Shown here: piece after piece, positions 1 to 34,350 of the stretch
Layout of the letters: each line of letters begins with the position of its first letter
How positions within the stretch are numbered: the stretch's first letter is position 1
NCBI GenBank assembly: GCA_021108405.1
Contig: JAIOQW010000269.1
Location: 1-34,350, forward strand
Direction: 5' to 3'
DNA length: 34,350 nt
Origin: Methanosarcinales archaeon
GTDB taxonomy: Archaea; Halobacteriota; Methanosarcinia; Methanosarcinales; Methanocomedenaceae
The notes under the pieces: generated by a model
Databases searched by the model: none
The model's input: the letters and a program-made list of their open reading frames with translations, nothing else
Told to the model about the DNA's origin: nothing
Translations under genes and position numbers: made by a program

Positions 1-1
1 G

Positions 2-286
2 CACTCAGTAATTGGGAGCTGGCCCACTTATTCACCATCATATAATGCACTTCTTGAACCTCTGGACCATATCTATTACCAGCTTTCCAATGTGAACTAC
101 AAAGCACAGCAGGCAGAGCTATGGATTGATTATTCTACGTCTACAAGAGAAAAAACATTCCTGTCAATAATCACGGATTATTTTTTCAGATGTAATAATG
201 CTGCCTGGCCAATGCAGGAGATCATTCTCAGATCCAGAATGCAAACTGTTGATATAGGGACTTTAATACTGATCAGCAATCGTTAA
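2..286 (+). CDS. Unknown protein, 3' end only (5' truncated by window edge)
   Basis: The reading frame is open from the first bases to a stop at 284-286, giving 94 visible residues of a C-terminal part; an internal ATG at 92 is unlikely to be the real start because the frame is open upstream of it. The segment is rich in aromatic residues (several Tyr, Trp and Phe) and has no obvious membrane helix. It converges on trpG, and the last 24 bases of the two genes overlap. I do not recognise the family. The overlap with trpG and the lack of the upstream part mean that this could also be a chance open frame, but its length in an AT-rich genome and a protein-like composition favour a real gene end. 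Confidence 0.45.
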   Translation, partial: HSVIGSWPTYSPSYNALLEPLDHIYYQLSNVNYKAQQAELWIDYSTSTREKTFLSIITDYFFRCNNAAWPMQEIILRSRMQTVDIGTLILISNR

Positions 287-850
287 AAAATTCTCTATGA
301 TCTTCATCCCCACAGGTGTAAGTACTGATTCCGGATGGAACTGTATCCCTTCCACAGGATACTTCCTGTGCCTGATTCCCATAATAATACCATCCTCAGT
401 CCTTGCGCTCACTTCCAGCCCGTTGGTAAGAGTGGATTCATCCACAACCAGGGAATGATACCTGCCTCCCGTGATCCGCTCGGGAAGTCCTTTATATATG
501 CCTGTACCCGAATGTATTATCTGCGAGGTCTTCCCATGTACAGGTCCTGAGGGTGAATGGATGATCTTTGCACCAAAGGCGAAAGCTATAGCCTGGTGAC
601 CCAGACACACACCCAGTGTAGGAGTATGGGGACCAAATGCCTTAATAATATCAATACAAGTACCTATATCCGCAGGATTATGAGGATTTCCAGGTCCGGG
701 CGATATAACTATAGCACCGGGAGCAATTGATCTGACTTCATCAAGACTGATAGTATTAGGTACTACCAGTGTATCAGGTTCAAACATAGAGACATAATCC
801 ACAAGGTTCCATACAAAAGAATCCTTATTATTGACAAAGAGTACTTTCAT
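263..850 (-). CDS. trpG: Anthranilate synthase component II (glutamine amidotransferase)
   Basis: The protein (195 aa) releases ammonia from glutamine and passes it to TrpE for anthranilate synthesis, the first committed step of tryptophan biosynthesis. It is a class I glutamine amidotransferase. The oxyanion strand motif SPGPGNP is near residue 50, the nucleophile elbow GVCLGHQ has its cysteine at residue 82, and the His-Glu pair lies in FHPESV near residue 170. The length is normal for a free-standing TrpG. The ATG at 850 overlaps the TGA of trpE in an ATGA arrangement, so the two subunits are translationally coupled. It is the last gene of the trpDFEG operon. The very similar PabA (4-aminobenzoate) cannot be excluded from sequence alone, but operon context settles it as TrpG. 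Confidence 0.95.
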   Translation of the reverse strand: MKVLFVNNKDSFVWNLVDYVSMFEPDTLVVPNTISLDEVRSIAPGAIVISPGPGNPHNPADIGTCIDIIKAFGPHTPTLGVCLGHQAIAFAFGAKIIHSPSGPVHGKTSQIIHSGTGIYKGLPERITGGRYHSLVVDESTLTNGLEVSARTEDGIIMGIRHRKYPVEGIQFHPESVLTPVGMKIIENFLTIADQY

Positions 851-2430
851 GCTCCGCCTCCAAGTGCTTTCATCATAGCTGCCATCTTACGCTCAGTCTC
901 ATTATATTCATAGGTTGGATCGGAATCAGCCACAATACCTGCACCTGCCTGAATGTAATGCTTATTAGCCTTTATGATCACAGTCCGGATCACTATGGCA
1001 AAATCTGCGTCTCCGTTTATGGAATAATAACCTACTCCACCACCGTAGATACCTCTGGCAGCAGTCTCCATCTCATCAATTATCTCCATTGCACGTATCT
1101 TGGGTGCACCTGATAGAGTACCTGCCGGAAATACAGCCCTGGTAGCATCGAATTGATCACACTCTTTGCGCAGTTGCCCGCTCACTGTACTTTCTATATG
1201 CTGGAGATGGGAGTATTTCAATACACTCATAAAATCATCTACCTTTACAGTTCCTGATGCACATACCATTCTTACATCATTACGCCCCAGGTCTACCAGC
1301 ATCACATGCTCTGCCCTCTCCTTCTCATCATTAAGCATCTCCTGCGCCAGACGTTTGTCCTCCTCGGGAGTGGTACCACGCGGGCAAGTACCTGCAATCG
1401 GATTGGTGATGAGCTTTTTATTATAAACTGTCATTAATGTTTCAGGACTGGCACCTATAATACCAGTGTCGTTGAACTCAAACAGGTACATATAAGGACT
1501 GGGATTCACTTCCCGTAGTCTTTGATATAGTTCTACTGGCGTCTGTTTTGCCTCCTGCTCATAGCGTCGCGAAAGCACAACCTGGAATATGTTACCGTCA
1601 ATGATATGCTGCCTGGCTGCTGTAACTGCTTCTTCATACTGCTTTTGCTCCATAGTACATACAACATCAGTTATAGAAGACTGTACTATGCTGTTGGATA
1701 CACTGATCTTTTCTGCCTTTTTCAAAAAGGTCATTAAGTCATCAGCATCCTGCCTGGCACGTTGATAGATTGAAGCAGCATCATCCTGCTCACCGATAAA
1801 CGGTGTTAGTATTAGGTGTATAGTATCACTCATATGATCAAAGACCACTGTTTTGCTTACCAGTGCGAACCTGGCATCCGGGAAATCAGAACTATGAGCA
1901 GGCGCTCTATCAAGCCAGCAGTCATATATCAGGTCATATGAATTAAAGCCAATAGCACCTCCTAAAAAGGTCTGGCGCTCAAAGCCTGTGCTGTTTATAA
2001 GATTCACACCATAGGCAGGAAATGAAGACCTGACAGCGTCAAGTGTATCAAAACCAGGCTTGATATCACCAACAATACAATCACCGGTCTCCTTGATATG
2101 GCAGGTCTCGGACAGGTTCTTTTCCACATGCATGATCATAGGAGTGTAAGAAGGATATTCCAGGGATACCACTCTGTCCTTTACTGTTACCACTGCATCA
2201 GGGTCTGACCCGACAAATGAGAAACGTGCATGTCTTTGTTCTTTTTCCATTGATTCCAACAGGTAAGAAAACCTATTATTTGCTCCATTATTCTGTTTCA
2301 TAGCAATGTACAGCTCAAAAGGAGAACAGTTTAATTGTGTCTTCATGCGAAGCTGGATGATAGCAGGCCTGTCGTTGTTTGCCAGATCAATAAATTCATC
2401 CTGGCTTAGATCAAGGTGTATATCGTTCAT
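847..2430 (-). CDS. trpE: Anthranilate synthase component I
   Basis: This 527-residue chorismate-binding enzyme converts chorismate and ammonia to anthranilate together with TrpG. The C-terminal catalytic domain shows the family motifs: IGASPETL, PIAGTCPRG, the DEKERAEHVMLVDLGRND block, HIESTVSG, and FPAGTLSGAPK. The N-terminal LLES motif (within FSYLLESME) belongs to the tryptophan feedback site, so end-product inhibition is expected. The frame stays open to 2523, but the upstream part overlaps trpF and encodes an Arg-rich stretch unlike TrpE; the ATG at 2430, one base after the trpF stop codon, gives a normal N-terminus (MNDIHLDLSQDEF). The gene overlaps trpG by four bases. It is the third gene of the operon. 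Confidence 0.96.
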   Translation of the reverse strand: MNDIHLDLSQDEFIDLANNDRPAIIQLRMKTQLNCSPFELYIAMKQNNGANNRFSYLLESMEKEQRHARFSFVGSDPDAVVTVKDRVVSLEYPSYTPMIMHVEKNLSETCHIKETGDCIVGDIKPGFDTLDAVRSSFPAYGVNLINSTGFERQTFLGGAIGFNSYDLIYDCWLDRAPAHSSDFPDARFALVSKTVVFDHMSDTIHLILTPFIGEQDDAASIYQRARQDADDLMTFLKKAEKISVSNSIVQSSITDVVCTMEQKQYEEAVTAARQHIIDGNIFQVVLSRRYEQEAKQTPVELYQRLREVNPSPYMYLFEFNDTGIIGASPETLMTVYNKKLITNPIAGTCPRGTTPEEDKRLAQEMLNDEKERAEHVMLVDLGRNDVRMVCASGTVKVDDFMSVLKYSHLQHIESTVSGQLRKECDQFDATRAVFPAGTLSGAPKIRAMEIIDEMETAARGIYGGGVGYYSINGDADFAIVIRTVIIKANKHYIQAGAGIVADSDPTYEYNETERKMAAMMKALGGGA

Positions 2431-2431
2431 A

Positions 2432-3112
2432 TTATTGACCCCGTGCGTGCCTGATAAACAACCTGATCTTTTCTTCATCCTTCTTCTGGTCAGTCTCAGC
2501 ACCAGATGCCGTATCCACACCATAGGGGGCTACAGTCCTTACTGCCTCTGCCACATTACCAGGATGCAGGCCACCTGCCAGAATAACAGGCAAAGGTGAG
2601 TGTGCAGTTATACCTTTACTTTTTGTCCAGTCGTGAGTAACCCCTGTTCCTCCACTTCTGCCGCCGACGTTTGAATCCAGTAGAATGGCGTCAACAACCT
2701 GGCTAATTTTAGAAATGTAGCGCAGAGTACTGCTGACATCAGTATCTTCATTGATATGAATTGTCTTGATGATCCTGGTATGTGTGCTATCTTTTATTGA
2801 TCTTAAGTCTTCAAGAGACATGGGACTGTGTACCTGCACAGCGTCCGGTCTCACAAAGGTTATCAATTCTATAGCATTGTTAACATCTTCGGGCATACAT
2901 ACCATCACAGTATTTATTAACGGCGGGGTTGAAGCCGCCAGTTCCCTGGCAGTCTCCCTGTCTATCCTGCGGTGAGTGCTTACCGGTACTTCAGTTATAA
3001 AACCAACACAATCAGCACCATGGCGGACTGCTAATCGAACTGAATCCATATCTTTCATTCCGCATATCTTGACCCTGGGAACAAAATCAATCGTATTTTG
3101 TGGATCTGACAT
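2432..3112 (-). CDS. trpF: Phosphoribosylanthranilate isomerase
   Basis: This 226-residue TIM-barrel enzyme carries out the Amadori rearrangement of phosphoribosylanthranilate to CdRP in tryptophan synthesis. The catalytic cysteine is in VKICGM near the N-terminus. The phosphate-binding loops GGTGVTHDW, ILAGGLHPGNV and GVDTASGAE are all present, and the aspartate of LLDSNVGG is in the expected place. The usual aromatic/SPR segment after beta-1 is replaced by GFITEVPVSTHRRI, as in other methanogen-type TrpF proteins. It lies 14 bases after trpD and one base before trpE, which fits a single transcript. Confidence 0.94.
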   Translation of the reverse strand: MSDPQNTIDFVPRVKICGMKDMDSVRLAVRHGADCVGFITEVPVSTHRRIDRETARELAASTPPLINTVMVCMPEDVNNAIELITFVRPDAVQVHSPMSLEDLRSIKDSTHTRIIKTIHINEDTDVSSTLRYISKISQVVDAILLDSNVGGRSGGTGVTHDWTKSKGITAHSPLPVILAGGLHPGNVAEAVRTVAPYGVDTASGAETDQKKDEEKIRLFIRHARGQ

Positions 3113-3126
3113 GATAACTCACAAAA

Positions 3127-4155
3127 TCATAAATATGTGTTCAATTGTTCGAAAGAACCTGCTATTTCCACAAATGCCTTAAGTTTTTCCAGTGCATTAC
3201 CACTATCAATAGTCTGCTGTGCTAATTCCATACCATCTTTCAGATCAGATGCTTTTTCCCCAACTACAAGCGCGGCTGCGCAGTTCATAATAACTATATC
3301 ACGTTTAGCATTTTTTTGGCCTTTGAGCAATTTCACGATATCAGCAGCATTTTCCTGTGGGGATCCTCCTTTAATATCTGATATTGATGCCCTGGTAATT
3401 CCTAATTCTTCAGGTGTAATTGAGTAGGTTTCTATTGTACCCCTATTGAGTTCTGCTACAGTAGTTGTATCCAGGTTGGATATCTCATCCAGACCGCTGC
3501 CGTGTACCACAAAAGCTCTTGATGTACCTAATATGTGCAAAACTTCTGCCATGGTTATGCAGAGCGACTCATCAAACACACCTATAACCTGGGATTTTGC
3601 ATTTGCAGGATTGGTCAGGGGGCCGAGGATATTAAAAACAGTACGTACTCCCAGTTCTTTCCTGGGCCCGGCTACTCTCTTCATGGAAGGATGAAATACC
3701 GGGGCCAGCATAAAACCAATACCAACCTTCTCAATCGATTCAGATACTTTTTCAGGCGGCAGATCGATGGTCACACCAAGTTCTTTTAATACATCCGCAC
3801 TACCTGATCTGGAAGTAATGGAATAATTGCCATGCTTTGCCACTGGTACACCAGCTGCCGAAGCTATAATTGCAGATGCAGTACTGACATTAATAGTATG
3901 TGAACCATCTCCACCGGTACCGCAAGTATCTACCAGTATACCACTGACCCTGGGTTCAATGGTATTTGCCGCGCTTTTCATCCCACTGGCTAATCCGGCG
4001 ATCTCCTGGTTTGTTTCGCCTTTCATCTTAAGAGCAATGAGGAAAGCTCCGATCTGGGCATCTGTGGCATCACTGAATATACTGCTGATGGCTGATTGTG
4101 CCTCATTGTAAGTAAGATCTTCATTATTGATTATTTTTTGAATGAATTCCTGCAT
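3127..4155 (-). CDS. trpD: Anthranilate phosphoribosyltransferase
   Basis: The enzyme (342 aa) transfers phosphoribose from PRPP to anthranilate. The PRPP/Mg site GTGGDGSHTINVST is near residue 80, followed by AKHGNYSITSRSGSADVLKELG, the anthranilate-site segment MLAPVFHPSMK, and VRTVFNILGPLTNPA, all diagnostic of the family. The frame allows an ATG four codons earlier (4167), but a GGTGAT ribosome-binding site sits five bases before the ATG at 4155, so that start is preferred. It is the first gene of the minus-strand trpDFEG operon; trpC, trpB and trpA are not in the window. Transcription must start in the 4156-4485 region shared with the divergent gene. Confidence 0.95.
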   Translation of the reverse strand: MQEFIQKIINNEDLTYNEAQSAISSIFSDATDAQIGAFLIALKMKGETNQEIAGLASGMKSAANTIEPRVSGILVDTCGTGGDGSHTINVSTASAIIASAAGVPVAKHGNYSITSRSGSADVLKELGVTIDLPPEKVSESIEKVGIGFMLAPVFHPSMKRVAGPRKELGVRTVFNILGPLTNPANAKSQVIGVFDESLCITMAEVLHILGTSRAFVVHGSGLDEISNLDTTTVAELNRGTIETYSITPEELGITRASISDIKGGSPQENAADIVKLLKGQKNAKRDIVIMNCAAALVVGEKASDLKDGMELAQQTIDSGNALEKLKAFVEIAGSFEQLNTYL

Positions 4156-4185
4156 TTTGATCACCAATTTCTAACGATTGAAGAA

Positions 4186-4350
4186 CAAAATCCTCCCTTC
4201 GGTCGGATTTTCTTGACCGACATTCCAGAGGAATGGAGGATTAGAAGATTCGTAGAATCTTCGCCTGAAGCTTCGAAGAAGCTGAAGATTAGAAAATGTG
4301 AACGAAGTGAGCATTTTCGATATATTAAGTTAATACTTGATATACTATAA
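4186..4350. repeat. Structured interspersed repeat, copy A
   Basis: This intergenic block is built of consecutive hairpins. The first has the stem AAAATCC/GGATTTT around a TC-rich loop and is followed by TCTTGACCGACATT. A second stem is GAAAATG/CATTTTC at about 4292-4319, then an A/T-rich tail containing ATCAAG/TTAAGT-like words. Copies B (8616), C (8873) and D (10115) share parts of it; A and D share the longest block (GAAGATTAGAAAATGTGAAC...GAGCATTTTCGATAT). The element occurs only between genes. Hairpins ending in T runs could act as terminators. Confidence 0.7.
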
Positions 4351-4354
4351 TAAT

Positions 4355-4451
4355 GTGTATTGATATACACCAATGTATAGTTATGTACATAGTATTTAAG
4401 TCTTATGATAGTCACCCTTATAAGTGACATCAAAAGAAATATAATATATAC
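4355..4451. promoter_or_regulatory. Divergent promoter region between trpD and the 4486 gene
   Basis: The segment holds an inverted repeat GTGTAT-TGAT-ATACAC (4355-4370), a single TGTACA hexamer within ATGTACAT (4383-4390), a short hairpin GTCAC/GTGAC (4411-4428), and a TATA-like ATATAATATATAC (4439-4451) positioned for the plus-strand gene at 4486. TGTACA is the box bound by the TrpY tryptophan regulator in Methanothermobacter; one copy here could be chance. A promoter for trpD facing the other way must lie in the same region, but I cannot single out its TATA box. Confidence 0.4.
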
Positions 4452-4485
4452 TCTTGCATAAGAATCAAAAAGGAATGACCAATAA

Positions 4486-5400
4486 ATGAATTCGAAAACA
4501 GGTATCCAGATCATAGCCGCCTTTATGGTACTGACCATGGTATTATCAACAATAGTTATGCTTTTTTCAGGTGATAATTCAGACCCTGCAGATACTATTC
4601 AACCGGAAAATTTACAGGATGATTACTTTAATGTTGCAGGGAATCAAATAGCCCACGGCTTTAATTCAATATCAGACGGACTACAAATGTCTACTATGGA
4701 TGTTTATTCAAGTTATTTCATTGACATGGAATATATCAATGATACTTCCTTTGAGCCCTGGGATGAGCAGTTATCGAAAAATCTGACCATGGTCGCACCA
4801 ATAAATAGCAGCATTCTAAATAATTTGTACCAATCCGAAACTAAACAGGTATTTTTAGCTGAGGCATTTAATCGTGATTTCATACTTCTAAACACTATGA
4901 ATCCAAAGGTAGTTGCATTCGATTATATCGGGGTACCTTCCAATGACAGTCAGTACCTTATCTTAAAAAGGACTGATACCGGTGGTATAAATGTTATGGG
5001 TGATCCGACACTTTATACATCTTCACTTGATAATGCCGAAGCTGTGCTTACCATCCTTGAGAACTGGAATGTACAACAAACAGCCTATGATACCTTCATA
5101 CCTGTTCTGAACCACTCAGATGATCAATCAGAATTCCAGGTGGTAGTGAACTTAATGTTTTCACCTGATGCGTTCGCAGATCTTTATTATCTCGGCATGC
5201 ATAAAAATGATGATGAGAGTTTTACCAGGACAACAATATATTATAATCCTGCAAATGAGACAACCTCCCATATTAATGAGCTTGCCGGGACTGGACTTGA
5301 AAGGGGTTTTACTCAATATGATGTGACAACTGACGAATATATCATGAAAGTGGTCCTAACAGGAGAGTTCCTGCTGGTAAATGCTGAAGATAACAAATAG
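4486..5400 (+). CDS. Membrane-anchored protein of unknown function
   Basis: The protein (304 aa) begins with a short polar stretch and one hydrophobic segment at about residues 7-28 (IQIIAAFMVLTMVLSTIVMLF), then a long polar domain with no further helix. It is therefore probably anchored in the cytoplasmic membrane with the main domain outside. The outer part has several Asn-X-Ser/Thr sequons, such as near residues 85 and 102, which could be glycosylated in an archaeal cell envelope. I do not recognise a family or catalytic motif. It sits just upstream of the ribosomal protein cluster, separated by 130 bases with a separate TATA box, so it is probably not in that operon. The ATG is preceded by an AAGGA element and a TATA box at 4439-4451. 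The stop codon is TAG. Confidence 0.8.
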   Translation: MNSKTGIQIIAAFMVLTMVLSTIVMLFSGDNSDPADTIQPENLQDDYFNVAGNQIAHGFNSISDGLQMSTMDVYSSYFIDMEYINDTSFEPWDEQLSKNLTMVAPINSSILNNLYQSETKQVFLAEAFNRDFILLNTMNPKVVAFDYIGVPSNDSQYLILKRTDTGGINVMGDPTLYTSSLDNAEAVLTILENWNVQQTAYDTFIPVLNHSDDQSEFQVVVNLMFSPDAFADLYYLGMHKNDDESFTRTTIYYNPANETTSHINELAGTGLERGFTQYDVTTDEYIMKVVLTGEFLLVNAEDNK

Positions 5401-5484
5401 TATATATAGACAGGGACGATAGTTATATTACCTATCATGTAATAGGGAAGTCAAATCATAAACCGATGAATAATGATGGACGGA

Positions 5485-5496
5485 GTTATATATATA
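5485..5496 (+). promoter_or_regulatory. TATA box for the rpl7ae-infB cluster
   Basis: The run GTTATATATATA lies about 36 to 47 bases before the L7Ae start, which predicts a transcript start near 5512-5516 and a leader of only 10-20 bases. An AAGGAG ribosome-binding element (5515-5520) follows directly. No other TATA-like site is as well placed. Confidence 0.55.
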
Positions 5497-5531
5497 TGAT
5501 TATATAATGTCCTGAAGGAGATATGAAACTT

Positions 5532-5900
5532 ATGGCACAACCTATCTATGTTAAATTCGAAGTTCCTTCCGAACTTGAGAACAGCGCACTTGAAGCACTG
5601 GAACTATCCAGGGATACAGGTAAAATACGTAAAGGTACGAACGAAGCTACCAAAGCGACAGAACGAAGTACAGCTAAATTGATCTATATCTGTGAAGATA
5701 TCAACCCTCCGGAGATCGTGGCTCATCTTCCGCCTCTATGCGAAGAAAAGAACATACCCTATATTTTTATTAAAAAACAGGAAGAGCTAGGTGCTGCATG
5801 TGGCTTAAAAGTAGGCTGCAGTTCGGCGGTTATTTTGGAAACAGGTAAAGCCAAAGACCTGATTGATGATGTTATCAATAAGACCCAGGCATTAAAGTAG
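5532..5900 (+). CDS. rpl7ae: Large ribosomal subunit protein L7Ae (K-turn binding)
   Basis: L7Ae binds kink-turn RNA in the large ribosomal subunit and is also the core protein of archaeal box C/D and H/ACA RNPs and of RNase P. The family signature runs from residue 13 ([23 protein letters not shown]) through [27 protein letters not shown] to [11 protein letters not shown]. The length (about 122 aa) is normal. An ATG at 5523 is also possible, but it sits almost on the AAGGAG element, and known archaeal homologues start with the MAQ sequence encoded from 5532. It is the first gene of a tightly packed translation cluster (S28e 12 bases later). RNase P proteins that work with it, Rnp2 and Rnp3, are encoded at 23804-25086. 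Confidence 0.95.
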
Positions 5901-5912
5901 GAAGGAAGGATT

Positions 5913-6125
5913 ATGGCTGATAATGATGGTTTTCCGGCCGAGATCATTGAGATTGTAGGAAACACAGGTATGCATGGGGAAGCCATGCAGGTTCAGTGCA
6001 GGATACTCGATGGAAGGGATAAGGGACGTATAATCACCCGAAATTGTATCGGACCTGTCAGGGTCGGAGATGTCTTAATGCTTATTGAGACCTCCAGGGA
6101 AGCAAAAAAATTAGCAACACGGTGA
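5913..6125 (+). CDS. rps28e: Small ribosomal subunit protein S28e
   Basis: This 70-residue protein of the small subunit head has the S28e OB-fold signature: [47 protein letters not shown], and the C-terminal REAKKL segment. The length is exactly what the family shows. An AGGAAGGA element precedes the ATG. It lies between L7Ae and L24e, the standard archaeal order. Confidence 0.95.
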
Positions 6126-6130
6126 TTTGA

Positions 6131-6325
6131 ATGGAAGCGCGTAAATGCTCTTTCTGTAGTGGTGATATAGCTATAGGTACCGGAAAGATGTTTGTAAAAA
6201 AAGATGGTACTGTACTATATTTCTGTTCAAGTAAATGCGAGAAGAATATGCGGCTTGGCAGAATACCCAGACGTGTTAAATGGACTGACGAGTATCACAA
6301 ATTAAAATCACAGCGAATTAATTAA
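6131..6325 (+). CDS. rpl24e: Large ribosomal subunit protein L24e
   Basis: The small (64 aa) basic protein carries one treble-clef zinc site: Cys-X2-Cys in CSFCSGDI near the N-terminus and Cys-X3-Cys in CSSKCEK near residue 36. [16 protein letters not shown] and the RRVKWTDEY ending are family signatures. It begins five bases after the S28e stop codon and is followed by ndk, so it is part of the same operon. Confidence 0.95.
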
Positions 6326-6341
6326 ATAGGTTGAGAATAGT

Positions 6342-6791
6342 ATGCAGCAAACCTATATAATGATCAAACCGGATGGAGTGCAGCGGGGTCTTATTGGTGA
6401 GGTTATTTCACGAATAGAGAAACGTGGTCTTAAGATCACTGCCATGAAAATGCATACCCTGGAAAAAGAAATTGCCCGGTCTCATTATGCAGAACATGAA
6501 AGCAAGGGTTTCTTCGGGTCACTGATCGATTTTATTACCAGCGGACCATCGGTCTCAATGATCATTGAGGGAGGAAACGCAGTGACAGTAATGCGTGGAA
6601 TAAACGGAGCTACGAACCCACAAGAAGCTGCTATAGGAACCATTCGCGGTGATTTCGGCCTTGATACAGGGCGTAATATAGTACATGCATCTGATTCTGT
6701 AGAATCTGCAAAAAGAGAGATCGCTATTCACTTCAAGGAATCTGATCATTCCGAATATAAGAGAATAGATGAGCAGTGGCTCTATGAATAA
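6342..6791 (+). CDS. ndk: Nucleoside diphosphate kinase
   Basis: NDK moves the gamma phosphate from ATP to other (d)NDPs to balance nucleotide pools. The 149-residue protein starts [17 protein letters not shown], contains the RGDFG motif, and has the phospho-histidine in [16 protein letters not shown] near residue 115. The Kpn-loop region and C-terminus are complete. The gene lies between rpl24e and infB, as in many Euryarchaeota, and may supply GTP to the initiation factor encoded next. Confidence 0.97.
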
Positions 6792-6834
6792 CTGTTGAAA
6801 GTGGGTGAATGCATTTGTTAAAGGGGATAGATCA

Positions 6835-8607
6835 ATGGCAAAACAAAAAAATCTCCGTACTCCTATCGTATGTGTCATGGGTCATGTTGATCATGGCAAG
6901 ACCAGTCTACTTGATAAGATACGGGGCACTGCTATTACAGAAGGTGAAGCAGGAGCGATCACCCAGCATATAGGTGCAACAGAAGTCCCTATAAAGATAA
7001 TAAACCGTGTTTGCGGTAAAGCATTTAAAGGCAAGTTTAAAGTACCGGGATTGCTTTTTATTGATACGCCCGGACACCATGCTTTTACTACATTGCGTAC
7101 CAGGGGCGGAGCCCTGGCTGATCTGGCAGTAGTGATCATAGATATAAATGAAGGATTCCAGCCTCAGACCATTGAAGCAATTAGTATACTTAAACGCTAT
7201 AAAACCCCTTTTGTTGTAGCTGCTAATAAGATTGACAGGATCCATGGCTGGAATCCACAGGCTGGATCATCATTTGTAGATTCTTATAATAGACAGCCCG
7301 AACATATCAGATCACACCTGGATGAGAAGTTCTATGAGATCGTGGGCAAGTTATATGATCATGGTTTTAGTTCTGACCGGTACGATAGGATCAGGGATTT
7401 TCAAAATAATATTGCGGTTATACCAATTAGTGCTGTGACCGGAGAAGGACTATCTGATCTGCTTATTATCCTGCTGGGTCTGGCTCAACGGTTCCTGGAA
7501 ACAGACCTGGAGTATCATGCAACAGGCCCGGGTGTAGGTGTAGTGCTTGAATTAAAAGAAGAACGTGGTCTGGGCACAACCCTGGATGTGATCCTGTACG
7601 ACGGAGAGATCTCAGTAGGAGATATGATAGCCGTAGGTACACTTGGCGATCCTGTAGTCACCAAGACCAGGGCATTATTAAAACCAAGACCTTTATCCGA
7701 GATAAGGTCTGAAGAGAAATTCAAGCATATTAAACACGTAACTGCGGCTTCCGGTCTGAAGATATCCGCTCCGGGACTGGACAGGGCAATATCAGGTGCA
7801 CCTATTAAGGTTGTCACTAAAGATACTGCTGATGAGATATCACAGGAGATCAGATCAGAGATCGAACAGACCAGGATTGAAACAGATAATACTGGAATAC
7901 TTCTCAGGGCAGATACTATAGGCAGCCTTGAAGCTCTGGTCAATGAACTAAAAGCTCAGGAGATCCCAATACGAAAAGCAGATGTGGGAAACATATCCAA
8001 AAGGGATATAGTTGAAGCACAAGCTCAGGAGGACCCTCTTTATTCGGTGATACTCGGGTTTAATGTGGATATACTCCCTGATGCCCTGGAAGAACTCATG
8101 GATTGTGATGTCAAATTATTTATCAGTGAAGTGATCTATCAGCTGGTAGATGATTATGCGGATCATATAGAAGAGATCACATTATTAAGTGAGAAACAGA
8201 AGAGTGAAGCTGTCATCAGGCCGGGACGGTTCAGATTACTGCCAAATCATACATTCCGCCAGAATAAACCCGCGGTAGTGGGTGTGGAAGTGGAAGGCGG
8301 GATCATAAGGACCAGACTTAATGTAATGAAGGACAATGGTATTTCCGTGGGATTGATCAAAGGTATACAGGACAATGGAGAGAATGTAAGTGAAGCAAGG
8401 TTGGGCTCACAGGTTGCTGTATCTATTGATGGTCCGGTAGTAGGCCGGCATATCAAGGAAGGAGAACTGCTATATATCGATATACCGGAAAAACATGCGA
8501 AGATCGTGGAACAGGAATTGATCGGATCCCTGAGTCCGGATGAGATGAAAACACTTGAGATGTTCCTTAAGATCAAACGAAAAGGAAATCCTTTTTGGGG
8601 AAAATAA
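6835..8607 (+). CDS. infB: Translation initiation factor aIF5B
   Basis: This GTPase (590 aa) promotes subunit joining during initiation. The G-domain motifs are GHVDHGKT (G1), DTPGHHAF (G3), ANKIDRI (G4, with the archaeal long insert after it) and ISAVTGEG (G5). Domain II, the alpha/beta domain III and the domain IV barrel follow, ending in the typical helix SPDEMKTLEMFLKIKRKGNPFWG. The length is that of archaeal aIF5B, shorter than bacterial IF2, and no intein interrupts it. The ATG at 6835 is chosen because GGGGAT stands just before it and the protein then begins MAKQKNLRTPIVCVMGH; a start at 6805 would add ten residues without support. Confidence 0.96.
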   Translation: MAKQKNLRTPIVCVMGHVDHGKTSLLDKIRGTAITEGEAGAITQHIGATEVPIKIINRVCGKAFKGKFKVPGLLFIDTPGHHAFTTLRTRGGALADLAVVIIDINEGFQPQTIEAISILKRYKTPFVVAANKIDRIHGWNPQAGSSFVDSYNRQPEHIRSHLDEKFYEIVGKLYDHGFSSDRYDRIRDFQNNIAVIPISAVTGEGLSDLLIILLGLAQRFLETDLEYHATGPGVGVVLELKEERGLGTTLDVILYDGEISVGDMIAVGTLGDPVVTKTRALLKPRPLSEIRSEEKFKHIKHVTAASGLKISAPGLDRAISGAPIKVVTKDTADEISQEIRSEIEQTRIETDNTGILLRADTIGSLEALVNELKAQEIPIRKADVGNISKRDIVEAQAQEDPLYSVILGFNVDILPDALEELMDCDVKLFISEVIYQLVDDYADHIEEITLLSEKQKSEAVIRPGRFRLLPNHTFRQNKPAVVGVEVEGGIIRTRLNVMKDNGISVGLIKGIQDNGENVSEARLGSQVAVSIDGPVVGRHIKEGELLYIDIPEKHAKIVEQELIGSLSPDEMKTLEMFLKIKRKGNPFWGK

Positions 8608-8615
8608 AAATCAGT

Positions 8616-8652
8616 AAATGCTCCCTCCGGTCGCATTTACTTGACCGACATT
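8616..8652. repeat. Structured interspersed repeat, copy B (partial)
   Basis: A short copy of the repeat seen at 4186: stem AAATGC/GCATTT around TCCCTCCGGTC, then TTACTTGACCGACATT. Both arms differ from copy A (AAAATCC/GGATTTT) in a way that keeps pairing, which suggests that structure matters. It stands eight bases after the infB stop codon and may double as its terminator. Confidence 0.6.
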
Positions 8653-8673
8653 AAGGAATTTTAATCCGTGTTA

Positions 8674-8723
8674 CCTGCACGCCCTTCAGGCGTAGCAGGC
8701 ACTCAACTCCGTAGGAGGTGAGT
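8674..8723 (+). other. Two adjacent hairpins downstream of infB
   Basis: The first hairpin (8674-8699) pairs CCTGC and CGCC with GGCG and GCAGG around CTTCA. The second (8701-8723) pairs ACTCA and CTCC with GGAG and TGAGT around a GTA-containing loop. Flanking words TTAATCCGTGTTA and GTATCTGTGTTAAT resemble part of the inverted repeat at 12508-12571. No gene is visible in 8608-9144; it consists of these hairpins, repeat copies B and C, a poly-A run (8858-8871) and the upstream block of the first prenyltransferase. Confidence 0.5.
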
Positions 8724-8872
8724 GTATCTGTGTTAATCTATATCTGAAAAAAAGCTTTCGGACTCTATCATGTTTACTTTCGATTCTATAGAAAGTGTAA
8801 ACCTGGATAAGAATCATAAGCAATGTACACTTCCTTGTAGTATATCACGTTATAATAAAAAAAAAAAAATAA

Positions 8873-8930
8873 CAAAATCCTCGCTTGCGCTCGGATTTTC
8901 TTGAGTACATCAAGTTAAACTTGATATATT
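8873..8930. repeat. Structured interspersed repeat, copy C
   Basis: The copy begins CAAAATCC-TCGCTTGCGCTC-GGATTTT and continues TCTTGAGTACATCAAGTTAAACTTGATATATT, which has its own small stem ATCAAGTT/AACTTGAT. The first hairpin is almost identical to that of copy D at 10115. It ends right where the homologous upstream block of the prenyltransferase copies begins, so the repeat marks the left edge of the duplicated unit. Confidence 0.65.
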
Positions 8931-8931
8931 A

Positions 8932-9144
8932 GGACAAGACAAAACTAACCCCTACTCCTCATCCGCTCGAATTTATGATCTATTTCAGTGTGGTTACCAC
9001 CGCACTGTAGAATATATAGTAGGCTATAATAATATATATTTCAAACCAACATCATGATTTCATTGAGATTGCTACATTGTAATGAAATTGTAATATTACA
9101 ATCCGGTTGAAATATTACTTTATAAATAATGTATATATACTATT
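8932..9144 (+). repeat. Duplicated upstream block of the prenyltransferase unit, copy 1
   Basis: From GGACAAGACAAAACTAACCC on, this block is closely matched by 10237-10446. Both copies contain a hairpin, CAGTGTGGT-TACC-ACCGCACTG here (8986-9007), and the run ATAATATATATTTCAAA. The match continues into the start of the prenyltransferase coding sequence in both places, so the duplicated unit includes promoter and gene. Confidence 0.75.
9087..9127 (+). promoter_or_regulatory. Palindromic operator candidate and TATA box
   Basis: A perfect 16-base palindrome, ATTGTAATATTACAAT (9087-9102), stands just upstream of a TATA box, CTTTATAAATA (9117-9127). The GTG start at 9145 is only about 25 bases beyond the TATA centre, which predicts a leaderless transcript. 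Half-sites of the same kind (GAAATATTAC, ATTACAAT) recur at 9109-9118 and upstream of the later copies. The neighbouring FilR1-type regulators are the obvious candidates to bind here; that link is inference. Confidence 0.5.
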
Positions 9145-10002
9145 GTGAGTGGGGGACTTGTAACACTAAAATTGCTCATAACTTCAGTTATGATTGCAAT
9201 TTCAGGGGCGTTTCGGATCTATATAGCATATCTGTTAGTAGGATATGATGTTGTAATTAGCAATATTGCTGCAGTTTTTTTAATTATATATGCTATTTAT
9301 GCATTTGATAGGATCAAAGGAGGAGAAGAAGATAATATAAACCGAAAAGATTTGACAGGTGCAAGGAAGGATATTGCGTATATTGTTTGTGCATTTTCAT
9401 TAATCTGTGGTGTATTGATATTATTTTTACATGACCTTATCCTGGTTGTGATCATTCCTTTTTTTGTAGGTTACTTCTACAGCAAGAAGACCGTAATAGG
9501 AAAATATTCTTTTAAGCTAAAAGGAGGTATGGGGGCAAAGAACCTGATAGTAGCATTGACATGGGGCATATTTATTACGGGAGTTGTCATGAAAGGTCAC
9601 AGTGACCTGATTGCTGCTATATCAATTTTTTCTTTTCTTTTTATTAAGTCCTTTATAAATACTGTAATGGAAGATTTTTCTGATGTTACCGGAGATAAAA
9701 CAGTAGGATTGATGACATTACCTATCTGTTTAGGGGAGAAGAAGACAAGGTGTTTATTAATGGGAATCCATATGTTCGAGCACGTAATAATAGCGATCAT
9801 CATGATAAAGGGGATGTTAGAATTTGAAATAATCATTTTATTATCATGTTTTTTTTCAGGTGTGATCTACATTTTCTTTTTTACCGGAACATCGATCAAT
9901 ATTAATAGTTCTGGAATAAAGAATGTATCATACCAATTGTTCTATAGGTGGGAATTCTATGTAGCGGTTGGATTGCAAACGTTATCTAAAATATTAGTAT
10001 GA
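9145..10002 (+). CDS. UbiA-superfamily membrane prenyltransferase homologue, copy 1
   Basis: The protein (285 aa) is almost wholly hydrophobic with about eight to nine membrane helices. Two aspartate-rich loops mark the UbiA fold: FDRIKGGEED (D55 to D63), a divergent form of the first NDxxDxxxD motif, and DFSDVTGDKTVGLMTLP (D177, D180, D184), a good second motif. Such enzymes attach isoprenoid chains to aromatic or lipid acceptors; the substrate cannot be told. The start is GTG at 9145. The gene is one of several copies in this island; copy 2 at 10762 is a diverged paralogue, and 12768-12955 is an internally deleted version nearly identical to this one. It converges on the leftover 3' end of a regulator gene (10005). 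Confidence 0.8.
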   Translation: MSGGLVTLKLLITSVMIAISGAFRIYIAYLLVGYDVVISNIAAVFLIIYAIYAFDRIKGGEEDNINRKDLTGARKDIAYIVCAFSLICGVLILFLHDLILVVIIPFFVGYFYSKKTVIGKYSFKLKGGMGAKNLIVALTWGIFITGVVMKGHSDLIAAISIFSFLFIKSFINTVMEDFSDVTGDKTVGLMTLPICLGEKKTRCLLMGIHMFEHVIIAIIMIKGMLEFEIIILLSCFFSGVIYIFFFTGTSININSSGIKNVSYQLFYRWEFYVAVGLQTLSKILV

Positions 10003-10004
10003 AA

Positions 10005-10053
10005 TTATATTTTATTAGAATTATTCAGTAAATAATTGAAATTTTTATTCCCC
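10005..10053 (-). pseudogene. Vestigial 3' end of a FilR1-type regulator
   Basis: Read on the minus strand these bases give GNKNFNYLLNNSNKI followed by a stop, matching the last residues (FFNYLLNNSNKI) of the intact regulator at 12956-13732. The rest of that gene is gone. Its position, two bases after the prenyltransferase stop and in convergent orientation, is the same as in the intact pair, so copy 1 once had its own regulator. Confidence 0.7.
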
Positions 10054-10114
10054 TATCTTTAAGATACTGCAAATGGATATACAAAATCTAATAAATTATT
10101 TAATATAAAAATGA

Positions 10115-10220
10115 AAAAAATCCTCGCTAGCGCTCGGATTTTCTTGACTGAGGCTCTTAAAAGAGCCGAAGATTAGAAAATGTGAACAGAATGAGCATTT
10201 TCGATATATCAAGTTATACT
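10115..10220. repeat. Structured interspersed repeat, copy D
   Basis: The copy runs from a stem AAAATCC/GGATTTT with loop TCGCTAGCGCTC through a second stem GGCTCTT/AAGAGCC to the GAAAATG/CATTTTC hairpin shared with copy A, and ends TCGATATATCAAGTTATACT. As with copy C, the duplicated prenyltransferase upstream block starts a few bases further on. Confidence 0.7.
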
Positions 10221-10236
10221 AAAAAAAAGAAAAAAT

Positions 10237-10446
10237 GGACAAGACAAAACTAACCCCTACTCCTCGTCCGCTCGAATTTATGATTTATTTCAGTGTGGTT
10301 ATCACCACACTGTAATATATAGTACACCATAATAATATATATTTCAAACTAACACCGTGATTTCAATGAGACAATAGCATTATAATCCGATTGAAACATT
10401 ACAATCATAGTGAAATATTACCTGAAATTGATATATACGTATTATT
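10237..10446 (+). repeat. Duplicated upstream block of the prenyltransferase unit, copy 2
   Basis: This is the second copy of the block at 8932. Its hairpin is CAGTGTGGT-TATC-ACCACACTG (10291-10312), with a perfect nine-base-pair stem; relative to copy 1 the stem is kept. The A/T-rich part has changed more: the perfect palindrome of copy 1 is reduced to separate half-sites (GAAACATTACAAT, GAAATATTAC). Confidence 0.7.
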
Positions 10447-10482
10447 GTGAGTGGGGGGCTTGCAAGACTAAAATTACTCACA
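10447..10482 (+). pseudogene. 5' stub of a prenyltransferase gene
   Basis: GTGAGTGGGGGGCTTGCAAG and the following bases encode the first dozen residues (start, S-G-G-L, then R-L-K-L-L) of the UbiA-like protein, matching 9145 onward. The homology then stops and is replaced by the transposase fragment on the opposite strand. The promoter block in front of it is still present, so this is a truncated copy, not a chance match. Confidence 0.65.
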
Positions 10483-10493
10483 TGCGTGATTGG

Positions 10494-10690
10494 TTAAGTT
10501 CTCCATTCATCCATTAATCTCTTCCAATTTACATTCGGATCAACCTTACCTTTCAGCCTGCTGACAAAGAATCCACCATTTTCATAAATACGAGCGAAGG
10601 TATTGTGTTTATAAAATCCAAGATCAATTAATAGCATACGATTTTTTAACCATGGTTCTATCCGAAGTGTCTTAACTTTACTGCTAATAT
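10494..10690 (-). pseudogene. Fragment of an IS4-type DDE transposase
   Basis: On the minus strand the frame gives SSKVKTLRIEPWLKNRMLLI, then a DLGFYKHNTFARIYENGGFF segment and VSRLKGKVDPNVNWKRL, ending in a stop at 10494-10496. The LLIDLGFY and GGFFVSRLK parts are characteristic of IS4-like archaeal transposases around the second catalytic aspartate. Only about 65 residues remain, with no inverted repeats visible. The fragment separates the 5' stub from the upstream region of prenyltransferase copy 2 and probably took part in the rearrangement. Confidence 0.75.
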
Positions 10691-10761
10691 TGAAATTACA
10701 ATGGCTTTATAATATTACACCCCAATAAAAATATTAATAAGAAACTATATAATCAGTTAGA

Positions 10762-11616
10762 GTGAGTAGGGGAATTGCGACTTTAAGGCTACTTGTAGCT
10801 TCGATTTTAAATGGATCATATGGTGCTTTTATAATTTATATAGCTTATCTTATGGTTGGTTATAATATCAGGATATCTAATATTATTGCCGGGTTTCTTA
10901 TTATTTATGCTATCTATACATTTGATAGGGCAAAGGGAGGAGAAGAAGACGATATAAACCGAAAGGAACTTATTAAATCAAGAAAAGACATTGCTTATAT
11001 AATTTGTATACTTTCATCCTTAATAGGGGTATTGATCTTTTTCTTAAATGATCTGCTTTTTGTTGTAATAATTCCCTTAATTGCAGGTTACTTTTACAGT
11101 ATGAAGATAAATATTGGGAGTTTTACTATCAGGCTTAAAGGAGGCTGTGGTATGAAGAACCTGATTGTAGCTCTTGCATGGGGGATATTTATTACAGGAA
11201 TCGTTGTGAGAGTTAATACTGAATTTGTTACTATCATAGCGATTTTCTTATTTGTTTTTGTAAAAAATTTTATAACTACTGTAATGTATGATTTTCGTGA
11301 TATCAAAGGAGATAAAGTGGCTGGATTATTGACATTACCGATCTATTTTGGAGAACATATAACCAGGATCTTACTAATGAGTCTCCATCTCCTTGTGCAT
11401 TCACTGGTTGCCTTTGTCATGATAGCCGGTATATTAGAATTTAAATTTGTAATAATACTTAGCTGTTTTATTTCAGGTATTATCTATATTTTCTTTTTTG
11501 CAAAACCAATTGATTTAATAAATTCCAGAATTAAAAAAATACTATTCTATTTATCTTATAAAGGGGAACTCTATATGGCTTTAGGATTGCAAATAGTATA
11601 CTCAAACTTTATGTGA
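10762..11616 (+). CDS. UbiA-superfamily membrane prenyltransferase homologue, copy 2
   Basis: The 284-residue protein is a paralogue of copy 1, clearly related along its whole length but strongly diverged. It keeps both aspartate loops: FDRAKGGEEDD (D55, D63) and DFRDIKGDKVAGLLTLP. Eight to nine membrane helices are expected. The start is GTG, with a TATA-like CTATATAA only about 15 bases upstream and the half-site words GAAATTACAAT and TAATATTAC before it. Its last 15 bases overlap the end of the convergent regulator gene (11602-12411), so this is the best preserved copy of the convergent pair. Retained motifs suggest a working enzyme; the substrate is unknown. Confidence 0.8.
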   Translation: MSRGIATLRLLVASILNGSYGAFIIYIAYLMVGYNIRISNIIAGFLIIYAIYTFDRAKGGEEDDINRKELIKSRKDIAYIICILSSLIGVLIFFLNDLLFVVIIPLIAGYFYSMKINIGSFTIRLKGGCGMKNLIVALAWGIFITGIVVRVNTEFVTIIAIFLFVFVKNFITTVMYDFRDIKGDKVAGLLTLPIYFGEHITRILLMSLHLLVHSLVAFVMIAGILEFKFVIILSCFISGIIYIFFFAKPIDLINSRIKKILFYLSYKGELYMALGLQIVYSNFM

Positions 11617-12411
11617 ATTATGTAATAGATATTTTAACATATCCGTTCCCCAGGATATGGCAGAAGGATCCAGACTAACCCAATCTCTTTGAAAATCATA
11701 ACCACCATCCTTAAAAAATAATGTAATTGAAAAATAGCAATTTGTAACTATCATACTGAATTTAAGTTCATTGTTATAAATAAAAATTTTCACATTATTA
11801 AGGTTTAAGAATTCGTTTATTGAATTCGTGTATTCAGTTTCGGCTCTTTTATAGACATCTTGTGTAAGAATCAATGAAACTTCCTTTCCACTTAATGCTA
11901 ATTCCAAAAACATATCTGGCCATGATGGTCTAAATACAGGTGTCACTCCTTTTATCCAGTTTGATTGTGAAAGTTCCTGCAGGAATAGATTGTGAGGTTC
12001 GTATAATTCTTCCAGATTCAATTCATTCATCATACAATCCCCCAGTTCATGAAATCGTTTTAAAAGATGTTCTGGAATTATAGATATATCATGAGTATCT
12101 ATAAAATTCTCATTTTTTTCGATTATATCAATTATTTTTATCAGTGGATATAAATGTTCGTAAAGTAATCTACCTTTATCAGTTAATAAATATAACTTTC
12201 CTTCTTGATTAACAATATTCCTCTGCTCCAGCATCCTGATCTGAGGGATTATTCCCGGAGAGGTTACACTTAGTGATTGCTTGATTTCGGTCAGGGTCCT
12301 GGGTCCATTATGTAATAGAATAATAAGGTTCTTTCGTTTTTCAGAAAACAAAAGCAGATCCAATAATTTAGTTTTCATGTCAGATTCCAAATTCCCCACA
12401 AAAAGTGACAT
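11602..12411 (-). CDS. FilR1/DUF1724-type winged-helix transcriptional regulator, copy 1
   Basis: The protein (269 aa) has an N-terminal winged helix-turn-helix (about residues 13-85: KRKNLIILLHNGPRTLTEIK, then SVTSPGIIPQIRMLEQRNIV as recognition helix and wing) and a C-terminal alpha/beta domain of the methanogen FilR1 middle-domain family, ending in the usual ISWGTDMLKYLL. Such proteins are common in methanogens and are thought to sense small ligands or redox state. An ATG at 12378 would align better with the start of the paralogue at 13732; neither start has a clear ribosome-binding site. It converges on and overlaps prenyltransferase copy 2. Control of the prenyltransferase genes is likely from linkage but not shown. 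Confidence 0.82.
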   Translation of the reverse strand: MSLFVGNLESDMKTKLLDLLLFSEKRKNLIILLHNGPRTLTEIKQSLSVTSPGIIPQIRMLEQRNIVNQEGKLYLLTDKGRLLYEHLYPLIKIIDIIEKNENFIDTHDISIIPEHLLKRFHELGDCMMNELNLEELYEPHNLFLQELSQSNWIKGVTPVFRPSWPDMFLELALSGKEVSLILTQDVYKRAETEYTNSINEFLNLNNVKIFIYNNELKFSMIVTNCYFSITLFFKDGGYDFQRDWVSLDPSAISWGTDMLKYLLHNSHKV

Positions 12412-12767
12412 TTCGTAAAGGTTTATTATTACTTATCCTATTCTTCTTATTTATTTTTTTCTTTTCCGGTGACTGTTATATTATTTGTTAGTAAACTCAA
12501 ATTAACTGCGAATGAACACAGATAAACGCGGATACGCTATCTGAATGTCTGCGTTCATTTGCGTTTATCTGGTGCGACAAGAAGTTATATCATGAATTGC
12601 AGTAATGTCACCTGTTCCATTTAGGGTGGCCTTATTGTGGCATACAACTACAGTGATGTGGTTGTGTGAAGCCCACAAGACAATGTGGAAACCTCCAAAA
12701 ATCTAATTTGGACAATCTGCTAAGGTAAAAATACTGTGAAAAGTGTAATGCGAACCGTCGTAAGAGT
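12412..12767. other. Gene-free stretch with an inverted repeat
   Basis: No gene is supported here. Between 12508 and 12571 two overlapping inverted repeats occur: CAGATAAACGC (12519) with GCGTTTATCTG (12561), and CGAATGAAC with GTTCATTTG. Downstream, around 12680-12760, a plus-strand frame gives a cysteine-containing stretch (CGNLQKSNLDNL, then KYCEKCNANRRKS after a stop) that recalls the zinc ribbon of a transposase N-terminus, but it is too short and broken to assign. Confidence 0.45.
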
Positions 12768-12955
12768 CATAACTTCAGCTATGATTGCAATTTCAGGGGC
12801 GTTTCGGATCTATATAGCATATCTGTTAGTAGGATATGATGTTGTAATAGTAATAGTAGTTCCGGAATAAAGAATAAATCATACCAATTGTTCTATAGGT
12901 TGGAATTCTATGTAGCAGTTAGACTGCAAACGTTATCTAAAATATTAATATGAAA
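12768..12955 (+). pseudogene. Internally deleted prenyltransferase copy
   Basis: The first part (12768-12848) matches 9177-9257 almost base for base, and the second part (about 12852-12955) matches 9904-10004. About 640 bases of the middle, including both aspartate loops, are missing, and the start codon region is gone too. Downstream the match to copy 1 goes on into the regulator 3' end. The near identity to copy 1 means that the duplication is recent compared with the divergence of copy 2. Confidence 0.85.
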
Positions 12956-13732
12956 TTAGATTTTATTAGAATTATTCAGTAAATAATTAAAAAATTCAGT
13001 TCCCCAGGATATAGCAGAAGGTTCTGTACCAATCAAGTTTCTTTGGGAGTCATAACTTCCATCCTTAAAAAAAGGCGTAAATGAGAAATAGTGATCAGTA
13101 AATATCATAGTTAATTTTAATTTGTCGTTATATATATATATGTGAGTATTATTAAGGTCGAGAAATTCTGCTATTAAATTGTTGAATTTAGCTTCTGTTC
13201 TTTGGTAGACCTCAGGTGTAAGGATCAATATGATTTCTTTTTCTTGCTTAGCCAGCTGGAGAAAAAAATCAGGATATGATGGATTAAAAATAGGTGTAAC
13301 TGCTTTGATCCATTTGGATGATGACAAAATCTCAATAAATAAACGATGAGGTTCATAGATATTTTGGAGATCTACTTGATTCAATCCACATCCTTTTAAT
13401 TTATATAATTGTTTTAATAGAGCTTTTGGAATCATTAGTAGATCATGGGCATTAAAGAATTTCTGATTTTTTTCTACCAAGTTAAGTGTATCTACGAGTG
13501 GACATATGTAATAATCTGTAAGTATTTGACCTATATCAGTCAAAAAATACTCTTTACCTTTCTGAATAACTATATTTTTTTCCTCAAGAATCCTTATCTG
13601 TGGTATTATCGCAGGAGCTTTCACGTCAAGTGAATCCTTAATTTCAGTAAGGTTCTTAGCCCCATCTCTTAGAAATAATACAAGGTTTTTTCGTTTTTCA
13701 GAAAAAAAAAAGGCATCTAATAATTTAGTCAA
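12956..13732 (-). CDS. FilR1/DUF1724-type winged-helix transcriptional regulator, copy 2
   Basis: This 258-residue paralogue of 11602-12411 has the same layout: a winged helix over residues 5-75 (LTEIKDSLDVKAPAIIPQIR region) and the FilR1-type domain ending in ISWGTEFFNYLL. The start is probably TTG at 13732, preceded nine bases upstream by GGGGG; no in-frame ATG lies before it, and the paralogue has its start at the matching place. A TATA-like ATTATAAAA stands at about 13780-13788. Its 3' end is shared with the remnants near 10005 and adjoins the deleted prenyltransferase. It may therefore now act on the surviving copies elsewhere in the island. Confidence 0.82.
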   Translation of the reverse strand: MTKLLDAFFFSEKRKNLVLFLRDGAKNLTEIKDSLDVKAPAIIPQIRILEEKNIVIQKGKEYFLTDIGQILTDYYICPLVDTLNLVEKNQKFFNAHDLLMIPKALLKQLYKLKGCGLNQVDLQNIYEPHRLFIEILSSSKWIKAVTPIFNPSYPDFFLQLAKQEKEIILILTPEVYQRTEAKFNNLIAEFLDLNNTHIYIYNDKLKLTMIFTDHYFSFTPFFKDGSYDSQRNLIGTEPSAISWGTEFFNYLLNNSNKI

Positions 13733-13804
13733 TTTATATAACCCCCAAAAAATTATGACTATACACTCTAATTTGTTGTTTTATAATTAATATATATTAT
13801 TTAA

Positions 13805-14716
13805 CTATTGATATATATTGTTTTTGTTATTGTGCTTGTATATATGTTCAATTAGTTCTTTTTCATCCGCACCAATGAAAATATTATGAAGTGTTTGTCT
13901 GGTAGATGATCTATAGAATTCCTGTGTCACTTTATTAAAAGAATCAACTGCCGCTTCGAATAGTGTCCTATCTTTTGTTCTTACACCCATTCTTGCCTGG
14001 AATTCAGCTATAGACTGATAAATCGAAGATGAGTCAAACTCATTATCAAGACGCTGTGCACACTCACTGGCCTTTATTAAACATTCTTTGGTAGCATCCA
14101 CATGCCCTATCTCAAGAAATAGTCTTGATAGATCAACATAAGCAGATACTTTATAGATCATATGACTAATAGCATTAGAAGAATCAATAATATCAAGAGC
14201 CTTATTTGCTGCTGTCAGGGAAGCAGATGTATCATTCATGCTATGCAAAGTCCTGGCAATTTCCCTCCAGGCCATAGAGCGGTATGTATCATATTCAATA
14301 GTATCAGCAATCTTTTTTGATTCCTCTATTATAGCAGGATCATCCATTGTCATACCTACCCGGACAAAAGTACTGGCTATAATCTCAAGTGCATGACTTG
14401 TATCAAGGCCATCAAGAGTATTGTCTGATAGTTCAAGCGACCTCCTGACCAGATTGATATTAGCAGTATTTTGTGCGATTTTTGCAGTACTTTTAATAAT
14501 ATCCACAAAAGCCCTGGAGCGATTATTCATATCAATGATATGATCAGTGAACCGCACAGCTTCTTCCAGATAGCTTATATCATTTAAAGCCACAGCCTTT
14601 TGTGCTAACGCAACGACACCTGCTCTATATTTCTTAGACCGGTCATTTTCGTTCAGTATGGATTGGGCTTTTTTTTCTAATTCTATAACAAAATCATCTA
14701 CTTCGTTATCAGACAT
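13805..14716 (-). CDS. Alpha-helical repeat (TPR-like) protein
   Basis: The 303-residue soluble protein is made of repeated helical pairs of about 35-45 residues, with recurring patterns such as AVRFTDHIIDMNNRSRAFVDI, SLELSDNTLDGLDTSHALEI, and AANKALDIIDSSNAISHMIY. This is the style of tetratricopeptide-like scaffolds that bind other proteins. No catalytic motif, signal peptide or membrane helix is seen. The ATG at 14716 is chosen over a GTG one codon earlier because AGGAGGT lies five bases before it. It follows the radical SAM gene by 34 bases on the same strand and may be cotranscribed. No specific partner can be named. Confidence 0.75.
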   Translation of the reverse strand: MSDNEVDDFVIELEKKAQSILNENDRSKKYRAGVVALAQKAVALNDISYLEEAVRFTDHIIDMNNRSRAFVDIIKSTAKIAQNTANINLVRRSLELSDNTLDGLDTSHALEIIASTFVRVGMTMDDPAIIEESKKIADTIEYDTYRSMAWREIARTLHSMNDTSASLTAANKALDIIDSSNAISHMIYKVSAYVDLSRLFLEIGHVDATKECLIKASECAQRLDNEFDSSSIYQSIAEFQARMGVRTKDRTLFEAAVDSFNKVTQEFYRSSTRQTLHNIFIGADEKELIEHIYKHNNKNNIYQ

Positions 14717-14750
14717 CACTACCTCCTGTATGGACTGATCAGTAATGTTT

Positions 14751-15761
14751 TCATACTACTATAGCAATCCTGTATCCACACTTTGGACATTTTCCATCCC
14801 CTGTAATACTGTTATGTACAACACTAAACCCACTTCTGTCTATGAGCAGTTCACCACATTTCGGACAGTTTGTGTTCTCATATGGATGACCAGGTACATT
14901 ACCTATATACGGATATTCCAGTCCGGCATCTTTTGCTGTGCGCCATGCACTCTCCAGTGTGTCTACCGGAGTAGGGGATGCATCCTTCATTTTATACATG
15001 GGATGAAATCTTGTAAAATGAATAGGTGTCATAGGACCCAGATTATCCAGTACCCATTCAATCAAGGCCCTGGTTTCATTTTTATCATCGTTCTGGCCAG
15101 GGATGATCAGGTTAACAACTTCTACATGCATACCCAGTTCCCTGGCTTTGATGGTACTGTCCAGCACCGGCTGCAGGTGAGCCCGGCATATCTTTTTATA
15201 GAACTCATCCTTGAATGCTTTTATATCTACCCTGAAGGCATCAAGATATGGTGAGATATCCTGTAGTGCCTCCTCCGTGATATATCCATTAGTTACATAT
15301 ACGGTCTTTAGTCCGGACTCATGAGCCAATCTGGCAGAGTCATATGTGAATTCATACCAGATAGTAGGCTCATTATATGTCCATGAAATGCTTGCACAAC
15401 CGGAATCAATAGCTTTTGCCACTGATATTTCAGGCGTGATCTTCCTGGTATTTGCTTCATTCAGACTTACCTGGGATATAGACCAGTTCTGACAGTGGGT
15501 ACATTTGAAATTACATCCGATGGTGCCCTGGGAATAACTTAATGTTCCTGGCAAAAAATGATACAGCGGCTTTTTTTCAATAGGGTCAACAGCTTCACTG
15601 GATATAGTATTATAGATCAGTGAATAAAGAGTACCATTCCTGTTCTGCCTGACCTTACATAATCCTGATCTTCCTTCTGATATGATACACCTGTGAGCAC
15701 AGACATTGCATCTGGTTTTGTTATCATCAAGTCTATCAAACAACGCAGCTTCATGCACCAT
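14751..15761 (-). CDS. amrS: AmmeMemoRadiSam-system radical SAM enzyme
   Basis: The protein (336 aa) has the 4Fe-4S/SAM motif Cys-X3-Cys-X2-Cys in GCNFKCTHCQNW near residue 84 and the downstream NEPTIW, YVTNGY and VDIKAF segments of the PflA-like AmrS family. An N-terminal CNVCAHRC and a C-terminal zinc-ribbon (CPKCGELL and CPKCGYR) flank the barrel, as in full-length family members. The family name comes from its co-occurrence with AMMECR1 and Memo proteins, neither of which is in this window; the reaction is not established. It lies six bases after cdc48 on the same strand, with a third gene behind it. Confidence 0.9.
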   Translation of the reverse strand: MVHEAALFDRLDDNKTRCNVCAHRCIISEGRSGLCKVRQNRNGTLYSLIYNTISSEAVDPIEKKPLYHFLPGTLSYSQGTIGCNFKCTHCQNWSISQVSLNEANTRKITPEISVAKAIDSGCASISWTYNEPTIWYEFTYDSARLAHESGLKTVYVTNGYITEEALQDISPYLDAFRVDIKAFKDEFYKKICRAHLQPVLDSTIKARELGMHVEVVNLIIPGQNDDKNETRALIEWVLDNLGPMTPIHFTRFHPMYKMKDASPTPVDTLESAWRTAKDAGLEYPYIGNVPGHPYENTNCPKCGELLIDRSGFSVVHNSITGDGKCPKCGYRIAIVV

Positions 15762-15767
15762 ATAATT

Positions 15768-18059
15768 CTATCCGTAAATATGATTTGCTTCGATCTGCTT
15801 TGAATGCTTTTTTCGCAGATCGGATTTTAAGGATTCATAATGCTTCATAGTATCCGGTGAAACACTGGGACCGGAATCCTTAACAGCCATCAGGAAATGT
15901 TCTTGCCTTATGCTCTTACATTGCATATTTTCGCGCAGGGCAAACCTTCCTGCTTTCTTGCAGACATAGGCTATATCCGCACCAGTGTAATCATCGGTCA
16001 GTTCTACCAGTTCATCGACATTAACATCATTATCCAGTGCCATCTTCCTGGTATGTACTCCGAATATCTTCTTTCGTGTTGCTCTATCAGGAACTGGTAC
16101 CAGTATCAGCTCATCGAACCGTCCTGACCTGACCAAAGCCGGATCTATGATATCAGGCCGGTTAGTGGCACCAATCACCACTACACCGCGAAGTTCTTCA
16201 AGTCCGTCCATTTCCGAAAGTAACTGGTTCACTATTCTCTCGGTAACCTGGGGTTCACCTATAGTACCACCTCTAACCGGTGCTAATGCGTCCAGTTCGT
16301 CCAGGAACACAATAGCAGGAGCTACCTGACGCGCACGTTTGAATATCCCTGCAATATGTTTTTCACTCTCTCCATACCATTTGGATAGCAGGTCACTACC
16401 TTTTGCAGTAATAAAATTAGCATCAGATTCATTAGCAATAGCCTTTGCAAGCATTGTCTTGCCAGTACCCGGGGGTCCATATAGCAGTATACCTTTGGAT
16501 GATTCCACACCAATACGCTTGTAAGATTCTCCAAATCGCAGTGGCCATTCAACTGCTTCTTGCAATTGTTCCTTTACTTTCTCCAGGCCACCGATGTCTT
16601 CCCAGGTAATATTGGGCACTTCAAAAAGTATTTCGCGCAGTGCAGATGGTTGTACTTCCTTCATAGCCTCTTCAAAATCACAGAGGGTTACAGAAAGCTT
16701 ATCAAGTAACTCCTTTTGGATCTCTTGCTGATCTAGGTCGATTTCAGGCAGGATCCTGCGCAGTGAATTCATGGCAGCTTCTTTTGTCAGGGCAGCTATA
16801 TCAGCTCCTACAAACCCGTAGGTAATATCCGAGAGCTGTTCCAAATTAGCATCTTCAGTAAGCGGCATGCCTCTGGTATGTATCTGGAATATCTCAAGAC
16901 GGCCTTCTGTATTCGGTACTCTTAGTTCGATCTCTCTATCAAAGCGTCCGGGTCGGCGCAGGGCCATATCAAGTGCTTCGGGTCTATTGGTTGCTCCGAT
17001 CACGATAACATTTTTCCTGGATTTCAACCCATCCATCAATGACAGCAACTGTGCAACCACTCGCCGTTCCACTTCCCCGAAAACTTCAGCCCTTTTCGGG
17101 GCAATAGAATCTATTTCATCAATAAAAATAATACTGGGGGCATTTTTCTCTGCCTCATCAAACATTTCCCTTAGTCTCTGTTCACTTTCGCCGTAATATT
17201 TGCTCATGATCTCAGGACCGTTGATGGTTAAGAAAAACACATTCGACTCATTAGCTACTGCTTTAGCCAGCATTGTCTTACCAGTGCCAGGCGGACCGTG
17301 AAGTAAAATCCCTTTTGGCGGGTCAATGCCTAATCTGCTAAACAACTCAGGATGCTTAAGCGGCAATTCGATCATTTCCCTGACCCTGGTAATAGCATGC
17401 TTGATACCGCCCAGGTCTTCATACATAACTTCCGGAATAACCTGTTCAGGCAGTTCGATTGCCTCAGGTATTAATTCAATCTGAGTAATCTCTGTGATCC
17501 TGACAAATCCCTGTGGATTAGTAGATACCACCTGGAGTTTGATCTCACCCAGACCAAATGGCTGTCCACTGAAAAAATCACTTAACAGATCGTCCAGTAC
17601 AGCATCCCCTTCTGGGCGTTCGGGTTGTTGTTTGCGTACACTGGTAGTGGAAATAAGATCTCCTTTACTCACAGTCCTGTTTAAGAAAATACCCTGCAAA
17701 CTTTCACTTGAGGCAAACATCCTGATATTCCTGGTCACAGGGGCAAGACTGACCTGCCTTGCTTCGTGCCATTGTGCCTTGTGGACACTAACAATTTCAC
17801 CAATACCTGTTTTAGCGTTAATACGTGTCAAACCATCCATACGTATGATATTCGTTTTTTCATCTGACGGATAGGCCCGGCCCACTACAGCCGGTGTCTC
17901 CCTCTCACCCGAGATCGTTATTATATCAAATACATTGACACCCATTGTATTGCGGTCGCTCTCGTTAATACGTACTACACCTTTTCCTACATCTCTCTGG
18001 TCAGCTTCAGCTACTTTAAGCTTGATTGCCTCTGTAGTTTGATCTTTTGATAATGCCAT
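15768..18059 (-). CDS. cdc48: Cdc48/VAT-type AAA ATPase (p97 homologue)
   Basis: This hexameric unfoldase (763 aa) has an N-terminal substrate-recruiting domain (about 1-200) and two AAA modules. D1 has Walker [10 protein letters not shown], Walker [15 protein letters not shown] and the arginine-finger/sensor segment [10 protein letters not shown]2 has [25 protein letters not shown] and ATNRPDIID. Pore loop residues KYYG and KWYG are in place. Archaeal Cdc48 unfolds proteins for degradation by the 20S proteasome. The last three residues are Ile-Tyr-Gly, fitting the hydrophobic-Tyr-X tail that opens the proteasome gate; psmA is encoded at 25089 in this window. It follows purA by 30 bases on the same strand. 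Confidence 0.97.
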
Positions 18060-18089
18060 TGTATTATTCCCAAAATAATTGATTAAGCA

Positions 18090-19361
18090 TCATGCTATAA
18101 ATGTTTGTTCCCGACCAGGACCTACAGAAATATATTTAAACGGAACCTTGATCAATGACGTGAGTTTTTCTATATATGCAAGGGCACTATCAGGCAGATC
18201 ATTCATACTTTTAATACCTGTAAGGTCCTCATCCCATCCTGCCATATCTTCATATACCGGTATGCACCGTGCAAGGTCCGAAGTTGATTCGGGTGGATAG
18301 TCAAGTTTTTTTCCATCCAGTTCATATGCCACACACAGACGTATCGGGTGTATGGATGATAATACGTCCAATTTAGTCAGTACCAGGTCTGTATAACCAT
18401 TCAATGCTACTGCTTTTTTTGCAAGCGGGAGATCAAACCAGCCACACCGTCTCGGACGGCCGGTAGTGGTCCCGAACTCAGCGCCTGCCTGACGTAGCCG
18501 GTCTCCTATACTATCTTTAAGTTCAGTTGGCAGCGGGCCTTCACCTACCCTGGTGATATATGCTTTTACAATACCAACCACCTGGTCTACCCTGGTTGGT
18601 CCTACACCCAGGTTTGCACATGCTGATCCTGCAATACATGACGAGGAGGTTACAAATTTAGACGTACCGTGGATCACATCGAGGTATGTTCCCTGGGCAC
18701 CTTCTGCCAGTATGCTTTTACCATTATCAAGCGCAGCATTTACCTCATAGGATACATCAGTGATATATGAAGCAAACCTGCGTCCCAGATCACAATATGT
18801 TTTGATCCATGTTTCATCTTCCATGATAGAAGGGTCTCCATTCAATTCCTTGATCTGGGCTTCTTTCATTGGCTTTATTTCATTAAGCCGGTTACGCAAC
18901 TGCGCTTGGGTAGCAAGATCTGCCATCTGTATCTCATCCCTGGCTACCTTGTCTATATATGCATAACCAATACCACGTTTGGTAGTACCTATCTTATCAG
19001 TCCTTGCTGATTCTCTCAAGCCGTCCAGTTCTACATGATATGGCATGATGATGCTTGTCTTTGCATCAATTCCAAGCTTATGCTCATCTACATTTATACC
19101 ATTGTCCAACAGCATGTCAAATTCACTGGATAATGTCTGTGGATTTACTACAGTACCAGGACCGATAAGCAGTCTGGCATCCTGCAGTACCCCTGAAGGA
19201 GTAAGGTGCAGTTTGTATTTCTTGCCGTTCACTACTACAGTATGACCGGCATTGTCACCTCCCTGGAAACGAACTATAATATCATAGTTCTTTGTCATTA
19301 GATCAACGATCTTACCTTTACCTTCATCTCCGAACTGGGAACCAGTAATAATAGTAAACAT
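18090..19361 (-). CDS. purA: Adenylosuccinate synthetase
   Basis: PurA joins IMP and aspartate with GTP hydrolysis on the way to AMP. The N-terminus has the P-loop GSQFGDEGKGK with the catalytic Asp and the GGDNAGHTVV segment; later come IGTTKRGIGYAY, EGAQGTYLD and TTTGRPRRCGWFD. The 423 residues match the long, bacterial-type length rather than the short form (about 340) of some archaea. The frame is open to 19421, but the ATG at 19361 gives the expected start two residues before the first strand; the upstream 20 residues have no family match. No clear ribosome-binding site precedes it, so the transcript may be nearly leaderless. It is divergent from the PAP2 gene, 50 bases away. Confidence 0.95.
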   Translation of the reverse strand: MFTIITGSQFGDEGKGKIVDLMTKNYDIIVRFQGGDNAGHTVVVNGKKYKLHLTPSGVLQDARLLIGPGTVVNPQTLSSEFDMLLDNGINVDEHKLGIDAKTSIIMPYHVELDGLRESARTDKIGTTKRGIGYAYIDKVARDEIQMADLATQAQLRNRLNEIKPMKEAQIKELNGDPSIMEDETWIKTYCDLGRRFASYITDVSYEVNAALDNGKSILAEGAQGTYLDVIHGTSKFVTSSSCIAGSACANLGVGPTRVDQVVGIVKAYITRVGEGPLPTELKDSIGDRLRQAGAEFGTTTGRPRRCGWFDLPLAKKAVALNGYTDLVLTKLDVLSSIHPIRLCVAYELDGKKLDYPPESTSDLARCIPVYEDMAGWDEDLTGIKSMNDLPDSALAYIEKLTSLIKVPFKYISVGPGREQTFIA

Positions 19362-19411
19362 AATATGAAATAGTATGGGATTATTACATAATAAGATTTT
19401 GATGTGGTGAA

Positions 19412-20377
19412 ATGACCTCAACCTATATGATGACTATGATAATGCTGCCTCTTCTGGCATTGATGGTCTTTATCGGTTATTATATCTTAATACCGCTTAA
19501 GATCAGGGAACGAAATAAAAGGATACCTATCCGCAGGTTTATTATAGGTTTTCTACCTTTTTTCGTATCTGCTTTTTTTGTTTATATGCTTGTTCAGTCA
19601 CAATATACCATAATCAAAGTATTTGGCCTGGATATTAATACTAACTATACAAAATATATTATGATGATCGAAGGAGATATAGTACATCATTTTCAAAGTT
19701 TTGCAACACCAACATTAACGATCATAATGGGATTCGTTTACTTGATGATCTTTTCTTTTCTGTTGATCTTTACCTTTGTCATTTTGATATATACTAAGAA
19801 CCTTACCACTCTTGAGGAGTTCACTATTGCTTATATTATTACCTACCTTGTAGCCTTTCCGTTCTATATCTATTTTCCAGTCACAGTTACCGGACATGCA
19901 CTGTCCAATGTTGAACCTTTGCTGTATAATTTAAGCCCTATCATTGACGAAGGCGTTAGAGTCGTAGACCCATTTCTTGATAATGATTTTCCAAGTCTGC
20001 ATGCAGCACAGTCCATAATGGTTTTATTGATAGTAGTGTTCAGGACTAACCTTACGCGGTTTAAATTATTTGCAATTATTTCGACTATTGCCATCCTGTT
20101 CTCTACACTGTATCTTGGTATACACTGGATCAGCGATCTTGTTACCGGTTGTTTGCTGGCCCTGTTAGGTTATTATATTGCTATACACTATAGAAACAAG
20201 ATCTCAATGATAGTAAACAAGGTTTTAGTGACTATTGAAATGAGAACAGGTATAATAGATGATATTTTTTGTAATAATTGTCAAAAGAATATCCGGGTAA
20301 TTCCTCATAGTATATCTGTGAAGTGTCCTTATTGTGGTACGATAATGGAATATCATCCTCTTACATATGATCAATGA
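19412..20377 (+). CDS. PAP2-family membrane phosphatase with C-terminal zinc ribbon
   Basis: The protein (321 aa) has about six membrane helices and the PAP2 motifs FPSLHAAQS (near residue 193) and YLGIHWISDLVTG (near 235), whose two histidines form the phosphatase site; the first, KxxxxxxRP motif is not obvious in its usual place. Members remove phosphate from lipid or isoprenoid phosphates, or act as inositol-phosphate transferases. After the last helix there is a soluble tail of about 50 residues with CNNC and CPYCG, a zinc-ribbon that is unusual in this family. A GGTGA element lies directly before the ATG. A lipid substrate fits the membrane location, but which one cannot be told. Confidence 0.8.
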   Translation: MTSTYMMTMIMLPLLALMVFIGYYILIPLKIRERNKRIPIRRFIIGFLPFFVSAFFVYMLVQSQYTIIKVFGLDINTNYTKYIMMIEGDIVHHFQSFATPTLTIIMGFVYLMIFSFLLIFTFVILIYTKNLTTLEEFTIAYIITYLVAFPFYIYFPVTVTGHALSNVEPLLYNLSPIIDEGVRVVDPFLDNDFPSLHAAQSIMVLLIVVFRTNLTRFKLFAIISTIAILFSTLYLGIHWISDLVTGCLLALLGYYIAIHYRNKISMIVNKVLVTIEMRTGIIDDIFCNNCQKNIRVIPHSISVKCPYCGTIMEYHPLTYDQ

Positions 20378-20585
20378 TCTCGAGACTTTTTATTATTCTC
20401 TGGTGACAATTATATTTAAAATTAAGTTCATCTGATGTTATCCAATTTATATTATAGCCCATCTTCATCAGATTCCTATATAAATTCTTCTTTTTCTTTA
20501 TATAAATAATTTCTTACGCATCATACGATGCCCTGTCACCTATTGGATATGTTCAAATCCAAACTGCAACAAACACTACTATGAC

Positions 20586-21172
20586 ATGTTAATAGGTGTT
20601 ACTGGATCAGCAAATTACAGCAATGAATACATTGAAAAAATGAAATATGTAAGATATGACAGTATGTGCGCGTTATGGAATTCACGCATTACAGGTGAAA
20701 TATCCACTGAGGGCTTAACTGATACCTCAGGAAGAGCACCATGTCCAACAACTTTATGGAAATATAAACAAATAAAAGACAAAATATCAGCCCAAGAACT
20801 GATAAGTTAGGATATTGATTTCAATGGAGTATTGCACATCAATGGATATTGGATCAAAACCGGATGGAGAAAAGATATCGAAGCTCAATGTGAAAGAAAT
20901 TAACCGACCGGGAGTGAGAAAGGCCCAGGTAGATAGTTATTTATGTTGTAACTACAGAAGATAAAGTCGTCCTGTATTTCCAGATAACTAATACCATGCC
21001 AAGTTATTTCGAATTGATCCCTCTTCTAAACAGAATTAAAACTCGCATACCTGAAGGAGAGATTTTAAAATTTGTTTTCGATGAGGATAGTGCAATAATC
21101 GGTACAGTTACACACGTTTTACCTAATGTTTCACATTCATTCTGTGTATTCCATCAATTGAATTTCGATTAA
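20586..21172 (+). pseudogene. Decayed transposase (MULE/DDE type)
   Basis: One frame runs 20586-20807, meets a TAG stop, and continues as DIDFNGVLHINGYWIKTGWRKDIEAQ to a TAA near 20903. A shifted frame from 20945 gives VVTTEDKVVLYFQITN, MPSYFELIPLLNRIKTRI, FVFDEDSAIIGTVTHVLP and SHSFCVFHQL, ending at 21172. The first aspartate (DFNGVLHINGY), the second (FDED) and the C-X2-H of the FCVFH block belong to the catalytic core of such transposases. One nonsense codon and at least one frameshift, with no C-terminal part, show that it is dead. The remaining bases of 20378-20585 hold no recognisable gene. Confidence 0.7.
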
Positions 21173-21210
21173 ATCTGTTTGGTTTGGACACATATTTGAT
21201 TCAACCAGAA
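21162..21210 (+). repeat. 49-bp direct repeat, left copy
   Basis: ATTTCGATTAAATCTGTTTG and the following 29 bases match 22516-22564 at 47 of 49 positions. The left copy overlaps the last codons of the decayed transposase; weaker similarity (AAAATA...GTCTC/CGCTC) continues for about 15 bases beyond it. The pair brackets the three-gene peptide module. Confidence 0.85.
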
Positions 21211-21321
21211 TAAAATATAAACGCTCATATAGTATTAAATGTTGTTACATTTATTCAATTTTACCCCTTTCACATATAAAAGGTGGTAGTTGACAAGAAA
21301 AATAAAGAGTATCAACAGAAC

Positions 21322-21600
21322 ATGAGATATATAACGAAAGAAGATCGAACTGTAGCTGCATTAACCATTCTCTCAGTAATAGCACTGATGGGTGTGGTGA
21401 TGTTGCCAGGCGCAGTAGCTATCGAAGCTGATTGCTGGGTTGGAGTTGCCGCATATGCGGCAATCAACGGTGCTAATGTGCAACAAACGGCAGTAATAGG
21501 TCTAGCCGGAGCATATCATACAGCAGAATTGGGACTTATCGCGAGTTTCGTGGGAGGACCCGGCGCGGGTGCAGTAGTTAGCTTTGGAGTGGGCGCTTAA
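21322..21600 (+). CDS. Small secreted Gly/Ala-rich peptide, bacteriocin-like candidate
   Basis: The precursor (92 aa from the ATG at 21322; a GTG at 21283 would add 13) starts with charged residues (RYITKEDR), then a hydrophobic stretch VAALTILSVIALMGVVML and the signal-peptidase-like PGAVA. The predicted mature part is about 59 residues, over 40 percent Gly plus Ala (14 Ala, 11 Gly), with one cysteine and a GGPGAGA turn before the end. Size, composition and a leader, followed by a small multi-helix membrane protein and a SpoIIM-family protein, are what peptide bacteriocin loci of bacteria look like. I find no direct match to a known bacteriocin. No ribosome-binding site is clear before 21322, whereas AAAGGTGG lies upstream, near 21283. 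Confidence 0.6.
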   Translation: MRYITKEDRTVAALTILSVIALMGVVMLPGAVAIEADCWVGVAAYAAINGANVQQTAVIGLAGAYHTAELGLIASFVGGPGAGAVVSFGVGA

Positions 21601-21655
21601 CCAGTTATGGGAAATATTTCCCCCTTTTTATTTTTGCCAGAAGAGGTGGCATAGT

Positions 21656-22057
21656 ATGAAACGATACACGACTTCGAAGGAGTTTTATGAATTTGCAGCA
21701 GTAACTACTTTTGTTGTTATGGGCATTGTGGGCACCATCGTCTTCTATTCTACAACCAAGTTACCAGTTTATGTGGCCCTCCTGTCCATTGTGCTTGGAG
21801 CATTGTCTGGGATAGGCATGGGAGGGATAGTCACAGTTGGAGACAAAGCTAGACACTCCAATAAAATAGATTTCCTCAAACTTCTGATCAGTTTCATATT
21901 TTGGACGTTACCCTATTTAGGAATTTCTTACTTAATTGCAAGAGTAGACGAGCCCTACAATGTGATTCCGCTTGCATTATCCGGTATGTTAGCAGGGGTC
22001 GGACTCTATCTGCTTATCTGGCAAATGAAACATGGCTGGAACTCTAAGCGCGAATAA
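21656..22057 (+). CDS. Small four-helix membrane protein, immunity or export candidate
   Basis: The protein (133 aa) has four hydrophobic segments: about residues 12-33, 37-58, 72-93 and 101-120, with a basic loop (GDKARHSNK) in the middle and a basic C-terminus. The ATG at 21656 follows GAGGTGG by six bases, so it is preferred over an earlier in-frame ATG at 21584 that overlaps the peptide gene. I do not recognise the family. It lies between the secreted peptide and the SpoIIM-like gene, and small helical-bundle membrane proteins in that position often provide self-protection in bacteriocin loci; this role is inference from context. Confidence 0.65.
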   Translation: MKRYTTSKEFYEFAAVTTFVVMGIVGTIVFYSTTKLPVYVALLSIVLGALSGIGMGGIVTVGDKARHSNKIDFLKLLISFIFWTLPYLGISYLIARVDEPYNVIPLALSGMLAGVGLYLLIWQMKHGWNSKRE

Positions 22058-22095
22058 CGGATGGTTATGCACAGATAACAGGGATTTTTTATAAG

Positions 22096-22473
22096 ATGTG
22101 GAAATCAAATAACCATTTACGGCGCAATATATTCCTGATTATTTTTTCGACTATAATTTATTTTATTGGCTTTATATCAGGATGTCTTTTACTTTACTTC
22201 TTCAACTCAAACATACCAAGCTTAGAAATTTTTAGCTCGCTTAAAAATACACTTATCTTCGAAGACAGTCCAACAACTCTTGCAATTCTACAAAACAATG
22301 TTAATATAATTATATTCTTAATCTCAGGCTCATTCCTGGCTGGATTGACCACTTTTATTAACTTAATTTTTAATGGATATTTCTTTGGTGTATTCACGGG
22401 TCTGATCGGGGGGCTATATCCCGCATGGAAGGCATCGCGACTGAAGCCACTTGATGCGCTCCGGTATGAATAA
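22096..22473 (+). CDS. SpoIIM-family membrane protein fused to the tail of an ABC permease
   Basis: Residues 1-105 look like a truncated SpoIIM/DUF95 protein: an N-terminal helix, an extracellular-type loop, and then NNVNIIIFLISGSFLAGLTT with FINLIFNGYFFGVFTGL, the conserved asparagine-rich and NG motifs of the family. The last 20 residues switch to GLYPAWKASRLKPLDALRYE, the ending of MacB/FtsX-type ABC permeases. The family normally has further helices (about 170-200 aa), so the SpoIIM part has lost its C-terminal third. The simplest reading is a deletion that joined it in frame to a downstream permease gene. SpoIIM-like proteins occur in circular-bacteriocin loci. Whether the chimera works is unknown. 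Confidence 0.65.
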   Translation: MWKSNNHLRRNIFLIIFSTIIYFIGFISGCLLLYFFNSNIPSLEIFSSLKNTLIFEDSPTTLAILQNNVNIIIFLISGSFLAGLTTFINLIFNGYFFGVFTGLIGGLYPAWKASRLKPLDALRYE

Positions 22474-22515
22474 TACACAGAGAAAAACCAGTAACTTGGA
22501 CGAGACAGTTGAAAT

Positions 22516-22564
22516 ATTTCGGTTAAATCTGTTTGGTTTGGACGCATATTTGATTCAACCAGAA
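22516..22564 (+). repeat. 49-bp direct repeat, right copy
   Basis: This is the partner of 21162-21210, in the same orientation, 47 of 49 bases identical. It lies 43 bases after the end of the SpoIIM-permease fusion. The two copies enclose about 1.3 kb. Confidence 0.85.
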
Positions 22565-22650
22565 GAAAATAAAAAGTCTCATGATCTCTTACCCAACCTT
22601 TATAAGCCATAAAAGAATCTATAACCTTTTACAACAAGCCAGTTTCATCG

Positions 22651-22668
22651 GCGGGATAAAACTCCCGC
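22651..22668 (+). promoter_or_regulatory. Hairpin in the L15e leader
   Basis: GCGGGA-TAAAAC-TCCCGC forms a perfect six-base-pair stem about 65 bases before the L15e start. GC-rich structure stands out in an otherwise AT-rich leader, and more pairing (AGGCCTTTAACAGGCTGAACC) may follow. It could be a leader element for autoregulation of the ribosomal gene or part of a terminator for upstream genes; the lack of a T run speaks against the latter. Confidence 0.35.
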
Positions 22669-22733
22669 AGGGATGTGGCCTTTAACAGGCTGAACCGTGA
22701 AACCTGGATTATAATACAGAGGAGATTCGAAAC

Positions 22734-23324
22734 ATGGCAAGATCAATGTATAGTTATATTAGGGATGCCTGGAAGGACCCTGACAATACGTATACACACG
22801 AACTTAGATGGCACAGGCTTCAGGAATGGAGACGAGAAGCAGCAGTACAGAGGATTGATAAACCCACCCGATTAGACCGCGCCCGCAGTCTTGGTTATAA
22901 AGCCAAACAGGGTATTATTATGGCCAGAGTAGGTATCAGGCGAGGTAGTGCACGTAAACCAAGATATATACGTGGCCGCCGTACCAAGCGAATGGGCATG
23001 CGCAAGATCACACGTGGTAAAAGCCTTCAGCGTATTGCAGAAGAAAGAGCAGCACGTAAATTCCCTAATCTGCAAGTACTTAATTCATACTGGGTCGGCG
23101 AAGATGGCAGGCTCAAATGGTATGAGATCATTCTTGTAGATACGGCTCACCCGGTTATTAAGAGTGATCCTCACCTGAGTTGGCTATGCAGACCAAACCA
23201 GAAAGGACGTGTGTTCAGAGGCAAGACCAGTGCGGGAACAAAGGGACGAGGACAGCTAAAACGCGGTAAAGGTACTGAAAAGACCAGGCCAAGTATACGA
23301 TCACGCGGAAATCTTGGAAAGTGA
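22734..23324 (+). CDS. rpl15e: Large ribosomal subunit protein L15e
   Basis: The 196-residue, strongly basic protein has the L15e signatures near the N-terminus ([44 protein letters not shown]), [24 protein letters not shown] in the middle, and the [20 protein letters not shown] ending with a Gly/Lys/Arg-rich tail. The length is normal. A GAGGAG-like element stands eight to ten bases before the ATG. It opens the plus-strand superoperon; the next gene begins 15 bases later. Confidence 0.96.
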
Positions 23325-23339
23325 AGACTTTATTTAGGT

Positions 23340-23813
23340 ATGATCCATTACATATCTCTTCGCGCCAGTGCTCAAGCTACGGAAGATCCAGAGAAAGTAC
23401 GATCGGCAATTGGACTATTCCTTCCTCCTGCCGAAGATGAGTTAAAGCCAGAAGGATCTGACTTTATTAGTGAATATGATACCTCAGGTTACCATGGCAA
23501 CCGGATCATTCTAATGGAGGCTAAGCTCCATAAAAACAGACACACTAGATATGTGATAGACCTGATCAGGCAGCGTCTTGGAAAGCAAGAGATATCAGAG
23601 TTAGTTGACCAGATCCCATTGCGTGTGGATAATGACTGTAATTTGTATATCAGGTTCGATAAACAACAAGCTTTCCAGGGCAAGCTTGCAATGACCAATA
23701 CATCGGATGTGGTTCAACTTCGGATAAAACTTAAAGCTTATCCTGCTAAGTATGAGAAAGCAATAGAGGTTGCTCGATCATTATTTAATATGGAGGATCA
23801 GGCATGGGTATAA
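23340..23813 (+). CDS. Archaeal RNA-binding protein (DUF54, exosome-linked)
   Basis: The protein (157 aa) belongs to a small archaeal family with an L5-like RNA-binding fold that is regularly encoded beside the exosome and RNase P genes. Family features seen here are the N-terminal IHYISLRASAQATEDPEKVRSAI, GYHGNRIILMEAKLHKNRHTRYVIDLI, and DNDCNLYIRFDKQQAFQGKL. It overlaps rnp3 by ten bases, so translation is likely coupled. The precise role is not known; a helper role in RNA processing is inferred from the constant neighbourhood. Confidence 0.85.
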   Translation: MIHYISLRASAQATEDPEKVRSAIGLFLPPAEDELKPEGSDFISEYDTSGYHGNRIILMEAKLHKNRHTRYVIDLIRQRLGKQEISELVDQIPLRVDNDCNLYIRFDKQQAFQGKLAMTNTSDVVQLRIKLKAYPAKYEKAIEVARSLFNMEDQAWV

Positions 23814-24535
23814 TAAAACGCTCAAAGTTCTTTGACTTAAATGTTCACTCACTGCCTGACTATGCTGATTCTCCGGGAAGAATGGTACTGGAAGCAAAAG
23901 AGATGGCATATTCCGGTATATGCTTAACTTCTCTTAATCCTTCGAACTCATTCTATGATCCTAATATTTCATCTTCTTTTTATAAAAATTTTGAAATATA
24001 CAATGGAATCGAGATCCAGGTAAACAATATATCCGCCCTTAACAAACAGGTAAATAGGTTAATAGATAAGGTAGATATTATATTAGTCAGCGGAGGTCAC
24101 GAGAAAATTAACAGGGCAGCACTTGAGAACCAGAAGGTTGATATTCTTGCTCGTCCTGCATCCCGTGGTAAACCTCTCAATCATGTTCTTGCAAAAGCTG
24201 CTGCTGACAATGGTGTGGCAATTGATTTCAATATAGATGCTTTAACCATGCATGCAAGGGGGTCCAGGATCAATACACTTGCAGCTATGCGCCTTAATGT
24301 CAGACTGACCAGGAAATATGATGCATCCATGGTCCTGACCAGCAGTGCAAGGTCACACTATGACCTGCGCGGACCTAGAGAGATGATGGCATTAGGCATG
24401 CTCATGGGTATGACACAGGATGAAGCTCTTTGTGCTCTATCAATCGTACCTCAAGCGATCATTAAAAGGAATACGAATAAAAATCGCATTATGAAAGGCG
24501 TGGAAATTGTAGATATGGTAGAAGTGGTCCAATGA
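23804..24535 (+). CDS. rnp3: Ribonuclease P protein component 3 (Rpp30)
   Basis: Rnp3 pairs with Rnp2 to activate the catalytic RNA of RNase P, which trims tRNA 5' ends. The 243-residue protein has the TIM-barrel Rpp30 layout: FDLNVHSLPDYADSP at the start, the VDIILVSGGHEKINRAALENQKVDIL segment, and SSARSHYDLRGPREMMALGMLMGM near the end, where the conserved Asp-Leu-Arg/Pro-Arg stretch sits. It overlaps the gene before it by ten bases and rnp2 by four, in the order conserved in Euryarchaeota. Confidence 0.93.
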   Translation: MGIIKRSKFFDLNVHSLPDYADSPGRMVLEAKEMAYSGICLTSLNPSNSFYDPNISSSFYKNFEIYNGIEIQVNNISALNKQVNRLIDKVDIILVSGGHEKINRAALENQKVDILARPASRGKPLNHVLAKAAADNGVAIDFNIDALTMHARGSRINTLAAMRLNVRLTRKYDASMVLTSSARSHYDLRGPREMMALGMLMGMTQDEALCALSIVPQAIIKRNTNKNRIMKGVEIVDMVEVVQ

Positions 24536-25086
24536 AGATACTGCCACCAACACTACGGGAATCAAACCGCTATATTGCTTTTTCCATTCAATCAGAAGAG
24601 CAAATAACCAGACGGGACCTTATTAATGAGATCAATTACTCTACTACTGCACTGCTAGGAGATGTGGGCAGCTGTGAACTTGGGCTTCGTCTTTTTTCAT
24701 TCGAGGATCTTAAAGGTATTATCCGGTGTACAGCAGATACTACATGGAAGACCAGGGCAGTACTGGCATCTGTTTATTCAATAAAAGGTATACGTACCAG
24801 GATAAAAGTACTTGGGATATCGGGAACTGTACGGGGAGCAACAGAAAAGTATTTACTAACTGAAAGCATAAATGAAGCCGAACCGGAGAGAAAAATAACC
24901 CAAGAATCAATAGAATGCACTATAGCAATAAATGCTATAAACATTCATGGCAGTATCATCAATTATTATAACAATAAAATTGATTTGATGCTGAAGGATC
25001 GACAGTATATAGAAATATTAGATCGTTCCAATACTGGATATATTGGTATTACGGTTTTTGATTTGAAAGATAAGGAGATTGATTGA
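24532..25086 (+). CDS. rnp2: Ribonuclease P protein component 2 (Pop5), extended
   Basis: This is the Pop5 homologue, partner of Rnp3. The core (about residues 1-125) has [16 protein letters not shown], a hydrophobic [13 protein letters not shown] strand, [39 protein letters not shown], all typical. The protein is 184 residues, longer than the 120-150 usual in archaea: residues from about 130 on form an extra domain of roughly 50 residues ([27 protein letters not shown] and a strand-rich end) that I cannot assign. The gene overlaps rnp3 by four bases and ends three bases before the psmA ATG. Confidence 0.88.
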
Positions 25087-25088
25087 TA

Positions 25089-25883
25089 ATGCAAATGACA
25101 CCTCAAATGGGATATGATCGTGCGATTACAGTATTCAGTCCTGACGGAAGACTTTTCCAGGTTGAATATGCCCGTGAAGCTGTTAAGCGGGGTACTACGG
25201 CTATAGGAATAAGAGCGGTAGACGGGGTTGCACTACTTGTAGATAAACGTATTACCAGCAAGCTGCTAGTAACGCAGTCCATTGAAAAGATATTCCAGAT
25301 AGATGATCACATGGGAGCAGCCACTTCCGGATTGGTTGCTGATGCCAGGGCATTGATAGATAGGGCAAGGGTAGAATCCCAGATAAATAAAGTATCTTAT
25401 GACGAGCCGATCGGTGTAGAGGTCCTGGCCAAGAAAATATGTGATTTTAAACAGACCTATACACAATATGGCGGTGTCAGACCGTTCGGTACAGCTCTAC
25501 TGATCGCCGGTGTTGAAGATAATGAAGCAAGACTATTCGAAACTGATCCGAGTGGCGCTTTGCTTGAATATAAAGCTACCGGGATCGGAGCAGGCAGAGC
25601 CGAAGTAATGGAAGTGTTTGAGAATAAATATACCGATGATATCACTCTGGATGAAGCAATCAATCTTGGTCTTGAAGCTCTGTATAATACCACTGAAAGT
25701 AAATTAGATGCATCTACTATAGAAGTGGGTCTGATACAACTTGAGCATAAACAATTCAAAAAACTATCAGATGAAGTTGTAGCTGAACATGTCAAAAAAG
25801 TCCTTGATGCTCATTCGGAAGATGAAAAACCTAAGGATGATGAAGATACGGAAGATACAGAAAATTCTCAAACCTCTGAATAA
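25089..25883 (+). CDS. psmA: 20S proteasome alpha subunit
   Basis: Alpha subunits form the outer rings and gate of the 20S proteasome. The N-terminal gate segment [22 protein letters not shown] with the YDR triplet is present, followed by [10 protein letters not shown], the [19 protein letters not shown] helix and [19 protein letters not shown]. The ATG at 25089 gives the known [10 protein letters not shown] start; TTG at 25083 is better spaced from AAGGAG but unneeded. After the fold ends (near residue 238) there is an unusual acidic tail of about 25 residues rich in Asp, Glu, Ser and Thr. The beta subunit is not in this window. Cdc48 at 15768-18059 is the likely unfoldase. Confidence 0.96.
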
Positions 25884-25906
25884 TCCGGTTTGATGGAGTG
25901 TTGATC

Positions 25907-26608
25907 ATGGTCACATTAGATAATGCAGTGATTGCAAGACTAAAGAAAGGTGGTACGCAATTTGAAGTTTATATTGACCCGGATGGAGCTTTTGCATTAA
26001 AACAGGGTGAAGAAGTAGATATAGAAAAGATACTGGCAGTGGAAGATGTATTTGAGAATGCAAGTAGAGGAGATCGCCCGAATGAGCAAGATATTGAAAA
26101 TACTTTCAAAACACAGGATATTTATGAAATTGCAAAGGAGATCATCCTTCACGGCGAGATACATCTGACAAAAGAGCAACGAAAAAAAATTTTAGATGAT
26201 AAGACTCGTCAGGTAATCAGTATCATTACAGCTAATGCCATTAATCCGCAAACAAGGACTCCACATCCACCGGTCAGGATCGAACATGCAATGCAGGAAG
26301 CTGGAGTACATATAGATCCATTAAAGAGTGTGGATGATCTGGTGATTGCTGTCATGAAACAAATTCGCCCTATTATCCCTATTCGTTTTGAAGAAATAAG
26401 TATTGCAGTTAAGATCGGAATGGATCATGCTGCTAAAGCATTCGGTCCGATATCCAAATTCGGTACAATAAGTAAAGAAGAATGGCAAAAGGACGGGTCC
26501 TGGATAGGAGTTGTTACCATTCCTGCAGGTATGCAGGATGATTTTTTTGGTCTGGTAAACCATATGACCAAAGGAAATGCCGAAGTACGTATTTTAAAAG
26601 AGAAATAA
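25907..26608 (+). CDS. sdo1: SBDS ribosome maturation protein (Sdo1)
   Basis: The archaeal SBDS protein helps release aIF6 from new large subunits. The 233-residue product has the N-terminal FYSH domain (LDNAVIARLKKGGTQFEVYIDPDGA, later GDRPNEQDIENTFKTQDIYEIAKEIILHGEIHLTKEQR), the central helical domain (IITANAINPQTRTPHPPVRIEHAM) and the ferredoxin-like domain III. The frame opens at a GTG at 25898, but GGAG stands eight bases before the ATG at 25907, so that start is used. It sits between psmA and rrp4, the standard order. Confidence 0.95.
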   Translation: MVTLDNAVIARLKKGGTQFEVYIDPDGAFALKQGEEVDIEKILAVEDVFENASRGDRPNEQDIENTFKTQDIYEIAKEIILHGEIHLTKEQRKKILDDKTRQVISIITANAINPQTRTPHPPVRIEHAMQEAGVHIDPLKSVDDLVIAVMKQIRPIIPIRFEEISIAVKIGMDHAAKAFGPISKFGTISKEEWQKDGSWIGVVTIPAGMQDDFFGLVNHMTKGNAEVRILKEK

Positions 26609-26634
26609 TACCATAGTATTAATGAGGAAAAAAG

Positions 26635-27342
26635 ATGGAAAAAAAGATTGTAATACCTGGTGATTTCCTTTCTGATAATAGCTCTAAAGCAGGTGATGGG
26701 ACCTATGTTAGCGAAGGAAAGGTTTATTCAAAATTGTTTGGACTTGTTAGTGAAAAGGATAAGATACTGGTTGTTTCATTATCAGGAAAATATTTGCCTT
26801 CGATCAGGGATGTTGTCATAGGTACTGTTGTGGAGATCAGTTATTCAAATTGGTTTTTGAATATTAATTCGCCATATGAAGGCAGGCTCAATATATCTGA
26901 ATTTTCAAAACGTATCGAACAGGACAACATGATGGGATATTTAAACATTGGTGATTCTGTGGTAGTTATGGTAAAGGAGGTCACTCCTTCTATGAAGGTC
27001 GAACTCACAATGAGGAATCATAAATTAGGAATTATTGCCGATGGCAGGATCTTTAAATTATCACCTTCGAAGGTTCCAAGGGTCATCGGACGATCAGGTT
27101 CTATGATATCCATGATGAAAAAAGAGACTAACTGCAATATTGTTGTAGGACAGAATGGTATTGTCTGGGTAACCGGTAAGGACAAAGATGTGGACAAGGC
27201 CATTGAAAGCCTTCGAATCATTGAAAAAGAAGCCCATATAAAAGGACTTACTGATAGGGTAAGTGTGTTTTTAAAAAATGGTTATGAAAAAAAACCAGTT
27301 GATTCGACAAATTTAGAGATTCTAAATGAACTTCTGGATTAA
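26635..27342 (+). CDS. rrp4: Exosome RNA-binding subunit Rrp4
   Basis: Rrp4 caps the Rrp41-Rrp42 ring and guides RNA into it. The 235-residue protein has the N-terminal beta domain ([20 protein letters not shown]), an S1 domain at about 60-130 ([32 protein letters not shown]), and a KH domain ([35 protein letters not shown]) whose GRSGSM takes the place of the GxxG loop. A GAGG element stands before the ATG. Rrp41 and Rrp42 follow directly. Confidence 0.95.
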
Positions 27343-27383
27343 TAATTACAAGTGTTAAGAGTGGAATGAAAGAGGAAAAGAGA

Positions 27384-28316
27384 ATGAGTGAAAAGCCAGA
27401 AAAATTCATAGATGAAAATGGTTTACGTCTTGACGGAAGAAGGATTGACCAAATTCGGGATATTAATATTAAAATAGGTATACTTGATCGAGCAGATGGT
27501 TCATGTTATCTTGAATTTGGTAATAATAAGATAATGGCAGCTGTTTATGGTCCGAGGGAAGTACATCCCCGTCATCAGCAAAAAGCTACCAGAGCCATTG
27601 TGCGGTATAGATATAATATGGCATCTTTTTCGGTAGAAGATCGTAAACGGCCCGGGCCTGATCGCAGGAGTACAGAGGTATCTAAAGTAAGCCGGGAGGC
27701 TTTTGAAAAAGAGATATTTACTGAATTGTATCCGAAATCTGCAATTGATATTTTTATTGAGATACTGCAAGCAGATGCAGGAACCAGGACAGCAGCCATC
27801 AATGCTGCCTCTTTAGCATTAGCTGATGCAGGTATTCCTATGAGGGGATTAATCAGTTCATGTGCTGTAGGAAAAGTAGATGATACACTGGTACTGGACC
27901 TGAACAAAGATGAAGACAATTACGGACAGGCTGATATGCCTATAGCCATGTCGACTGATGGAAAGATTACATTATTACAGATGGACGGTCACCTTACACC
28001 AGAAGAGTTTAAAGATGGACTGGAAATGGCACAGCAAGGGTGTAGACAGATATATGAACTACAAAGAAAGGCCCTTCTTGACCATTATAACAATACACAA
28101 AAAGAAATAACCCAGGATATATCTGCGGAGTCTACAACAGAAGAAGAATCAAACAAGGGCCCGGCTACACTTAATGATGTTCCTGATAATGGAGATAATT
28201 CTAATGACAATGAAATCAATGAGGACATCCCTGATAGAGAAGAAGAAGAAGGATTCTCGAATGAAGATGAGGATGTTATAGTGTCTGATGAAACGGAGGA
28301 TGATACTCTTGAATAA
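27384..28316 (+). CDS. rrp41: Exosome catalytic subunit Rrp41 with acidic tail
   Basis: Rrp41 is the phosphorolytic 3'-5' exonuclease/polymerase subunit of the archaeal exosome. The RNase PH fold is complete: [19 protein letters not shown] at the start, [12 protein letters not shown] and [14 protein letters not shown] for RNA and phosphate binding, [19 protein letters not shown], and the catalytic aspartate region [11 protein letters not shown]. The ATG at 27384 has GAGG seven bases before it; a start six codons earlier is unsupported. The last 75 or so residues are an extra low-complexity tail with about 28 Asp/Glu and many Asn/Ser/Thr, giving 310 residues against the usual 240-260. It overlaps rrp42. 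Confidence 0.95.
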
Positions 28317-29088
28317 TGAAATTATTTCTATAATTCAGAAAGATCATTTATATCACCTAATGCTAAAAGGTGAGAGATCGGATGGTCGTGCTTTTGATGA
28401 GTTCAGGGATATATCAATTCAGACGGGTTATATTGATAAGGCAGAAGGTTCTGCAAAAGTGGATCTCGGTAATACCAAGGTTGTCGTAGGTGTGAAGATC
28501 ATGCCAGGTACACCATTTCCGGATACACCTGATACGGGTGTTATTATTACCAGTGCTGAACTTATTCCTCTTGCATCACCTGAATTTGAGGCGGGTCCGC
28601 CCAGAGAAAATGCGATCGAGCTAGCAAGGGTGATCGATCGCGGTATTCGTGAATCAGGTGCAATTGATCTAAAGAAATTGTGTATTGTTGAGGGAGAAAA
28701 AGTCTGGATGGTATTTATTGATATTCATGTTCTGGATGATTGTGGAAATCTAATGAATGTCTCAGCACTGGGTGCAATTGCAGCTCTTTTGACTGCTAAG
28801 ATGCCAAAAGAACGTTTTAATCTTGGTGAAGATGTGCCACTTCCTATCAGGGATATACCGGTGTCTATAACAGCTGTTGATATTGGAGGCGGGATTTTAT
28901 TTGACCCGACAATTGAAGAAGAAAGAGTAGCTGAGTCTAAATTAACTGTGATCTTCAATCAGGAAGGTGCAATTTCAGGTATGCAAAAAAGCGGTACTGG
29001 ATCACTGACACCTGATCAGATGAATAATATAGTAGAAAAATCATGCAAAAAGGCTCAAGAAATACGTGAAAAATTTTTGGAGATTTAG
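28309..29088 (+). CDS. rrp42: Exosome non-catalytic ring subunit Rrp42
   Basis: Rrp42 alternates with Rrp41 in the hexameric ring; it has the RNase PH fold but lacks the active site. Typical parts are [78 protein letters not shown] and LNVTAL-like [12 protein letters not shown]. The start is uncertain: ATG codons at 28288 and 28300 lie inside rrp41, but TTG at 28309 has GGAGG well spaced before it and gives an N-terminus of the expected length ([21 protein letters not shown]), so it is chosen. It overlaps rrp41 by eight bases and lies three bases before rpl37ae. Confidence 0.93.
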
Positions 29089-29091
29089 ATA

Positions 29092-29565
29092 ATGGTAAAA
29101 AAATATACTCGTAAAGGTCATAAAACGCGTTCCGCGGGTAGGTTTGGAGTTCGCTACGGCAGAAAAAACCGTAAACTTGTAGCAGATATAGAAGAACGCA
29201 TGAGACAGGGATATAAATGTCCCGAATGCGGTATGGTAGCCATACGCCGCATTGGTACAGGGATCTGGAACTGTAAAAAATGCGATCATACTTTTGCAGG
29301 TGGAACTTATCAACCTTATTCGTCTGTGGGACTTGCAGCCATCAGGTCAGTAAAGAAGGCAATGGAACCGGATATGCTTTTAGAACAATCAAATCAAGAA
29401 ATACCAATTGCTAAGAAAAAAAAAGATGAAAAGGAAGTTAAATTAGAAACTAATTTGACAGAAAGTGTATCAGAAGATATGCAAGAAAGTGTATCAGAAG
29501 ATATACCAGAAAGTGTATCAGAAGATATACCAGAAAGTGTGTCAGAAGATATGACAGATAAATAA
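29092..29565 (+). CDS. rpl37ae: Large ribosomal subunit protein L37Ae with repeat-built tail
   Basis: The first 90 or so residues are a standard L37Ae: [22 protein letters not shown], then the zinc ribbon Cys-X2-Cys ([12 protein letters not shown]) and Cys-X2-Cys ([15 protein letters not shown]), ending [11 protein letters not shown]. Archaeal L37Ae proteins end about here. This one goes on for some 60 residues: a Lys-rich linker, then four tandem ESVSED-plus-two units encoded by a 24-bp repeat (29461-29556). The tail is acidic and probably disordered. The gene sits between rrp42 and rpoP, as in other Euryarchaeota. Confidence 0.94.
29461..29556 (+). repeat. Tandem 24-bp repeat, four units, inside rpl37ae
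   Basis: Four 24-base units start with GAAAGTGT(A/G)TCAGAAGAT and differ only in a few positions, mostly in the last six bases; units two and three are identical. They encode [32 protein letters not shown]. Because the unit is a multiple of three, changes in copy number keep the frame. Confidence 0.95.
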
Positions 29566-29585
29566 TCTATCAGGTGAATTTAAAA

Positions 29586-29723
29586 ATGTCATATATTTGC
29601 ACCCGATGTAAACGTATGGTTGAAATCGATTATGAATCGATGGGTATCAGGTGCCCGTACTGCGGGCATAGGATATTGATCAAACAAAGACCAACACTCA
29701 TTAAGAAAACAGACGCAGTATAG
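29586..29723 (+). CDS. rpoP: RNA polymerase subunit P (RpoP/Rpb12)
   Basis: This 45-residue protein is the small zinc-binding subunit of archaeal RNA polymerase. It has Cys-X2-Cys in [10 protein letters not shown] at the start and Cys-X2-Cys in [10 protein letters not shown] near residue 28, then a basic end ([13 protein letters not shown]). The length is normal for the family. It begins 20 bases after rpl37ae, with a GGTGA element upstream, and ends in TAG. The order rpl37ae-rpoP-pcc1-pfdB is conserved in Euryarchaeota. Confidence 0.93.
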
Positions 29724-29799
29724 TTATATTGACAATTGTATAAACTATTCAGCTCTACCATATCTATTTAATAAAACTGGAAAATGGTACAGTGTCTTT

Positions 29800-30063
29800 A
29801 TGGATAATAAAGGGGAATTTGATCTGGAAGTAGAATCGGAATTCGTTTTTGATCTGGGTAAAAGTACAACAGCAGTATATAAGTCTCTCTTACCTGAATT
29901 GGAAAGTTCGCATCAGCGAACGAGTACACATATTAAACCACAGGGGAATCTGCTAATACTCAATATTATATCCAGGGACCTGGTTTCTGCGAGAGCTGCC
30001 CTTAATGGTTGGTTACGGCTTATCAGGATTGCGGTTGAGATGACAAAGGCAATAGAAAGTTAA
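29800..30063 (+). CDS. pcc1: KEOPS complex subunit Pcc1
   Basis: Pcc1 dimerises and holds the Kae1 subunits of the KEOPS complex, which makes the t6A base of ANN-decoding tRNAs. The 87-residue product shows the family pattern: a first strand (FDLEVESEFVF), a helix (KSTTAVYKSLLPELE), HIKPQGNLLILNIISRDLVSARAALNGWLRLI, and a final helix. No clear ribosome-binding site precedes the ATG. It is 76 bases after rpoP and 53 before pfdB. The other KEOPS genes are not here. Confidence 0.85.
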   Translation: MDNKGEFDLEVESEFVFDLGKSTTAVYKSLLPELESSHQRTSTHIKPQGNLLILNIISRDLVSARAALNGWLRLIRIAVEMTKAIES

Positions 30064-30116
30064 AAGTACTATTGCAGCGTGATGAAATCAAATTAAATAT
30101 AAATAGGTGAAATATT

Positions 30117-30479
30117 ATGAACCAGGAATTGCCACCGCAGGTTCAGAACCAACTTGCACAATTACAACAAATACAACAGCAGGCACAGGCTCTTGCTCAA
30201 CAGAAGAACCAGTTAGAGGTTATGTTGAAGGAGTCTGATATGGCTATTGAAGAACTTGAAAAACTTGATGAAAATGCGGATGTTTTCAAAAATATTGGTA
30301 ACATGCTTATAAAGACTGAAAAAAAAAAAACATTCGAAGAATTAAAAGAAAAAAAAGAGACTCTTGGTCTTAGACTCCAGACCCTGACCAGACAGGAAGA
30401 AAGAATCCATAAAAGGTTCACTCAATTACAGGAACAACTTAAAACTTCAGTAGGTTCATCCGGCTTCCAGGCTGAATAA
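30117..30479 (+). CDS. pfdB: Prefoldin beta subunit
   Basis: Prefoldin is a jellyfish-shaped hexamer (alpha2beta4) that carries unfolded proteins to the thermosome. The 120-residue product begins with a Gln-rich coiled coil (PPQVQNQLAQLQQIQQQAQALAQQKNQLEVMLKES), has the beta-hairpin part around DADVF-like NADVFKNIGNMLIKTEK, and closes with a second long coiled coil. A GGTGA element precedes the ATG. The small gene often found between pcc1 and pfdB in other Euryarchaeota (DUF3194) is absent; the gap has only 53 bases. Confidence 0.93.
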   Translation: MNQELPPQVQNQLAQLQQIQQQAQALAQQKNQLEVMLKESDMAIEELEKLDENADVFKNIGNMLIKTEKKKTFEELKEKKETLGLRLQTLTRQEERIHKRFTQLQEQLKTSVGSSGFQAE

Positions 30480-30505
30480 CCTCCATTACAGGGGGCATCA
30501 AAGCC

Positions 30506-31450
30506 ATGGAAGTAGATGAAATAGGTTTTTATAATCGAATCCTGGATTATAATAATATATTGTATCTCTGCCATCGAAATGCAGACCCGGATGCAGTAGG
30601 CAGTGCATATACACTGGCTCAGGCAATCGGGGGAGATGTTGGTATTGTAGATGGATGTAACAGGGTAGCAAAAATGCTTATTAATGAACTGGATATTGAG
30701 ATCGTTAATAACCCTGATCCTTCTGATTATGATTTTACCGTAGTAGTTGATACGAGTACACAGGTACAATTAAATGATATAATACTTGGAAAATATGCTG
30801 TAGTAGATCATCATTCCACATGTTCTCTTAAGAACAATGCTGAGTTTTATCTTCATAGAAATGTCAGTTCAACAGCAGAGATCGTCTTCAATATCCTTGA
30901 ATGTATGCAAGCGCCTCTTTTGAGAAAATCCGGTATTTCATTAATTGCAGGAATTATTACTGATACAGGGAACTTCAAATATGCTACACCCCAGTCCTTT
31001 AGAGTGTTAGCACAGATCATTGAAAAATGTGGTGTGGAATATGGAGAGGTGATTGATATTCTGGCATCCACACCCCAGGATATCAGTATGAGAATAGCTA
31101 CATTAAAGGCAGCTATGCGTGCCAATATACATCGAATAGATAATATAATCATTGCTACCAGTACTATTAGTTCCTTTGGGGGATCGGCAGCCGGTGTATT
31201 GACCCATATCGGTGCGGATGTGTCGTTTGTGGGTTCAATGAAGGATAATATAACCAGAATAAGCGGACGGGCAAGGCGCAGTGCTATTGATCTCGGAGTG
31301 AATATGGGTAAGATAATGGAGGAGGTCAGTGAATATTATAATGGTACAGGCGGAGGACATGATGGAGCAGCAGGACTGGATGTGGTGGGAGTGGATACCC
31401 AGGATGTTCTGGATAAATGTGTGGATGTTACGTTGAATATACTTAACTAA
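30506..31450 (+). CDS. DHH-family phosphoesterase
   Basis: The protein (314 aa) has the four DHH motifs: CHRNADPDAVGSA near residue 22, a DTST aspartate (VVVDTST), the naming VVDHHST, and GIITDTGNF. The C-terminal DHHA1 domain ends with GGGHDGAAG, which binds nucleotide or oligonucleotide ends. Relatives are RecJ-like nucleases, nanoRNases and cyclic-dinucleotide phosphodiesterases; the short two-domain layout fits an oligoribonuclease or cyclic-dinucleotide hydrolase rather than full RecJ. It follows prefoldin beta by 26 bases and is the last gene of the superoperon, so a role in finishing RNA breakdown downstream of the exosome is plausible but inferred. Confidence 0.88.
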   Translation: MEVDEIGFYNRILDYNNILYLCHRNADPDAVGSAYTLAQAIGGDVGIVDGCNRVAKMLINELDIEIVNNPDPSDYDFTVVVDTSTQVQLNDIILGKYAVVDHHSTCSLKNNAEFYLHRNVSSTAEIVFNILECMQAPLLRKSGISLIAGIITDTGNFKYATPQSFRVLAQIIEKCGVEYGEVIDILASTPQDISMRIATLKAAMRANIHRIDNIIIATSTISSFGGSAAGVLTHIGADVSFVGSMKDNITRISGRARRSAIDLGVNMGKIMEEVSEYYNGTGGGHDGAAGLDVVGVDTQDVLDKCVDVTLNILN

Positions 31451-31959
31451 GCAAGAACGAAAAGATGTATTTATTGCAGGAGGAAGTGTGGTTACGATAG
31501 CTTAACTTCAGGATGCTATACATCACTGGCTGGATGATATTCCAGTAAGAGAACATATAATGTCCACTGTTGATCTTCAAGAGGTCATAGTAGCATAGCT
31601 GACGTGAAATCAATATTTTTAGATAATAACAACTGGGATGCATTTCAACTTTTAAAAAAAAATTACCAGTCAACGACTCCGGACTTCTCTTTGTGGAGAA
31701 CATGGGCTATAAGATATTCAATATTTGCCTATACAAAAAGAAACAATATACATATTGCTTCTTATTAATTAAAAATTCGTATAAATCAATGAGTTATAAA
31801 GATTTAAGCACAATGAAAAGAATTTAATTACAAATAAATACTGAGATGATATTAACAACAAGAAAAAAGTTGGTAAGAAATAACTATACAAAAAATTTTG
31901 TTTAATTCGGCGAATTCATTTAATAAATAGAAACATTAAGATAATAGGAGAAAGCATTA
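31451..31959. other. Gene-free stretch at the superoperon/defence boundary
   Basis: No intact gene is supported. A plus-strand frame 31601-31768 is open for 55 codons (DVKSIFLDNNNWDAFQ at the start) but has no start codon or ribosome-binding site; it may be a remnant of a mobile-element gene that I cannot name. Between 31451 and 31600 another broken frame reads VREHIMSTVDLQEVIVA after a stop. The last part (31770-31959) is A/T-rich, with a TATA-like ATTTAATAAATA (31917-31928) and AGGAG (31946-31950) for the next gene. Confidence 0.5.
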
Positions 31960-33327
31960 ATGAAAATAAAAAAAATAACAGTTAATAATCTGTTTGGATT
32001 ATTTCATCATGAGATTTCCTTAAACTTAGAAGAGCATATAACAATCATCCACGGCCCAAATGGGATTGGAAAAACGGTATTGCTCACAATTCTTAATTCA
32101 ATTTTTAGTTCAAAATATCATGAACTTCGCCGCATTCCATTTAATGATTTATTGATAGATTTTGATGATAATAGCAATCTTCTGTTAAAAAAGGAAATAC
32201 AACATAAAACGGAAATGCAACTTAATTTAGATGGAAAAGAAATAATACATGATGAAAATATTTTGATTTTTGAATTAAGAAAAGATTCTAAGCTTGAATC
32301 ACATACAATTAAATCTATGAATTATTCAAAAAATCAACTTCCTATAAGGATGATAGCAGACGAAATACCAGGCCTTACACAAATAAGCGACGAAGATTGG
32401 ATTTATTTTCCTACTCAAGAGAAATTATCGTTAGAGGAGGTTATAGACCGCTTTTCTAATGAGCTATCAATTCGTTTTCCTAAAAGGCAAACTGAACCCG
32501 AATGGTTTAAAAAGTTAAAAAATTCAATAAATATTCGTTTTATAGAAACTCAACGCTTGTTAAATTTTTCATATTCACGCCGCTTACGTGAATATAAGAA
32601 ACAGTCTTCAATGGTTCCAGCTGTTATCAATTATTCTGAAGAACTTGCAATTGCAATTCAAGAAAAACTCGCCGAATATGGTTCTTTATCTCAGTCGCTA
32701 GATAGGACATTTCCTACGAGATTAGTAAGAGGAAGCCATGAATCCGAACCTACAATGGATGAATTGAAAAATAGTTTGAATGAACTTGAGGAAAAACGTT
32801 CAAGTCTGATGGCAGCTGGACTTTTAGATAGAGAAAAAGAAATTGATTTTAAAGAATTACAAAAGATTGATGAGAGCAATAGGAATGTTTTAACCGTCTA
32901 TATCGAAGATGTAAAAAAGAAATTGAGTGTTTTTAAGGAATTAAATGACAAAATAGATCTTCTTATAAAGATTATCAATAGAAGATTTCTTTATAAGCAA
33001 ATGTCAATTAGCAAAAAGGAAGGATTCACTTTTAAAACTTCTGATGGAAAAAATCTCTCAGCTATAAGTCTATCGTCGGGAGAACAACACGAATTAGTTT
33101 TACTTTACGAATTATTATTTAAGGTCGGGCCAAATTCCCTCATTCTAATTGATGAACCTGAATTATCTTTACATGTAGTTTGGCAACAACAATTTCTCAA
33201 AGATTTGCAGGAAATTACTAATCTCGCAGGATTTGATGTCCTCATTGCTACTCATTCACCACAAATAATTCATGATAGATGGGATTTGACAATCGAATTG
33301 CAAGGACCAGAAAATAATGAGAAATAA
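31960..33327 (+). CDS. ariA: AAA/ABC-type ATPase, AriA-like (PARIS defence)
   Basis: The protein (455 aa) is a single ABC-type ATPase with Walker A GPNGIGKT (residues 32-39), a long middle part with helical/coiled-coil character (about 200-350), an ABC signature LSSGEQHELVLL (371-382), Walker B LILIDEPELSLH (394-405) and the H-loop THSPQ (431-435). This arrangement and length match AriA of the two-gene PARIS anti-phage system, and the partner gene overlapping it by 11 bases is a DUF4435 protein, as in PARIS. In known systems AriA forms a scaffold that holds AriB and releases it on sensing phage anti-restriction proteins. AGGAG precedes the ATG. Its AT-rich composition suggests recent acquisition. 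Other OLD-like ATPases are the alternative. Confidence 0.75.
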   Translation: MKIKKITVNNLFGLFHHEISLNLEEHITIIHGPNGIGKTVLLTILNSIFSSKYHELRRIPFNDLLIDFDDNSNLLLKKEIQHKTEMQLNLDGKEIIHDENILIFELRKDSKLESHTIKSMNYSKNQLPIRMIADEIPGLTQISDEDWIYFPTQEKLSLEEVIDRFSNELSIRFPKRQTEPEWFKKLKNSINIRFIETQRLLNFSYSRRLREYKKQSSMVPAVINYSEELAIAIQEKLAEYGSLSQSLDRTFPTRLVRGSHESEPTMDELKNSLNELEEKRSSLMAAGLLDREKEIDFKELQKIDESNRNVLTVYIEDVKKKLSVFKELNDKIDLLIKIINRRFLYKQMSISKKEGFTFKTSDGKNLSAISLSSGEQHELVLLYELLFKVGPNSLILIDEPELSLHVVWQQQFLKDLQEITNLAGFDVLIATHSPQIIHDRWDLTIELQGPENNEK

Positions 33328-34168
33328 TTTAACACCTTTTGATATTGCTAATAATGTCCGCATGACTCGTACCCTCCATAAAGGGGCAATTTTAATAGTT
33401 GAAGGAACTACTGATATTCGGGTTTATGAACGTTTTTTAAGTAAGACCAAATGTAAGTTTATTCCAGCTCATGGAAAAGATAATGCTATTGGGGCTTTGT
33501 CGATTCTTGAAAAAAAGGGATTTAAAGGTATTTTAACAATTATTGATGCTGACTTCTGGAGACTTGATGGTATAAAACCAAAAACTCCAAATTTATTTTT
33601 AACTGACACACATGATCTTGAAACAATAATCATCTCTTCTGATGCATTCGATAAAATTCTGAATGAGTTTGGATCTGTCAATAAAATAAAGAAACTTAAC
33701 AAACCAATTCGAGAAATGTTGCTGGAAAGCGGTATTCCTATTGGATTTTTACGTTGGATTTCTTCTCCTAATAAAGAAAATATATCTCTATTTTTTAAAA
33801 ATTTATCTTTTTACAAATTTGTAGATAAAAAGACATTGGAAGTGGATATTGACAATTTGATTAAAGAAGTGAAGTTTAATTCAAATAATTCCACACTTGA
33901 TGAAAATTTAATAAAGAAACAACTAATAATTTTAATGAAATCAGAATATGATCCATGGCAAGTTTGTTCTGGACATGATCTAGTTCAAATTTTGTCAATA
34001 GGTTTTTTAAATATATTTGGGAATCATAGAGGTAAGGAAACCACTCCAGAAGTTGTGGATGGATTATTAAGAATTTCTTTTGAATTTTCACACTTCTGTT
34101 TGACCGATCTTTATAAATCAATTGTAGATTGGGAAAAATTGAATCAATCTTTCGAAATTTTGAATTAA
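33317..34168 (+). CDS. ariB: DUF4435 TOPRIM-type nuclease, AriB-like (PARIS defence)
   Basis: The protein (283 aa) has the TOPRIM-like DUF4435 core: ILIVEGTTDIRVYERF with the catalytic glutamate at residue 29, IIDADFWRL with Asp77 and Asp79, and THDLETIII with Glu102. A helical C-terminal part follows. The ATG lies inside the end of ariA (11-base overlap), so the two are cotranslated. In the PARIS system of bacteria AriB is the toxic effector that, once released, cleaves host tRNA and stops phage growth. All acidic residues expected of an active enzyme are kept here. The target in an archaeal host and the trigger are unknown. Confidence 0.75.
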   Translation: MRNNLTPFDIANNVRMTRTLHKGAILIVEGTTDIRVYERFLSKTKCKFIPAHGKDNAIGALSILEKKGFKGILTIIDADFWRLDGIKPKTPNLFLTDTHDLETIIISSDAFDKILNEFGSVNKIKKLNKPIREMLLESGIPIGFLRWISSPNKENISLFFKNLSFYKFVDKKTLEVDIDNLIKEVKFNSNNSTLDENLIKKQLIILMKSEYDPWQVCSGHDLVQILSIGFLNIFGNHRGKETTPEVVDGLLRISFEFSHFCLTDLYKSIVDWEKLNQSFEILN

Positions 34169-34350
34169 TTTATAGCTTTTATATTTTTTCTTAATGAGGC
34201 GTAGGTTTTTATCTTTTAGACGGTGTCTTGGTAGACTTTCCTTGTTTGCGCCTTTTCAGAATTTCTGTGGTGGATGCTTTTGAGAATTTTATCTAAGGCA
34301 ACTCACAAATAATAATTTACCCATTGCTGAACGAAACATCCTTTCAGGCG
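34169..34350. other. Window end without a recognised gene
   Basis: After ariB comes a T-rich run (34180-34195) that could terminate its transcript. On the minus strand a short frame reads IKFSKASTTEILKRRKQGKS and then TKTPSKR with a stop at about 34217; it is preceded by a stop codon within the window and cannot be assigned. No more can be said. Confidence 0.35.

Follow-up and report, generated by a model that had tools for sequence, protein, structure and literature searches.

A conserved prenyltransferase-regulator gene pair, multiplied and partly decayed at one locus of a Methanosarcinales archaeon

The window, a stretch of 34,350 nucleotides of contig JAIOQW010000269.1 from a methane-cycling Methanosarcinales archaeon of the ANME-2 group (assembly GCA_021108405.1), carries an array of UbiA-type enzyme genes and regulator genes, made up of an intact UbiA gene followed by the tail of a regulator, a promoter stub, an intact pair that is convergent and overlaps, and lastly an intact regulator opposite the gutted remains of a UbiA gene. 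The enzyme, a UbiA-fold prenyltransferase of the PRK13591 family, is called U here, and the regulator, which contains a FilR1_middle domain (PF08350), is called R. The features of the array are as follows.

8932..9144, + strand: upstream region of Ua, with a conserved 85-nt block, an imperfect palindrome (8987-9008), operator-like repeats and a TATA-like stretch (about 9116-9125)
9057..9113, + strand: three operator-like units at 19-nt spacing (9057, 9076, 9095) from a repeat search; 9095-9113 scores 13.8 bits, the other two less
9145..10002, + strand: Ua, ancestral, intact UbiA-family prenyltransferase (Pfam UbiA 42.5 bits, cut-off 34.2)
10005..10053, - strand: regulator tail remnant of copy 1, by sequence homology
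10237..10480, + strand: further UbiA copy reduced to an orphan promoter and a 5' stub
10360, 10379 and 10398, + strand: operator-like units of the stub, from a repeat search and motif scan
10481..10683, - strand: IS4-type transposase remnant, internally deleted and with many stops (91% and 89% identity to two pieces on contig C101)
10695..10731, + strand: operator-like units upstream of Ub (10695, 11.8 bits; 10713, 9.5 bits)
10762..11616, + strand: Ub, diverged, intact UbiA-family prenyltransferase (57% amino acid identity to Ua)
11602..12411, - strand: Rb, intact FilR1-domain regulator (FilR1_middle 113.1 bits, cut-off 27)
12572..12766, + strand: group II intron, 5' part only (covariance model of domains 1-4, Rfam RF02012, at 12609-12751, 49.5 bits, gathering score 34)
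12767..12955, + strand: gutted Ua copy, a 5' fragment (to 12848) fused to a 3' fragment (from 12851)
12956..13732, - strand: Ra, intact FilR1-domain regulator (FilR1_middle 113.8 bits), orthologue of the single regulator of ANME-2 cluster archaeon HR1

Open reading frames and pairwise nucleotide matches confirmed every piece of the array at the position given by the initial annotation. Copy 2 matches copy 1 with 67% nucleotide identity over 900 nt (E 1.1e-77), and the stub matches 8932-9178 with 83% over 247 nt (E 1.9e-68), E-values that rule out chance similarity. The 85-nt block upstream of Ua is 93% identical to the stub and conserved in HR1, and within the window's genome the upstream region is confined to this array. 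Of the palindrome at 8987-9008, the stub has a perfect version and HR1 a weak one. The Ub and Rb reading frames share 15 nt at their 3' ends. The gutted copy, which has neither promoter nor start codon, is reduced to a 5' piece of about 82 nt (99% identical to Ua) and a 3' piece of about 105 nt of the enzyme gene; its 3' homology to copy 1 covers 154 nt at 89%, spanning the end of the enzyme gene and the end of the regulator gene and reaching 10053, and the 5' and 3' pieces differ in age. The array itself is a case of ordinary gene duplication and decay.

Between the copies lies breakpoint wreckage that the initial annotation had overlooked, namely the IS4-type remnant and the group II intron. 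The former starts exactly where the stub ends (10480/10481), and the matching element on contig C101 has an intact transposase reading frame of 437 amino acids. The intron piece is adjoined by a strong hairpin (about 12490-12571, folded) and has related copies on contigs C31, C102, C63 and C79 of the same genome, the one on C102 being followed by a coding sequence that, judged by eye, resembles a reverse transcriptase. Both the reverse transcriptase and the 3' domains are absent from the intron in the window, where homology to C102 stops at about 12767 and UbiA sequence starts, so that the gutted enzyme piece is directly fused to the 5' part of the intron. Insertion of the IS element and the intron, followed by deletions, would have broken the other copies and left the orphan operator stub behind, the insertions coming first and the decay of the copies after.

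The draft state of the genome (363 contigs) and the 99% identity of the 82-nt piece at 12767 to Ua might suggest that the array is partly an assembly error, in which strain variants of one pair were strung together. We regard this as most improbable, since the DNA of the inner pair has diverged by about a third and that of the 3' piece by 11%, the junctions coincide with the IS and intron pieces, and the other contigs hold no second copy of the genes.

In HR1 (G016), the only congener compared, a single pair occupies the same site, between infB and a TPR gene; Ua shares 82% amino acid identity with the syntenic HR1 enzyme and Ra 80% with the HR1 regulator. No further copies of the pair lie elsewhere in the window's genome. 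The initial annotation had read the pieces as a tandem array in which one convergent pair was multiplied and is decaying, and had suggested counting copies in relatives, and both observations bear it out: HR1 shows the opposite of what the annotation had named as contrary to its reading, pieces at unrelated places in relatives. An account based mainly on dispersed copies or artefact was rejected on the same two observations. The single HR1 pair at the same place further implies that the outer intact genes, Ua and Ra, are the ancestral pair and that the array grew locally.

The copies are not of one age, and here the view of a single array needs amending: its local character stands, but the inner pair pre-dates the split from HR1, while the gutted copy is younger. 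In the trees of both U and R, the inner gene is sister to the outer gene plus the HR1 gene (the inner branch has a support of 98 in the U tree and 100 in the R tree), which places the duplication of Ub and Rb, as a pair, before that split. An alternative is that mobile DNA from an unsampled relative brought in the inner pair, which recombined into the resident pair; within this family, Methanocomedenaceae, the pair was found only in the window's genus, plus a distant form in one other genome, and mobile-element remnants flank the inner pair, as import would have it. It is nonetheless a rather unlikely origin, as both trees join the inner pair to the resident pair and not to the pair of another genus. 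Under local duplication, the locus would retain a second, diverged enzyme together with its own regulator, and dN/dS (NG86; 0.09/0.40 and 0.10/0.25 against HR1, about 0.31/1.2 between copies) makes both enzymes and both regulators look constrained. That two versions are kept for variation in the product, as the initial annotation suggested, is a conjecture.

Both enzymes score above the curated cut-off of NCBIfam NF010117 (PRK13591, "prenyltransferase"), at 255.0 and 257.4 bits against 238. This family has no assigned product and is defined without reference to any gene neighbour. The AlphaFold model of U (pLDDT 91) has the all-helical UbiA fold, its best PDB matches being UbiA enzymes, and it resembles the archaeal digeranylgeranylglyceryl phosphate (DGGGP) synthase (6m31, 7bpu), AfUbiA (4tq3-6) and ApUbiA (4od4/5) at TM of ~0.54-0.66, although sequence identity to these archaeal enzymes of known structure is only 14-17%. 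UbiA enzymes carry two aspartate motifs, NDxxDxxxD and DxxDxxGD. The first is altered in U, which has D-R-x5-E-D-x2-N in its place (D55, R56, E62, D63 and N66 are invariant in 40 U sequences), while the second is kept, with D177, D180, G183 and D184 invariant in the same number. Ua and Ub were also considered as the genome's PRK12882 enzyme (geranylgeranylglycerol-phosphate geranylgeranyltransferase) and excluded, a separate gene on contig C2 (G000:C2:31421-32281) scoring over the cut-off for that family. In the open-access literature, we found no paper naming PRK13591 and nothing relevant on the U/R pair.

Ra and Rb each begin with a winged helix, followed by the FilR1_middle domain, after which the proteins end; no receiver domain was matched at E 0.01. 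The model of R (pLDDT 92 for Rb) resembles TrmBL2 and the sugar-binding domain of TrmB (Z 13.3, rmsd 2.5 A over 127 residues for the latter), and R is predicted to combine a winged helix with a TrmB-like sensor domain of the phospholipase-D fold. The likeness to TrmB and TrmBL2 (2f5t, 3qph, 5box) lies in the winged helix and the PLD-fold effector domain; identity is 12-16%, Pfam TrmB is not reported for R, and a sugar ligand is not implied. Msr regulators probably carry the same domain as R. According to PMC11619418, those of Methanosarcina acetivorans are encoded beside the methyltransferase genes on which they act, whereas R adjoins a prenyltransferase gene. FilR1 of Methanosaeta harundinacea, as described in PMC3991700, likewise has a winged helix followed by FilR1_middle, but carries in addition a C-terminal receiver domain and has a partner kinase.

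The linkage of U and R extends well beyond the window. Most of the Methanosarcinaceae genomes searched encode relatives of its enzymes, as do Methanoperedens and some Methanomicrobiales. We distinguished the window's UbiA type (type A) from a sister type (type B). In 76 of 77 type A loci, a FilR1-type gene lies directly downstream of U, tail to tail, and in the 77th the contig stops after U. Among 84 type A matches checked, a part of the full match list, R was convergent in 83; in the exception (G073), a shortened R adjoins U (L024, L061). At type B loci, which are partly the best 30 matches of one search and not a random sample, 43 of 51 have R next to U and in the same orientation (38 R->U, 5 U->R); the count excludes L174, a type A gene whose contig runs out. 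The remaining eight comprise two contigs ending near U (L184, L194), a fragment (L189), a short contig (L011) and four loci (L173, L200, L202, L203) with no R within the stretch examined. A control enzyme, PRK12882, had a FilR1-type neighbour at none of 30 loci (best 30 matches). The pairing is much older than the array and much more widespread, and the pair is kept tail to tail across at least two orders.

Such adjacency could be mere inertia, with no functional tie, and in Methanosarcinaceae the surrounding genes are indeed conserved as well: a purH-like gene lies on the far side of the pair in 34 loci, which looks like shared descent, so the linkage in that family is one inherited context and counts against a functional reading. 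Outside Methanosarcinaceae, however, the flanking genes vary while the pair persists, and all three gene orders keep U and R adjacent, which, along with the PRK12882 control and the congruent trees of U and R, makes inertia very improbable. Those trees and the mirror-tree comparison used 71 of the 77 loci plus the two window pairs, leaving out L102 (no R), L061 and L110 (short R) and L132-L134 (broken U). Distances of U and R correlated with r = 0.946 over 73 gene pairs (permutation maximum 0.22), and both trees split the two UbiA types. Unpaired R paralogues, with no U, nest among the paired convergent-type R, and these count against reading the pair as a strict module. Further conserved neighbours that might name the product were sought around the pair loci, and none were found.

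Convergence itself might be kept because overlapping 3' ends would make the two mRNAs mutually antisense and damp both genes. The ends overlap in 34 of the 76 type A pairs and lie 0-10 nt apart in 19 (53 in all), 11-60 nt apart in 6 and more than 60 nt apart in 17, and there is a precedent in mscL and arfA of Enterobacteriaceae, which according to PMC10070815 are, like U and R, conserved tail-to-tail genes with overlapping 3' ends. That pair is described there as controlled by antisense RNA, with no transcription factor, whereas the U/R pair includes a predicted regulator. Methanosarcina pairs persist with gaps of about 100-750 nt and the type B linkage persists on one strand, which indicates that something other than overlap keeps the genes together, and we judge the antisense explanation quite unlikely.

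For control by the regulator, a target site can be proposed. The palindrome ATTWCAAN5TTGWAAT occurs upstream of U in several lineages, the window included, many promoters repeating it every 18-19 nt (among 53 site spacings, 48 fall within 17-20 nt), and it is likely an operator. The unit at 9095-9113, upstream of Ua, is the sole exact match in the 3.67-Mb genome by pattern scan; matches with one mismatch occur at 18 further places, two of them within this array. In a leave-one-clade-out scan, not fully blind in that the motif seed was picked by eye after several of the tested promoters had been viewed, 25 of 35 U promoters exceeded the 95% shuffle level (8/8, 8/8, 3/3, 4/13 and 2/3 by clade), compared with 5/34 R promoters and 0-5/30 control promoters, depending on clade. 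In a third, mixed Methanoperedens set, 9 of 13 promoters lack the palindrome, and so do the U promoters of Methanosarcinaceae (6/42 above threshold, about the shuffled rate); the HR1 promoter scores 6.2, below threshold, and among type B genes the palindrome was found upstream of U in 1/43 and of R in 0/41. Nor did a search of 71 loci find a 16-nt motif common to the U and R promoters of one locus (the best score averaged 12.69, and 12.48 when the order of bases was shuffled). A different, AT-rich motif, TAATATT, is enriched upstream of U (48/77, stub included, against 12.8 in shuffles; upstream of R, 19/76 against 12.3) and may be the Methanosarcinaceae counterpart of the palindrome or part of the promoter.

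The persistent adjacency of U and R in many related archaea suggests that R controls U. We consider it reasonably probable that the locus is a multiplied, partly destroyed set of an old two-gene module, consisting of a PRK13591 prenyltransferase and a dedicated one-component regulator that controls it. R would bind the palindromes, spaced 18-19 nt apart, that immediately precede the TATA box in the U promoter, would probably activate U, by analogy with FilR1 of Methanosaeta, and would sense a small molecule through its TrmB-like domain, the most economical candidate being the product or substrate of U. More tentatively, the module may be phylum-wide in Halobacteriota, an enzyme-sensor unit in which R, linked to a single UbiA prenyltransferase from a time before the enzyme family divided in two, would read its lipid- or quinone-like product; one branch has the genes tail to tail and not in one direction, with candidate operator palindromes ahead of U in several of its lineages, and the window would present the module multiplying as a unit and leaving one orphan operator.

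Several groups carrying relatives of the window's enzyme use different membrane electron carriers. With R as a near-constant neighbour, and with both an operator and a sensor domain predicted, the ligand of R would offer a direct route to the PRK13591 product. The array is useful in that it shows the enzyme and regulator copied as a unit, and conserved tail-to-tail pairs of this kind are easily overlooked by operon-based neighbourhood methods.

The array is built of UbiA-family prenyltransferase genes (PRK13591 = NF010117) and FilR1-type regulator genes (FilR1_middle, PF08350), with one outer and one inner intact copy of each:

6805-8607: infB, the gene on one side of the array
8932-13732: the array, between infB and the TPR-like gene
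9057, 9076 and 9095: operator-like units
9145-10002: outer enzyme gene
10360, 10379 and 10398: operator-like units in the stub
10695 and 10713: operator-like units
10762-11616: inner enzyme gene
11602-12411: inner regulator gene
12956-13732: outer regulator gene
13805-14719: TPR-like gene, with weak TPR matches only

The initial annotation had described a decaying tandem array of a convergent pair in at least three, probably four copies, and all of the pieces it named were recovered by repeat searches. The stub, an orphan promoter with a 5′ UbiA piece, aligned with the first upstream region over 247 nt (83%), and the inner pair ran colinear to the outer pieces at 67-69%. Of the gutted last enzyme copy, a 5′ piece of ~82 nt (99% to the outer enzyme gene) and a more diverged 3′ piece (89%) are left. 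These unequal pieces could be accounted for by gene conversion or by a second round of copying. The array is genuine, local and in decay, given a single syntenic pair in the congener HR1 (ANME-2 cluster archaeon HR1) and no gene copies found outside it in the 3.67-Mb genome, and selection for variety, suggested at the same time, is a possible reason for the diverged copies. The stub (10237-10480) carries operator-like units with no gene behind them and could titrate the regulator.

HR1, the single further member of the genus compared, harbors its pair in the same place, in the order infB, UbiA, convergent regulator and TPR-like gene (contig MZXQ01000208.1). Its enzyme is 82% identical to the outer enzyme and its regulator 80% identical to the outer regulator, indicating that the ancestral pair consisted of these two genes, today 3 kb apart. 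In both the enzyme and the regulator tree the inner gene is sister to the outer gene plus that of HR1 (branches of 98 and 100, respectively), and so both genes were duplicated together before the two species diverged; the inner pair would then have been lost in HR1 or be missing from an incomplete genome. The dN/dS values (NG86) against HR1 were 0.091/0.404 for the outer enzyme and 0.096/0.249 for the outer regulator (0.026/0.302 for infB, for comparison), and those between outer and inner genes, both near saturation, were 0.311/1.234 for the enzymes and 0.317/1.145 for the regulators. The end branches of the outer enzyme (0.088 vs 0.11) and regulator (0.092 vs 0.15) are shorter than those of their HR1 orthologues, arguing that their separation brought no speed-up. 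Another HR1 contig (G016:C218, locus L011, 4.8 kb) carries two UbiA genes (872-1603 and 3082-3813) whose match scores are identical and which have no FilR1-type neighbor, reflecting either recent duplication or a repeat introduced in assembly.

Mobile-element remnants lie between the copies. The stub ends at 10480, and at 10481 begins the remnant of a transposase, labeled IS4-type from a reading of the ORF rather than a database match, whose relative on contig C101 of the same genome is an intact 437-aa ORF, ~0.6 kb of which is missing in the window. Upstream of the gutted enzyme, a strong hairpin is followed by a group II intron (RF02012) of which the 5′ part is left, with relatives on contigs C31, C102, C63 and C79, the C102 copy being followed by a coding sequence judged by eye to be reverse-transcriptase-like. 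Homology to the C102 copy ends at ~12767, where UbiA sequence begins, indicating that a deletion fused an intron inserted in the gap to the interior of the enzyme gene. Dispersed repeats precede 8932 (8660-8840, with parts of 8600-8940 recurring dozens of times across the genome); a query of 8600-9200 gave 62 genome matches, the array itself included. Farther along, a eL15-Euryarchaeota ribosomal protein leader was detected at 22652-22701 (RF03144, 46.2 bits, gathering 33.7).

A scan with an alignment of the window's UbiA type yielded 77 loci from Methanosarcinaceae, Methanoperedenaceae, Methanomicrobiales, HR1, one Methanonatronarchaeales bin and one bin labeled Parabacteroides. These were selected by the enzyme only, though the query alignment was built from paired genes, and a FilR1-type gene lay directly downstream and convergent in 76 of the 77, the contig of the last ending 198 nt past the enzyme match. 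Gene ends overlapped in 34 of the 76 pairs, and, Methanosarcinaceae excepted, the pair's other neighbors vary. Enzyme and regulator distances were correlated (0.946, 73 gene pairs), with an identical nearest neighbor in 48 of the 73. A sister UbiA type, ~30% identical to the window's, had an adjoining, codirectional FilR1-type gene in 43 of 51 loci (38 regulator first, 5 enzyme first). Since both trees split the two types, the tie probably predates them, despite unpaired regulator paralogues that group with the convergent type. Of 30 control loci, those of PRK12882-family UbiA enzymes, none had a FilR1-type regulator within ~1.5 kb, even though some Methanosarcinaceae genomes carry at least 13 such regulators. 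Enzyme decay beside a retained regulator also occurs outside the window: at three loci (L132, L133 and L134) the enzyme frame is broken and the regulator match still adjoins it. Three others (L067, L076 and L094, in Methanosarcina and relatives) keep the pairing with a gap widened to ~345-750 nt, and the Methanosarcina-like pair labeled Parabacteroides (L089) most likely comes, by its tree position, from a mislabeled bin. A limited selection of literature was searched, in which no description of this tie was found.

A 19-nt palindrome (consensus ~ATTWCAAN5TTGWAAT), a candidate operator, lies upstream of the enzyme genes in the window and in many Methanoperedens and Methanomicrobiales, often in repeats, with a spacing of 17-20 nt in 48 of 53. 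With leave-one-clade-out training and the 95% level of dinucleotide shuffles as threshold, 25/35 enzyme promoters, 5/34 regulator promoters and, by clade, 0-5/30 control promoters scored above it, the motif seed having been chosen by eye from some of the promoters tested. The genome's only exact match is at 9095-9113; allowing one mismatch gave 19 places, 3 of them in the array, and the reversed pattern 10. Just 6 of 42 Methanosarcinaceae enzyme promoters passed the threshold, the palindrome was missing in 9 of 13 of a third promoter set, and in the sister type it preceded 0/41 regulators and 1/43 enzymes. The HR1 enzyme promoter (6.2) fell under the threshold; a similar 19-nt arrangement is nonetheless visible.

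Both enzymes exceed the PRK13591 cut-off, and the model of the inner one (pLDDT 91) matches archaeal UbiA enzymes. The second aspartate motif does not vary across 40 sequences, and the first now reads D55-R56-x5-E62-D63-x2-N66; as these residues are invariant too, the enzyme probably retains activity, with a modified metal or diphosphate site. Window-type UbiA genes also occur in Methanomicrobiales, which are not known to contain methanophenazine. A study of M. barkeri connects UbiA genes in general with this compound (PMC6315138), which may or may not be the product of the window's type.

The predicted inner regulator (pLDDT 92) consists of a winged helix and, after it, a phospholipase-D-fold domain, the model of which resembles the sugar-binding domain of TrmB (Z 13.3, 2.5 Å over 127 residues), and lacks the receiver domain that FilR1 has (PMC3991700). 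We propose that this putative sensor domain would read a small molecule and that the regulator would act at the predicted sites, repeats adjoining the TATA box of the enzyme gene. Activation is the better guess, by analogy with FilR1, which raised expression from several targets in reporter tests (PMC3991700). The regulator gene itself is probably not under control of the repeats, as these are missing from most regulator promoters. We consider the conserved tie between enzyme and regulator a more valuable result than the array.

Follow-up and report, generated by a model that had tools for sequence, protein, structure and literature searches.

What a row of three small genes, encoding a leader-bearing peptide, a small membrane protein and a SpoIIM-like protein, is doing in a Methanosarcinales archaeon is the question raised by the locus described here. 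The genes are consecutive, all open and on the + strand of the window, by which we mean the whole 34,350-nucleotide stretch of DNA that was analysed. In bacteria, SpoIIM has been described as class-defining for circular (head-to-tail cyclised) bacteriocins (PMC13289728, PMC6131525, PMC5695211), and work cited in a passage of PMC7132975 found that mature leucocyclicin Q stayed inside the cells when the DUF95 protein was lost. Main-text passages of Makarova et al. 2014 place SpoIIM/DUF95 among the most frequent families of archaeal dark-matter islands, with 17 in islands (PMC4158269). SpoIIM/DUF95 had no agreed role in these islands. A first-pass annotation of this DNA had proposed a bacteriocin-like peptide accompanied by SpoIIM, possibly a new archaeocin family, and our results support the proposal, with an antimicrobial function that is suggested by the sequences. 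To our knowledge, few archaeocin families have been described outside haloarchaea and Sulfolobales. We consider it rather probable that the locus is a bacteriocin-like cassette of a mainly Archaeoglobi family that arrived as the cargo of a MULE-type element.

Three genes inside a transposable element

The first-pass annotation had drawn the unit as 21162-22564, next to a dead transposase and between direct repeats. A broken transposase and direct repeats (21162-21228 and 22516-22582; 67 nt, 91% identical) are indeed there, but the repeats do not bound an integrated cassette. Both are right ends of an IS-type element, and the mobile unit is larger, spanning 20382-22580 (2.2 kb) with 23-bp terminal inverted repeats and an 8-bp target duplication, ATGATCTC. 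The inverted-repeat boundaries of the insertion read GAGACTTTTTATT.. on the left and ..AATAAAAAGTCTC on the right. In G016, the sole other genome of the genus among those searched, the site is empty: window 19028-20381 joins 22581-24000 directly, with 8 bp in common and 91-92% identity, and the upstream PAP2 phosphatase gene is contiguous with the downstream gene for ribosomal protein L15e. The same two genes also adjoin in G009, from the same family. Because of the empty site, the target duplication and the inverted repeats, we conclude that the module was acquired, as the first-pass annotation had supposed.

The transposase domain (a sub-threshold PF10551 remnant), the inverted repeats, the 8-bp duplication and the empty site identify the insertion as MULE/IS256-type. 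The first three of these are held in common with IS256/Mutator-like (MULE), composite or Pack-MULE-like elements. Unlike IS256/Mutator-like elements, the one in the window has a broken transposase and holds three passenger genes flanked by two copies of its right end. Its left ends recur elsewhere in the window's genome, where a MITE-like copy of about 210 bp with the same ends lies at G000:C6 and a relative at G000:C198, matching window 20927-21160 at 77%, has an ORF of 223 codons that gives the same MULE match. Most simply, one may suppose that an operon was trapped between two right ends and then moved as a single element. In G027, a genome from another family of the same order, homology to the module starts just past the inner right end and stops at the stop codon of the SpoIIM-FtsX gene described below.

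Table 1. Features of the element and of its passenger genes (positions are those of the window)
Feature	Position	Strand	Remarks
Left target-site duplication ATGATCTC	20374-20381	.	Empty site in G016
Left terminal inverted repeat GAGACTTTTTATTATTCTCTGGT	20382-20404	+	Inverted repeat I1 with 22558-22586
74-codon open stretch in transposase region	20586-20810	+	No Pfam match
MULE-type transposase remnant, 58 codons	20996-21172	+	PF10551 E 1.4e-4, under gathering score
Inner copy of the element's right end	21162-21228	+	Direct repeat D1
Precursor peptide gene	21322-21600 (ATG 21322)	+	92 aa; homologues in G027 and Archaeoglobi
Precursor leader	about residues 1-33 of the peptide	+	Hydrophobic, ends AVA
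Predicted mature core	21421-21597	+	59 residues, about residues 34-92; preceded by AxA motif; variable part of family alignment
Four-helix membrane protein gene	21656-22057	+	133 aa; homologous to partner gene of the G370 cassette (E 7.5e-8)
SpoIIM-like gene, whole	22096-22473	+	125 codons
SpoIIM (PF01944) N-terminal half	22096-22389	+	PF01944 residues 19-105, E 3.1e-4
3' end of FtsX/MacB-type permease gene, in-frame fusion to SpoIIM half	22384-22473	+	TIGR02212
Outer right end	22516-22580	+	Right terminal inverted repeat 22558-22580 at its end
Right target-site duplication ATGATCTC	22581-22588	.	Empty site in G016

All three genes lie where the first-pass annotation had put them, and the first two agree with its description of a leader followed by a 59-residue Gly/Ala-rich remainder and of a 133-residue four-helix membrane protein. 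A GTG start for the peptide at 21283 is lost in G027 through an indel, and the ATG is thus the likely start. The predicted core is rich in Gly, Ala and Val, and we infer that the leader is cleaved at the AxA-like motif. The four-helix protein is a candidate cognate immunity protein. AlphaFold2 models built from single sequences gave four helices for this protein and an all-helical peptide, both at low confidence (pLDDT 64 and 59, respectively). Next to purQ, the window's genome (G000:C3) has a solitary paralogue of the four-helix gene, as does G016, indicating that this gene is not confined to the module.

Searches for the peptide in plasmids and phages (tblastn), IMG/VR and GTDB contigs, and for the four-helix protein in GTDB contigs, returned no relatives; the contig scans are limited to close relatives and may not cover the window's own genome. 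The peptides matched no bacteriocin or archaeocin family in Pfam or NCBIfam, and no solved structure in the PDB. Matches of the peptide to MSP1_alpha_C, NeuD, NolX and glycine zipper, and of the four-helix protein to K1 glycoprotein, signal peptidase and TraX, were rejected as compositional, with scores far under the curated cutoffs where these are shown.

A peptide family with a constant leader and an exchangeable core

Among 238 genomes of the window's class, the peptide was found only in G027 besides the window's own genome (56% identity, E 1.2e-24). All three genes recur in G027 in unchanged order, which argues that the module is more than a chance arrangement. Its four-helix and SpoIIM genes are both frameshifted. 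The rough dN/dS values that these short stretches give between the window and G027 are 0.26 (leader), 0.81 (core), 0.51 (four-helix gene) and 0.48 (SpoIIM half). A further match, in G237, is a 185-aa membrane ORF and was dismissed as not credible.

A profile of two sequences picked up short ORFs in a single family (f10) of the same phylum, and one of eight sequences gave 41 matches in 21 of the 59 genomes of a class that we take to be the Archaeoglobi. The carriers, several of them single-contig genomes, apparently include the cultured type strains of A. fulgidus, A. veneficus, A. sulfaticallidus, F. placidus, G. ahangari and G. acetivorans. When 394 genomes of the phylum were searched with a 24-sequence profile, strong matches were confined to the Archaeoglobi class and the window's genome, and the few that remained were weak and lay inside longer ORFs. 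Weak matches in L012, L014, L025 and L177 proved on inspection to be long ORFs or unrelated short ORFs. The credible homologues are free-standing short ORFs of about 85-120 aa rather than pieces of longer, unrelated proteins.

The peptide is also consistently linked to SpoIIM. For 23 of the 26 distinct full-length peptide genes, a SpoIIM gene (PF01944 E 2.1e-24 for the Archaeoglobi cassettes) follows within 1.5 kb on the same strand. A script found one small membrane ORF in between (56-194 aa, 1-6 hydrophobic segments) in 20 of these 23, and a 21st case, L122, was recognised by eye; the company of the two membrane genes, on which the first-pass annotation had relied, therefore recurs outside the window. 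Three cassettes stand in tandem in G324, and AF2212-like/PIN type toxin-antitoxin genes lie between tandem cassettes. Additionally, many cassettes are adjoined by Yip1 genes, usually divergent, that match the YknW family model at 28-43 bits against a cutoff of 110, a level that indicates family-level similarity only. At L190, SpoIIM is followed in a row by a 470-aa secreted protein, which gave no YknX match, a MacB-type ATPase and an FtsX permease. This is the only one of 20 stretches from the Archaeoglobi class with an ATPase and FtsX downstream of SpoIIM. The ABC ATPase and permease that the first-pass annotation had advised looking for beside homologues are thus found at L190, but most cassettes have no directly adjoining ABC ATPase. 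The same neighbour test found no exporter, ATPase or Yip1 in the window.

Leader and core differ sharply in conservation. Over 25 peptides, the 18 leader positions share 67% mean pairwise identity and the core 32%, against 28% when cores are shuffled, and cassettes 1 and 3 of G324 have identical leaders and unrelated cores. The cores as cut here are long (51-74 residues), strongly hydrophobic, and contain 18% Gly and 21% Ala. Their net charge is -5 to 0, an observation that runs against a bacteriocin reading, many bacteriocins being cationic.

SpoIIM is likewise divided, with 27-49% identity between cassettes in the N-terminal half and 80-92% in the C-terminal half. Thus, the N-terminal half may contact the peptide or the immunity protein and the C-terminal half a shared partner. 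Among the partner proteins, that of the window most resembles those belonging to the peptides nearest its own (z 8.8, 5.9, 5.5). Over all cassettes with near-duplicates removed, co-variation of core and partner is weak (Mantel r 0.20, 77 of 5000 permutations).

A SpoIIM gene fused to a permease tail

The assignment of the third gene to the SpoIIM family in the first-pass annotation holds for its N-terminal half, which matches PF01944 at 21.1 bits, under the 26.9 cutoff, but not for the last 27 residues, which are permease-like. TIGR02212, a model for LolCE/MacB-type permease C-termini, covers residues 99-125 (the last 27-28 or so) with E 3e-4. Judged by these matches, the gene is a chimera of a SpoIIM N-terminal half and an FtsX/MacB-type permease tail. 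Intact SpoIIM proteins of related cassettes have a C-terminal half with the motif HGIFEIPAI or a close variant, and this half is missing in the window.

The G027 SpoIIM gene is 84.6% identical to the window's SpoIIM half over 260 bp of DNA. It is also fused to an FtsX tail, at a different breakpoint, and that tail is 96.8% identical to the end of a second FtsX gene on the same contig, which additionally carries Yip1 genes and an FtsX C-terminal domain. The window's own tail shares 78-80% DNA identity with the FtsX gene end on this contig. The similar fusion at another breakpoint weakens the idea that the window's fusion was a random local accident. Both fusions could go back to a single ancestral event, with later gene conversion in G027, or to two truncations that arose separately. 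The gene order of L190 offers a natural source for the FtsX tail, via deletion of the DNA between SpoIIM and the permease gene.

The bacteriocin reading and its competitors

We favor a bacteriocin-like cassette because the leader is constant, the core exchangeable and of a membrane type, the partner variable and the processing/export protein constant, and because the cassettes occur in tandem copies with a patchy distribution. In the mechanism proposed for intact cassettes, gene 1 would encode a precursor in which a conserved Sec-like leader is followed by some 60 residues of hypervariable core, hydrophobic and rich in Gly and Ala. Once secreted and cleaved from its leader, the core, possibly cyclised, would insert into, or act on, the membranes of competing archaea and so might kill them. 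The variable small membrane protein of gene 2 would protect the producer as a cognate immunity protein. SpoIIM, the YknW-like Yip1 protein and a MacB-type ABC transporter would mature or export the peptide, or clear it from the membrane.

By analogy, it seems fairly probable that the cassette would work in the manner of circular bacteriocins such as AS-48, leucocyclicin Q and cerecyclin. Like it, these have a short precursor, in which a leader precedes a hydrophobic core of about 60-70 residues, and a SpoIIM/DUF95 protein in the cluster, which is present in the Archaeoglobi cassettes and in the window reduced to an N-terminal half under the Pfam cutoff. They also have a small membrane immunity protein, and here a small variable membrane gene lies between the peptide and SpoIIM genes. 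In the cerecyclin cluster, a YIP1 protein and an ABC transporter are encoded along with DUF95 (PMC8534725); the archaeal cassettes share the YIP1 protein and, once (L190), a transporter alongside. Unlike circular bacteriocins, whose precursors came from Firmicutes, Actinobacteria and Thermotogae in a 2020 survey (PMC8534725), the cassettes have archaeal hosts, neutral to acidic cores, and usually no adjacent ATP-binding protein, and their peptides match no precursor family in Pfam or NCBIfam and no solved bacteriocin. We do not claim membership in this class, since there is no sequence match and most cassettes have no ATP-binding protein. That no known bacteriocin family is matched, that an ATPase rarely adjoins, that co-variation is weak and that the C-terminal half of SpoIIM is missing in the window all count against a bacteriocin reading.

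In Bacillus subtilis, YknWXYZ provides protection against the SDP peptide. The archaeal cassettes resemble this system in their YknW-matching Yip1 neighbours and, at L190, in a MacB-type ATPase and FtsX permease as in YknYZ.

Cassettes of arCOG01996 (SpoIIM) and arCOG02054 (Yip1) are described from Archaeoglobi, Methanococci and Thermococci, with small, rapidly evolving membrane proteins and a SalXY-type ABC transporter, in passages of two earlier studies (PMC4158269, PMC5898192). Going by those passages, they are very probably the same as the peptide-bearing cassettes. SpoIIM, small diverged membrane proteins and Yip1 occur together at the Archaeoglobi loci and in G027; unlike these, the window copy has, by the neighbour test, no Yip1 and no transporter, and it keeps only half of SpoIIM. 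The main-text passages on SpoIIM cassettes in PMC4158269 and PMC5898192 make no mention of a precursor peptide with a constant leader and a variable core. The peptide family has apparently gone unrecognised so far, although a 2019 study of antimicrobial peptides in archaea by Makarova et al. (mBio 00715-19) might contain it.

Makarova et al. 2015 grouped arCOG01996 SpoIIM with small membrane proteins and Yip1, and argued from SpoIIM and yeast Yip1p for membrane remodelling, in the passages concerned (PMC5898192). The SpoIIM, Yip1 and small membrane proteins would then form a structural complex of a remodelling or vesicle system, with the peptide as a subunit. We regard this as unlikely: a structural subunit is not expected to pair a conserved leader with a core whose identity is close to random, nor to occur in tandem cassettes whose cores are interchangeable, and the Yip1 genes match the YknW family. 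A conserved leader with an AxA-like end also points to export, and so speaks against a peptide that acts inside the cell as a membrane toxin on its own host upon infection, in which case the small membrane protein would be the antitoxin. This explanation draws on the membrane-associated defence suggested for SpoIIM cassettes in passages of Makarova et al. 2014 (PMC4158269) and on the AF2212-like/PIN type genes between tandem cassettes; PADLOC gave no match, and we consider it distinctly unlikely. Alternatively, the peptide, secretable and variable in its core, could be a pheromone-like, strain-specific signal, and the variable membrane protein encoded next to it the receptor. Such signalling is very unlikely in our view, as the cores are long and strongly hydrophobic and no sensor kinase or regulator consistently adjoins the cassettes in the Archaeoglobi loci inspected.

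Compatible with a bacteriocin reading of the family is the view that the window copy itself is dead cargo, a relic in a broken transposon, to which we give slightly less than an even chance. The transposase is broken, SpoIIM is halved and fused to the FtsX tail, no exporter was found within the window, and the G027 copy is frameshifted. Against this, all three reading frames are open, and dN/dS relative to G027 is below 1 for the leader, the partner and the SpoIIM half, as an average over their whole history. The window cassette is probably impaired, a decayed passenger that has kept its peptide and putative immunity genes; it may be silent cargo, or may retain only the peptide and immunity.

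For the bacteriocin-like reading, the wider implication concerns the Archaea, chiefly the Archaeoglobi, which might have their own class of SpoIIM-dependent, possibly head-to-tail cyclised, membrane-active bacteriocins with a conserved leader, an exchangeable core and cognate immunity, a suggestion that we put forward tentatively. The link of a peptide to SpoIIM in 23 of 26 cases turns a vague guess about a membrane system into a testable archaeocin hypothesis, and the window provides a clear example, from another archaeal class, of such a cassette carried by a transposable element. If true, an archaeal bacteriocin class would explain the long-puzzling SpoIIM/Yip1 dark-matter cassettes, and such cassettes would also move between archaeal classes on transposons.

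Surroundings of the module and related elements

Elsewhere in the window's own genome there is a MITE-like element of about 210 bp, whose inverted repeats are those of the window element. A YcaO/TfuA gene pair lies about 1.5 kb away, and repeated genes for secreted, C39-peptidase-like proteins are close by. In both genomes of the genus the four-helix protein has a paralogue that stands alone, with purQ on one side and a mechanosensitive-channel-like gene on the other; no peptide gene accompanies it in either. The window also holds two pairs of paralogues: membrane-protein genes encoding 285 and 284 aa and, after them on the opposite strand, regulator-like genes encoding 269 and 258 aa. Upstream of the module in G027, a genome from another family of the order, ABC-2-type ATPase and permease genes share one strand with three small membrane protein genes and an XRE-type regulator.

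Positions of the features described
Locus	Coordinates	Feature
Window	9145-11616, 11602-13732	Paralogous membrane-protein and regulator-like genes
Window	22096-22473	SpoIIM-FtsX fusion
L004	8268-8714	Stand-alone four-helix paralogue
L005 (G000:C6)	6840-7050	MITE-like element
L008	806-1252	Stand-alone four-helix paralogue
L026 (G027)	3391-3881	SpoIIM-FtsX fusion
L026 (G027)	5079-8924	ABC-2-type stretch
L119 (G324)	6514-12363	Tandem cassettes
L190	6831-7752	Upstream cassette

Variation among SpoIIM genes

Within the class taken as Archaeoglobi, G324 carries three peptide/partner/SpoIIM cassettes, with PIN and AF2212-like toxin-antitoxin genes and divergent Yip1 genes between them. Since their SpoIIM sequences are divergent in the N-terminal halves and almost identical in the C-terminal halves, gene conversion among these genes is suggested. 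The L190 genome has a second, seemingly decayed cassette upstream of its intact one, consisting of a 140-aa membrane protein and then a SpoIIM without its C-terminal end.

An FtsX permease tail is fused to SpoIIM in two genomes. The breakpoint differs between the window and L026, and the fusions may reflect either one ancestral fusion together with gene conversion or two events.
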